In this document: positions 1 to 64,000 of the stretch, in pieces
How positions within the stretch are numbered: the stretch's first letter is position 1
Layout: every line of letters starts with the position of its first letter
Source of the DNA: Zychaea mexicana
Taxonomy: Eukaryota; Mucoromycota; Mucoromycetes; Mucorales; Lichtheimiaceae
NCBI RefSeq assembly: GCF_025766255.1
Contig: NW_026516810.1
Span: 34,071-98,070, forward strand
Reading direction: 5' to 3'
Length of the DNA: 64,000 nt
Position numbers and translations under genes: made by a program
Notes under the pieces: model-generated
What the model was told of the DNA's origin: nothing
Seen by the model: the letters and a program-made list of their open reading frames with translations, nothing else
The model's database searches: none

Positions 1-432
1 AGCGAGTCGTTGAGCAACCCACACCAGGCCCGTCTGACGTCCAAGGACACGTATATCCCCAAGCAAAAAGTACTGCGCACCGGCGAGCTAACGGTCGATG
101 TTGTCGAGGCGGTTGTACAGGAACTGACAAAACTGGTGCTCATTCAAGATTCCATGCGATCGGCCTGGGCTGTCGGTATCGCCTACTCGGTGTGGACCTT
201 GGCCACCTACATCTCTACCAAATACCTGGTCGGCCTTTTCATTGTCGGTGCCTTTTCGCTCCCCAAGCTCTATCAACAGAACCAGCAGGTCATTGACAAG
301 CAGGTTGCGCATTATACCCATCATGGCAAGCAGTTGTTCAAGCAGTACTCGTCTCAGGCGTCGGTCAAGGCCAAGGAAATCTATGGTCAGGCGATGGCGA
401 CGGTCACCAAAAAGTCAAAGAAGGCGGAATAA
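1..432 (+). CDS. Reticulon-like protein, 3' part (5' end outside the window)
   Basis: The reading frame is open from base 1 (AGC GAG TCG TTG ...), so this is the C-terminal part of a larger gene; the first in-frame TTG at 10 is not a credible start. The segment LVGLFIVGAFSLPKLYQQNQ followed by an I-D-K-Q stretch is the characteristic end of a reticulon homology domain. It has a second hydrophobic hairpin (about residues 55-85), then the P-x-L/K-Y motif and a basic, Lys-rich cytosolic tail (KKSKKAE). Reticulons shape tubular endoplasmic reticulum by wedging hairpins into the membrane. Stop TAA at 430-432, followed by a T-rich 3' region. Family call fairly sure; the upstream exons cannot be seen. 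Confidence 0.8.
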   Translation, partial: SESLSNPHQARLTSKDTYIPKQKVLRTGELTVDVVEAVVQELTKLVLIQDSMRSAWAVGIAYSVWTLATYISTKYLVGLFIVGAFSLPKLYQQNQQVIDKQVAHYTHHGKQLFKQYSSQASVKAKEIYGQAMATVTKKSKKAE

Positions 433-643
433 AGTTTTCTTTTCTTAGTGCTGGGGTTTGTTTTCCTCCTCCCCCCCTTCTTCTCTTGTATAGTGGCCCC
501 CACCCTTCCTATTGAAAACTAAAAATTGTATAAAAAAAAGCCATTTATCTTCTGTGGTCTCGGATTATTTTCTTTCTTCCCTTTGTCAACTTTACAGCGC
601 ACATATCCTTGAGGAAATCGAAGAATAAAAAAAGCCAACACAA

Positions 644-1300
644 ATGCCATTCAAAAGTAAAAGAAACAAAGCATAAGTCTCAAAGTGATGATAGACCGGG
701 ATTCACAATGATGATTGTGTATGGTAGTTGCAAATCACGGTGGTCGCTACCTCTATGTCGACCCAAACAACGAACTCAAGGCAGATAACAATTACGACTT
801 GTCACGGACGCCAGACAATTTGGCAGCCAAGGGAGACACGTTTGACGTCGACGAGAACAACCGCATCGTTGTCAACAACGAGCCAGTGACATTAACCGAA
901 AAGGTCACTGGCAAAGAGCGGCCTACAAAGTTTGATTTGATGTTGGAGCAACTGAATCCTGAGGAGGTAAAAGCCAAAAGCTTCGGGGAATGAAAAACGA
1001 CACAATGACTTAGTGAAATGTGTATAGTACGTCATTCGTACAGCCGACAGACGCAAGAATCATCGTTACGTGTTTTCGGGGTTGGACAAGTTACGGGTCC
1101 AGGATGAACCAAATGCTATGGCCATGTTTTCTGTTGTGCAAGAGGAGGGACATGCAAATCATTCGACACCACAAAGCAATAAGCAGCAACAGCAACAACA
1201 TCAGCAGGACTCCCAGCACCCGCACCAGGAATGCCAGCAACAGGATCCTTCTGCACCTCAACAATTTCAACAAGTACCCCATATGCCTCACTTGTTCTAA
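644..1300 (+). CDS. Small hypothetical protein, possible beta-trefoil fold (3 exons)
   Basis: Proposed exons 644-656, 728-966 and 1028-1300 (525 nt, 174 aa). The first coding exon is only 13 nt (ATG CCA TTC AAA A). Intron 1 (657-727) is GTAAAA...TAG and intron 2 (967-1027) is GTAAAA...ATAG with a TGACTTA branch point; all phases agree and remove in-frame stops. The N-terminus (ANHGGRYLYVDPNNELKA) resembles the first repeat of fascin or other beta-trefoil proteins. A later stretch, HRYVFSGLDKLRVQDEP, could be another repeat. The C-terminus is Gln/His-rich (QQQQQHQQ). A non-spliced alternative would start at ATG 721. No confident family assignment; function unknown. Confidence 0.5.
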
Positions 1301-1434
1301 TAAGCTGATATACACACACTTTCTCTTTGACTATCCGTCTCACTACCTCTTTATAGCACCCCACTCTCTAGTGCGCCCTTTTTTTTTTTTTATCAAAAAG
1401 CATTTTATGATAAACAAGTACACTTGTCTAAACG

Positions 1435-1448
1435 TATATATATATAAA
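1435..1448 (+). promoter_or_regulatory. TATA-box-like element upstream of the homeodomain gene
   Basis: A run of TA dinucleotides ending in TATAAAGG lies about 100 bp before the ATG at 1546. Position and sequence fit a core promoter TATA element; no experimental support. Confidence 0.4.
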
Positions 1449-1545
1449 GGATTCTTGAAAACATACAAAAGGTGTTTTGAGTATTAAAAGAATTCCTTTT
1501 TCCTACCTGCGTACCACCACCACCACTACCAATAGCACTACCCAA

Positions 1546-1859
1546 ATGTCTAGCGATCACCATGCTTTTGTTGATGATGAGGATCCATATTTTCCACCTG
1601 TACCTTCTCCTGTAGCTGGCCCTACTACTACTACTACAGATGATGGAGGAGAAGGAGGAGGATCTGACCAAGAGGAAGATTATCCACGGCGCCATCGCTA
1701 TACGCCAGACCAACTCAGCATGTTGGAAGCATCGTTTGCACAAAGCTGTAGACCATCCAGGGAAGAGAAGCGTCGCTTAGCAGAAAGATTAAATGTTCAA
1801 GTAAACAAGATCCAGATATGGTTTCAGAACCGTCGAGCTCAATGTAAACGTCGCAACAG

Positions 1860-1890
<31 letters not shown>

Positions 1891-2085
1891 GATGACAATA
1901 GCAATGATGAAGATGAAGATGATCCCTCTCCTCCCCCGCAACAGTTGTCCGTTGTAGGAACAGAGGATGATGATCCACCGGTTGCTCCTCAAGGAATGCA
2001 AGCAGCCCAAATTCGTAGACGCAGACCCGCTTCTGACATCTTGACTCACGAAATGGAACCTCCGCCGCACGATCCTTGTACGTAG
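1546..2085 (+). CDS. Homeodomain transcription factor
   Basis: Single-exon gene of 179 aa. The frame is open further upstream but the first ATG is at 1546. The homeodomain spans about residues 47-106, with the helix-3 signature WFQNRRAQCKRR, so Trp48, Phe49, Asn51 and Arg53 of the canonical numbering are present. Before it is an acidic, Thr- and Gly-rich segment. After it comes a polyglutamine run of about 10 residues encoded by CAA repeats (about 1861-1890) and an acidic stretch. It is a nuclear DNA-binding regulator; the target is unknown. A TATA-like element lies about 100 bp upstream. The next gene is convergent. Alternative: one of several fungal homeobox regulators; no orthologue can be named. 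Confidence 0.88.
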
Positions 2086-2673
2086 TAAGTAGACTCCAAA
2101 AAAATAATGACTTTTTGTCCACCTCCTATAAAAGTTTAGTAAAAGCATGAAAACTAATAGGTATATGCGTTTTCCGGCGCTTGTTCTGTACCCCCGTGTA
2201 TTCACAACGATAATCTCGGCAACAGAACATGATCGAAATAATAACAATAACAATGAGTGGAGCAAGAATGTATTGACTAGCAGTAGTAGTATTATTAGTA
2301 GTACTGTAGTAGCGATAATAACACATTGTTACATACTCAATCACGTAAGAAATTGACTGATCCTGGTATATTTTTTATGTGTTCAAAAAGGAAAGAGTGT
2401 GCGAGATGGTGATAAAAAAAGAGATTATAAATATAGGGTGGATGTTCTCTAATGATGTATGAAAATCTAAGAATAGTGTCACTGATGATACATGATGCGT
2501 CTCGTCTAGAAACTATCTTTTTCTTCTTCTAGGCCTGACCAAGCAACTCTTGTGGGGATGAAGCAATATGACTGACAACTACTCTTAATGAAAATGTTGT
2601 TAAATTCTTGGTCATTTTCATATAAAAAACGAAACAAAAGTGCTATATATACAATAAAAAACGCGCCTGTCTT
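2086..2673. other. Convergent intergenic region
   Basis: 588 bp between the converging stops of the homeodomain gene and the acyltransferase gene. It is AT-rich with a short run of AGT/ATT trinucleotides near 2280-2310. Short ORFs here have no family character. No RNA gene or promoter recognised. Confidence 0.5.
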
Positions 2674-4793
2674 TTACTTGCCTCGATGAATAAAGCTTTT
2701 CTTTTTCGTCAAGTCTGGCTTACGGTTCTCGTCTTGTTGCTCGTCATCCTTTCCCTTGACCTTTGGGAAGAATATATCCTGATGTTCATGCACAAATGAC
2801 GTAATGTCTCTTGATAAATCATTGCGCATGACCCGCAGGATTTGGCCCACTTCAGGATTACGCACAGCCAAAAACAATGGCTTGATAGACCTAACCACGA
2901 CGAACGATCAATCAATCATTAGAACAAGTGGTTCAGTTGATGCTATAACTTACTTGTAAATGTCAATCCCACGATCACCCAATCGCATCAAAATATAATG
3001 CAAGATAGGCTGCACGGCCCATGCCATGCACGCACGCATCATTTTGGTTTTCATCGTCAGTTCGGGCTTCCCTTTGATGAGATAGCCAAAGTAGAGTAGG
3101 GCGTAGAACCCATACAGCAAAGGGGCAGCGATGCCTGCGACAATGATTTTCCATGTGGCCAAGACATCCTTGCCTGCGATTTTAACCATGGATCCCGCCA
3201 GTGCCTCTACAAAACAAATCATCCTGCCATTATTACCACTAAAAGTGGGCATATTAGCTTATACACAGACACAGATCCGGCTCTCACCTTTTTGTTTCCG
3301 CTTGCTGATAGTGTTCGTGGCCCAAATGAGTGGCAGGTTGGAGATCAGTCTAGTGAACAACAGAATCGGGGAGGGGAATTGATTTTTAGTACGCCCAATG
3401 AGGTGACACATTACAAGTCCCAAGGATCTCTTACGCTGGAGCACCAAGGCCAGCCAAGACAAAGAGCTTTAGCAATCGTCGCATCAACAACAACGAAGCG
3501 CGCACGGGGGTGATATTCAACTTGTCCACCTGATGATCGCGAATACCCAAGAACGACAACGTGTCGTTATACAACTTGACCTTCCGCGTCAATGCCAACA
3601 GCCGAGGATCCTCCTTATTGAGCCGTGTCCAACCACCGACAAAATTACGATTCAATTCGACCACCTGTTGCAACGACGTCAACTTCTTTGTATTATACAA
3701 CCGACGCGCAGCCTGAATCACCATTAACGTATCATAATCCGGTGCATTCGTCGTGACCGTCTTGAACGCCTCGTCGCTTTCATCCAACAACTGTGTGATT
3801 GCATCCCGTCTCTCTTTCCCACCACGTTTAAACTGTTCCACCAATGTTGGATGCACGGTCAAGGGCAGGCCAAACGAGACCACGGCGCGTGAACGGAACC
3901 TGTCAGGATGGAAATAATTCAATCCAACAGGCACGATTTTGAGTTTCTGGATCAGGTCTGGGTTTTCTGCCATGGCGCCCAATGCCATGACCGCAAAGCC
4001 GGCCTTGAGCGGTAACATTTCGGGTCGGTCGTGGCTGCCGCCTTCGGGAAACACCGTGATACATTCGTTTCTGTTCAGGTATGAATGGACCTCGTCGTAG
4101 ACCGGCGTTTGATCCACATGCGGTGCTATTTTGAAACCGTCAAATTCGGTTATTGTGGAGATATTGGGGATGGCGTGCGTGATCTCGATTGACGTGTCGG
4201 ATGTCACGCGTGCCACATGGCCCTTGTGGTTGTGGCCAAAGATAATAAAGTCGCGTGCTCCCAATTCTTTGCTGAAGCGTGTGTTGTGGCCAGTGATATG
4301 GAATGGGTCGTTTGTTGGATCATACGTGATTCTGCCAGTGCCTAAATGGACTATGTCCTGAGGCCGTACTACTGGAACTGATATAATCGGTAATTCCCGA
4401 AATTAAGTTGTGTCCAAGTCCTCTCTGCCTTGTTGTCTTTTTGCCGCCTCCCCCCTTTCCCTTCCCCTGCCTCCTTTTTTCTTCTCGCCCAGCACAACAA
4501 GAACGGACAGACGTACTGGCACTCAGGAATTTGCCGACATGGCCGATCAGAGGTCGGTTATACGAAACGGAAGCCATAAGCACATAAGAATGTCGAGGAT
4601 TCCGGCTAAGCAAGGTGACGCCGTCAATAAACTGATTGGCATGAGGGCCGACAATGAAAATGCATGGATCGTCGGTCGGAACAAGGTGTGCACCGGTCGT
4701 TTGAATTTCTCGAAAAAATAAATGCGAGACGACACGGAAGCCGAGTCGGAAAGCAGTGTAAATGAGTGGAGGCGGTGGTGCGTAATCGGCCAT
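2674..4793 (-). CDS. Glycerol-3-phosphate / dihydroxyacetone-phosphate acyltransferase (GPT2/SCT1 type)
   Basis: Exons on the minus strand: 4793-4517, 4377-3435, 3349-3288, 3206-2954, 2890-2674 (1752 nt, 583 aa). All four introns are GT-AG and in phase; the second has a near-consensus TACTAAA branch point. The enzyme acylates sn-glycerol-3-phosphate (and usually DHAP) at the ER, the first step of glycerolipid synthesis. Acyltransferase motifs are visible: GPHANQFIDG (motif I region, about residues 49-58) and FPEGGSHDRPEMLPLKAG (motif III), plus VPVGLNYFHP (motif IV). The C-terminal third has hydrophobic segments (VRASLLLMRRLLKLFVLAGL and AGIAAPLLYGFYALLYFGYL). It is shorter than the roughly 740-760 aa yeast Gpt2/Sct1 because the tail is short. 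Start ATG 4793 is the first in frame. A purine-rich tract lies just upstream. Confidence 0.92.
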
Positions 4794-4809
4794 TTTTTTT
4801 CTTTCTTTC

Positions 4810-5060
4810 TTATTTAAATAAAAAAGATCTTGTGGGTTGTGGGTGCAAGAGACAAACTAGGAGGAAGGAAGGAAAGGAGGTGTGGGGGAAGAACGGTATG
4901 GTCTCTGTGTGTGTTCGTGTGGAGAAGAAGTGGGGGAAATAGAAGAAGGAAAGGCAAGGAACGGGAGAGAGGAGGTGGGGAGTGGGGGTGGGGGTTGTAT
5001 AGAAGAACGGATATGTAGAAGGTTTAGAGTAAGAGTGAGAGAAAAAAATAGAATTAGGCA
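4810..5060. repeat. Purine-rich low-complexity tract upstream of the acyltransferase gene
   Basis: About 250 bp of almost pure A/G on the plus strand (C/T on the minus strand), directly upstream of the ATG of the minus-strand acyltransferase gene. Such CT-rich stretches are common in fungal promoters and 5' leaders. ORFs called here are low-complexity artefacts. Confidence 0.6.
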
Positions 5061-6930
5061 ATAACGTGGAGGTTGGGTGTGCCTTCGTTGAATGCTACAC
5101 AGGTCACAGAGGCACCTTTTCTCCAAATGACACGTGAATCACGAATATTCCACATCACAAAGTTGACAATCGTGGCGGGTGTCTTTTATTTTCTCACGTT
5201 GTCATTAAAGCAACAATGGCTATATCTACATCTACTACATTTATGATTGCCGTTGTTGGATTTGGTACTTTTTGTATAGACATGACCTTCGCTTGATGAA
5301 AATTCAACCATGTCGAAGCAGTATTATCACAGCGATAGAGCCGAAAAAAGAAGTCCATCTACTCGAACCAAATGTACCTGGCAAACCTGTGACACTATAA
5401 AGCCTCGTCGATCAAAGAATCTGAAAGATCAATGCATATCACGGTGCATACTACGCCAAAGTATGCTTGGTGGCGTTGCCCTTTTTTTGTGTGTATCATC
5501 ATTACATACTACTCATTTATATTATCATAAAAGAGTTCTGTTGTGCAGCAACGCACAACTACATACTATACCAGGTGTGCTTTATTTTCGACGGAATGGC
5601 AATAAGAGATGAAACAGATCTGTTCGCGCAAAATATTCCATAACGAATCGACAAACGATTTATCAGAAGGGAAGGACTGTCTATTAGTGAGTTAAAATCA
5701 AATTCAACTTTCAATCATACTACGAGCTATTTTGTAACTTCTAAACATCATATCATCATTCAAATAGTCTGGACGAATTGGATGTATATATGGAAACCGA
5801 TAACAGAAAACAAAGCATGCGTAAAGGATGGTAAGCGATGTTTATTTTTTCTTTTACAAAGTGTATCATATACGAATCTTTAAGAAGAAGAAAAAGTTAA
5901 TGCGGACAAATAGAATAAGATGGAAGCTGCAATGGAGAACGACTGGCAAAGGTACGTTTAAATAATACTAAAGGGAAGTTTATCTTCAGTATGATAGGCG
6001 AAAGATTAGAATGCAGATACGAACTTACGACAACCTTTTTAAGGATAGACGTAGACGTATCCAACATGGTTCCTGGTCCATATATGTATCAGGGTTCATC
6101 GCTTGAGCGATCCAGAGCGACAACAGCCGCATATTTAAAGTTCTTTTTCTTACAGTTCTATTGTAGATAATCCCTCCCATCGTCCATTGCAAAGTACGCA
6201 TAGTTCTTTTAGCTCTTTATCAATAAACATATAGTATAACAAATACAATATCAAATCCTCCTATCCAACGGGAAGGTATCTCAGTCTTTGTGCTCTATTG
6301 TTTACACAGATACACATCATATCGCCAAGCGAGAGCTTTTTCGACGCGCTATAATCAAAGCAGTCTTTCGCTTTACTTACGGCAGTTGCTATTCTCCGCA
6401 GTAATAACACCTAATTTACTGTGAAAATTCATAAACCACGTTGCACATGTAGACTTGGCCTTATCGCAGGCTTCAACACAATCTTGCATATTCAGTCAAT
6501 TATGGGTTTTTTGTGAATATATCTGCAAACATAACACGTGAACTGACAACGTCAAATCTTGTTTTTTACTCAACGTTACTGTTGCTATTGCAACCCACTG
6601 AGTAAACGCACTGGCCAAGAAATTTTGACATGGTGCAGTGTGTGGAAGAGATAAGTGGAGATGCGCATGTGAAACATTCCACACATGAATATAGGCAATA
6701 GGCATACAGGAGGGATGCACGCGCTATAGTGATGTGGATCATTGTTGCCATAGCACTTTGACTGCTTCTTTACCTCTTCACTTCTTCAAGTCAAAGAAAC
6801 ATAAAGTTGCTGATGCCCAGCAAAGAATGATCACTATCAATAAACCATTGAAAGAATTACATTTAAACAAATTATTTATAAAGTTTTATACCCTTGTGAA
6901 TTCTGCAAAGACAAAAAGCAAAGATTCTTT
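5061..6930. other. Intergenic region, nothing recognised
   Basis: About 1.9 kb without a supported gene. A 100-codon ORF beginning at ATG 5310 has no family features and no intron/exon context. No tRNA-like, repeat or terminal-inverted-repeat structure seen. Confidence 0.4.
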
Positions 6931-7420
6931 ATAGAGAATTCATAATTTTTCTTCTTTAAAAAATTAATTAGAAGAAGTACTGCATAAGTCCTAGACTTAC
7001 ACATTTACAGTATAGAGTAAGTTATACTGTAACTTAATATCCTCATTACTATTCTAGAGGGGGTTTTATTTAATAAATGCTTAAAATTTTTGTGTCACAA
7101 AAGTTTATTTTTAAATAATAATTACAGTATTATTTTTTATAAAATTATAATTAAATGTTTTTTTATTTGTTATTTTTTTTAAATTTAAAAAATTAAAATT
7201 CAAATCTTAAATGTTTCATCTTAAATTAATAAATACTTTTTTCAAAATTATTATTTATAAAAAGATAAAACATTATCATATATTATATATATAAAATAAT
7301 ATATTAAGAATATATAAAAAAATGAAATAACATTTTCTATCTTTTATTTAAAATATAATACATTAAGTGATATATCAATTAATACTTTAATCTATAATTA
7401 AAGCTTAGGCATCAGCACCT
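6930..7420. repeat. Extremely AT-rich tract
   Basis: Roughly 490 bp, visibly well above 80% A+T, dominated by runs of A, T and TTTAAA/ATAATA words, in contrast to flanking DNA. No coding frame. It lies just left of a TA-flanked transposon. It may be an old mutated repeat or a scaffold/origin-like AT tract; the sequence does not decide. Confidence 0.6.
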
Positions 7421-7518
7421 AGTAGTGGGATTTTAATTTTTATACTTAGCTTTCAAAGAAATTGGCGACTTTTTCTTTTTCCCCTTTTCTCTTTCTTCAC
7501 CAGTGTTACTTATTATTA

Positions 7519-8379
7519 GGGGTCGCAATCTGACCCACAGGTCAAAACCAACCCGCGGGTTGAGGACGGGTCAACGGGTCGGGTTGATGCTTTTCTGACC
7601 CATGGGTCGACCCGTCCAACCCTTGACCTAACCCGTTGACCCGTCGTGACCCGTGTATACATATAATATGTATGAGGTACTTATATTTAAGTAGTCAATC
7701 TTCTTGTTGGGAAACATCATTAGTTGTCAATATGTCTGCTATAGAACTATAGCATAAAACGTACTTAATTCTTTTTATTGTGGGATTATACTTTATATTC
7801 AACAGTATGGGATAAGTAAGCTACAGTATAAGCAATATATATGATAGGAGTAAGGAAGTAGCAATAGTGCAATGAGAATATACCATAGAGGGTGGCAGTA
7901 AGAGACGTGATTTAACAAAAGACAGAAAAGTTGAGAAAAGAAAATCGAAGGAAGAAGAAAGAAGTGAAAGAAAAGGGAAAAGGGAAAAGGATAAGGGGCA
8001 TATAGGGAAGTCGATTTTCAACCACACTTTAAATATTATGCTTTCTTTAAAGCATGTGAGCCCAAGCGATTTCTTTTGTGATGGCACAGAACCCTTTACC
8101 TTTAAGAATAATCACTCAAAACTTAGATGTTGCTAGCACTGCTAGGAATTTGCGTGCCATCATCTTAGAGAGCTATATATATATGGAGTTTTGCACTTCC
8201 AGCGCTCAAGTTCAGGCTGATCGACACTTCCTTCATCACTACATTGAAATCAGTCTTGACCCGTCAACCCGAGTTTTGACCCGTCGGGTTGAACGGGTCG
8301 GGTCGGGTCAGTGTTTTCTTGACCCACGGGTCAACAGGTCAGACCCTTGACCCGACCCGACCCGTCCAATTGCGACCCC
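7519..8379. mobile_element. Non-autonomous DNA transposon (MITE-like, 861 bp) with TA target duplication
   Basis: Left end GGGGTCGCAAT (7519-7529) is matched by its reverse complement ATTGCGACCCC at 8369-8379. Both ends abut a TA dinucleotide (7517-7518 and 8380-8381), consistent with a TA target-site duplication. Each end continues into about 130-140 bp of dense GACCC/GGGTC words in both orientations, forming long imperfect subterminal inverted repeats. The ~600 bp interior is AT-rich and has no transposase-like frame, so it would depend on a transposase in trans. The GGGGTC terminus also resembles hAT ends, but no 8 bp duplication is visible. Confidence 0.75.
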
Positions 8380-8381
8380 TA

Positions 8382-9042
8382 GGCGGGCTGTACTAGGAAC
8401 GCAAGATTTAATGCAGCTGGTAGCAGACATTTTCGCTAAATTTGAAATCTGCATGCGAAAGACGTTGCAAACAGGTTTGTGGCGAAAAATGGGGGGTGGC
8501 CTTTTTCAAGCAAAAGCAAAACACATTTTGGCTAGGAAGATTGCACACTGAGGCCGATAAAACAGTTTGTTCACCAGATGCAGAACAAATACCAACGTAA
8601 GAAAGAGATGATCTCTGTCGCGCCATTATTGTATCTTAAATGTATGCTTTGCCTCACAGTAGTAATGCTTATACTTTGACGTTTGAATCGGGCCCGAGTC
8701 TAGGAACCCTCTATTTTCTCGTGCTTACGTTGAAGTGATCGTGTTGATCTAAGTCCATAAGCCTCTCGCTCTAATACCAAACTGGAGGACTACCTAGATT
8801 TTTGTATGATCAAAAAGCAACATATCTACAGTAACTATAATCGCTTGTCACCTCGGTCGACTGATAATTATTCGTTTTTTTGCTCACCTTGCTTCCAAAC
8901 ATGAAGCAATCCGCAAAGTCCATATCAGATGTAAGATTTTATCACGTGCGTTGTCAAGTAGCTCCCAACGTTATTTGTATAAACAAAGGTGCTGTTACTG
9001 GTACTCTTTCGAAGCAACGTGTGCGACACTGTTGCCGTTGAT
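8382..9042. other. Intergenic region upstream of the HET-domain gene
   Basis: About 660 bp with no supported gene. The upstream GTG-initiated extension of the HET ORF (from 8989) enters this region but contains no ATG before 9043. Confidence 0.4.
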
Positions 9043-10998
9043 ATGTCACATGGTACACAAAGCTTAAGCGTTTCGTCCCTTAAAATAAAAAAAAACGCCA
9101 AAATCTATGTTTTTCTCCCCTTCTCTCAACAAAAGCACAAGCTACAAAAAGATATGTATGTCACGTACGACAGCTCACAGTTCACGATCGAGTTTACAGA
9201 CCGTAGCCCTAGGGGTCCACATCGCCGGCCTCCAAAACGCGTACCGAGTTCCATACCGACACCGCCATTCAAACCAACCTACCTAGTCCGCATATCCGAC
9301 ATGAAGCGAGTGCTGGCAACAAATGTCAATGAGGGCTACTGTGCATTATCGTACTCGTGGAATTGGTCGGGTGACATAATTAAACACGAAAAAAATGACG
9401 ATGAAGAACCAGAATACAGTCGGGAGGATCACGGCCAACACACTATGATTTACCAAGAGGAAACAAAACTAAACGTCACAATAACATCATCCGAGAGATC
9501 AAGGCGAAAAAGACAAAAAAAGATGATGCGGATACGATTTACGACACAACAAAAGCTCGCCAAATTCGAACGCCTTATTCAACACATCTGCAAGGATTTC
9601 AACATTCGCTATATCTGGTTTGACCAGACGTGCATTGACCAATCAGATCACGACCAAAGAAAGCAAGAGATCCAGCGCATGCATAAGATTTACAAGAACG
9701 CCTATTGTACACTCGTCTTACTACCCGAATTTCAAGTACAGCCTTGCATACCATGGCACGGCGGATCCAAACATGTATCCAACATGAACACGATTCTCGA
9801 TTTTGAATGGTGTAAACGTGCATGGACGTTGGAAGAAGCATACATGGCATCCCGTCTCGTGTTTGTCGGCCGTAATGTACACATGTGGTCGCCCACAAAA
9901 GACGAACGTGCCATGCAACTTCCAACGCCTTCCGATAAGTTTCTTTATAATATCTGCACAACCCAAGCTATCCAATGGAATGCCAGTTCGGTGTTGTGGC
10001 ATGCACGGAGACGCACGAGCAGTAAGGCGCACGATCGCGTTTTTGCACTGGCTAATATGTTTCCAGACATTATCCACCGTGTCGATTTTAGCTATAAGCA
10101 GCCGCTTGACGAGGCAATGGTACAATTCTATGGGACGCTTGCTCAGCATGACTTGTCAATATTATGCTTTGGTAGTCCTCTTACTGTTTCAAAACAACGC
10201 CCCAAAGACAATCACATCACTGCCGGAATGATTGTACGGCAGAAAGAAGAAGATCGACTACCCACTTGGACGGGTATACGAGGAATGCATATTATCCAAA
10301 GCGTGTCCGATCATGGGTTTATGACCACAAAGTTTGAGGCAGCACGACGTACGACAGTGTCCGGACGACAACTATGTATCTCTTGCCAGTCCATCAGTAT
10401 TCGACTATCACCCCTCACCACAAATTCAAAACCAAGTAGTTACGAGTTCCAAGGACCGACATGGTGGAATAGGAACGGATTAGAGTTTGATCATGAGCTT
10501 CCAACAAGCGTTAGTCCTGCTGTTGTCGTTACCAGTGGTGCTAATGACTACAAAAGAGCAATGATGTTTATCTCGGACGGCGTGGATGACCAACTCAAGA
10601 TGTACGCTGAAGAATATGCCTTGGATGCTACTCACTGGTTGCCTATGACGACCAGCAAAGATGGACTTTGGACGAATGCATTGCCAGACGATGACAAGAA
10701 AAAAGCCGATGGCGGGACAAAAGCGACAAACCACTATTGTGCCGGATGCTTGTCGCTTATTATCAGCCATCATACCCCAATTGAACAACAGCAAGAGCAG
10801 CACATATTCACTGAATATGCGATCCTTTCCGAAATTGCTTTTAGCACGTTGAATGATGAAGTCAAGGCTATGCCTGTAGTTGGGCGACGCAAGGCGGATG
10901 GGATTTACGAAGCTATTGGTCTGTGCTTTTTGGATATCTTGGTTCTAGAGCATCTCGATCCAGGCGTTGAAACAACACGCGAGTTCATCATTGAATGA
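9043..10998 (+). CDS. Heterokaryon-incompatibility (HET) domain protein
   Basis: Single-exon gene of 651 aa from ATG 9043; a second in-frame ATG at 9154 could also serve. HET-domain landmarks appear in order: YCALSYSW (about residues 99-106, the usual Y-A-L-S-Y-x-W core), IRYIWFDQTCIDQSD followed by KQEIQRMHKIYKNAYCTLVL, and WCKRAWTLEEAYMASRLVFVG (the R-x-W-T-x-E element). A charged, Lys/Arg-rich insert separates the first and second blocks. HET domains in ascomycetes trigger cell death after fusion of unlike hyphae; their role in Mucoromycota is not established, so only the domain call is safe. The C-terminal 350 residues have no recognised domain. No signal peptide. Confidence 0.85.
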   Translation: MSHGTQSLSVSSLKIKKNAKIYVFLPFSQQKHKLQKDMYVTYDSSQFTIEFTDRSPRGPHRRPPKRVPSSIPTPPFKPTYLVRISDMKRVLATNVNEGYCALSYSWNWSGDIIKHEKNDDEEPEYSREDHGQHTMIYQEETKLNVTITSSERSRRKRQKKMMRIRFTTQQKLAKFERLIQHICKDFNIRYIWFDQTCIDQSDHDQRKQEIQRMHKIYKNAYCTLVLLPEFQVQPCIPWHGGSKHVSNMNTILDFEWCKRAWTLEEAYMASRLVFVGRNVHMWSPTKDERAMQLPTPSDKFLYNICTTQAIQWNASSVLWHARRRTSSKAHDRVFALANMFPDIIHRVDFSYKQPLDEAMVQFYGTLAQHDLSILCFGSPLTVSKQRPKDNHITAGMIVRQKEEDRLPTWTGIRGMHIIQSVSDHGFMTTKFEAARRTTVSGRQLCISCQSISIRLSPLTTNSKPSSYEFQGPTWWNRNGLEFDHELPTSVSPAVVVTSGANDYKRAMMFISDGVDDQLKMYAEEYALDATHWLPMTTSKDGLWTNALPDDDKKKADGGTKATNHYCAGCLSLIISHHTPIEQQQEQHIFTEYAILSEIAFSTLNDEVKAMPVVGRRKADGIYEAIGLCFLDILVLEHLDPGVETTREFIIE

Positions 10999-12670
10999 AA
11001 TAAGACACCTTTGATGTATCATTGTATTGTACCAAAGAAAGAATGTATACTTTTATATCAACACGGCACCTAGTCTGCTATTATCATCTCTTCTTGTTCG
11101 GTGCATACAACGCAGCACACATTATAATGCAGAGAAAATAAAGGATATTCAAGATTATTAGATAGATGGTATATAGAACTGCTAAGTGTCCATGTTTTAT
11201 TTGGGTCGCTCATTCACTTTCAATTACAACGTTTCTTTTACCGCTTTCAATGCCGTTAGAGAAGGTTTGTTTTATAACAAAAAAAAAGAACATGAGATGA
11301 TCTTCATTCTGTTTATGATACTTGAACAGGCTCAGTAAATAAAAAAAACAGGCGTCAAGCTCTTTATGCATGTAATCTATCATATGTGCATGGTAGTGCT
11401 TAAGGAGGGCATGCTCCGCACTTACAACATGTTTTATCTCGACCGCACGCCGTGGCTGTGTATTATACCCACACGGAAATAAATCCGGAAACCCGCATGA
11501 ACCGCCATACAATAAGGGTTTTCGGGGGGCGCGTGTGTGTATACATACTGTATATAAACTGCCCTCACCAAAAACAAAATCAGTTACAAGGACAAAGCCA
11601 AGACATGAAAGAAAACACGAAAGTTGACGGTACACTAGAGTGAATTTAAGGGGCCAAGAAACGATATAGAATCAACTGTAGTGAGGCCCCTTTGTTACTC
11701 TTCCACACCCCCTCTTTATTACTTCTGGGCGGTTTTGATAGAATTCCTGGGCATAACAAGGCTTGGTATTTCTCTATACTGGATGGACACTACAACCCAT
11801 CTTTGTCGATGTTGATCGTCAGTACGGTAGGGGTGAATAAATATTTGTCTTGGTAACGTCTTGGCTTTTTTGTTTCCACAAATGTATGTCCAAAGGGAAA
11901 CGATAGTTGATAGCTACACCAGCTCATGTTGAAAACCACGCTGTACTTACTATTATTCTAGGAGGGCTCAAAGAAAAAGAAGAGGAAAAAGATGTATGTG
12001 CATGTATACGACTTTATATATTCATCATTATTCCAAGGGGAGATATACATACAGACATCACCCTCCATGCTGCCTCCTTAGAGATGTATTATTAGACGAA
12101 GACGAAGAAGAAAATGGAAGATCCAATCTTAATCTATCATTTGCATCACTAATTCGTCTGTTGTTAGGGACACGAAGCATCACCAGTGCTGCTTTCTCAC
12201 TTGGGGCAAGAAGCTTGCATGAACATTCCATAAGCAACCGTTAAAGAAAGAGAGAGGGGGGTCAGGGCCAGTCTAAATTTTGTGTGTGGTGTACATGCAT
12301 CATCATGTACGATATATACGGGACGGCAGTGCAGGTCATTTGAAACGTTTGATCGAGATACATCATGGTCTGGTCGCTGTCTTTCTAACGTCGAATTGAC
12401 AAATCGTCCTTTTCTTAAAGATATGGATGTACTCTATATATACATATATATATATTGGAAAGATGGGCATAAGGCTTTTGATGATCTAGCGCACGCACGA
12501 ACCCAAATATTGTAATTATAAAAAAAAGGAAGAATTTCGTTATATAAAAACAGGGACTTTCAACCTGCAGCTCCATTGCTTTTTTCTTCCACACTTTTTT
12601 TTTTCCGTACCTTAAAAAAGATAACAAAAAAGTTGCAAAAGGTTTCGTTAATCAAACAGAGACGGTCCTC
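10999..12670. other. Intergenic region
   Basis: About 1.7 kb without a supported gene. A 141-codon minus-strand ORF (11635-11210) begins with a hydrophobic stretch but lacks family features and exon context. A small TA repeat lies near 12434-12456. Confidence 0.4.
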
Positions 12671-14134
12671 ATGACCGTAGCAACACCAGCAACTGAAGCA
12701 ACTTTTACCTCTTCTTCTTCTTTTCCGCATTCTTCTTTTACTACTTCTACTTCTTCCTTTCCTTCTTCTTATAACGACGACAGCAAATACGACGCTAAAA
12801 CTTCTCAGAAACCAGCGGCATCAGAAGACGAAGACGACGACGACGTCATTCTCACGATCGAACAACAACGACAACCTTTAATAATGACAGCTACTAGTAG
12901 TAGTAGTAGTAGTAACAATAATAAGGACACTGCTATTAGTATCGTGGTGGTAGAGGACGTCGACACCACTTCCAACAACACCAACAATTACAATGAAAAA
13001 CAGCGAGAACAGCAGCAAAGAAATGTTACTTTTCGCGAAAGACTCAGCTTTGACCGAACTCCTTCTTATTACAGTGAGGAGATGCCCATGAACCCTTGGG
13101 AGAGTACATACAGCAGCAAGCGCCAAATGCTCCGACAATTGACCTCCTTTTTCTTCGTCCTGGTCATCACCGTGGGGATCCCCTTGACACTCTACTTTAC
13201 CACCCGGAACCATATTGAAGCCATCCATTCTTTGCTGATCTGCGCTGTGTTGCCACTCCTGTACACCATCCATGTCCTCATCCGTCACAGGCGGCTCGAC
13301 GTGTTTAGCTTTTTGTTAATGTTGGATTATGTGATTGCTGGCTTGGTCTCCCTGGCAACAGGTACTTTAAAACTCTTTATTTCATTCTAGTACATATATA
13401 ACGATACAAAAGTATATATGCATCAAGACGAGTCGCGAAAAATTGAGGAAAGCTCGGAAACAATGAGACAGAGGATGCAATGTTTTATTAATAGAAGCAT
13501 GCATATATATCTCTTAGGCGACGCAACAATCACTACTTTACGCGACTCGGCAGCGACAGCCGTCGTTTCCTTGGTATTCTATGCAACCATGATCCCGCTC
13601 CGAATACGGGTCCCACGACGACTACGCAAGAAAGAAGAAGAAGAAAATAAAGAGGACACATGGTTTACCAATATTCGACCACTCACGTTTATTCTCAGCA
13701 CGGAAATGTTGATCGATCCGCATGCCAAATACCGGTGGATCAATGCAAAAGGGATGCGCCAAGAAATGAGTGTGGTGGACTGGATCTGGTCAGTGCGCAA
13801 GGTCCGTATCTACCACTACTGGTTGACGGGCGGATGGGCGACCTGTTTATTGGTGGACTATATTATCCGTGTCATCATGGTCCTTGGCACCAATGTCTCC
13901 GTACACATGGTCTATCTCTCTGGGAGTATCATTGTCATGATCGAACTAGTGATTATGACCGCACTGGGCGTGATTGTCGCGGTGCTCACCCGGCGCGTCA
14001 CGAGAGATTGGGTGCGAGACAATGATTATACCGAGAAATATGGATGGAAGGTCGAGCAGTTGCGGCCTTCTTCTGAAGATAGCGACAGTAATGGCCAAGA
14101 AGAAGAGTATGATGACCCTCATCATGATGTATAG
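12671..14134 (+). CDS. Multi-pass membrane protein, VC0807-like family (2 exons)
   Basis: Exons 12671-13361 and 13518-14134 (1308 nt, 435 aa), joined through a GTACTT...TTAG intron in phase 1. The first ~130 residues are Ser/Thr-, Asp/Glu- and Asn-rich and probably disordered. Then come paired hydrophobic helices: LTSFFFVLVITVGIPLTLYF, then IHSLLICAVLPLLYTIHVLI, the short basic RHRRLDVFS loop, and a helix ending LVSLATGD. The pattern of a P-L-L-Y helix, a basic R-R-x-D loop and a helix ending in L-A-T-G-D recalls the bacterial VC0807 family, here repeated in the second exon. Function unknown. Acidic C-terminal tail. The family is assigned by pattern only. Confidence 0.6.
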
Positions 14135-14841
14135 TCTTTTTATTATTACTACTCTTATTATTACTTTTATTCCTAATATTTTCTCTCCCCAATGTTGTTT
14201 TCTCCCTCTCTGTTTCTCTCTAGTTTTCTTACCAAGATTCGTATTTTTATATAACTAATGCACTTTTACATAATGTTCGTCTTTGCACCCCCTCCGCCAG
14301 TGTACATAAACAAGAAAATTACTATCTTAGAATTGCCCAGTTGCTGGCGTTTGTCTGTCTTTCTGTCTGTCTGTTGTTTGTGTGACAAAAACAAAACTTG
14401 GCGCTGGAATGACAGCTTGGCGTTTGCTTGTGCTGGGCAACTCATAAAACACAGCGACACCCCTTACGAGCTCTTTGATTTTATCATGCCTCCAAGCAAT
14501 CACCTTGATGAATTCGTATCCATCAACTATACACTATTATAGGGAGAAACACTATTCATTTCAAGGTAGAAATGTATTCCTTATTGTTGTCCGTTATTCA
14601 TCAACATCACTAGATCACACTAATCATATAGTATCGTACTATGTACTACATGATACATAGTCTTAATCTCTCCCTATTAGATCCTTAACGGAAACCTTTC
14701 TTTTTCAAAAAGCAAAATGGTTCTTATTTTAATTCTGTTGTTGTGACTTTATAGGATATAAATTACGTGATCTATGCATCAAAGTCTTCTAAAACAAAAT
14801 ATAAAGATGGATTCATTGGTTAAGACTTGTACGCTAGACAC
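14135..14841. other. Convergent intergenic region
   Basis: About 700 bp between two convergent genes, T-rich at the start. No coding or RNA feature recognised. Confidence 0.4.
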
Positions 14842-16696
14842 CTACCACAAACACACACAATCCCACTTCTTAGATAAACGTTCACCTTCATCAATACCGT
14901 TGATAGCATGGAATACAAAGGCCATGCCATTGGCCGCACATTGCATGCCAAATCCCTTGTACAATCCACGAATACCCCAAGCGCTGCTCAAAGTATTTGT
15001 TGCCTTTTTCTTTGATGGTGGCGGAGGCAAGAAATCATCTTCACTATCACTTGTAGTAGTATCCGATAACGATGACGACTTTTTCTTGGTATTATGAACG
15101 GCAGACGAGCGCTTTTCCTTTGTTCCTTCCTCCTTCATGATCTTGTACAATGCATCCAATACCCCCTTGTAAGGCACTGGGCGAATAGCAACGGCTGTTT
15201 CATATCTTTGTTGTTCCTTGTTCGATGATGATGATGATGATGTTGGTACCTGCACATGCAGTCGTTTTCGGATCGTTTCCAAAGGAAGTGTGACCAATAA
15301 GCCCAAGGTTCGGATCGTCAGTTCTGCAGCACCATAGAGAATAGGTGAGTCTTGAGCTGAAATGCCCAATGTGCGGTCAATAACAATAGGGATGCTGCTC
15401 GCTAATAAAGGTCGGACGGTATGGTACAGGATCGTTGGTGCAAGGTTTTGTGACAGGTAAATGGCGCGGACACCGCCTTCTTCACGCACCATTGTGCGGA
15501 AAGCGTGGATGATGCCCTTGTATTTACTGTTCTGTGGCGATGCTGACTGTATTATTAATCTGACCATATTTGTTTGTCGTGGTGAGTTCAAGTCTATCCT
15601 CTGTCAACTGTATTTCCACAGACAGGCTTCTTTTATAAACCAAATTACCTTGTACGGATAATCTCCAATGGACTTAGCAGCACACCTACTACAATGTGAC
15701 TCACAACCATGGTGATCAAGTTGGGACCAATGCGCTCAAGATGCATAAGGGGTATAGTATCGTCGTACAGACCAAACACGTCGTTCAAGGTACTTTCGAA
15801 TCCGGGTTGCAAACATCCCCACAACATTTCATACATCCAAGTGACGCGCTGTCCTAGATACATATATTTGTTAGCCCCCTTTTCTTATTTGTCATCCTTT
15901 CTTCGTTTGCATTTTACCTTTAAATAACGATTTCCATCCTTCTGTCGGTTGTTTCATGATACGGCCCAGAATATCCAACACGCCACCATCCATGGGCGCC
16001 ATTTGATAGACAGGTCTGGATTGATCATCATAAACGCTACGACTACTACCCGTTTCTGTGTTGCTCAAATCGTTTCGACTACGACGCATCTTTGATTTAC
16101 TGCTCCATTGGCTACTCGTTTCTGTCTTTTGTTGTTGCTGTTGAGGTCGCGTTCCAAAAAATCCTCCTTCTTCGTCTGAAGAAGACGACGATAACAACTC
16201 GTCAAACGACCGTGTATTCTATTTCCCAAAAAAAAAAAATTAGTACCTTTTAATGTACCACCCGTGGTCTGTAATAGTAATAGTTTTGACACTTCGAGAG
16301 AGAGAGGAGAATCAAACTTACATTGGCAGTTGTAGTTGTCGTTGTTGTTGGTTCTTGTACTAATACAGCTGCGTTGTTTCGAAATCCAAAGACCTCGACA
16401 CTTTCATGAGGCGCATATTGAACCTGCAGCAAAGTCGTGCCGACTTCAAATGGGCTGGTAAACATGGTCATGAAATATTTAAAGGCAGCGAAACTGGTGA
16501 ATTTGGTCGTGGTGCTTTTTAATGGAATGCCCTGATCGTAATCGACAAACACTTGTGGTGTGTGACCCGGGATTGAATCGCTCGAAGGGAGGGATGTGTA
16601 GTTGTGTTGGTGGTGTAAACCCGGTGTATAGTATGGACGCAGCGGGTTGTACCCGGCTTGCTGTTGCCCCGTGGTTTGGTAGTCCCTCATTGACAT
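14842..16696 (-). CDS. UGO1: Mitochondrial outer-membrane fusion protein Ugo1 (carrier-family fold)
   Basis: Exons 16696-16322, 16218-15918, 15853-15649, 15559-14842 (1599 nt, 532 aa; yeast Ugo1 is 502 aa). Phases agree across all three GT-AG introns. The 15649/15559 join restores the carrier signature SPLEIIRTRLIIQSASPQ, where the PLExxRTR motif closes a helix. A second, degenerate copy is TLPLETIRKRLHVQ. The segment RGLYKGFGMQC matches the end of a carrier repeat. Fungal Ugo1 links Fzo1 and Mgm1 during mitochondrial fusion and has lost transport activity. The N-terminal region is Ser/Thr/Gln-rich and hydrophilic. Alternative: another degenerate mitochondrial carrier; length and layout favour Ugo1. 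Confidence 0.75.
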
Positions 16697-17278
16697 TGTT
16701 TTGTCTGTGACAAGTTTATTTACTACGAGGTTAAGAAAAGAGAGGGAGAAGAGACGTACACCGTGTGACCCAAACCAACCAACCGCCGCGGTTTGTATGG
16801 GATCGTCGGGTTCGGGATTTTCAACACTATCACTTTATGCCAAAGAGTTTTATGCACGGCTATGTAGTATGACTATTTTTTATCCTACACTTTTTGTTGA
16901 GAAAAATGTATACAGCAATGTAAGACATGTATTTTCGCGCCTACAGTAGACTTCATTCGCTTTGAACTCATGGCGTATGTTTAGATCTAGCGCTAATACT
17001 ATAGCAACACTCTGTGTGTTAGAATAGAAGAATGCTCTTTGTATTTATATATATAGTTACGAATGATGGATATATGCACGGTTGAAGATGACGGATGACG
17101 CTGATGATGATGATGATGATGATGAGGAGGAGGAGGGCGGAAGGAAGATTGCAGAACTCTTATGGTTAGAAAGGAATACAAGTATAAGCTGTACGAACGG
17201 TAGTAGTAGTAGTAGAAGTAGTAGTTGCGAGGGAAGGGGAATTAAAAGATTAGTGTGGTAGAAAGTACAAAAAAGGGT
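16697..17278. other. Intergenic region upstream of UGO1
   Basis: About 580 bp containing the UGO1 promoter side and the 3' region of the permease gene. A GAT trinucleotide run lies near 17100-17126 and an AGT run near 17200-17223. No further gene recognised. Confidence 0.4.
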
Positions 17279-19568
17279 TTAGGGTCTATACATAAATTGA
17301 ATGTCATGAACATCTGTCAGGTTTATGAAACCATGACCATCAGTAGTACTGTTACCGGTAGTAACAAAACTGGCACGTTTCTTCTTGACAATACTCTCGG
17401 TGCTGTCATTATTCCAGCCGCTATCCAATGCCACCTCGTCTTGTGCTGCCAAACGATTGTCTCGATCGCGATACAAGCTCCGTCCAATATAATACAACAA
17501 ACAGATCGACACAAGCTCGGCGAAAATAAACATGATCATGATAGGAATTGCTGCGGTGGGATCACCATCGCCATATGGATCATCCTTGCCATAACGACGC
17601 AGCAATATGGGACCGATGAAATGTCCCAGGTTGATGGCAAACACATTGGTGACAATATAAAAGATGGCTTTGGTATAGCCAGAGACGTTGCTAGAAATCA
17701 AGGCTTGCGTACCGGCAGTGGCGAAATTCGTCGGCGAGAAGACCAGACCCACCATTTTCCCCGTTGTAGCATTCAGAGAAGAGCAAACTGCCAAGATGAT
17801 CATGCCGATCAATGGAATAAACGAGAAGCCAGTAACGGTGTAGGCGATATGGTTCCGTAACCGGGATTTTAAAACTTGGCGTGCATAAAAGACGTATGTC
17901 AGGATATCATAGATGCCGCGTGGAAGATTCAATGCAACAGATTTTGGACCCTGATAGTGTATAGTTAGAAAAGCGTGACCCCATGTGTGGTGGTTTTGTT
18001 AGCATATGTGTTGTTTTAAGTACTGGTAGTAATAGTAGTAGTAGTAGTACACTAATAAAGTTTTTTCTTCTTTTTCTTACATTAAATCCCATTTCTTGGA
18101 TGATTTGGGCGCTAAAGTCACCAATGCAGCCCATTGGCATACTGACGAGAAACGCAATCACTGCTTGACAGTAGTATCGGGGTTCGCTCAATGCTTCTTG
18201 TATATGGGACCAATGGATTTGAGTGTCGCGCACCATGGCGTTTTCACTCACGCGTGCATCCACAATATCTTCTTGCTCGGCCGATAGTCCAAATCTCTTG
18301 GAATAGGGATCGTCAGGTAAATAAATGCACGAAGCAATGCTAGCTGCTATGGTGATGGTCCCCCAAATCAACGTGACCCTAAATGCATTGTAAATAAAGA
18401 AAATATTAATGTGTGTTATTAACGCCTAGCATAAATGTAAATTCTTCTACATATGTAAAACACATGTGTCATTAATTAGCAGGAAGAAATAATACTTGCC
18501 ATTTCCAAGCGCTTATGCCGTGTGCATCTAATAAATAATAATAATAATAAACAATGGTGGTTTCATTAGCAACAATAACAACGAAGAAGAAGAAGAAGTA
18601 ATAGTAGATATATGACAACACTTACCACCAACGTGACTAAATCCAAAAGTTAAAAGACTGCCAAACGACACAGCAGCAGTCATTGCAGTATAACAAAAGC
18701 CGATATACAGCAACTGTTCCGAGCGACGATAGATGGATTTGATGAGTATAAAAGCTGCAGGCAGGACAGCAGCTTCACACATGCCCAATAAAATGCGACA
18801 TGCCAGCAATCCCTGGAAATTCGTGCATGCCATCATGCATGTAAGCACTATGCCCCACAAGACCATCGTCATGCTCATCACTTTGGCCGGACGAAACTTG
18901 TGTACCAGGTAAAACCCTGCGGGTATCTATAGTTTGTCATTATTAACACTATACATCAAGATTGTAGAAAAACATACAAGATCCCCTTTTATGATATGTA
19001 GTAGAGATCCAAGAAAGCAACAAACAACAACATACCAACATAGCCATTGTACCTAGATGGAGCGACGGACCAAGCCAACGAAATTGGTCAAGTGTAACAT
19101 CTGTGTTACCATACATGCCCAATGGTCCTGTATAATTCAGCACTTGTTTATCGATTTGCTGTATGATTGTTATTATTATTATTTAGTTCTGGGGAACAAC
19201 GGCCATCAAGAAAAATGAAAGGATGATGGGGGAGGGGGGGAAGGTACCTGAAGGAACATGATTACTGCCAAGAAGGGCAGGATCCTAAAGTTAATCCTAT
19301 AGATAACTTTCCCGTCTGACGACGATGCAGCAGTTGACCCTTTTTCCTTTTTCTTTTCCGGCAGTGACGACAACCCGTTGTTGTTGTCTTCCGACGACGA
19401 AAAAGAAGGAGCAATGCCATAATCCTCTTGGAACACGATTGACGAGTCACGATGACCACTGCTTAATGCAAAAGAGTCATGGCGCAGAATCACTCGGTCT
19501 TTGTTGTCATTGTCTTTACTTTTCTCTGGGTCGTGGCTGCTGTGGTTGTGGTGGTTGGGAAGAAGCAT
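17279..19568 (-). CDS. Major facilitator transporter, anion:cation symporter (Dal5-like) family
   Basis: Six exons on the minus strand: 19568-19248, 19158-19036, 18926-18626, 18527-18500, 18378-18081, 17950-17279 (1743 nt, 580 aa). Exon 4 is 28 nt. Intron 4 (18499-18379) keeps the frame only if its donor is GCAAGT, i.e. a GC-AG intron. Family traits: a long hydrophilic N-terminus, QIDKQVLNYTG at the end of helix 1 (like the D-K/R-x-N-I-G-N-A position of Dal5/Tna1), FQGLLACRILLGMCEAAVLP (helix 4, R-x-x-L-G-x-x-E), then SAWKWVTLIWGTITI and a long loop before the C-terminal bundle. Such permeases import organic anions, vitamins or allantoate; the substrate cannot be read from sequence. Confidence 0.88.
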
Positions 19569-20110
19569 AAAATAGTGAATAGTATATAGAAAAGTGAGAA
19601 ACCCATATTTTTTTTTCTCTCTGATCTAATACGTAGTGGTTTCTAATAATGCCAAGGCTAAAGATGGTAAAGGTCCGCTCTCCCCTCCCTCTCTCTCTCT
19701 CTCTGTCCCTTTATTCTCTCCGCTTAGCCCAAATGTTAGGCAAAGCGGGAAATAGGTACCACCTTGATTCTTTTCCGCCAATTCTTAACTATTGAAACCT
19801 CGGGTTTCATATTCTTTTGCCCAGGAGTCATAATGTTTTATATTTAATTTACCAGACGAAATAAACAATGATGCAGCAAACAAGTACTACTGTATCCCAT
19901 GTGTCTTTTATGCCAACACTTTATATGTAAAAGAGAGAGAGAGAGAGTGTGTGTGTGTGTATCTATAATATAATATTTTCACACACTATTAGCTCTGTTT
20001 CTTTTTTGTATTTGTACAATCTACTATTTTGGTGGGTTGGGGGCGGGGTTGTGTTTACATGAGACAAAATAGAGTAAACATGAAGGGCACGTATAGAGGG
20101 TGGGGGAATA
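19569..20110. other. Intergenic region
   Basis: About 540 bp between two minus-strand genes. It contains short GA/GT microsatellite runs near 19933-19961 and a CT run near 19690. No gene recognised. Confidence 0.4.
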
Positions 20111-22258
20111 TCATTTTACAATCAATTGATCCAAAGAACGACATTGTATAGTGCTGGTATAACAACACCATGGATCATCGTTCCCTTGATCCTCATAAGC
20201 ATCAGACAGAACAAACCGAGGCAATGCATTGATGGTCACCAACTGAACAAGTCGGATCGGATAATCATCAAAAGCTAGCAGTACGCCGGAATAATCCGTC
20301 AATGAAACGCCTTGCAACACAATCTTTTGCATGACATGATTGGGCATGTACAGTGTAAATGATGCATTATTTCTTTTCTGCGACAAGAGTAGCAAGCTGC
20401 AATCGACGAGGGCGAGCTGATTGAGCCGTGGACATCGAAGAATGACTGAATCGAGCGCTGAATCGCATACCCAGCTACGTTTGAGGATCATTGCGCGGAG
20501 TGGATGATGATGATGTTGCTGTTCTTTTGGGTCGACAACAGTAACCGAGGCGTTTCGTTGGCCGCGCTCTAAACTGACAGCTTCGGCATTGAGTTGGCGG
20601 AGAAACGGTAAATGTGTCAGGAGCATGTCGATGTTTAATGTATGCGGAAAATCACTACTACTACTACTACTAGTACTACTGCTGCTGCTGCTGCTGCCTG
20701 CTCCTACTATATCTTCTTGCTGTTGTTTGCCAATCAAGTCGAGCTGAACAATGTTGCTGCTGTTGTTGTAAGAGTGGATGGGGTGATGAAACTTTAAACG
20801 TATATCAAAGAGATCGACGGGTGCATCTGCAAGTGCATGTTGAATGTCCGATGTGGTGCATTTGTTGTTATGGTAGTAAGGGTGGTGGTGGTGATAATGG
20901 CGTTGGAGGTCATGGGGCGTCCTCGTCGTCGTCAAAGTAGATGGTTGCATTCTCATTCTCGTCATTAGATTATGATGACTACTCCGAGAAAGAGGATGTT
21001 TGGATGAAGAACGCAGACACGCTATGAAACGCACTAGCTCATTTTGAATTTGACCCAAATGATCAAGCGATAATCCGTGTCTCGTTAGCACCACATCGTA
21101 TTGGCTGTTGTTGTTGTTCGGAGATGATAAAGTCGACGACGATGTCGACTCCGTAATGATATGACTACCGAGTTTCAGCCGATCAAGGTTTAAATAGGTG
21201 GATAGTATATATTCCATCCATCCACTCGTCATGATAGCATCGTAACCATGAAAGGGAGCTGTTGTGGTTATGCAAAGACGCTGCAGCTGTTGGAGTGGAA
21301 GCCCGCGCTTTTTCTTGCTAGTATCACCCCTCGTGGTAATGTCATCATCATCGTCGCTGTTGCTATCTGGCGGAATAATGGTATCATTGTTATAGGGCAG
21401 GTGACATAGAAACTCCACAGAGAGATTCAGGTCCGTCAGAGTAGGACACGCTTGGTGGATCATTTCTAGATGGTCGACCCGAAGTGCCCTAAATATCTTT
21501 TGCAGTGAAAGTGAGCGCAAGTTGCTTGGTATCGATTTGAATAGTATTTGATCCATGGAGGATGGCATTGCTGCTGCTGGATCGTAGCTGGTATAATACA
21601 ACATTTCTTGATCGTAATAGTCGTCCACATATTCATTGTTGCTAGGATCGTCATGATCAGAGCTGAAATCGTCGTCCTCGTCTTCTTCTTCATAGTGAAA
21701 GTAAAGTCTATCGATTTGCTGCTGCTGCTGCTGCTGTTGTAAACATTTCCGTCGCCGTCGATCATGATTTTGGCAATCATAGTCAAGTGTCAGATGGTAT
21801 AACGACGGAAACAGCGATACCGGGAGCTGTTGCAGCTGCATGATGCCAATAACATTGAGGTGAAGCACGTCAATGTTGGGACACAGTTCGCACAGTTCTC
21901 GCCAATCGTGTAGAGATAATAAGCTACTGCCGCTCTTAGTGTCGCTATTCTGAAAAGACACCTCGCGTACCCATTGACCTGGGTCTGGATAATAATGAAG
22001 AGCAGAAGGATTATGATGATATCGTTCTTGATGTTGTCGGGCATGCTTCAGGAATGTGTGGTAGCGTTTCCGTGTCGAAACGTCGATGGCCTTGTACAAG
22101 AAGCGCCGAAAAAATGCATACCACTGACGATTGACTTTGCAACAGGATCCGTGATCGTGCCGTGCAAGTTGATCGGCAATGGCGGTCAGGATCTCTACTG
22201 GCAAGAGAGAAACTGGGTTTGTCTTGCTCCGCAAAAGCTGCTGTTCTGAGTGTGGCAT
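20111..22258 (-). CDS. F-box / leucine-rich-repeat-like protein
   Basis: Single-exon gene, 715 aa, ATG at 22258. The N-terminus has an F-box: SLLPVEILTAIADQLARHD (residues about 17-35), then a C-C-K-V-N-R-Q-W-Y segment like the usual V-C-r-x-W. The rest alternates LRR-like pieces (LYHLTLDYDC, LRSLSLQKIF, LTDLNLSVEF, LQRLCITTT, LNQLALVDCS) with low-complexity inserts (Gln, Asp/Glu, His, Ser runs). F-box proteins recruit substrates to SCF ubiquitin ligases through Skp1; the substrate is unknown. It is divergent from the PDH E1-alpha gene, with a GA-rich leader just upstream. Confidence 0.8.
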   Translation of the reverse strand: MPHSEQQLLRSKTNPVSLLPVEILTAIADQLARHDHGSCCKVNRQWYAFFRRFLYKAIDVSTRKRYHTFLKHARQHQERYHHNPSALHYYPDPGQWVREVSFQNSDTKSGSSLLSLHDWRELCELCPNIDVLHLNVIGIMQLQQLPVSLFPSLYHLTLDYDCQNHDRRRRKCLQQQQQQQQIDRLYFHYEEEDEDDDFSSDHDDPSNNEYVDDYYDQEMLYYTSYDPAAAMPSSMDQILFKSIPSNLRSLSLQKIFRALRVDHLEMIHQACPTLTDLNLSVEFLCHLPYNNDTIIPPDSNSDDDDDITTRGDTSKKKRGLPLQQLQRLCITTTAPFHGYDAIMTSGWMEYILSTYLNLDRLKLGSHIITESTSSSTLSSPNNNNSQYDVVLTRHGLSLDHLGQIQNELVRFIACLRSSSKHPLSRSSHHNLMTRMRMQPSTLTTTRTPHDLQRHYHHHHPYYHNNKCTTSDIQHALADAPVDLFDIRLKFHHPIHSYNNSSNIVQLDLIGKQQQEDIVGAGSSSSSSSTSSSSSSDFPHTLNIDMLLTHLPFLRQLNAEAVSLERGQRNASVTVVDPKEQQHHHHPLRAMILKRSWVCDSALDSVILRCPRLNQLALVDCSLLLLSQKRNNASFTLYMPNHVMQKIVLQGVSLTDYSGVLLAFDDYPIRLVQLVTINALPRFVLSDAYEDQGNDDPWCCYTSTIQCRSLDQLIVK

Positions 22259-22603
22259 GTAAAAAGCACAGAGAATGAGAGAGAAAGAGAGAAAGAGAGA
22301 AAGAGAAAGGAAGAAGAAGAAGAAGAAGAAGAAGAGAGAAGGAATGATCTTTTGTACAGGGCAGGGCAGGACAGGTCAGGACAGGGCTCATGATTTATCA
22401 AAACTGAAATGTTGCAGGATTACTCTTGGGATAACCCGAGCTCCGATCTCAGCGATCCTTCCTTTCATTTAATCTGTAATCAATCATCACTCTCGCTCTC
22501 TCTCCGCACCACGCACCCAATTTCAAATGCATGAAATTGATGTCGTCTCCGCCGTCGTCCGCTTTTTCTTCCTTCCGCTCTTTCACTCTTTTAATTAGAC
22601 ATC
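22259..22603. promoter_or_regulatory. Divergent promoter region between F-box gene and PDA1
   Basis: 345 bp shared between head-to-head genes. It holds a GA/GAA tract (22272-22340) and CT-rich runs near 22490-22505. Several GGACAGG/GGGCAGG repeats lie at 22358-22386. No specific factor site assigned. Confidence 0.45.
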
Positions 22604-24307
22604 ATGGCTGTTCGTGCAGCGTTAGCAGCAAGAACAAGTATTCTTTCTCGTACGACCACCACCAGTATCGCGTCTGCTTCCAAGGTAGGACAACCCTTGC
22701 TCTTTTTTATATTTGTGTGTGCTGTTTGAAGTGATAGACACACACACTTTTCCATTATTTAGCGTGCTTTGTCAACCAGCGCGACGTGGCGTTTCACTGG
22801 CACCACGCCTATAGCAGCAGGCAATGGTGGTGCTGAAGACAAGCCAGACACTTCTGAAAGGATCACCATTACACTTCCAGAAGAGTCGTTCACAATGTAC
22901 AAGCTTGACGAAAAGCCGGATCTGAATGTTGAAATCGGCAAAGACAAGTTAATGACAATGTACACGAAAATGACAACCATGCGACGTATGGAAATGGCAG
23001 CCGACGGTCTATACAAGGCTAAAAAGATCCGTGGATTTTGTCACTTGTGTACTGGACAAGTAAGATCTATAGATACATGTATGTAGACGCGCGTAACAAC
23101 AACATTGCATTTGTTTTAATATCACGGACTCGTGATGTAATAGGAAGCAGTTCCAGTGGGTATGGAAGCAGCCATCAAACCGGATGACAATGTGATCACT
23201 GCGTACCGCTGTCACGGCTTCACGTATGTGCATGGTGGCACCATCAAAAGCATCCTCGCAGAACTGATGGGTAAATATGAAGGCATTTCCAAGGGCAAAG
23301 GTGGGTCCATGCACATGTTTGCAAAGTCATTCTATGGTGGCAACGGTATCGTTGGTGCTCAGGTAACATACATGTCACCAAGATTTCTATAATTATCCTA
23401 ATTGCTTATAATGATGTCACTCTTCCCTCCAAAAAAAAATAACAAACTGAAACTAAAATTTTGTTTAGGTGCCATTAGGGGCTGGTATTGCATTCACTCA
23501 GAAATACCTCGGTGTTCCTGCTGCCACATTTGTCTTGTATGGCGATGGTGCGGCCAACCAAGGACAAGTGTTTGAAGCGTTCAATATGGCAGCACTTTGG
23601 GACTTGCCTTGTGTAAGGAAACACAAACGGAAAAGAGAACAGAAGCAAGAAAAGAAGGTACTCATCCTGAAGGTGAGGGCTTTTACGTATTTGTTAGGTC
23701 TTTGTTTGCGAGAATAACAAGTATGGCATGGGCACATCAGACGAGCGATCATCGGCTTCAACCGACTACTATACGCGGGGAGATTATATTCCTGGTATCC
23801 AGGTAATGCGTTTTGTTACTATGCAGTATACGCGGGGGCCACACACACACACACACAGCCAGTAAACAGATGTGTGCCGACGCTATCATTTAGGTAAATG
23901 GCATGGATTCACTTGCAGTGTATCGAGCATGCCAATACGCCAAGGAGTACACAGGATCAGGCAACGGACCCTTAGTGATAGAATTCGTCACGTATCGCTA
24001 CGGCGGCCATTCCATGTCGGATCCCGGCACCACTTACCGTACGCGTGAAGAAATCCAGCACATGCGCTCTACCTCAGACCCAATCACAGCAATGAAACAT
24101 GTGTTACTCAAACACAATGTTGCCACCGAGGATGAGCTCAAAGCCATTGACAAAGAGGCGCGCAAGTTGGTGGATGCGGCTACCAAGGAGGCGGAAAGCT
24201 CGCCCGATCCGGATCAGAAGGAGTTTTGGACCGACGTGTACTTGCCTGGAAGTGAGCCTGACGTCATTCGTGGTCGTGTTCCATCGGAATCTCATCGTTA
24301 TCATTGA
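22604..24307 (+). CDS. PDA1: Pyruvate dehydrogenase E1 component, alpha subunit (mitochondrial)
   Basis: Exons 22604-22684, 22763-23059, 23144-23362, 23469-23612, 23698-23802, 23894-24307 (1260 nt, 419 aa; yeast Pda1 is 420 aa). Every intron is GT-AG and in phase 0. With the beta subunit it decarboxylates pyruvate using thiamine diphosphate in the mitochondrial matrix. An Arg/Ser/Thr-rich N-terminus fits a targeting peptide. TPP-binding motif: GDGAANQG (from about residue 224) through CENN (about 251-254). [12 protein letters not shown] and GGSMHMF are family signatures. The phospho-loop reads [18 protein letters not shown]: the first regulatory Ser is kept (about residue 322) while the second position is Thr. 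Very confident. Confidence 0.97.
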
Positions 24308-24601
24308 GAAAATAATCCGGCTACAATTGCATTACACTCCCACAATAAAAGTCTGGAAAGTCTCATTATATTACTCAAAGTTAGATCTGCAGAAGGCTCA
24401 TAGTGCAGCGTCGTCGATGATGACCTCTTCTTTTTCATCCATGCATAATGGCATATGCTTGTGTAACAGTCCTAACTCCTAGGAACCCATCCTGCAGAAA
24501 AGGACGCCCTCTTATGTCACAGCTGGTTCCTCTCGACCCACACAACTGTTTTTAATTTCCCGTAGCTTGCTTTTTATACATATACCTATAAACACCAAAG
24601 C

Positions 24602-26729
24602 ATGCGCTGGCTAACATCAGCCATTGTCGTTGCATTCATTGCAACACTAATTTCCTACAACAGTATCACCATCACTACTACTGCCGCAGCGCAAGTTCAA
24701 CAAACTGTCCTTCAAGCACCCGCTCCCGAGAAACGTGTCGCCATTATTGGTCGGTGTAGAAACAATGAGTCCAAAGAAAAAAACCATTGTTAAACTTTTT
24801 TTCCTGCTTTTTTTTCCCACTTCCAGGCGGCGGTGCAGCAGGAACGTCAGCAGCATATTGGATAAATAACGCTTTCCCCAAAGGCATTAGTGATAGCGTA
24901 AAAGTGTCTGCCACGATCTATGAACGAAACAGTTATTTGGGGGGTCGAAGCACCGTTGTGCCCATCAAAGACGATCCTGCTCTTGGATTGATTGAAGTGG
25001 GTGCCTCCATCTATATTGAGCGCAACTATAACTTGATGAACGCAACAGAACGATTTGGACTGGAGCGTACGCGATTAGTCGATGGCGAGGATGATGACGG
25101 CAGGATACGAAGCAAAAAAGGGCTTGGCATATGGGATGGTGAGCAGTTTCTTTTTGAAGAGTCCGGGAACGATTATTGGGACTCTATCAAGATACTCTGG
25201 CGTTATGGATATTCGCCTGTCAAGGTACAAAGTCATTAAATAAAAGAAATGTTTTATTGCTCACTTTGCTAACAAACGTAGAATATGCTTACTAGTTTAA
25301 AAACCATCTCAAAGCAATTATTGAACGGTTCAGCGAAGGTGTCTACCATGACGACGACTCCATTCCTGCGTTTCGAGACGTCGGAGAAGCATTAGCCTTA
25401 TTTGGCATTGATGCCTTGGTCAATGAAACAGCTGCCGACTATTTGGAAAAGCGGCACGGCATTTCTGAGAAATTTGTACGCGAAATCATCCAAACGGCAT
25501 CAAGAGCAAACTATGGTCAGGATGTAGAAGCATTGCATGCATTTGGAGCTTTGGCAAGTTTCTCTTGAACGACAAAAGTTGGGGAAAACGACAAACGGGT
25601 TTGTCTAATATATGGGACACGTCTTTCTTTTAGGTGTCCATGGCAGCATCCGGCTCGTGGGCTACAAAAGGAGGCAATTTCCAGATATTCGAAGAATTCG
25701 CAAAACGTTCAGGAGCAGCTATTGAGTTGGAAACGGCTGTCATGGAAGTCCAGAACATCACGGTTTTTGATGAGCATACGGGTGAGCCAGTACAGAGATA
25801 CGTGGTGATCACTGAGGATGGCATGGACATTTATGATACAGTCCTCATGACGGCTCCTTTGGTAACGTGTACAACCTTTACCCATACACACCATCTTCTT
25901 TATGGAAAAAGGATCACTTGTGCTGACGTTTGATATACACTACAATATGATATGCTGGCTTATTATTAGCATTCTGTTGGAATTGAATTGCCATACTCTA
26001 CTGTACTGCCTGCTCATCGTCAATACCATACTGTTCATGTGACAATGGTTGCGGGCGTACCCGACCCAAGCTACTTTGGCAGGACTCAAGAGACTATGCC
26101 TACAATGGTTGTATCTACTGGCTCGCCATTAAGTAATTAAATGGCCTTTTCTTTAATATTTTTCTGCTCTATTATTTTTGGGTCATTATTACTGTATAAA
26201 ACTAAAGAAGCTTCTTTTTTGTAACAGCGGATCATTTTTCAGGTGGCGAACAACCATTCACGACATTCGCTATCCATAAATATCTTGACGATACTGGCGA
26301 AAGCGTGGTCAAGATGTTTTCTTCAAAAGCCATGTCTGAAGACGCGTTGGATCGATTGTTTGTCAGTCGCAGCTGGACATTGAGAAAGGAATGGGAGGCG
26401 TTCCCAGACTTGGTCCCTATCACAGAGGATGGTTGGCCAACAATGATACTGGATGGGTTTAACAAGGAAGAAGACAATGGGATTCTGTATATCAATGCTT
26501 TTGAGAGCTGCATCTCGGTATGTATGAGAAGTTCTATATTGTGTTTGTGTGGATGGATAATCAGAAACCGTCTTGATTGGTATTGTAGCTAAGTGATGAC
26601 AATGGTGGTATATGATAGACAATGGAAACGGAGACAGTGGCTAGCAAGAATGCTGTGCGATTTTTACGCGAGCAATGGTGTGGGGACGCTTATTGTGTTC
26701 CGTTCGGCGACGGCTGGGGAGATGATTGA
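24602..26729 (+). CDS. Prenylcysteine oxidase (FAD-dependent)
   Basis: Exons 24602-24749, 24827-25224, 25296-25553, 25634-25861, 25970-26132, 26228-26517, 26619-26729 (1596 nt, 531 aa), all in phase. Intron 3 (25554-25633) requires a GC donor (GCAAGT), and intron 1 has the unusual donor GTCGGT. The enzyme cleaves the thioether of prenylcysteine released from prenylated proteins. The N-terminus is a signal peptide or anchor (hydrophobic residues about 7-19). Then comes the Rossmann FAD site VAIIGGGAAGTSAA (about residues 46-59) and an acidic partner in YERNSYLGGRS. The GQDVEALHAFGALVSM region and KGGNFQIFEEFAKRSGA are typical of the family. Probably in the endomembrane or lysosome-like system. 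Confidence 0.9.
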
Positions 26730-29117
26730 GCAGCATGTACAGTAAGTAATACATGATTACTTGCTTGTTATAAACACTGCTATTTCCACTCACTCTATAA
26801 ACGTACTAAATATTTCTTTTCCACCGAATCTATCTCGTTGTGGTCATCTTAAAAGCGCATCTACTCAGTACAGCATTTTTCCTCTCACATACTGTTAAAC
26901 ATCATGCTGTTGTTGATGTTAGTAGTCTTCCTCTTTGTTTTTATACACTACCTCAGCTATGTATTATTATAGTAGTTTCTTAAGCGGGACAGGATATATT
27001 TGCCCCCATTCCACATATTTCTTTCTTCTTGAATCATAAACCGAATTATATGTCAATACTTAACCGTATCTTTTTAAGTTTTTATCATACGTTATCAATA
27101 ACAATTTGTGTTGTTAATATGGAAAAGCCAGTTAAACAAACGGTATCAAAATCAATAATTTAATCCTTGCTTCTTGTTCTTCTTTCTTCCATCCGCTGTT
27201 TTCGTCTAATAAAAATGATAAAAACGACAGTAACCGCAATCTACCTGTTTACAGGTTTCATTGGACCCGCTTCTTACAATTCTGCTCTATAATAGGAGAC
27301 CTGTTCACATTATTATATACAGTATCATAGCGCCGTTTCTTCGTCTTCCGACTCTAACTCAAATAGCTGTGAACCGTCGTCTGCATTTGATGTCGACAGC
27401 AGCGCCACTTAAACACAGCCAGAGTGTGTGAATATATATGTGCTAGAAAGTACGTCCAACCCATATTTAACACTGGAGGGGTGTATTATATTAACCTTCT
27501 TTATGAGAACTCGCGTGTCCCTCTTGTGGAGCGCTAATTGAGGACTATTGGCGTCTCACAACTAGGAAATGCCGAAATTTTAACATGTATAAGGACTTAC
27601 ATACTGGACCCACATTTATTTAGAGATGTTGCCGTGGACAACGCGTCTCTTGTAGGTTGTTTCGCGATCCCAGCAAAGTTGTAGAATTGTATTCGCAGAC
27701 AAGCTGCTCAGACACGCCAGCCAACAGTGCAACTCCTTGGCACGCTCTTTTCGTGCCCTGATTGTGGTCTCTGGTATTGCTGTACACATGTACTAATCCA
27801 CACCAGGCAGATTGAGAATGTTGTCGACACTAATTTTTTCGCGTCTCCCATATGTTGTCCGTGGAAATCGGTTTTGTTTATACGCGTCATACCCCATTCC
27901 GTGTGTTACATGGCAGCCTGTCTCTAGCACAGATAGGTTAATGCATCATGCTGAATTACTTGGTCTGTGAGTTTTACGTCTGTAGATATTATCTAGAAAC
28001 CCAAAAAAACCCTTGTGATACAGATCCGTTTGGTGCCAAAGATGAAAGTGAGCCGACAGTATCTCTGATACTTTCACATCTCCTCCTACATAAGTGCTAC
28101 TGATCCGCACATGTCATTTAGACGCTGACCAAGGGTATCGACTTCTTTTGCCTAGGAGAGTACCGATCGTGCAAGTGCAAGTATTGAATCGCTGTTGCCG
28201 ATGATAACATTGATTTGGGGGTCCGTCTGTATTTTCTCTGTGATACTTTATTATTGACAAAGAGGAAGAAGGAAATAGAAAAGGAATGAACATGTAGTCA
28301 AACAGCAAGGGAAAGAATATAAGGAGAGAAGGATCAACTATGAAATTACTATAGAAACCGCAATTTGCCACGTTCGTTGTCTACCCAACAAAAGTAATTA
28401 CGTATTGGCGTACTTTGAGCACTCCATGCTTTACATGAACCACCGTTTATTTTCAAGCCGTTCCGTCTGTGCACTACTCCGTGCCACTGTCATTGGCCTT
28501 TTTAGCCTCTTATACAGTATACTTTCACCAATGCAAGTAATCTGGCAGCGCCTCCATCGTAATGTAGGCTAGAAGCACACTACCCTAATTTTACATGAAT
28601 ATATATGCCTGGATTGCTGGCACAACTGTTACGCTGCCCGTTGGTGTTAAAGGTCTTCCTCAGGCGCACATTATCATTCTTTCTTGTCGATCCATCAGAG
28701 GATGACAATGAAGGAAAGGTGTTAGTATATGGAAATGAAGAGGGAAAAACAGCCTGTGCTATGTCAGAATGAAAGGCTGTACTTTAATTAGGTTGTGATA
28801 ATTATCTCAATTGAGTGGTCAGGTGTGTGCTGGGGTGGTCCTGGTTGAAAAGAGAAAAATCTGAATACTATGATAAAGTCGGTTACCTTTCCTACGGTGT
28901 GCGAATTCTCGCGTGGAACGGGCTTTTTCTTGACCCGGAAGTGATCCGGGACGCGTAGAGGTGTTACACAGCATGATACTTGTGTCCTCTCACTGTGAAA
29001 TTACACGCAAGTCCTGCATAATAGGCCGTTGAATGTTTTGTGGATAGAGTGTACTCAACTTGCTCTTTTTACCAGTTCACCCAACAAAACGAGGAAAAAA
29101 AAAGAAGTGGAATACCA
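26730..29117. other. Intergenic region, nothing recognised
   Basis: About 2.4 kb with only short, featureless ORFs on both strands. No repeats, inverted repeats or RNA genes seen. Confidence 0.45.
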
Positions 29118-30958
29118 ATGCGAGCCCTAACTACGTTGCCCCTTGAAATCCGATATGCTATTTTGCGCCATTTGTCTTTCGGCGATCGATGGCGAATGAG
29201 CGGTGTATGCCAAGCTTGGCGATCGGCAGTGCTGAATTGCGACGCAATGTGGGAAAACCTTTCGACGGACAACTATCGTGATATTACTCAAGACCTTTTA
29301 CCTTATCGATCTTATATGCAAGGAACATGGGTGCGACGCATACATGTGGACCGGAATGATGATACTACAGAACACCTGGAAGCAGTTGTTGATTTTTTGT
29401 TAGCTCAAAAATGCACTGCCATTAAAGAAGGTAGTACATTATAGCACCTATACCTTTTTTCTGTAATGAAAATAGCATTAAACAACAAGGTGGCGAATCT
29501 AATTGCTATATTATTAGTGGATTTACATCTCCAGCTTTGCCATGGTCATCCTTTTCAAGTCTCACATCACTCTGCGGTGAATCGCTAACCAGTGTTTTCT
29601 TCAACTTTTACTATTACCATGAAGTCGAGATTACGCCTTGTAAGATCCTTCTACACTGCCCTAACTTCACCAAGCTCCAGTATATCAGCGCTGCAATGTA
29701 TGGCCCGCTGATGGATGATCCAACGGCATATGCTGAACTCGAGCACCGTAGCCTACTGGATCTTACACTCCACATATACCACCCCGACGGCCGATTCAAG
29801 TTGAATACGATTCTTTTTGCGACGCCACGCCTCCGACGACTGCGCCTCAATCTCCAATGCATGAAAAATGGTGCATCAGGACTACCATCCCTCCTGACCG
29901 AACATTGCCCGAATCTTACCACTCTCGTGCTAGCAAGTTGCGATACTGGAGCAGCACTCGTCTCGCACGGTAACGACTTAGAATGGAACTTCGATACAAG
30001 CACTAGTATTACAGACAACAACAGCGATCCTAAAAATACAGCTATCACCAAAATACGACATCTTGTACTGCACGATCCATTGGGCATATACTTTAAAATC
30101 ATTTGCGATATTTTACGACGGCTTATCCCGCTGTGTCACTATACTCTACAAACGTTGGATCTTGTGGGGACGCACACTCTTCATGGCTCTATAACCATGA
30201 CGTGGCTTTCAAAGGACTGCACTTTTCGATCCCTACAAAGACTCAGTCTTGCCAGAGATCGTATAAAGAACATGATAACCTTCAACGATTTTGATTTTGA
30301 GGCATTTGCTGAAAGCGGCTCTGCATCTGGATTGAAATCACTCAAGCTACAACGTCTCGATAGCGATTTTTTGAAGATTGTTTCACTTGCTGCACACATG
30401 CAGTCTTTACGTGAGCTGCACTTTGAAGATTGTCCTCAAATCTCCTCAAAAACCTTGACCGCCTTTTTTTCTGAGCTATCTGTGGCGCAAACAGGTCAGA
30501 TACAACAACAAAAGCAGCTTGTCAAAGTGACCTTGCGGGATATGCAGTGGGTGGATTCCAGAGTCGTCCACGATATCCTCGATGATTTCGGCGTTGGCTT
30601 GGAAGAACTTGTTATCCAGGAATGCGACTACGTGGATTTCGACGTTGTCAAACATTTATGCTTGGATGACGACCTACCTGTCGACAAGAATGCCCAACAT
30701 CTCAAGCGATTGGATTTAATACTGGTGTACCACAATCCCATGTACTTCTGCCCGTCTCAACCATCTAGAAAAATAATTGTGTATCCGGATTCGAACAGGA
30801 TTCAAAAGGCTCTTTACAAGTTGGACGCAGAGTGTCTTGAATGGCGACTGGAGCTGAATGACTTTACACAGCACGGATGGGAACCTTATGCTCAAGTTTT
30901 TGACCACAACACGTACCGGCAGCATAAGGTGGCATCAAGCATCAAAACAATGAAGTAA
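29118..30958 (+). CDS. F-box / leucine-rich-repeat protein (2 exons)
   Basis: Exons 29118-29430 and 29535-30958 (1737 nt, 578 aa). The intron is GTAGTA...CCAG in phase 1. The start is the ATG at 29118; an upstream in-frame extension begins only with GTG. The F-box is near the N-terminus: LTTLPLEIRYAILRHLSF (residues about 4-21), then W-R-M-S-G-V-C-Q-A-W. LRR-like segments follow (LLDLTLHIYH, LRRLRLNLQCM, LTTLVLASCD, LQTLDLVGTH, LQRLSLARDR, LKSLKLQRLD, LRELHFEDCP). A likely SCF substrate adaptor; the substrate is unknown. Confidence 0.82.
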
Positions 30959-31174
30959 AACCCAAAGGAAAAGGAAAAAAAAACAATCAAAGCAGCAAAA
31001 GCAAAAGAAGGCCATTGCCGGCACTGCTACTATTACTGTTTCAATAATAACAGAATTGCTTATCCATACGCACACTACCCTTTCCGGCGAATAAATTAAA
31101 CATTGTTGGAACAAAAAGGTCGGTAGGAAGCAATACAGATAAAAAAGGGGTTCTTTTCTTCTTGGAGGTTCTAT

Positions 31175-32645
31175 CTAGATCTTAGAGTCCTTGGCAGACA
31201 CCAAGGGTACAACGACCTTACCCTTGTTCTTGCCGGAATGCAGGTACTCAACACCTTGAGCAACCTGCTCGATACCTTGCAAGCCAGCCGTATCCGTTTC
31301 GATCTTGAGCTTGCCGTTCAAGAGCAACTTGACAAGCTTTTGCATATGCGATCCGAACAAATGAGGATAGTCGGGTAAAAAGAAGCCAGCCACAGTACGC
31401 GACTTGCCAAGCAATTTCAGCGTATCGACGGTATCGCCTTGCATGCCAGACTTGTCCGAGTATGTGGAAATTGTACCAATGACGATCAAACGGCCCTTGA
31501 CAGCCAAGCTAACATGAGACCGGGGAGAAATTACGTTTGGTTTGTCACATATTCTTCTCAAACCTTATCTTGCCACTGCGTGTTCCAATCGTACAATTTC
31601 CTTTGCATAGTTTTTTTTTACCTGTTCAAGCAAGTAGTGAAGAACGATCCACCAACACTTTCAAAGATGATGTCCACACCTTTGGGGTATTCCTTTCTCA
31701 GCACAGCCTTAAAGTCTTCTTTCTTGTAGTTGATCACTCGGTCACAGCCCATCGACTAGACTCGTACATAAACATCATGGTTGAATGAAAGGAAACGTTA
31801 TTTTCTCTTGTCTGTCTTTGTTATCCATGATAATCAATTACCTTGAGCATAGCAACTTTTTCATCGCTCGAGCAAGTGCCAATAACATGGTTACCAGCCA
31901 ATTTGGCAAGTTGAACGGCAATTTGACCAGCACCGCCAGCAGCAGCAGTGACCAAAACAGTTTCACCGGTGGTCATTCTACCCGTCTGTTCAAGTGCAAT
32001 GGATGAAGTAAGACCTGACGTCAGAAGCGATAAAAGCTCGATTCTTGAGCTTGGTACAGGAATCACTGCCTTGTATGAAATTCTGATATATTCTGCAAAG
32101 GCACCGTATTGACTACATTTCGGAATTCATCCACATTCCAATCTAAAGTTAGCAAATAGCCCCCCTGGTTTTCTGCGTATATTTAGGTAATACATACGAG
32201 AGGAGGACGTAGCTGCCAACAGCTTCCTTGGGAACTGCAGAACCGGCCTGAACAATTTGACCCAAGGCTTCGAAACCAACGTCGAATGGTCTAAACATAT
32301 CTATGTTAGGTTATTTTTCTTGATATCGATCCGTTGTCCATATTGACGACTCCTTGTCTTTTTTGCTTACGGCTTAATGTCGGGAATGTACTTGGCATTG
32401 GTATAGTTGACATCGGAGGCATTGATGCCCAAGTAAAAGTTCTTAACGATGACTTGGTTGGGCTTCAAGTTATCGACGAGATCGCTATACTTGGCTTCGA
32501 CAACGCGGGTAACCTTGGTGAAATCGTTGCCGATCTCAATAGCTTGGATTTTGCGGAAAGTAGTGGGTGCGCTATTGAATATTAGTTATTAGCGTCCACC
32601 CGGAAAAGAAGGTCGGAATGATCTCGTTAGTTAGGGCTACCTCAT
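31175..32645 (-). CDS. NAD(P)H-dependent MDR-family reductase, ZADH2/PTGR3-like (quinone oxidoreductase group)
   Basis: Exons 32645-32641, 32571-32371, 32290-32198, 32112-31842, 31755-31622, 31508-31175 (1038 nt, 345 aa). The first coding exon is just 5 nt (ATG AG) before a GTAGCC...AATAG intron; all phases then agree. It is a medium-chain dehydrogenase/reductase. The NADP-binding loop is [19 protein letters not shown], followed by [12 protein letters not shown] and [11 protein letters not shown]. Early on, [15 protein letters not shown] matches the quinone-reductase pattern G-x-N-x-x-D. The order of these blocks and [11 protein letters not shown] resemble ZADH2/prostaglandin reductase 3. No catalytic or structural zinc-ligand Cys cluster is seen. 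The natural substrate is unknown. Confidence 0.88.
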
Positions 32646-35600
32646 TGTAATTAAGGAAAAAGGAAATAGTTAAGAGCATCAAGTTTATGCGGCGGCATAG
32701 CCCTTATATACGATCGTAATGTGATACCGAAATGTCTGACACAGAAAATAATGACCGTTTGTCAGCAAAAGTTGGGACTCAAATCCCGCAAAGGCCGACG
32801 ATGCTGTCAAAGGACATACATCCTTCTCAGTCACTCGCTGACAGCTGCAGCACGGCTCTTCTGCTGAAAAGATTGCTGCATACATTTAAAAGGAAAGAAC
32901 GGGAAACAGCTCTGTGTTTTTGGCATCTGTAATTGTATTCTTTACATTGACGTGCTTATAATTCGGAGGGGAAACAAAAGGTCGGAAATGATAATTGCTC
33001 TCATTGGATCTGTTACGGGGTCGTTCTTTTCATACTATGCCGTAAGATCCCTATCAAAAGGTCAATTCGTTTCTAAGGTTGCTACCTCACTTATACACGA
33101 CTGATCAATGGCTGCTGATTACAGCAGTAAAGGTAGTATGTAGCTTAATGGAGGCAGCATCATTCATCCGCCCTGGTATGATAGCAAGCTTTGTGTGACA
33201 TGAAGGAAACATTAATGCTCAGCCATGTTACATAACAAAAAATTGACCGTGGGTGATGCATTTCTTACTAGCCTGCTTTGATGCTTCGATCACTTGCTCA
33301 TTATTTGTATACTAGAGACAACAGTATCAGCGTTTGATTCTGTGGAAACAAACAGCATATGCACGTCGTAAAGAAAAGGCTCTTGTTATACGACTGAATT
33401 ACTATGAATTGTCCTATAAACACTGCGCGATATAAAGGATTGCCACCCAGAAACCTTTCTACTCTCTGGATCAGTATGATGTCACGTGCTCCAAAGTATA
33501 CCGTTCCCATCAAGCTATGTGCCACTACTCCGAGAGAATATCGGAAGCAACAACGGCATTTACAGTAACAAGCTAAACGATGATATTCCGTATCAGATGA
33601 GGGGGGGGGGAAATCACTTGTACTAGTTTTACTATTCTGAAAAGACTTTCCTTGCGATTTTACGGAAGGATGCTAAATGGCTCATGAATTTAAAAGAAAA
33701 TACTTTCTATCTTATGGATGACCCGACTAGATTAGTATCTTAGACTGTAACTCCTTTTTACGAAGCATGATAGTACGCCATTCGTTTTAGACAGCATCGC
33801 GTAGCTACTATTTGGCTTGCAGTCTGTTTTATCCGCCTACTACCGCTACATACGGGGTTCTACTTTATACACACACAGAGTGGTATATCTCGACGAATTA
33901 ACGCAATAGTGTGGCGCACGTGTGAGTGCGCGACTATACGTATCCATTCATTGATAAACGATGGGAGCGAACCTAGATTAGCAACCATGTACGAATAAAA
34001 TAGCGTGCTGACGCACTGCACATGATGAGGGGTCCTTTTTACTCGATCTGGGGTTACGCATATCTTTCTTACTCAATGTTGTGTTATGTTTCAAACCGTA
34101 ATGGTCATCTAGCAGAAACTTATTTCTTACACCTGAACTAATTAGTCTCGATTTTCATGCCGAACGGAAGACAACAGTGACTGAGCAAAAAAGTACGGTT
34201 GTAGAGAGTTTAATTATCTTTCTCCCTCCATCTTTTTCTTTTTAGAGCTTCCCTGTCAACCACAACTACAGTATTCGCTATACTTCTGGTAGTCAGAACA
34301 AGCTACTGCCTGAGCAAAAGGGAGCCAATTAGTTGTTTCCTTTACATTTTCTATCATGCTGAAAAACATATTTACCCAACAAACAGCAGACCGCCGTATC
34401 GATCCTGTTTAAGAATGGTATTTTTTATTACATACCGTCTGACCACAACGGAAAAAGGAGAATCCTTCGAAACTATTACTTTCTAATGTAAGATGTGCTG
34501 GCTCATTGGTGCTGCTTACAAGCCATCTTTTTGCTCAATCGGATCCTTCACTAAAAATGTGGTGCCTTCTCTTTTATTTAAAGAAAAGCGAGCATACATC
34601 GTCAACGAGGCTTTTATCTTTTCTTCTCTTCCAAATTCCTTCCTCTCCTTTTTGGCGTTCTATACGGAGTATGAAATCGCATTCTGAAATCACTTGGGCC
34701 GTCTGTCTGTCTGTCACGCTTTTCGTTGTCATGGCAACTTGCTAATAATACACAGCTTCAACATCGCACTGTTCCTCTTTGTAATTGCAATAACATTTAC
34801 AATAAAGAATATAGAGTATAATTCTACTGATACAGCTTAAATATCGAATATTGGCTGTGGGTGACATTAATTTGGTGCTGGATAAGAAAGCAATCAAAAT
34901 ATTGAACCAGTCTCGAACGCTTTAAATCTTGGTTCCAGTGGTGAAACCCCCCCCCTGGGAAACATCCAAATGGTTGAATGACCCCGAGCTCAGCATAGGA
35001 GCTCTTCAAGCCGAGCGAAGCGAGGCAGGTGGACGTTGATAAAAAAGACAATGATACTGTGTCTTTACACACAACGGAGCATCAAGTATAGAAAACGTTG
35101 CGAAGCACGCCGCAGGCTCATTTTCCTTTTTCGCTACCACAGAAAATCACTGCGTATACAAACCAGTATAACTTCAGCAATGTGTCATTCTGATAGCATT
35201 ATGCAGATCAGGATCATCCTATTTCATCCACAATAAACATGAAATCAAATACGTGATCGATAACTTCTAAGCAGGCATCAATGGCTCTATGTAAACTCAA
35301 TAGCAGCAGTAAAGACAACAACTGACAGAATAAAATGCCGATATGTCCACCTTCTTCTACAGCATTTACTGCTGTCTTTACCTTCTGAAGTGTATAGCAG
35401 CTACTATTTCCATCATTCTATACTCCTTTTTAATTCGCGTTTTTCCTTGCAAGTACTGATATATTCACATCAAAAAAGAAAGCGAGCACTATTTGCATTT
35501 GTTGGGGCACATTTTGCTGCATAAAAAAAGTGGACCAATCAGAATCCAACTATATGGCGTGAACAGCTTCCCAACCGTGTCAAAATGCTCAAAACGCGTC

Positions 35601-35751
35601 GCCTTTTGCCAACATTTCAAATTCGCCTTTCTGACCTACCCTTTTCCTAAAACCTTCACTTTCATGGCACTCTTACTTATCATCACTGTACCCATCGCTA
35701 AATTGCACCACCCCGATCGTTCTCCGTTCTAGTTGAACATTAAAGTGCTAT
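32646..35751. other. Intergenic region at the gene/transposon boundary
   Basis: About 3.1 kb with no supported gene. Only short ORFs occur and no family motif was found in any frame. No terminal repeats seen. To the right the window becomes rich in transposon sequence. Confidence 0.45.
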
Positions 35752-37558
35752 ATGATGAAAACCGCAAGTTACACTAACAAGATAAACTTTTACACCGACG
35801 AAGAACTGCGGCTTGAGCCCATTACTTTGACAGAGACAAGATTGGACGCCGCGTACAAGCAATTGAATATCCACGTTCCGGGAGCTGAAAATCTCATCAA
35901 GATCACGAAACAACTTAAACACCAAGGTCTGCAAGCATCCGAAAAGTCAAGTCTCAACAAAATACTCAATGGCGGCAATGACCATGATATCAACGTGTAC
36001 CTGCGCACACAAAGCAACGAAGGGATCATATTAAAAGGACTGCTACTTTTAGTAGCTTTGGCGCATTTATTCAACCTTCGTGTGTATTATTTTTCGACCA
36101 GGAAGCATGCACGGATCATTAATCCTTCAGGCAAGAAGTTAGTGGCGGTACTACACCATGTCGACTCGTATTTATGCACTTCTACACAATGGTTCAGCTT
36201 AGAAGACACTCCTGACCACAAAGTGAGCTTAGGAAAAGAAGGGCTATATGTCATAATGTGGTATCTTTTTGGAAGAGTATGCCATCTAAACGGTGATTTC
36301 TATTTTACAGGTACCCAAAGAAAAACAAAACAAGCAAAAACCATCTGCACCATCAGCAAAGTCGGCCGCAACGTTAAAAATAAAGGGTGATGAAGAGGAG
36401 TCTTCATCTCTGGTGCGCACGGGTGTCAGCAAGGAAGAAATCATGACGACGTTCAAGACGGGAATTCAGAAATATGTTCGGCAACTCATCGACTCGGCCC
36501 TCACAAATGCAGTCAACGCGGAAGATGCCCTGACCGCTTTAAATCAATTACAACGTGATCATGCTAAGCGAAAATCATTACCACGCGTCTATGACACAAT
36601 GCAACAAGAAATTATCCGTAGCCATCCCGGTTTACAAATCTCCTCACCCTCCTGGTTTGGTGACCGTATAAAACAGTACAGGACTTTCGACCGATTTGGA
36701 TATTTCAAAGAAGAGGGGGACGCCCTCATTGAAGAGACCAGATCGTTCGTACAAATTTGCAACTGGGAGCAGGTTCTCGGTCATTGCGAGGATGTTTACA
36801 AAGATGATGTTGATGATGGAAACGACGGCAAAGAAGAAGATAAAGCGTCGAAATCGTACGAGACCATAACCTTTTCGCTAAGGAGTCTGCTGCGGACCGA
36901 GATTAAATACGATGATTTTCTGAAAGATATAAAAGACGAACAGCAACGCGTCGGTCGGTGCATTTCGGAGCTTAGCAAGGCAGGTGCCATATTGACCGAT
37001 ACTATTGTTACAGGGCGCGCTGCTCGACTTTGCGGAATCAATAATCAGCAGCAAAATCTCGATCTGCGCAAATTGGCACCAGACTTTCAATTTCCACCAG
37101 ATGCAGCCACCGTCATAACTATTGCTCCAATTCCTGAGGATCAAGAAAGGCTCGACACAGAAAGAGTCTATAAAAGGGAACATTTTTCAAATCTTCTATC
37201 GGGTAAGCTCATAGCTACGTGCTTTTTGTGTGCTGGTGAATATTTAGTTCTCACTTAAAGTTGACGATTAATGATTTTTTTAAAGGCTGTGTCGGCTCTA
37301 GTACAAGCTCTACTCGAGAATCATCCGTTTACTGCGAGATCCGAAAAGAAATCAATGACACTGGGCTCGTGTCAAAACAAGATGATTTCATGTTTAAAGG
37401 TGCAATGAATGACGCCTTAACAGAATTTTCGACGGCGTGTGATAACCTGTGGACCAGGAAGCGACACAATCGCGATCTTCGCGTTTTGGTGACTGCTTTA
37501 TTAAGGCTGAATCTTGCGCCGGAACGGGTACATAAATACGCTGAGACACGAAAGAAGG
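35752..37558 (+). CDS. Hypothetical helical protein; probable 5' exons of the Fanzor-type gene
   Basis: Exons 35752-36222, 36311-37202 and 37286-37558. Introns are GTGAGC...ACAG (CTAAAC branch point) and GTAAGC...AAAG, both in phase. The first ~155 residues contain GLLLLVALAHLFNLRVYYFS, and then a LHHVDSY segment, weakly reminiscent of an OTU-fold hydrolase but without a clear catalytic triad. The rest is Lys/Glu-rich and predicted helical (GVSKEEIMTTFKTGIQKYVR, AEDALTALNQLQRDHAKRKS). The third exon runs open into a repeat array. A donor G|GTACTG at 37558/37559 would connect in phase 1 to an exon at 38653 of the nuclease gene, giving one 1413-aa protein. That nuclease exon has no good ATG of its own, which supports the link. 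A separate gene is the alternative. Confidence 0.5.
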
Positions 37559-37560
37559 GT

Positions 37561-37758
37561 ACTGTAAATTTTTACGTACTTCACCTTCCTTTTTTGGATT
37601 TTTACGTACTTAGCCTCCAAGTTTTTATGTACTTAGCCACTCAAGTACATAAATCGGGTACTGTAAATTTTTACGTACTTCACCTTCCTTTTTTGGATTT
37701 TTACGTACTTAGCCTCCAAGTTTTTATGTACTTAGCCACTCAAGTACGTAAATCGGTT
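37561..37758 (+). repeat. 99 bp tandem duplication (2 copies) with TACGTA motifs
   Basis: Copy 1 (37561-37659) and copy 2 (37660-37758) differ at only a few bases, so the duplication is recent. The unit is 33 codons, and the frame of the preceding exon stays open through both copies to a stop at 37858-37860. Each copy contains AATTTTTACGTACTT and two more T-rich TACGTA/TATGTA boxes. Read as protein it would be a hydrophobic repeat (FYVLHLPFLDFYVL), more likely a translation artefact of non-coding repeat. Confidence 0.8.
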
Positions 37759-38640
37759 CTGACGCTGTATATTTGTACTATAAAATTTTACGTACTTCCT
37801 ATTTGGGAATTTTACGTACTTGTCTTTTTTGTGCCTCGTTTGAGTAGATCATACAAATAGCTACCATTGATGTAGCCTATCATACTTTGACTCTGTATAA
37901 CCGTCGCAGCTACGATGGCTACTGTAAATTTTTTACGTACTTCACCTTACTTTTTATGCAAAAAGTTACGTACTTGGCCACCGAAGTACATAAATGTTAT
38001 AAACATTCTTCGACCTCTAGTAAGTGATCATCCTCAACCTCGTTGATGACATATTAAATCCCCATCTATCATCATCATCCGAATTATCGACCTTAATACC
38101 AATCTTTCCGTTTATTCACATCATTGAATTCTATAGTAAAGACATATATATATATATATCATAGTCTTTGAACGATAAAACATCAGTCAGTTGTCTTGTT
38201 TCCTCCCTATACCTTGTTCTTGTTTCTTCCCTCACTATCTGGTTTCCTACCTTCTGGCTTCCTTCTTGTCTTGTCCTGTTCTTGCCGAAAGCACCTAGCA
38301 CATTCTCGTCCGGTGTTTCTGGCCTTGTGTTGTCTTGTCCCTGTTCGCACCTTACAGTAAATCAGTTCTCGCGCTGTATATTCAACCTATAAAATTTTAC
38401 GTACTTCTCATTTTGGAGTTACATACTTCCGATTTTACGTACCTGCTGTATATGATTTTAAGTACCTTGAGCGCTTAAAGGACCATACATGTTGTTATTA
38501 CTTTGAAGATTTTGTATATATAATCACGTTTCACGGAAGGGCAAGAAAGCCCACACTATGTTTTAAAGGTACGTAAAGGTTGATGTACGTAAAAATTGGT
38601 GTTAGTATGATTGTATGACTAGTGAGTGTAAGTAGTCAAG
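37759..38640 (+). repeat. Diverged TACGTA-box repeat array around a dispersed repeat
   Basis: Further ATTTTACGTACTT boxes occur at about 37788, 37812, 37930 and 38394, with inverted ones at about 38573 and 38585. Two ~60 bp related segments (starting GCTGTATAT, near 37764 and 38371) flank the interval holding a dispersed repeat (38011-38206). If the long gene model is right, all of this lies in a 1.1 kb intron, about ten times the usual intron length in this window. Confidence 0.6.
38011..38206 (+). repeat. Dispersed repeat, copy A (related to 46712-46930)
   Basis: Shares an ordered set of words with the segment at 46712-46930: CGACCTCT, GTGATCATCCT, TTAATACCAAT versus TCAATACCAAT, TTCACATCAT, a (TA)n run, GATAAAACATCAG, CTTGTTTC. 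The two copies are clearly homologous but diverged. Both contain an AT-rich TATA-like block. It may be a fragment of an LTR or other dispersed element. No target duplication identified. Confidence 0.65.
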
Positions 38641-38652
38641 GAACGCGCTCAG

Positions 38653-41413
38653 AAAAAAGAGACCGGTTTTCCTGCCAGAGCGACTGCTTTACCTGCAATC
38701 GCCGAAAATGGAAGTACGTAAAAATTCGCGCACCCAAGAAATTCGTCGAGACACTAAATCATCACATGAATCAACTGGCTTGGGCTATATGCCGCGATAG
38801 GCCTGAAGAAGCCACCAATAAGCTGTTCCACAAAGTGCAGGAGTGGCAAGGAAAGGTAATGATACGTCGTCTTCTGTTTACCATTGATTATCATTGTGTG
38901 GATAGATCTACTTTTACTAACTTTATTTAAAAACTATATGAAGCTCGGTAAGCCCCAGTCGAAACCTGCTGTGTCTGACAAGGCCCCCTCCGATGCCAAT
39001 ACCTCCACCGATGCCAATACCACGCCCGCAACCAATAGTGCCAAACCGAAGAGACAAGCACGTTTAGTTCAAAGAGAGCTAGCTATGTATGATCCGCTCA
39101 ATGTTACAGACGACGATAACGAAGAGGAAGAAGAACAAGAAGGAGACGAGGAACAAGAGGGAAGCCCAGGCGTAACCGAGCATGAACCTTCCAATCGACG
39201 TATACGTGCACTGACGTCCATTATCAAAAAGATCCTTGATACAACCAAAAAACAAGCATCGACAAAGATCATTAAAGAGACGGCATTCAAGGGAACTGTT
39301 CTCACTGATAAGCAATGCAGCGCTGCCGCAAAGATTGCAAACGCTTTGCGCCCATACTACTGCCCTGAAGATCAAGATGATGAACAAGGTCCAGCTCCTG
39401 TGACAGTGCACCAGGCTGCTCCTTTGGCATACATTACGAACGCTATCGTTGATATAATTGTTCCTCAACAGCATGTACTTGCCGTGGCACCCGAAGTCCA
39501 CCCAAATGACCACGCTATCCATCTATCAGCCAGTGCTTTGTATACGCTTGTCTCGGAAAAGTACGAGATGCCATGCCGCGCAACTGGAAAGACTGTCACC
39601 AGCAAGCGTCAAGCTGGAATTGGTGAAGCTCGCCGCGATGTGATTGGAGCGTTTTTCTCTCTTTCAAAAATATACAAAGCACTGCAGACAAGGGATCTGG
39701 TCTTCGCTTATCGTCTGACGTTCGTGAACCGTCATACAGTCCGCGTACTAGGTGTATCTGGACATGAAGGAAGTGACAGTGACCATGCCCACGATACCGA
39801 GAAAGCGCCCCAAGGAGGTCCCAGTAATGAAATGGACATGGATCTGGTAGAAGGGAGCGAGAATGAGCGTAAACCTGGCAGTGTGCTCAGTGATATCTTC
39901 GTCGATGACAAGGCTACTGGCAAAGGCAAGCAACCTATGGCACCTACAGAGACAAAGGGAAAAGGCAAACAGGCGATGGCACGTACGAACCCAAAGGGAA
40001 AAGGCAAAGCAGGGACAGGAAAGTCACGCAAGGCCCACAACAAAAGCAGACGGAAAAAGCGCAAAGCCAAGTCGTTGCCATCGGACCGTCCCTCGAAAAA
40101 AAGAAACAAGAACAAGGACAGTTCGCCAACGAAGAAGGACACGGACGTAGATGATGAGAAAGAAGGTATCAAAGCACAACGTATCAAGGAGTTTGAAACA
40201 TGCGCAAAGCGGCTTGCTGCTGAAGTGGCAAAACTGCAGAAGCAAGGAAATGCCGTTGAGAACGAACGTGCTGATTTGGCAAACGCTTTTCGTCGCGAGT
40301 GGAAGATGACCAAATTGCGGAACCGTGAAAAGTATGGTGAGCTGCAGATGGTACGCAAGCAAGCAAATTCTGTTATTGCTCAGGTCGCTCAGAAACAAAG
40401 GCAATTGGCCGACACCCGATCGCAGCTGTATTTGATGCAACAGAAACCCAAGGCAGAACCAGCTGCACTCGATAAGGAACAGGTATGTATAACCAAACTC
40501 AAAGACGTGGTACACTTGATGCAATACTTACATTGTTTGTATATCACAGCAACTACTACAAGAAAAAATTGTTGAGAGCCTTGCTACAAACAAGAACGTT
40601 GGTGTTATCGGCGTGGACCCAGGGCTTGTAGTATCAGCAACTTCTATCACCACTACTGCCAAAGATCTGTACCAAACAATTGTTCCGTACACCCGTCCCC
40701 AGCCATCATCATCGCCATCTTCCTCTTCAGCACCTGAAACAGCACCAGTACAGCCATCAGATCCGCCGTCTGTGGCGCACCCGCTACCTCCAGCACAGAC
40801 TTATACAGCTAAAAAGAAAAGAGCAGCTACGCTGGAAGCAGCTCACCAAACCAGACGGGAACAGCACAAGAAGAAGCATGGCGACAATACTAGTGATCAA
40901 GACAGACGACAAAAAGAAGCTCGCACTAGGGACATCCGACACGACGTCTTTCATCGGAAACTTGCGTCATCGTGGAGGGTACGTGGATCCGCATCCACAT
41001 TGACGTTCTTTGGCGCATATAAATCAACAAACTCGAGGATAAAAGGTCACTGTCGTGGTGCGAACGCCACCTTACAACAACATTTAGGTTCCCCCGACCG
41101 TGACCATGTAACTGTTACCAATGAGCACCGATCCAGCAAGACTTGCCCATTTTGCCACTCTCCGACAAAACTGCACCAATACCGGCGCGAAGGCAAATTG
41201 GTCAAGGTCAACGGTGCAGTGCGGTGCACCAATCCAGCATGCCCGAACAAGAGTCGCAACACTCACAACAGGGACCAAGTCGGATCCGTCAATATCGCAT
41301 CGATTGGATTTTCCAAAGCCATATCTGCCACCAACACCCCTATCCCGCCTTTCTCTAGAATGCCATTCCTTTCTTATAACATTTCTCCCTACATGGAGCA
41401 ACTGCTGACGTGA
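38653..41413 (+). CDS. Fanzor-type RuvC nuclease (eukaryotic TnpB homologue), RuvC-containing exons
   Basis: Exons 38653-38855, 38944-40482 and 40550-41413. The first intron has a perfect TACTAAC branch point; both join in phase 0. The last exon carries the TnpB/Fanzor core. RuvC-I is VGVIGVDPGLV with Asp at 40616-40618. A conserved N-S-R-I-K-G-H segment follows, then the Glu of TNEHRSSKTC (41123-41125). Zinc ligands are Cys at 41144 and 41153 (CPFC) and at 41225 and 41240 (CTNPAC). RuvC-III is NRDQVGSVNI with Asp at 41273-41275. The long middle exon holds an acidic region, KGKGKQ repeats, a strongly basic NLS-like stretch (about 40020-40120) and a coiled coil just before RuvC. A Pro/Ser-rich insert lies between RuvC-I and the rest. 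No stop or frameshift is seen. Fanzors are RNA-guided DNA endonucleases found in fungal and other eukaryotic transposons. The true 5' end is uncertain and may reach 35752. Confidence 0.87.
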
Positions 41414-42489
41414 CACCTGACCAGGTTCTTCATGTCTACCACGCGATGTCGGATAGAAAATAGTACCTTCGTGGAACGTCTGTATTTTTATTTATTAAAA
41501 ACTCCTTTCAACATCTTTTTATATATCTCACCAGCTTGGGATTTGTTCAACAATGGAGACTGGACTTATTGTTTTTCTGGTGTTTTTTTGCCTCGTAGCA
41601 TTACCATTCGCTATTGTACTTTTATATGTCGGATACAGTGCTGTTTACCCTATAATGCGAAAGTGTGCTTGATACGACAACAAAGAGCTTTAGACGTTTC
41701 TTGAATGTATATGCATATATGTATATGTATAGGACGCATCGTGGTGCATGTACTCAGGATTCCTCATTGTATGATATACACTTTTTCACGCCACAAGAGT
41801 TTAAAACCCATCCCGAAAACAACTACGCAGATTACTACGATTATCGTTATACAACCACAACTGATGACCCATTTCTCTGGTTTTGCCATGGCTCAGTATG
41901 CATGTACCAAATGCAGCAGTTATCGAAACGCATTGTGGTGATAACTCGAGAACTATCCCTCCCATAAAATCTGAATACAAGAAAGAGCTGCATAACAAAC
42001 ATCAAGCACATCACATCACACAACAACAAGAGCTCTACCACAGCAACCTCGCAATTACTACAACATTCTGGCACTTTCTATAAAGCCAAGGACACAGCGA
42101 TCCAATAACAACGCAGCAACGACAAGTAATATGATTTTCGATCTTGGCTTCTTTCCGTGTTCTTTATCTATTTTATTTGCACTAGTGAATATTTTGGTCA
42201 GAACATAATAGTACGACGCCCACACTACGTACATCACCGACACCATACACAACTATAGATGAATATGAAGACAATGCTAGCTCGACAGGGTAAGTACAAT
42301 ATTTTTTTATTGTAGTAGGCGGCTGTACTTCGGGTCGATATTTACCTTGGTACGGATGATTCAGGCGATCCAGATCTGTGTCAAGTGGTGCTTCAGGGTA
42401 AGATATCTTTGTCCCTGTTGCTTACATTTTTCCTGTCCTAGTATGGATCAACAGTATACTCACATTTAAACACTGCGAGTGAAATATAG
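41414..42489. other. Region downstream of the Fanzor-type ORF; possible guide-RNA zone
   Basis: About 1.1 kb with overlapping short open frames but no supported protein. In characterised Fanzor loci the guide (omega-like) RNA lies at or just after the 3' end of the ORF, so the first few hundred bases are a candidate. No clear stem or element terminus could be fixed by eye. A GTAAGT donor at 42290 may belong to an upstream exon of the next gene. Confidence 0.3.
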
Positions 42490-43275
42490 ATCGTCAAGTA
42501 CAAGATCCGCTGACCAAGCTGCCGTAACGTAAGTCATTTACTTTTTCTTTGTACGCAATTCTTGCTGTATATGCGCACTCACACAATGCCAAATTCAATT
42601 TAGACCATCATCCCTGCAAGCAGCGGCTGATCAGATAGTGGAAAGTGCTGCCAGTATGTATATTCTCTTTTGGGAAAAAGAGCATGGGAAGCGTATTGTA
42701 CGAGCGACTGTTTTCTAGGAGCGTTGCAGATGTGCAAGAACCTGCTTCTCCTACGATTCAGAATGCTCCCAAGTAAGTATATGATTCTTTTGAAAAATAA
42801 ATCTGGAAAGGAAGCTATTCTAATCAGTGTTTGGTAACAACTATTTGTATATTTATAACAGCACTGATGCTCGTAGCACAAGCCAACAACGCCGTCAAAC
42901 AAGACAAACAAGACAAGCAACGTAAGTTACATATTCACAACAAGATACTAAAGCGTAACGTATGTACATTTCAATGACATTGCATTTTTTACAGATCCAC
43001 ACAAGGCGGACATGATGGGCAAAAGGGAGGAGGAGCAACAGCAGCAGACACGTCAAGTGGTCGTGGAGGAAAAAAATCAGGAAGGTGTCGTGGCGGTAAG
43101 AAGTCATCAGAACGCCGCAGTAACAGAAAGAAACCTCTGGATGATGAACAACAGGATAGTGACGATGATACGCCCTTGGAAAAAAAGTTCCGAACGAAGT
43201 AAAGGTGAAGTAGTGATAAGGTGTGGTCTGGGAATTCACAAAAAAAAAATAAAAAATAAAAGACGGTTCGTGTGA
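42490..43275 (+). CDS. Putative multi-microexon gene of unknown function (5' end unresolved)
   Basis: Exons 42490-42528, 42604-42653, 42719-42772, 42862-42921 and 42995-43202 or -43275, each bounded by GTAAGT/GTATGT donors and TAG/CAG acceptors. Too short for ordinary ORF calling. In one frame the last three exons give a natural-looking tail: STQGGHDGQKGGGATAADTS, then SGRGGKKSGRCRGGKKSSER, ending LEKKFRTK at stop 43200-43202. The first two exons join in phase to a different frame that ends at 43275 with a Gln/Glu-rich sequence. So either a one-base lesion or a mis-set splice site lies near 42653/42719. RGG/K-rich tails suggest nucleic-acid binding, but no family is recognised. Confidence 0.35.
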
Positions 43276-44211
43276 GGAGGTCTCTATGAGCTATACGTGA
43301 CGCTGTTGATGTGGGTTGATATGGGTTGTTTTGGGTTACTACTGGTGAACTACTAGCAATGAAAACTGGTGGATATTGGTAATTTTTTGTGAAAGTTGTT
43401 TCTGGTGAATTTAGGTGAAATTGCCATTTTCACCTTAACAATAATTAACCAGGTTTTACAAAGATTAACCGTGGTGAATAGCATTATTCCTAGACTTTCC
43501 AATTGATTCCACATCCATAACCATTGGATGCGAGTACTTTCCACAACCTTCGAGCATCATCTTTGATGTTCAATTAATATAGATGTATTGAAAGATATAA
43601 ATACCCCCTCATTTTATTTGAATAAAAACATTGAATTTCTACCTCCCACTTTTGACTTAACCTTTCAAGTGTTGTTTTCAATCACTCAAGACCTAAACAC
43701 GGCTTGTTTTATATTACATATTGTTTATTGCTCATAACTGAAGCTAAATAAACCCTTCTATTAAGACCAGACGTAACATTCCTGCTCTTATTTCTCATTT
43801 ACTTGGACAGACGTAGCATTCCTGATCCTTATTTCTCATTCATTTTGGACAGACGTAACATTCCTGATCCTTATTTGTACTCACTGAGCTTAATCAAGAC
43901 ATCAGCTCACTACTATTTACGACCTTGGACATAAACCATACACATTTTTACCTTACTTTACACTCATATCACTTGACAACCCGTCTGTAATAAACGATAT
44001 TATTACTGGTGCTCACTACAAAACATACACATAAACCGTTACGCAACTACCTTGAATACCCCAAATTCACCGTAACAGTGGTACATAATTTGTGCAGCTT
44101 GTCCGACCTGTGTTTTTGTGGCTGCATTAAAAGACAATCAAAAGAGGGTGATGGTGATCGTGACTTATATATACTCCCGCTATCACTGCTACCGCGGCCA
44201 ACGGCATCCAT
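43203..44211. other. Non-coding region with LTR-like features
   Basis: AT-rich, with a TATAAATA block near 43597 and an AATAAA near 43621, then three imperfect copies of a ~40 bp repeat. The arrangement recalls a solo LTR, but matching TG...CA ends with a target duplication were not found. Confidence 0.3.
43768..43885 (+). repeat. Tandem repeat, 3 imperfect copies of about 40 bp
   Basis: CAGACGTARCATTCCTG recurs at 43768, 43808 and 43850, each followed by a TTATTT(C/G)T stretch. Period about 40-42 bp. Non-coding. Confidence 0.7.
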
Positions 44212-44515
44212 GTTTTTGAGAACATCACCACCAATTACAGAGCATATGACGACGATCGTTCCTGATAATAATACTGATCACTTTTGTGGTATCATGAACA
44301 CCAGTCATATAAATAAGACAATGACGACCGAAACAAATCTTGAAGGGTCTACAGCAGTGACAGCAACGTCTTTTTCAGCATCAGCATCACCCACACGCAG
44401 CTACAACATTCAGAGACAAGACGACGCTAATGACAATAGCAACAACAACAACCAAAAAAACGATGTCCTGGACCAAGAAAACGATGCGAGCACCTTTCAA
44501 GCGGCTGATTTGTAA
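44212..44515 (+). other. Open reading frame of unknown status
   Basis: An ORF starting MFLRTSPPITEH, of low-complexity Thr/Asn/Gln/Ser composition, ends at TAA 44513-44515. It could be the N-terminal exon of the decayed transporter downstream or chance. No domain recognised. Confidence 0.2.
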
Positions 44516-45326
44516 ACCTTGCCTACGCGGTCTCTGGGTTTCCGAAGAACGCTCGAAATAGTAGCTATGCAGCCTTAGTCAAATGCTAGCCCGACAGGTC
44601 ATCGTTACTGCATTTACTCAAGTCCTAGCAATGGCCGACCCCAAGTCCTCAATATACACCAGTAAAGCATGGCTGCCTAAAATTTACTTCATTATGTAGA
44701 TCAGTTACATAGTATCTGTTCCCCTGGCACATGCAAATCTTCCAAGTCTTGCAATAAAATCTAGGAAAAATCTCGGTTGCCAACAACAACCGCGGTGGGT
44801 CCGACTGTATCAGCAGAATGGCAGCATCAATAACTTTAATATTAGGGTAGTATTTAGTTACTTTAGGAGATAAACCATTATTAATTGCAGCATAATAAGT
44901 TTATTTGGGGTCATACATATGAGCTATGGTGTGCCACACTTCATGAAAACAACCCACACAAATGAACGGAACAGGTCCGTGCAATGGTCGTACAAGAAGC
45001 AACAATTATTCTTTGAACCCCCTTCCTACTGCTTACTTTATAAGCAAAACCCAGTTTGAAAGGGTGATCCTTTGCTCTTGCTGTCACAATCAAAGAATCG
45101 ACATCATGAAATACATGGATGACTTCTTTGTGTTTATTTGCGGGCTGGTAAATGGGGAAAAGAACAACAGAGCACGGGGTATGTGTAGTGCCACTGTCCA
45201 CTTCTATTACAGCACTTGATGTATATGAATGAGGTGTTTATATTATGGCTCGAGTACCTATATTTTAGGGACATGTGAATGTACCTATCTGTACACATAC
45301 ATGTACTGCAGTAGACAGCGGCATAG

Positions 45327-45364
<38 letters not shown>

Positions 45365-45663
45365 CCTTAAATAAAAACACATCAACTTTTTGTTTACTGC
45401 CTCCTTATTATTGCCTCGGATCCCACCTCCCTGAAACGTATCATAGCATATCCTTAAATACCTGAAACACCAACAGACTAAGAGCCACTTTTTCATTTCA
45501 TTAAACGAAGATGTTCAGTAACAAAAAACCATCACATAAAGATCAAAATACGACCACCGATGCTGAATAGTAGTCATTACTATGGTCTGCCGCATCATCG
45601 AAGAGCCAAATCGATCATTATTCTGACACGTCCTCAACGAATAGTAGCGAGGACGCGTCAGCG
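44516..45663. other. Non-coding region
   Basis: About 1.1 kb with no supported gene. It includes an (AG)n microsatellite (45330-45361). Confidence 0.4.
45330..45361. repeat. (AG)n microsatellite
   Basis: About 16 uninterrupted AG dinucleotides. Confidence 0.9.
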
Positions 45664-46711
45664 ATGAGTTATGCCACAATTTACATTGCCAAGGAGCTGG
45701 AGCAGCAGTTGATCGACCGTAATCATCCTAATGACAACAACAGCGTGGGAGAAGAAGAAGATGATGGCAATGTGGTTTTATCTTCTTCTTCTTCTTCTTC
45801 TTTTTCGGAACACAATCATAGTAGCACTAATCAACCGCACGAGAAACGTGATAGAAACCATATCCATTTCGGAGCACTTGTCTTGTGGTATAGTCAATCT
45901 ACGTACTCGTCGGAACGTTTAAGAAGGAAACAAAGATGGTGTTAATTGATCTGTTTTGCTTGCTAATTATTTAGTCTTTGTATAAGTGTCGGTATGTTGG
46001 GTCTGAACACAGGGATTGTATTATTGCTACTCAACATCATACTTACAGTGCTCTAAAGGTATATATAACATATCAAGGTTAGCCTCACCCCATTTACAGC
46101 ACGCTTAAATGAAAAGGTTTTAGCGCTCATCTCGCTGTCTGGATGCATCTACCCTATCTTTTCGGCTGCTTACTCGTTCAGCCGCTATGTATGTAAAAAG
46201 AGCTTTTTTTTGTTTTCCTCACTCTCTCTCTCTGTCTCTTTTGACAAATTACTGAATACTCTATACTCTTTGCTACAGGCAGAAATCTCGCAGACGCAAT
46301 TGGACGCCAAGCCCTCTTGGTCATTTAACAATGCTTATTCCTGATCGGATCCTTATCCTGCAGCGCAACACAAGACATGTTGCAATAATCGCAGCTACAG
46401 CGGTGGCTGGTCTTGGTGGTGGAACTCTATTTCATTATCGTCTATCGTTGTCTTGGATCGTGTAGTCCATAAACATCGTTGTCCTTATCATCGTACTACT
46501 ACTATGATACTACTACTATTAGCAGTAGTAGTAGTAGTAGCAAAGATCATACAATCAGTGCTACAGCACTTTATGAACGTTATCACGTGTACATTCAAAC
46601 TACACCAGCAGTAAGTATATATATCGTCTACTGATTTTTATTTCTGTCTCTTGTTTTTTGATGTAGCTGGGATTGGCGTTAGGACCTTATGTAGAAGGAT
46701 GTCACGAACCT
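45664..46711 (+). pseudogene. Decayed major facilitator (drug:H+ antiporter type) transporter, truncated
   Basis: Pieces of an MFS protein can be read in shifting frames. First an ORF from 45664 with an acidic and Ser-rich N-terminus. Then LLVQPLC near 46165 (compare T-A-F-Q-P-L-Y-G). Near 46285 is NLADAIGRQALLV, the loop 2-3 motif A pattern G-x-L-a-D-x-x-G-R-x. Next come CLFLIGSLSCSATQDMLQ, then AAATAVAGLGGGTLF-like and LSSIVVLDRV blocks, and finally LGLALGPYVEG near 46670, which matches motif C of 14-TM antiporters. Stops and frame changes separate these blocks. The gene breaks off at about 46700, where a dispersed repeat begins. Confidence 0.6.
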
Positions 46712-46930
46712 CGACCTCTGCTGAGTGATCATCCTTAACTTCGGTGATCACACAATAAATCCCCCAATAGCAATATTGTAAATCATCATAATCCGACTTA
46801 TCAACCTCAATACCAATTTTTCCGTATTCACATCATCAAATTCCATGTAAAAGATATATATATATATATATATATATATACCCTAGTCGTTGTATGATAA
46901 AACATCAGCAGTTATCTTGTTTCTTCCAGC
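46712..46930 (+). repeat. Dispersed repeat, copy B (related to 38011-38206)
   Basis: Homologous to copy A inside the Fanzor locus, with an expanded (TA)n run at about 46854-46880. It lies exactly between the end of the transporter pseudogene and the start of the mariner remnant, so it may mark the end of an inserted element. Confidence 0.65.
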
Positions 46931-46935
46931 GAATC

Positions 46936-48010
46936 TTCGTCAGTATGTCTAATGCGAATAGAAACGCCAAAAGATGAAGGCATTTATATGAAGGAGCCCA
47001 ACATGAAACGTGATAATGTGCGTTATACCGTCCAGGTCAACGTTAGATTTTCAACCTGGAAATCGAAAAGAGATCAGTGCATCAGCTGCAGCGACGCAGT
47101 TGGGTATTCACATTCGAACTACTCAGAGAGGGGTTAGACAATATAGTTTATGCCCTGATAGCATTTTGATAATTGTAAACGGATTGTTCATTAGTGTATC
47201 GTATCTTGTAGTGTCCAAAGATTATAAAACGGCAAATAATAACTTCATTGATGCTTATTCTCTGCTGCTGTTGTTAAAGTGACAGAACATTTATTGAAGC
47301 AATTCAAGATCTTAGATTTTCAAGCAGCACTGTTAAGAGTTTATGTGGAGTGAATACAATCTTTTGTTCTGTGGAAAGAAAAAGTTCAGCAAAGATTGAG
47401 GAGCGGTACTGTACAATTGGTTTGTAAGTGGGAAAACACAGACATGAACTTCCTCACAAATTGCGTGTTTCTAAGACGAGTCTGCTTTGATATTAAAATG
47501 AAACGCTCAAGAGTCTGGTCCACAAAAGATCGTGCTATCGTTACTCGACCTACAACGAGAGCAAACACGCCGTCTATATTGGGCGCTATCTCTGCAGCAA
47601 TTTGATCACAGTCGACGTAAAAGAACTGAGACCTGCGAAGAATAGAAGGCTAATGGATATATAAGCTCAGGAACTGTGACAGGCCATTGGATTAGTTTTT
47701 TTAAGAGCGACTCTCGATGAAATGGACAAATGTCCGCATATTAAAGGACACCGTATCGTCATGGGCAATGCACTATTCACACGCATGAAAACATAAAGAG
47801 GTATATCAAGTATCAAGGATATAAATGCGTGTATCTTCCTACTTACTGTACTCTCCCGAGCTTATTGCCATAGAGCAGGTCTGGGCAGTGGCAAAGAGCA
47901 AAGTGAAGCATCATTGGCTTTTGCAAGAAGATATTATATCGGAGAGAATCAAGGTCCTGCAACAGCGTAGAAAAGGTCATTTCAAAGTATTTTTGCAAAT
48001 GTTGGGATAA
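46936..48010 (+). pseudogene. Decayed Tc1/mariner-type transposase
   Basis: Collinear fragments in changing frames: helix-turn-helix-like SASAATQLGIHIRTTQRGVRQ (shared over about 47040-47120), VCKWENTDMNFLTNCVFL at about 47415, and RPTTRANTPSILGAISAA at about 47545. Next come a KGHRIVMGNALF piece near 47745 and LYSPELIAIEQVWAVAKSKV (47846-47905) before a final ORF ending 48010. The last block is the usual S-P-E/D-L-N-P-I-E-x-x-W end of IS630/Tc1/mariner transposases. The expected catalytic D-E-S position after F-L reads RRV, and the D-N-A-P block reads G-N-A-L. Frameshifts and stops elsewhere confirm inactivation. Confidence 0.75.
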
Positions 48011-48157
48011 ATGACGTATGATATGTAACAAAGAGTCGCGATAATAATCAGGTAAGCAATAATCTTTCTTATCTTACTGTAGGTCAAGTAATCTTGTAAG
48101 TTTTCTGAAGAAAGGCCAGCGATTTAGAAAGAAAATAAATTTTATTTGATATCGTCA

Positions 48158-49322
48158 TTATGTTTGTGATCTGCGAACGAATGCTTTCTGACCACTGAAC
48201 ATTCGGATAACTTTGTCGCTGTGCAATATTTCGTGTCTGCTGTAAACGTTTACAGTATGTCCAATGTCAACTACGAGTTCAACTATGTTTTTGTTAACCC
48301 GAAGGAAATGGTGCAGATCATCAATATTGGTAGTCAAGCCGCGGTAATCGATCGTCACAAGCCTGACTTTGCGTTGTGACTTTGTGATCTCTTCTATCAT
48401 GGCTTGCGTGCTACCACTATAACCATCGAGCTCCAACTCTGGACGATCATAGTCACGCGAAGCTATAGGATCAAATGCAGACGTTCCAATCGATGCAAAC
48501 ACATCTTCGCACAGAAGCTTTGTTTTCAGTTTGTAGATCTGAAGGCCGACTGATTTTTTTTTTGCGGACAACGGTTCCGACGTTCGACTTTTCCTTGCGT
48601 ACCCGATCGTGTAGATGGTTGAATGTGTGGCTTTAACCTTTGCACGGAATTGATGGATGTTGCTGATATCAGTCCAAGTAAAATCACGGTATTTGAGCTT
48701 GACTACGTTGTAATGACGACCGTGCTTTCGAACTCTTTTTGTTTGCTTGCGTTTCGCAGGACCCCAAAATCCATCCTTGCTCATCCATTCTGCCAAGTCT
48801 TCGTTTTTCAACGTGTCGTTTGGCATATATTGTTGAACAATCTCGTATACTTCTACTTCGGATAAAAACATGGTATCTGTCACGCCAGATGTCGGTTGCT
48901 TGGGCATGATTTGCTTTGCTAGCTGCAATATGGCCGTACGGGATGGAGGAATAGATGGACCGTACGATTCGCTGCTGATGCTTTCAAAATGCTCTTCATT
49001 TTCGACAGCACTGTTGGTTGCCGAGACAGTTGGCAATCGTTGAAACCGCCACGGTTCCTTAATAATCTTTGCCGTTGAAATGGCGACAGCAACTAGAGGA
49101 TCGCCATTGACCAATGTCGCTGGTTCTAGGCCAGTTTTTTGTAACCATGTCAGAGCACGATCTTTATTCTCATCCGTGACATCGAGATCGAAGATGCTAC
49201 AAGCAGCATCACCTGCAGTCAAAAACATTAATGGAAAACAAAGGAGGGTGTGCAAACTTAAAAAGAAAAGAGATTGTGAAGTAATTTGGAATACCTGGAG
49301 TCGGCTTTTTGGTGGGAATTAA
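48158..49322 (-). CDS. Putative serine-recombinase-like protein, 5' end cut by a Harbinger insertion
   Basis: Main exon 49212-48158 (stop at 48158). An upstream exon fragment 49322-49295 (LIPTKKPTPG) joins through a GTATTC...TGCAG intron in phase 1. The apparent start inside 49255-49228 lies in the intron and is not real. The C-terminal half has STIYTIGYARKSRTSE, recalling the Y-x-R-x-S catalytic start of serine recombinases. It is followed by a helix with LQIYKLKTKLL, an F-A-S segment, and KVRLVTIDYRGLTTNIDDLH, which resembles the strand-and-D-R-l-x-R region. The conserved arginine cluster is not obvious, so it may be a derived or catalytically dead fold. The upstream coding sequence is interrupted exactly at the transposon's TAA duplication. 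No stop lies within the remaining exon. Confidence 0.4.
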
Positions 49323-49398
49323 GAGCACTTGAGCGGTCGCTGTTAAATTTAACAGTTTCTTGAATCAAAAAAAGGGTCATTCTTTGTTTCTATTCAAT

Positions 49399-50400
49399 AT
49401 GAACAACACTACTTCTAACGCCACTCCCCCGCCTGACGTTTCTGCCGCTCCCCTGCGCAAGAGAAAGGGCAAAGCTTTTAGCAAGGCCGAGGATGTTGCT
49501 TTGGTGAACGCGTACTTGGCTGCAACCACTGACGAAATAACGAGCAGTGACATGAGCAAAGACACCATGTGGTCGCTCATTAAAGACGCGTTCGTCAAAG
49601 AAAGTGGCAATCCCTTTGACCGAGATTCTCCTCGTTGCAATCTCGATACATCCATCTCGCCGCAATGCCAATTCTTCTCTGCTAGCTACGCAAAAGCTTT
49701 GGCCGTAATGACAGTGGCTTTAAAGATGCACAGAAGGTCGGGCGCTTTTGCATATTTCATATATAAATATGATGTATCTTAAAGATAAAGAAGTGACTAA
49801 CGATGAAGTAATAGTTCGACAAAGCCTGTGAGTTTTATGTTGAGCATCGCCCTGTCAATAGTGCCAAAAAATTTGGTTTGAAGCAGGTATGGCATATCCT
49901 TGCGGAGCAACCAAAGTGGCCAAAAAGAGTTGTGAGCCCATGGTAGAAGGCCAAGCAAGACCCATCGGTCAAAAAAAAGCCAAGGCCAACAAGAGAAAGC
50001 GCGCTCACGACGACGAAGAAGAAGAAGAAGCAGGTTCAATTGAGAGAGAAACGTTGAAGACGATGCGGATCCAAACAGAGATTGATAGTGAACGCGCTGC
50101 AACTGCATAGTGGAGCGTGCATAACGACACACTGATGACTCGGCATGCAGTCATGAGCGTTGATCCTCAGGGATTCTCCCCTGGCAGAATATTCTTCTAC
50201 GAAACCATACAAAAGAAGATTGCCGAGGAAATCAAGAAGGAACTGGAAGAGGAGGAGAAGAAGAAGCAGCAGCAGCAAGTGCTGGAAGAGGACGAGGAAG
50301 GGGATTGGGAGGAAGATGGCGATGACGAAGAAGACAGATGTGAGCAACAAAAGAAGACGTTTGAATTACCTAGCCGAAAAGCAGGTAAATATTTATCTTA
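49399..50400 (+). pseudogene. Harbinger accessory Myb/SANT-like protein gene, degenerate
   Basis: ATG 49399 opens MNNTTSNATPPP, then KAFSKAEDVALVNAYLAATT and MWSLIKDAFVKESGNP, the Myb/SANT-like fold carried by Harbinger elements. A short intron (49774-49814, TGACTAAC branch point) leads to AKKFGLKQVWHILAEQPKWP. After a TAG near 49941 the frame shifts to GQKKAKANKRKRAHDDEEEE. A second in-frame TAG at 50108-50110 precedes GRIFFYETIQKKIAEEIKKE. At least one frameshift and two stops make a functional product unlikely. Confidence 0.7.
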
Positions 50401-50409
50401 AAGGACAAT

Positions 50410-51938
50410 TTATTCGTCACCGTGACATTGCCAGATATGCTCGACAAGATCCCCTAGTAGACGTCGGTGGGTATCTTTGTCTTTAACTTCGCATTGAAGT
50501 CTTTGACGCATAAGCTCTTCCGGTTGTCCACCATGTTCGAGGGATGGCGCAACAGTGAAAGAAGAAGTGTCGTAGTCCAACTCATACTGCTTGTCATACC
50601 CATCGCGCTCGTCCTCAACGATCATGCTATGCAAAATAATGCACGCCTTCATGATGTTTGACAGGTGGATACATGCCAGGAACGTCCAGGCTTGCGGACT
50701 ATTGCAAAACCTTGCTGCAGTACCCCAAAAGTGCGCTCAATGTCCTTACGGACAGATTCTTGCCGTTGAGCGAACAACTAAATTAACAAGGTTATTACTT
50801 ACATCTGGTAGTGGCAATTATATAATAAAGAAAAGGTACCTTCTTTTTGTTACCCAGTGGGTGTCGAATGTCTTAACCAGTATGGCCCAAATTGGGTAGA
50901 TCCCGTCGGCCAAGTGATACACTTTGTCGTATTGTCTGTTGTTGATAGTGCTGGTAATAGCTGGGGACCCACCGTTAATGACATAGTCGAACAATGAGGA
51001 CTTGTGTAAATCACTGAGGTCATTACAGGAGCCGCGGCACCATAGAACGGGTGTCAAATCCATAGATCATTGAAGTAACGGCTTCTACAGTCAACCCCCG
51101 TCAACGTCAACAGATTCGCTGGTACCCTTTCAAATTTAGCAGTTAAAGAATTTGCATATTCTCTACCTCCAGTGGTCGTCAACCCTCAATATAATCAACA
51201 CTTTTGCTGGTACCCTGAGGGTTGACGATAACGGGGGTCGACTGTAGGACCACCGTTGGGCCACTTTCCTTGCCAGAAGTATATATCCCGGTCCAGTCAG
51301 TGGAACAGATATTCCACTTCCAGTGCATGCAATCGAAGGATCCCAGCATGCCTAGGAATCCCCGAACCTCTCCAAAGGCCAACAAACGCTTGAGATTTTG
51401 TTCGTTTGGGGCGCGAAGATATTCGACTCCAAAGCATTTGATGACGCCTTCACAGAATCTCGTCAAACACTCTCTTGCTGTGGACTTGGCAATCTCAAGA
51501 TACTCATCGACAGCATCAGCAGGTCCGCCATATGCTAATATGCGCATGGCTGCAATTCCTTTGACATAAGGGTGGAAGCCGATTTTTTCGGTCGCATCCT
51601 TAATTTGTTGGAATAAAGTGTACTTCATTCTAAGCTCTTCCATTATGCGCAAAAACAACTCGCGCTGCATGTGGAGCCGACGACGAAAGAAGGTTGCAAC
51701 ATATCTTGGGACTTGATTAAAATAGTCCTGCATAACTACCATCTGGAACATGCTGCATTGGGGGGTCGATAACCTTGCATTTTGGCTTTTGGCGTGCTTG
51801 GGCACTAGAAAGCCTTCGTCCTCAAGCTTGTTCCAATATACGCGCGGTGGTCTGTCGCGTATGACTGCTGTTCTGTTCCAGTTGTTTATCGAGAATTTGT
51901 CTTTGTCTACGTTTTTCGTAAAATGCTGAAAACATCAT
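50410..51938 (-). pseudogene. PIF/Harbinger DDE transposase, broken
   Basis: Read from ATG 51938: FSAFYEKRRQRQ, then after a frameshift near 51830 QDYFNQVPRYVATFFRRRLH, YVKGIAAMRILAYGGPADAV, and the first catalytic block GMLGSFDCMHWKWNICSTDW. The frame is split at 51245 by a 157 bp MITE. Beyond it, PVLWCRGSCNDLSDLHKSSL (second Asp region) and YHLADGIYPIWAILVKTF are in another frame. RKDIERTFGVLQQGFAIVRK (Glu region) comes later, with a frame change near 50660. The family order and spacing fit DDE_Tnp_4. At least three frameshifts plus the insertion make it inactive. Confidence 0.85.
51088..51244. mobile_element. 157 bp MITE (Tc1/mariner-like) nested in the Harbinger transposase
   Basis: Left end CAGTCAACCCCCGTCAACGT and right end (minus strand) CAGTCGACCCCCGTTATCGT form terminal inverted repeats of about 24 bp. 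A TA dinucleotide flanks each side (51086-51087 and 51245-51246). Inner GGTACC sites are also symmetric. Removing the insert rejoins the transposase frame (VVL-EAVTS). Confidence 0.88.
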
Positions 51939-52142
51939 TGTTTGGAAGATTGTGAAAAGCAATATTTTCATGTAGTTCCAGTCTATTCTTTTATCTAAAC
52001 CAACGACCTGTGAAGTTACAAGCTTTGTAACAGTAACTGCTGCACGAAATGCCCTATTACTGTAAGTAGTTACGCACTGTTAAGTCGGCTGTGACTCTAA
52101 AATTGAACAGTTTCCTAACAGCGACTGCTGCAGGTGCTCTAA

Positions 52143-53727
52143 TAAAGAAGTGGTGAGTGACCATATAAAGTGGTGAGTGGCCATACTAAGTGGTGAGTGG
52201 CCATAAAAAAGTGGTGAGTGGCCATAGAAAAGTGGTGGGTGGTTATATAGAGTGGTGAGTGGCCATATAAAGTGGTGAGTGGCCATAAAAAAGTGGTGAG
52301 TGGCCATAGAAAAGTGGTGAGTGGCCATATAAAGTGGTGAGTGGCTATATCGAGTGGTGAGTGGCCATGGTAAAGTGGTGAGTGGCTATAGAAAAGTGGT
52401 GAGTGGCCGTACAAAGTGGTGAGTGGCCGTATCAAGTGATGAGTGGCTATATAAAGTGGTGAGTGGCCATAGAAAAGTGGTGAGTGGCCATACAAAGTGG
52501 TGAGTGGCTATATTAAATGGTGGGTGGCCATAGAAAAGTGGTGAGAGGCCATGCTAAGTGGTGAGTGGCCGTACAAAGTGGCGAGTGGCTATATAAAGTG
52601 GTGAGTGGCCATAGAAAAGTGGTGAGTGGCCATAGAAAGTGGTGAGTGGCTATATTAAGTGGTGGGTGGCCATAGAAAAGTGGTGAGTGGCCATGCTAAG
52701 TGGTGAGTGGCCGTACCAAGTGGCGAGTGGCTATATAAAGTGGTGAGTGGCCATAGAAAAGTGGTAAGTGGCCATACTAAATGGTGAATGGCCATATAAA
52801 GTGGTGAGTGGCGATATAAAGTGGTGAGTGGCCATAGAAAAGTGGTGAGTGGCCATAGAAAAGTGGTGAGTGGCCATATAAAGTGGTGAGTGGCCATATA
52901 AAGTGGTGGGTGGCCATAGAAAAGTGGTGAGTGGCCATACAAAGTGGTGAGTGGTCATTCTAAGTCGTGAGTGGCCATACCAAGTGGTGAGTGGCCATAG
53001 AAAGTGGTGAGTGGCTATATTAAGTGGTGGGTGGCCATAGAAAAGTGGTGAGTGGCCATGCTAAGTGGTGAGTGGCCGTACCAAGTGGCGAGTGGCTATA
53101 TAAAGTGGTGAGTGGCCATAGAAAAGTGGTAAGTGGCCATACTAAATGGTGAATGGCCATATAAAGTGGTGAGTGGCGATATAAAGTGGTGAGTGGCCAT
53201 AGAAAAGTGATGAGTGGCCATACTAAGTGGTGGGTGGCCATAGAAAAGTGGTGAGTGGCCATGCTAAGTGGTGAGTGGCCGTACAAAGTGGTGAGTGGCT
53301 ATATAAAGTGGTGAGTGGCCATACAAAGTGGTGGGTGGCCATACTAAGTGGTGAGTGGCTATATAAAGTGGTGAGTGGTCATTCTAAGTCGTGAGTGGCC
53401 GTACAAAGTGGTGAGTGGCTATATAAAGTGGTGAGTGGCCATACCAAGTGGTGAGTGGCTATATAAAGTGGTGAGTGGCCATAGAAAAGTGGTGAGTGGC
53501 CATACAAAGTGGTGAGTGGCCGTACCAAGTGGCGAGTGGCTATATAAAGTGGTGAGTGGCCATAGAAAAGTGGTAAGTGGCCATACTAAATGGTGAATGG
53601 CCATATAAAGTGGTGAGTGGCGATATAAAGTGGTGAGTGGCCATAGAAAAGTGATGAGTGGCCATACTAAGTGGTGAGTGGCCGTACCAAGTCGTGAGTG
53701 GCTATATAAAGTGGTGAGTGGCCATAC
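52143..53727. repeat. Minisatellite, about 75-80 copies of a 20-21 bp unit
   Basis: Unit AGTGGTGAGTGGCCATANNA, varying mainly at the NN positions (TA, GA, CA, CT) and by one A. It runs without a break for nearly 1.6 kb and includes higher-order duplicated blocks (compare 52660-52850 with 53030-53220 and 53500-53690). The 20-21 bp length rotates through the three frames, giving long stop-poor minus-strand ORFs (WPLTTLYGHSPL) that are probably not genes. It begins at the Harbinger target site. Confidence 0.95.
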
Positions 53728-54056
53728 TGTAACGTCTTAGTTTGTGTAAGAGTTACGAATCCCGTTTAATAGGATGGATAGTATAAAAAAAGCTGATTAA
53801 TGTGGATGAAATGCCAAGTATTAAGCAAAAGAGATGAAATAGAAGGGTGGGAGTTCAACAACCAGGAATTATTACGTCTGGAGCCACCAAAGACAATCCT
53901 TTTGATAGGAAAGGGAAAAGCTAAAGTTAAGAGAAAGAGAAGCTAAAGAACTAAACTGTTTATTATTAAATACAAAAGATTGGTCTATTTATACTAATTC
54001 TAATACACTATCTATATCTAATCTAATTGGTGCTTGATCCAATGGATACCGCAGTA
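53728..54056 (-). repeat. LTR-like segment (minus orientation), possible solo LTR
   Basis: Bounded by TG at 53728 and CA near 54052. On the minus strand it has TATAAATAGACC followed by an AATAAACAG signal, the layout of an LTR with promoter and poly(A) site. The flanking 5-mers do not match, and no internal retrotransposon adjoins it. Low confidence. Confidence 0.35.
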
Positions 54057-54158
54057 GTGCGAAATGGTTTTGCACCTGGTGTGAGTTGTTTTTGCACTCG
54101 GAGTAAGAGTGGTGTTGCGCAGTAAGTGTATTGTTGCGGGTGTGAGATAAATTTGCAC
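54057..54158. repeat. Short-palindrome cluster, left of the 54.3-54.9 kb ORF
   Basis: Three imperfect ~19 bp palindromes of the form GTGNGAA(N3-5)TTTTGCAC at 54057, 54078 and about 54139. The same form recurs on the other side of the ORF at 55035-55156. Confidence 0.6.
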
Positions 54159-54311
54159 TCATAGTTACACCAAGTCTGCGATGAAAATGATAGAGAGTAA
54201 ACTGACAGATAGTGATACAAGTAGATTACAAAGCCAATACTAAGGGGAAGAGCCCGTTTATTGATATGAATGTATTGGGGACAACAAGGTAGGTTACATA
54301 TCCTGGGACCC

Positions 54312-54935
54312 TTAAGGACGCACGTCCTGGGCGAAAGCAAACGTATTTGTAGATGACAAGGTATTGTAGTAACTATGTTTAAGAGCGTGGAGCTTGGAAT
54401 CACCAGTGATGTAGGTGTCGTGTATATGTTGTTTAAGATACATGCGGATGGCTCCTTGGCGTTCTAGTTCGCTCGGAATTCTTGACAGTACTATGGCTAG
54501 ACGGTGTGCGATACGATTTGCTAGTAAGCGGCGGTTGGCATCGAGATCCTCCTTTAGCTGTTGTTGCCAGAGGTGCAGTGACACGCAATCTTATGTGAGA
54601 TCGTAGTAAAGGCCCATCTCGGCTCGGCGGTTCCGAGCTTCTGGATCCAATGCGGGTGGTACAAATTCCGGGTCGACTGAACGATACTCGACTTGTCCAT
54701 TGTTGTTTAGGACCAAGCGAGGACCAGGCGCGTCGGTATTGCCTCCCCAGGGCGAGGGATATTGCTGTAGAGCCAGTTGTTGGGTGTTGTTTGTTGTATC
54801 TGGTGTCGTGTCGAATGAGTGCGGTGTAGGTTCGCCGTGAACCCAGGCAGGGGTGCTGTTAACCGAGATCGCATCCGGGAACATGCCTGAAAAGTCCGGA
54901 GTTGTAGGTTCGTAGGGTGACGAAAAGAGGGACAT
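54312..54935 (-). CDS. Hypothetical ORF with an in-frame stop, unknown family
   Basis: From ATG 54935 the frame reads MSLFSSPYEPTTPDFSG and on for 114 codons to a TAA at 54593-54591. It then continues open in the same frame for another 90 codons (LHLWQQQLKEDLDANRRLLA ...) to the stop at 54312. The second half looks helical and coding-like, so the TAA is either a disabling mutation or a readthrough site. Composition (Pro/Asp/Asn, then Arg/Leu) resembles a mobile-element accessory protein but no domain is recognised. A TATA box lies 65 bp upstream, and palindrome clusters bracket the gene. Confidence 0.4.
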
Positions 54936-54998
54936 GTTAAGGCTGTTTAGTGTGGTCTAGGTATTGTATTTTCTTTGGTTTCATTCATAGATTCCGGG

Positions 54999-55008
54999 GT
55001 ATTTATAC
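54999..55008 (-). promoter_or_regulatory. TATA box of the 54.9 kb ORF
   Basis: Minus-strand GTATAAATAC about 65 bp before the ATG at 54935. Confidence 0.5.
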
Positions 55009-55034
55009 TTTAGATTAATAGTGGCCCGAATGAA

Positions 55035-55156
55035 GTGTGAAGTGATTTTGCACCTTCATGGTAGTGATGTGTGAAATGTTTTTACACTTGTCGGGTTATC
55101 GAGGTGTGAAAGGATTGTGCACCTTCATAATAGCGAGGTGTGAAAAGATTGTACAC
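55035..55156. repeat. Short-palindrome cluster, right of the 54.3-54.9 kb ORF
   Basis: Four ~19 bp imperfect palindromes, GTGTGAAN(3-5)TTNTRCAC, at 55035, 55069, 55104 and 55138, spaced about 34 bp and partly followed by CTTCATRRTAG. They lie in the promoter side of the neighbouring minus-strand ORF. Confidence 0.7.
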
Positions 55157-55376
55157 CTTCGTGTACTTGTAGGGTTGGAGCAGCTCGGTGTATTTGTGCC
55201 ACCAGCTCCAAATAAGCTTTGTGGGGCACTTTGACAGGTTATTATGGCTTGATAACTTGTTGATCAAATGACGAGTTTGAAAGTGTATATGATGTTAATT
55301 TTTTATTTTTATTTTAATTTTTATTTTATTTTTTTCTTGTTTTGTTTTGTGTTATTGATTATCTTCTATTATATGT

Positions 55377-55532
55377 ACGAGCCTTTGTCGCCTTCGCACC
55401 TTGGGATTGAGCCCCTCCGCTTCGCTACGTGTCAATCCCTAAGGTGCTTCGGCTCGGCGGCTCGCTGGGGGCTTCCCCCAGACCCCCTTTGTTGGGCAGC
55501 AAGCCCCCCAAACCCCCCGTAGCGGCCGCGTT
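55377..55532 (-). repeat. GC-rich, stem-forming block; candidate Helitron 3' region
   Basis: A sharply GC-rich block in AT-rich surroundings, with inverted repeats GGGATTGA/TCAATCCC (about 55403-55439), GGGGGCTTCCCCC (near 55466) and C-runs/G-runs. It lies downstream of the minus-strand Helitron gene, where a terminal hairpin is expected, but no CTRR end next to a T was pinned down. Confidence 0.4.
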
Positions 55533-55717
55533 CAAGGCTGTATCAGTGTTTTGCCGTTTGATCCTTTATCAATTCTTGCGATGTGACTAAACCCAAACCA
55601 TTTACCTACCCCGATCGCCCTAAACACTATAATTCTAACAGACTAAACCCTAAACCTAAAGCTACTGAAATGACTGGATTGAATTTAGAATATAGAAAAA
55701 GTAAGTGGTTGTATCTA

Positions 55718-58700
55718 TTAAGCTGTAACTGTTGTTAATGCTTCTCTGTGCACAATGTTTAAGGTCGAATGTGATGGTTGCGATGTTGGTGGGTCGGAAG
55801 GAAGTAGAAAAACTGTGAGAGAGTTGGGAGTGCGGACGCGGGATAATGCCACATATAGTTGGCCATGTGCGAAAGCTGGCTTAAACAGGCACAGCATTGC
55901 TCTATTGAGGGTTTGACCTTGCGACTTATTGATAGTCATTGCGAAGGCAGGGACCACAGGGAACTGATGGCGGCAGAGTTTAAATGGGAGATCATTTTCT
56001 TTCGAGTATAGACTGATGCGTGGAATATAGACGATATCACCTAGTCAACAAATAGAATGTGTTGATAAGCTAGGTATAAAATCGATCCAGAAGTAGGTAA
56101 TTGTATATACCTGCAAAGTCGCCTTGAGCAATTTCTGCTTCAATAACGTGTAGTAAGAGATTTCGACATATTAACCGCGTTCCATTGCATAGGCCCTTTT
56201 GAGGATTGATGTTGCGTAGAAGCATTATTGGCTGGTGTCGTTTTAAAGAAAGTTGATGAGGAGGATAGCTATTGAGAGTGATGGTGTGAAGGTATTCTGG
56301 TGGATGAGTGGCTTCAAATGCCTCGGAGTCGACAATCTTATCAGAAGATAGATATTCGTGCGTTTCTCCAGGAAAAATTAATAATGCTACATCGTTAAGA
56401 GAGCGAATATCGTCGTTGTATGGTGCTAATATGGCACGGCTGGTCATGTAATCGCGGTCAGTGTAATTTGTATCCAAATCAGGGTAGGCGGAGCGAGCTA
56501 CAGAGGCGAGACTGGAAGTGACAACGCATGATTCGGAGGGCAGGCTTATTGTCACTGCATCGGATTCAGGAATTGCGGTACCTGGCTCGCGTCCTTCACC
56601 AACACGTAAAAGATATTCAGCAAATTGCTGCAGTAGAGTGGCCGTCGTTGGATCAGGACTTTGCTGGACGCACATGTTTTCGGTGAGTCGAAGCACACGG
56701 ACAATGTTGTTGACAAAGAGGTAGGATTTGATCAAGGAAGCATCGATAATATCAGCCTTGTTGCCATTGGGAACTATAGGCAGTGTTTGTCTAAAGTCAC
56801 CGCCAATGACAACAGTTTTTCCTCCAAAAGGAATGCGTTCCAAGCGACGATCAGTAACACCCATGATCTCTCTTAAAAGTCGATCAACTGTCTCGAAACC
56901 GAATCTGTGGCACATTGGTGCTTCATCCCAGATGATGAGCTTGGCCTGTCTAAGTATCTGTGCTTGTGGACTGCGGATCCGAACCGTGCTGATGGTATTG
57001 GCAGCCAAATCCAAAGGAAGCCCAAAACGACTATGTGCTGTACGACCACCTTGCAGCAACGTTGCAGCAATACCGGAAGAGGCGACAGGAATGGCAATTT
57101 CGCCATCCGATCTAACTTTTGCCAGTAAAGCGCTGTAAACGAACGTCTTTCCGGTGCCACCTTGTCCATCCAGAAAAAAAACTCGACCTTGCTCTGGCGT
57201 TACTGCTTCTGGATCTTCACCTTCTTCAATGGATTGCACAACAGCGTTGTAAGCATCTCTCTGAGCATCATTGAAACTATCTTGAGAGCGCTGTACTATG
57301 CCTCGCAGTTGAACGCGATTATACCGTGTTTCTTGCTGTAAGAGGCGGTCGTAGGTGTATTGGTGATTTCCCTCTTGTAAGGCAGGCAATTGCGGCATGT
57401 CAGTAAATTCGATCAAGGAGCGGCCGTACTGGGGAAGCAATGCTGCTAATTCCTCCAAGGCTCGTAATCTTGCTGCAGTAATATCCTCCTCTAAAAGCTC
57501 CACATGCTGCTGGCCATTTTCAGCCTGTAATTGGCGACGTCGATTCTCGAGGAAATCAGCAGCAATATCGTCAGTATATCTTTCCCAAAGCTCGCCAGGC
57601 GTCAGGATATCGCAGAATGCCAGGATGACGGCAAAGAGATCACGGAGCCGTGACGCGGATGTGGTGACCTCAACAGCTTCTCCAAAACACCTATTCCACT
57701 CATCGTCGTCTTGTAACAATCCGCGTGCCTGTGCAGCAGCCTTAAACGTGGGATATACTGTGCCTTCAAAAGTGCGGATATCCTCAAAACTGGTGGCGCC
57801 CAGAACGTACAACAACAATAGCCTCAAGCTATATTTCTCTAGGTCACGTGGCTGTACAAAGTACAATCGAGAGACTGGTGCCACACCACGGTTATGCATT
57901 CGTCCACGGCGATACCATCCACGCTGTCTGCTGTGCGTATATGCCGAGTAGATGTCGACATATAAGTATTGTCGTGCGTCAGGGTCGCGCTGGTTCAACG
58001 CAAACCAATCTACCAACGTCGAGCTCCGGTTGCGTGCTGCGCGTTGCAAGTCTCGAACATCGGCATCAGCTTCAAAGTACACGTTCTCTTCTGATGGCAA
58101 ATGGATATCTAAGCGCTTTACTGCTGGAAAATGACTCTGCATATCCTTCTCGAAAATGCGCCAACAACTTTCTGCTGCCGATACGTATCGTACATTCAAA
58201 AATGCATCAATCTCATCAACGTTTTCTTCATTTGCTTGCGTCACTGTCGCTGCACTTTGGGTGCCTACTGTCACCTCGGCACGGTCGGACCCTTTGTAAA
58301 CGTACTTGTATAGGTACTTTACAGCTCGGTTGCTGGAGCAAATTTCGACGTTGATATGGGCGTTGTACTTTGTTGTAAGATATAAGTTGTACGGAACGAC
58401 CCATCCATTTCCGACATTGTATGTTGTGCGGTTGACAATTCTTTCGATTGTGCGATCAGGCATATCACGTCGACGATATGTTATATTGCCGTTTTCATCG
58501 AATCGAGTTTCATTGGCGAATGGTTTGGGAAATCGTTTTGAGCATGATCCATTACTCATACAGATGGCGCGTGGATTGAGTAAAGAGCCACAGGGAGTAT
58601 GGATCATATTGCGTGTGACAGTGGCATATGCCTGTGGATAGTGCTGGGGGTCTGGAAATTCAGCAGAAACGATGTTGTTGACATCCTCAACAGTGCGTAT

Positions 58701-60746
58701 TTTGGAGTCATCGTGCATAATCAAAACAATGTGGACATGTGGCAAGCCGCGCTTTTGGAATTCAATTACTTGAACCCATGCGACAACATTGCCGAGCACG
58801 TTATGATCTTTGAGATCTGCCATTATTAGCTTGATCTTTTCAGAAAAAACACGGGCAATCAAGTCAGGGCGATCAGATGGCTGCTGTCCATTAGAGGCCA
58901 AGGCTTCTCTTATTTCCGGCCACTCTGGGTTGCACGTAACAGTTATAAAAAGATCCGGCTTTCCAAAATGTCGCACAATAGCCATTGCATCCTGATACAG
59001 CTGATGCATATAACTTTATAAAGAACAGAACAGAAAAAGATAACAGAGATTGATGTAAGCAATTTCATGTATAGTAACATTTTATTTTATTTTCACCATA
59101 ACAAACTCTCCACAGCAAAACGCTAGCTGATTGTAATTCTAAACGATCCCAGGCACGATACTCATGTTGCTATCTTAAAGAATAACTTACCGAGGACTGC
59201 CAGTATGAGAAGATGGAAGGATAACACAACGACCCAAATTTCGAGCCAGCTCGTTATTATCTTCTCCTACATCTTGCTGGAGCGCATCAGCCATACCACT
59301 GTAAAGTTCCACGCGTAGCTGTCTTTGATGGCTGCGATAGTAATGCATACGACGGTGCTCAATCTTTGCGTACATATCGACAATGTACTGGTGCCAAAGT
59401 CGCCCATATAGATGCGCAAGAGACTCGCCACGTTCTTGGATGCGGTAGGCGTAAAATTGACGAACCGAGACAGTACCCTGACGACCATGACGCTCCCGAC
59501 CTGGCTCAGCTTGAGCATGCTGATGTCCACGAAGAGGAATTCCTTCACTCCATCCATTTTCTGCATTTGGGAACATAAGGACATAATGCAGTGGATCATA
59601 CAAACTACTTGTCTCATTAATCCTTTGCATCCCTCCATCACGGCGAAAGAGAACAACATCACGATAGGTAGCATCTTCGCCTGGATTGTCAACAATCAGT
59701 ACAGCTATTTCGTCAGTAGTAGGAGCTGCATACTGTCTTCTGCGGTGCTGGATCCCAAAGATGCGTATCCCCAAGTTGACACCTGGTGCACCGCGCAAAC
59801 GCTCAGCTGCCGTCCGAAAGGTCTGAACATGCTGATTATTTTCATCAAGTATAGCCTGCAAATCAAGCAACAATGCACGATCCAGGTTTCCATCTAATAC
59901 ATTGCCGAAAAAGTTATATAAGACCGTTCGTTATAAATTGTGTTTACTAATGCTAACCTGGAAAGACTGTCTGTCTGATTGCTGCCTGCTCTTGAGGATC
60001 ATATATGTAGATTTGAGCAAAGCGGGGCGGACGACCATCTTGAGGAACAATGGAACTGATTCTGTGGTAAACAGTGCCTTAGATACGAAAAGAGTATGCT
60101 CCGCCTCTAGCATTGGTATAATTTTGGTCGAGACGATCCACACCAAGGGAAGCAAATGCAAAAGTACCATTGTATAGGCGGATCTGTTCACAAAACGTTG
60201 ACGATTCCTCATCTGTACCAATGAGCAGAGAGCGCAGTGGCACTGGTGGACGCAGAACAGGTGGAAGTTCAACAATTCCATAGCCACAGCAAATTGAATA
60301 GCAATACGTGCCATCAACATTCTGTCGACGGGTTTCCCAAGACCAAACCCGAGCACCGCATGCACTGCATGTTGCGTTCATTGGTGGCAACACATGACGG
60401 TGAGCGTGAGGAGATGCAGCGTCCTCAACAATATCCTACCCAGCAATAGTTGTTTCCTCGAATTGGTCCTGATATCCAAGTGGCCTAGTAGCAGTCCTTT
60501 CTAGACGGGGTCTGCCTGCACCACGACGACGTGTTCTGGGCCTGCCAAAGCCTTCACGCAAATCAATAGTAGCAAATAAATTGCCAGAGGCATCTTCTTG
60601 ATGCTAAAGTATCATTATATAATGCTCAGTATCATGAATCAGCTTCACGGCGTTTACGATATCCAGTGGTCTCAATAACTCACAGTGTTGGTAGGAGCAG
60701 TGATAGTTTGTCCTTGCGGTGTGGTTTCAGCAGCGTTGTTACTCAT
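55718..60746 (-). pseudogene. Helitron Rep-helicase gene with two in-frame stop codons
   Basis: Exons 60746-60684, 60603-59958, 59893-59191, 59013-56111 and 56040-55718; phases agree (4638 nt, 1545 codons before the stop). Two stops lie in exon 2, both in frame: TAG at 60438-60436 and TAA at 60081-60079. The latter sits inside FRI-stop-GTVYHRISS, where a CAA to TAA change is the simple explanation. Domains in order: a Cys-x2-Cys piece (ATCSACGARVW), the Helitron-like N region, PRYMHQLYQDAMAIVRHFGK, HUH motif QKRGLPHVHIVLI, two-Tyr motif KYLYKYVYKG, Walker A GQGGTGKTF, Walker B LIIWDEAP, and C-terminal TINKSQGQTL and QLYVALSRVRTPN. This is the rolling-circle transposase of a Helitron, here probably dead; starting at Met 60381 would bypass only the first stop. 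Confidence 0.9.
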
Positions 60747-60963
60747 TGAAGAAAGAATGCAAAAATAATCTCCTCTCATTCTAGCTATCAAGATGACAGT
60801 AAAGTGATCATGTCATCTTTTTCCTAAAGTAGATGTGGTGCTACATTGCCAGGGTATTTATTCTCTATATATCTGAGTGAGCTTTCTTTTGTGCACTCCG
60901 AACAGAGTGAGTGCAAATATATCTTATCCGATCTGACAACTTTCTTCTTTCAAACTTCCCATC
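60747..60963. promoter_or_regulatory. Short divergent intergenic region
   Basis: 217 bp between the Helitron gene (-) and a small gene (+). It contains TATTTATT and TATATATC blocks near 60857-60873. The head-to-head arrangement suggests a shared promoter and that the plus gene could be element cargo. Confidence 0.4.
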
Positions 60964-61563
60964 ATGCCCAACACTCGAAGTACTCAGCCCAATCATCAGA
61001 CAGAAGGTTTGGAGCAAATGCTCTATCGAAAGCGCAAAAGCAAGAGTGCTAGCAGAAATGCAAAGCGTCAGGTACTCTAAGAAACCACGTTTTTATAATA
61101 ACTCATATATAGCGCGTTAGTTAACTTTGCTTTCAAAAACAGAAAAACAGCGATGATGAGTTTGAGTTGACTCAGGAGGATATCGAGCTCATGGAAGCTT
61201 GTGAGCATTTGCTTGGTAACTTAATCCTATTTGCTAAGATATATATGTATGCATGAACTCATTCAAGGATTAGATCTCCAGTCCTCACAGAGACAGCTTG
61301 AACAGGCAGACTCGCAAATAGACACTATCCCGTCAGATCTTCCTTCTGTACCTTCGCCAGCAGTGTCTTCGCCTCTGCTTTTGATAGAGGAATACCAATC
61401 GGTGTCTCCTCCACCACTGTCCCCTGTGCCCTCTCTTGAGGAAGGAATTCAGAAACTGAATTTGCCACCTGCCCATCGTACGCCACTTAGTTCACCATCG
61501 CGTTCTGTAAACCATCCTAATGGCACTACCTCTCGAGGTGTACAGTGCGAATTATTAAAATAA
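60964..61563 (+). CDS. Small three-exon gene of unknown function
   Basis: Exons 60964-61071, 61143-61200 and 61274-61563 (456 nt, 151 aa). Introns are GTACTC...ACAG and GTGAGC...TTAG, phases 0 and 1. It starts MPNTRSTQPNHQTEGLEQML, then a basic stretch (YRKRKSKSASRNAKRQ). An acidic segment DDEFELTQEDIELMEA follows, then a long Ser/Pro-rich tail ending TSRGVQCELLK. The basic, acidic and Pro-rich layout suggests a nuclear disordered protein, but no family is recognised. It is divergent from the Helitron gene and may be Helitron cargo. Confidence 0.5.
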
Positions 61564-61763
61564 ATTGCAAACTGTTCACATGTAGCAAAGACCCAAGCTG
61601 TGTAATGATTTAAAAATTGATCGCGTGAAGAGGAAGGGGGACGGAAAGCTCTGCTCGCTGTTCGGAGACAAACCACTGCTAAAAATCGATTCCAAAAAAG
61701 GAAGGACTTTTATTATTAATTTTTGAAGATTGTCTATTATATTAGAGATAGTGATGTTGACGA

Positions 61764-63894
61764 CTATGATATAAAGAGGTGGGGCGATGGCTCGTTGTTG
61801 AGTTTTCGTCGTTTGTTGGGATTTGTGTCGTCTTCTGGAAAATGCTTGTTCAGCAGATTACGAAAACTCTTGCCTCGTGCCAGTTGCGTCGTTGGTAAGT
61901 CGTTGAGTTGGTAAATGTCACGTAAGTTTTTATAGCGGTTTTGTGCATTAGCGCATTTATTGCGTAAATGCGGACTATTCTGGATTACTTGATACAGTGT
62001 TTCGGCCGTCTTGATTCTATGTGCGGGTAGTCGAATTCTGGCCTCTTCCCATTCTGCCAATTGTCGAATCATCTGTACCAGATCGGCTGGCAAGATGTCA
62101 TCCAGGGGGCTCCCAAAAACGCCAGCACCTGCTGGATGTCGAAGGTGGTCGCAGCAGAAAAGTTTTCCATACAATCGTCAGTGTGTTTACTGCGAGAGGC
62201 ATGGTATTGGCCATGTCGCTGGCTTGTTGCGCTGTGTTATGCTCCATGAGGGTCAGAGACTGGTTAACTAGTGGAGAGGCAGTGAGTGTAGGTCTAAAGT
62301 GGACATGTGGCAACTTAGATATACACAATCTGTTGCCGTGAAATACTCCACGCAGCATGTCTCCTTGTAAGGTTTTGAGCTGATAACCATTTTTGTTGTT
62401 AACGTGATGGACAATATAAGGTCCCAGCCATTTGAGTTCGAGTTTTCCACTCCAAGATGTTTCTATTGCATTGTTATATACAAGGACAACGTTGCCGACA
62501 CTAAATGGTGGTTGCAATAGGTGGTTGCGTTTAGCTAGCACCTTCTTGTCAATGGTTTTCTTCTGATTTTCCTGAGATATCTTAATCGTGGCCGCGGCTT
62601 GTTGTCTAATTTGACGTAACTTGTGAAGTTGTATCCTCATGCGTTGTGCAATCTGTTTAGGTGTCCAGTCAAGATCGGCATCGGTGTGCGTGGATTCGTC
62701 TATTAGTCTATCAAAAGGTGTATTGGGATCTATTCCATACAACATGGCAAATGGACGTTCTTGTGTGGAAGCCTGACGGATCGTGTTGTATGAGAATGAA
62801 GCTGCGGGTAAATATGTGCACCAGTCATCACGTTCTTTCAGTAGAAGTTTTCGTAGGATTAAACCAATTGTTTTGTTCAGACGTTCGACCTCTCCATTGA
62901 CCGATGCGACAAAAGGACTAATCTTTTTGACTGTATATCCCCAAATCTTTTGTACTTCTTCCATGAGTCCGTTTGCCAGAGGTTTTCCGTTATCATGGAT
63001 CAATGACGAAGGGGTTCCAAATTTGCAAATGATATCCTCGTATAAAAAGGTTGCAACTTCCGTGGCGTTGGCATGACGTACGGCCTTAGCTACTGCCCAT
63101 TTAGTAAAGTAGTCGATACACACAATAATGTACTGAGACCCGCGTCGCGTAGTCTTTAGGTGTTTAATGTCTAGGCCCCAACTTCGAAATGGTTCGGGTT
63201 CTATCGGGATAGGGATAAGCAACTCGTTGCGTGTTTGCTTCTTTTGTCGCTGACAATGATCACATCGAGAAATCGCGTCCTTGATATCTTTTTTCATCGT
63301 CTCCCAGAAATATTTGCGCGAAATTTTATAATATGTGTTTTCTGTGGCGAAATGGCCTCCGAAAGGGTGAAAGTGGAATTGCCAAATACAGTTATCAGCC
63401 TCCGATTTGGTGAGGACTAATTGTGGTGAATCACCGTTGTGTCGGTACAGTCGATCGTTATATGTGAAGTAGTGTTTGCTTTGACTGTTAAGGAAACGCT
63501 GTTGCTGTCTCGTGATGCCCGGAGGATACTCGAGAGTATCTAGATAGTACTGTAGCAGTGATAATTTGACAGGGTCTATTGTTTTGAAGTGTTTGCTTTG
63601 TAAATGTTCTTACTAGCCGTTCTGTTGAGGTATGCTTGTGACAATCTGAATATCTGATGTGTGGTAATTAAAGTGGTAGAATAATCTTTTGGTGAAACAG
63701 TTGGAAATAGAGTGTTTTTGAATGTATTATATATTGTTTTTGTTTTTTCGAAACGTGTTATTTGATCTTGATTTTTTTTTTGAATACTAGGTTTAGGCGT
63801 GTCTTTAGTGTAGCCGTGCTTGTGTAGCAAACGTGCACAGTAGTAAGGTGTGATCGGGGGATTGTTGAATGGACGGGAAGTTGAATACCCGATA
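61764..63894 (-). pseudogene. Ty3/gypsy-type integrase gene, frameshifted (possibly stand-alone integrase)
   Basis: An exon probably starts after the acceptor ATACATAG near 63894 (upstream exon not found). It reads PPITPY and then HKHGYTKDTP, KTIYNTFKNTLFPTVS and IFRLSQAYLNRTASKN before a stop near 63576. From about 63600 the frame one base over is open: KLSLLQYYLDTLEYPPG, then an H-H-C-C zinc domain (HFHPFGGHF ... CDHCQRQK). The DDE core follows: LDIKHLKTTRRGSQYIIVCI, the Asp of IHDNGKPLANG, and VNGEVERLNKTIG. Next come the GKLELKWLGPYIVHHV tail and a C-terminal extension switching frame near 62170 to VQMIRQLAEWEEARIRLPAH, ending at 61764. The overlap near 63590 (TTCAAAACAATAG) is a one-base frameshift, mutational or programmed. 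No reverse transcriptase is visible in the window. Confidence 0.75.
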
Positions 63895-64000
63895 GCTATG
63901 TATAAAGGAAATATGTACTACAACGATAAAAAAATAAAGAATAATAACAATAGAAAAGGTGTTGAAATTAGAGGCAAAGTGAGGGTAAGTGGTCAAATGC

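Follow-up and report, generated by a model that had tools for sequence, protein, structure and literature searches.

A recently spread, probably broken Fanzor1-type gene in a probable Helitron2-like element of Zychaea mexicana

Does a stretch of fungal DNA that carries a complete RuvC nuclease end encode a working RNA-guided nuclease, and what kind of element brought it there? The question arises in a 64,000-nucleotide stretch of the genome of Zychaea mexicana (hereafter the window, on contig C54 in our numbering), Zychaea being a genus of Mucorales. From the sequence alone, a first-pass annotation had placed here an intact, possibly active Fanzor-type locus beginning at position 38653. We consider it quite probable that the window's gene is of Fanzor1 type, spread recently and has since been broken, and that the element carrying it is a Helitron2-like rolling-circle element that is not autonomous.

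The identity of the gene is read from its last exon, whose features are as follows.

40550..41413, forward strand: exon 5, with RuvC-I, RuvC-II (alternative Glu), C4 zinc finger and RuvC-III (translation, Pfam, PDB and profile searches)
40616..40618, forward strand: RuvC-I Asp codon GAC, in GVDPG (translation)
41123..41125, forward strand: RuvC-II alternative Glu codon GAG, in EHRSSKTCPFC (translation, SpuFz1 alignment)
41273..41275, forward strand: RuvC-III Asp codon GAC, in NRD (translation, SpuFz1 alignment)

Translation bears out the first-pass annotation both on the three acidic codons at 40616, 41123 and 41273 and on the order of motifs around them, which is GVDPG, NSRIKGH, EHRSSKTC, two Cys pairs and NRD. 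A DPG together with a Glu placed six residues ahead of the zinc finger has been called the "molecular fingerprint" of Fanzors (PMC10711439), and exon 5 has both halves: the DPG at RuvC-I, in GVDPG, and a Glu six residues ahead of CxxC, in EHRSSKTCPFC. This alternative RuvC-II Glu stands in six of the seven rows of our exon-5 alignment, the C284 row having Asp. The Bao-Jurka motif, D-X(125,275)-[TS][TS]XX-C4 zinc finger-X(5,50)-RD, is also matched, with the zinc finger written in our regular expression as CxxC-x(5,40)-Cx(2,4)C. The full search pattern as published, DPG-x(120,160)-E-x6-CxxC-x(12,18)-CxxC-x(4,8)-D (PMC10711439), is not matched in exon 5, where DPG and Glu are 166 residues apart, Cx4C takes the place of the second CxxC, and the Asp follows after 10 residues. 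Since that pattern was built to find Fanzor-like TnpBs, and since SpuFz1 likewise has Cx4C, we do not take the mismatch as excluding a Fanzor.

The first-pass annotation had also proposed a profile search. A profile of seven exon-5 sequences from the genome finds SpuFz1 (E 1.4e-8) and PpFz1 (E 1.4e-4), both Fanzor1; these are the sole PDB matches at E up to 10, and no unrelated RNase-H-fold family appears. Searched singly against the PDB, exon 5 finds the Spizellomyces Fanzor at E 0.012, and Pfam gives PF07282 (Cas12f1-like TNB) at 21.8 bits, under the cut-off of 26.3. Exons 4 and 5 lie in open frames of 570 and 297 codons; because of these long frames, the identity among copies reported below and the Fanzor-only PDB matches, we do not regard the exon-5 signal as a product of chance. 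Fingerprint and profile matches together support the annotation's prediction of a Fanzor-type nuclease. No recombinase domain, as in IS607 elements, was found by Pfam in the exons scanned.

SpuFz1 (element SPu-1 of Spizellomyces punctatus, PDB 8gkh) resembles the window gene in its DEYKTSSVC block, in its Cx4C second Cys pair (CTNPNC, against CTNPAC in the window) and in NRD. The Glu and Asp of SpuFz1 that exon 5 matches are 65 residues apart as counted on the alignment, as are E541 and D606, which are named as catalytic along with D383 (PMC11423790) and bind Mg ions (PMC10432273); the spacing in the window is 50. Unlike SpuFz1, a single 633-aa open frame in a 2.1 kb element with 33-bp terminal inverted repeats (TIRs; PMC3627910), the window gene has five exons and ~1,400 codons, in an element of ~6.8 kb without long TIRs. 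PpFz1, from Parasitella parasitica (PDB 9cf0), also of the Mucorales, is matched by profile to window exon 5 in its RuvC/TNB part. It has a ~100-aa RuvC insertion (FRI) that binds cyclophilin (PMC11423790); the window gene has a Pro/Ser-rich stretch after RuvC-I, for which we claim no equivalence to the FRI.

How widely is this gene spread? Across the genome, 36 matches to exon 5 were obtained, some of them pieces of one copy. By identity to window exon 5, we distinguish group A (C54, that is, the window; C224, C252 and C293; 85-96%), group B (C264, C157, C239 and C278; 47-51%) and group C (C284 and C257; 41-51%), while matches outside these groups have 27-51%. The C224 copy is 96% identical to window exon 5 in amino acids, against 48-52% for three diverged copies. 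At the DNA level, C224 and C252 are 95-98% identical to the window by blastn: the homology extends from 34676/34756 to 37557 (95% and 97%) and then from 38736 to 41489 (98%). The synonymous distance per exon between window and C252 is 0.015-0.085. These close copies and low distances, together with a perfect 7-bp target duplication at one copy (see below), support recent activity of the Zychaea mexicana family. Of the earlier suggestion that the locus may be "active or recently active", recent activity is thus supported for the family, and the window copy itself is broken.

P0001 (BDB00DRAFT_829483, Zychaea mexicana, 840 aa) is the NCBI gene model of the C252 copy, and the three pieces of it that we compared (45, 513 and 222 aa) are letter-for-letter identical to contig C252. 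The TDG motif of the WED domain, given for Fanzor1 (PMC10711439), is absent from P0001, where the conserved segment is TFVNRHTVRVLG; the same segment occurs in all three group B loci that reach this site (C264, C157 and C278), and C281 has KFVNRHTICVLG. Given the missing TDG, we file the gene as Fanzor1-type rather than as canonical Fanzor1. Homologues beyond Zychaea mexicana were sought in a set of 5.8 billion proteins, where the matches listed contained the C252 copy or nothing (7999, 5676 and 8000 candidates scored, with low-complexity words probably crowding the first and third lists); a phage set gave no match, and IMG/VR gave one pattern match and no relative. Searches of the open literature, as distinct from subscription papers and Repbase, for Fanzor and Mucorales, for the Zychaea mexicana genome, and for Fanzor and Helitron returned no paper on the Zychaea element.

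The whole gene, modelled from two close copies, begins at 35752 and has five exons and ~1,400 codons. Upstream of exon 5, it comprises the following parts.

35752..36222, forward strand: exon 1, 157 codons, no known domain (gene model, C264 comparison)
36311..37202, forward strand: exon 2 (gene model, C264 comparison)
37286..37557, forward strand: exon 3, first part (blastn to close copies, gene model)
37558..38735, no strand assigned: insert breaking exon 3, a high-copy repeat (unit ~37653-38735) plus a partial tandem copy (blastn, genome matches)
38736..38855, forward strand: exon 3, second part (blastn to close copies, gene model)
38944..40482, forward strand: exon 4, 513 codons, low in complexity over a long stretch (gene model; splice sites as in P0001)

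The four introns are of 67-88 nt with GT-AG ends, and the last two splice junctions are those of P0001. Exon 4 corresponds to the WED/REC part of Fanzors by position only. The first-pass annotation had started the gene too far downstream, at 38653; positions 38653-38735 are the end of the inserted repeat. The kinship of Fanzor and TnpB might raise the thought of a TnpB-like gene from bacterial contamination, a reading that the four GT-AG introns, the copies on many contigs, the host gene model in NCBI, and the alternative Glu with a Cx4C second Cys pair, as in SpuFz1, render vanishingly improbable.

The insert measures 1178 b in the window; C224 and C252 have ~65 b in its place, and their exon 3 runs through the site as a single open exon. 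The repeat has at least 42 genome matches including the window (40 of 113 candidates scored); among the matches listed, 17 others span most of the ~1.08-kb unit at 90-99%. With such a repeat landed inside exon 3, the window copy probably no longer yields a functional enzyme and is better seen as a relic. The statement in the first-pass annotation that no stop or frameshift is present is correct for exons 4 and 5, whose splice sites are also intact, and fails for the gene as a whole. The other close copies are damaged as well: exon 4 of C224 is frameshifted; in C252 a stop interrupts exon 2 and the frame shifts within exon 5; C293, whose contig holds the gene end only, has stops and frame changes in exons 4-5. 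Each of the four group A copies examined thus carries damage of its own, a pattern in keeping with decay after a recent spread, and the proposal of an intact, possibly active copy is not supported. In the diverged C264, too, stops and extra sequence interrupt the gene. An intact RuvC exon in isolation, we caution, does not amount to an intact nuclease gene.

It is nonetheless worth asking whether a functional Fanzor could still be made from exons 4-5 and the rest of exon 3 of the window copy (~830 codons), the N-terminal part being dispensable or a separate gene. In favour of this, 600-700 aa is the size of most Fanzor1 proteins (PMC11423790), and P0001 likewise starts in exon 3, although the stop in exon 2 of C252 may force that start. 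The two copies in which exon 3 is read through the insert site speak for a single longer gene, as does C264, which despite its divergence retains exons 1-5 in the same order (pieces 31-61% identical, the best being exon 1, for which 58-63% was also obtained); moreover, the promoter region of the window copy now lies behind the 1.2 kb insert. Ka/Ks of the window against C252 and C224 is 0.13-0.19 for exons 1-2, below the 0.39-0.58 of exons 4-5, a difference that is consistent in direction and not significant (Fisher p 0.26 and 0.11). Exon 3 is mixed, with 0.12 and 0.46 against C252; all six of its changes against C224 are non-synonymous. On account of the open exons 4-5 we still keep the shortened enzyme in consideration, as a very unlikely reading.

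What, then, is the long N-terminal part of the presumed full-length gene? Nothing credible was found outside the RuvC/zinc-finger end by Pfam on exons 1-5 or by NCBIfam on exons 4-5, nor in the PDB for exon 1, so that exons 1-3 match no known family in Pfam or, for exon 1, in the PDB. An OTU-like fold suspected by eye in exon 1 was backed by no search. The account of PpFz1 (PMC11423790) describes no long N-terminal part of the kind seen in the window gene. The length and conservation of this part suggest that the size of Fanzors can go well beyond that of the characterised ones. More boldly, its ~545 codons might be a partner domain new to Fanzors; joined to the nuclease and under at least equal selection, it would couple the guided cutter to Helitron-type copying, and the family would be a Mucorales-specific, double-length Fanzor subtype. 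We hold this idea to be doubtful.

We now turn to the element that carries the gene, which is delimited as follows.

34653..41489, forward strand: whole element, from the 5' T-run and inverted repeat to the 3' T-run (blastn to C224/C252, end comparison)
34654..34665, forward strand: 5' asymmetric terminal inverted repeat (ATIR) GGCGTTCTATAC, directly after TTTTT (genome pattern search)
34654..35132, forward strand: 5' segment similar to short, free-standing Helitron-like repeats (matches to L043-L050)
41474..41489, forward strand: 3' end GAACGTCTGTATTTTT, what is left of the 3' inverted repeat, with the T-run (copy comparison, pattern search)

The 5' end, TTTTNGGCGTTCTATACGGA, has 22 genome matches with up to two mismatches, against one for the reversed control. 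It starts both the window element and the C224 element; C252 starts ~22 b inside it. Positions 34649-34738 and 34743-35132 match the short repeats L043-L050 at 71-91%, and from 34772 on the 5' segment is common to C54, C224, C252 and C129, and so belongs to the element. In C224, ~2.1 kb of other sequence lies between the 5' end and the common part, with one frame that by eye is LINE reverse transcriptase-like. C54 and C224 start at the 5' terminus after a T-run without a visible target duplication, and C252 has the perfect 7-bp duplication TGATACT, after TTTT on both sides; the target rule (TTTT, with duplication only if truncated) rests on these three copies.

At the other end, the homology stops at the same point in C54, C224, C252 and C293. 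In all eight copies compared, the end is GAACGCCTGTA or nearly so, with four to six T behind it, these eight having been chosen because the motif had already been seen in them; C278 is without such an end. The 3'-end pattern GAACGYCTGTATTTTT, with up to one mismatch, gives 11 matches (5 in known copies and 6 outside), against 2 for the reversed control. In the C234 fragment, the match stops within intron 1 and not at the 3' end. The 3' inverted repeat is down from 12 b to 7 b, of which the window matches 6, and this remnant lies 9 b from the end.

Helitron2 elements are described as having ATIRs, terminal hairpins, and insertion after TTTT without duplication (PMC3627910). Most Pezizomycotina Helitrons identified in PMC5148889 group with Helitron2, and two Fusarium Helitron subgroups end in ATTTT (PMC5148889). 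The short Helitron-like elements of Zychaea end in GAACGCC, then a hairpin, GTCGCCGCAGGCGAC, then a T-run; all eight that were found by this 3' end have a matching 5' end 0.2-1.6 kb upstream in the right direction, and L048 has a 3' ATIR followed by the hairpin, as in Helitron2. The Fanzor element, unlike Helitron2 elements and these short repeats, has no terminal hairpin at its 3' end. At the 5' end a palindrome is visible, with a hairpin energy not below that of shuffles (z 0.80 for the window, -0.68 for L048). The 5' end also precedes a Helitron_like_N match on the same strand, by 2.3 kb at C190 and 2.5 kb at C287. The C190 element further encodes DUF6570 and a PIF1 helicase, in several frames; its 3' end was searched for and not found. 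Two RepHel matches behind 22 ends give P ~0.009, which is a hint only, since the assumptions of uniform spread and of independent copies both fail.

Thus the Helitron2 5' ATIR is present at the 5' end of the Fanzor element and is common to the RepHel element. Because the 5' and target rules are followed and the 3' hairpin rule is not, we call the element Helitron2-like; it most likely behaves as a Helitron2 passenger, and we do not claim membership of Helitron2 as settled. Parts of the first 480 b of the window element match both ends of short elements, so capture of the gene by read-through of a short element's 3' end may be the simplest history. A long-TIR transposon is ruled out by the ends themselves, which have only ~7 b of inverted repeat between them. 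Ends of the IS200/605 type and of the tyrosine-recombinase type were considered first, and the Helitron2 rules then proved to fit.

The closest counterparts in organisation are CRe-1, CRe-2 and CRe-3, the Helitron2-borne Fanzor1 elements of the green alga Chlamydomonas, which like the window element are multi-exon and non-autonomous and have a 5' end in common with Helitrons (PMC3627910). They too insert after TTTT, with a ~7-19 bp duplication mainly in 5'-truncated copies (PMC3627910). Their last 50 bp are ~70% identical to a Helitron (PMC3627910), whereas the 3' end of the window element has just the inverted-repeat remnant and T-run. Nearer in host is MCi-2, an unclassified Fanzor1 element of Mucor circinelloides (Mucorales) with a Fanzor part of ~6 kb, no recognisable TIRs and variable 5' ends, as here (PMC3627910); its duplications are of 11-12 bp with an ATAATT pattern (PMC3627910), and we liken it to the window element by description, not by sequence.

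MCi-2 brings up the reading that our element is no Helitron at all, and is instead some other transposon without clear inverted repeats, MCi-2-like or of MuDR type, next to which the Helitron-like 5' end is a separate insertion. The C252 duplication can be read as 11 b, TTTTTGATACT, the 3' end has no hairpin, and MCi-2 is similar in size and in its variable 5' ends. A separate adjacent insertion sits poorly with the identical 5' terminus at which C54 and C224 start after a T-run, with C252 starting ~22 b inside it, and with the 5' segment from 34772 that four copies have in common. We judge this reading unlikely and retain that of a Helitron2-like passenger. The window adds a well-delimited fungal case of a Fanzor on a Helitron2-like element. 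Its two ends, the rule for its targets and its several close copies lead to testable predictions for guide and target motif.

From these observations we infer trans-mobilisation, an omegaRNA, a guide with its target motif, and a biological role. A Helitron sharing the element's 5' terminus would supply the RepHel protein that mobilises it in trans. The element would insert after TTTT; a copy with a complete 5' end would leave the target unduplicated, and a truncated one would go with a short duplication. For guidance the Fanzor protein would use an omegaRNA transcribed across the 3' tail and on into the flank, the guide of each copy being its own right flank and the target motif the T-run. The protein might then cut the empty site or the sister chromatid, favouring copying of the element back. 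The candidate for the omegaRNA scaffold is the following.

41414..41489, forward strand: 3' non-coding tail, candidate omegaRNA scaffold, conserved between subfamilies (shuffle-tested alignments)

An Rfam search over the whole window gave no match, and the tail folds no better than its shuffles (z 0.51, -1.24 and -0.40 for three lengths of the stretch folded). Lengths of 75, 90 and 150 nt are published for three Fanzor1 omegaRNAs (PMC11423790). In controls comparing the window with C264, no conservation is seen in intron 4 (z -0.1 to 0.8) or in the outer flank (z -0.4). The 71 nt that follow the stop codon are conserved across every pairing of the groups, at z 9.0 for A with B, z 4.2 and 4.3 for A with C, and z 7.6 for B with C, with 0 of 500 shuffles reaching the observed score in each comparison.

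Similarity to the window Fanzor gene extends to a further Fanzor-like group, represented by five loci in the Zychaea mexicana genome (L023 on contig C68, L024 on C13, L025 on C243, L026 on C201 and L028 on C190). The five copies are very alike, their matched frame is free of stops, and they share approximately 35% identity with exon 5 of the window gene. Each carries the motif DEYRTSQTC or NEYRTSQTC, followed by FSRD (FSHD in L028). This group may be a younger family within the genome. Four other loci score above the cut-off for PF07282 (L001 on C57, L002 on C246, L003 on C79 and L004 on C295). In the three of these four that we translated, we see a short CxxC...CxxC finger together with HRDINSSK; judging from these translations, the four loci appear closer to Fanzor2/TnpB than the window gene is.

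Among the relatives of the window element itself, the group C copy on C284 (L013:1486-1962) reads NDYRSSKTC, so that its alternative RuvC-II residue, six before the C4 zinc finger, is Asp rather than Glu. The C224 copy (L077 and L035, C224:168764-170930) holds approximately 2.1 kb of additional, different sequence directly inside its 5' end, and this sequence contains an antisense frame of 339 codons that looks LINE-like by eye. Another copy is diverged, its degenerate 5' terminus lying approximately 3.7 kb upstream of the shared 5' segment:

C129:9369-14448, minus strand, diverged copy of the Fanzor element with a degenerate 5' terminus

The repeat inserted in the window Fanzor gene (37653-38735) is a high-copy unit of approximately 1.08 kb, with ends of TACGTAAAAATT type. 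Among the matches listed in the genome search, at least 17 further ones span most of the unit at 90-99% identity, and a second group matches its central part (query 454-820) at 82-85%. Another window repeat, 43589-44077, has an inverted counterpart (83-91%) on C224, approximately 1.0 kb downstream of the Fanzor copy there.

Further features of the window
8983-10995, plus strand, HET-domain protein
51182-51934, minus strand, transposase piece (Plant_tran)
56073-59015, minus strand, 981-codon RepHel frame of a Helitron, with Helitron_like_N and PIF1
62101-63609, minus strand, LTR-type integrase (Integrase_H2C2, rve)

The RepHel frame lies approximately 15 kb from the Fanzor element, on the opposite strand; genome-wide, Helitron_like_N has 129 matches.
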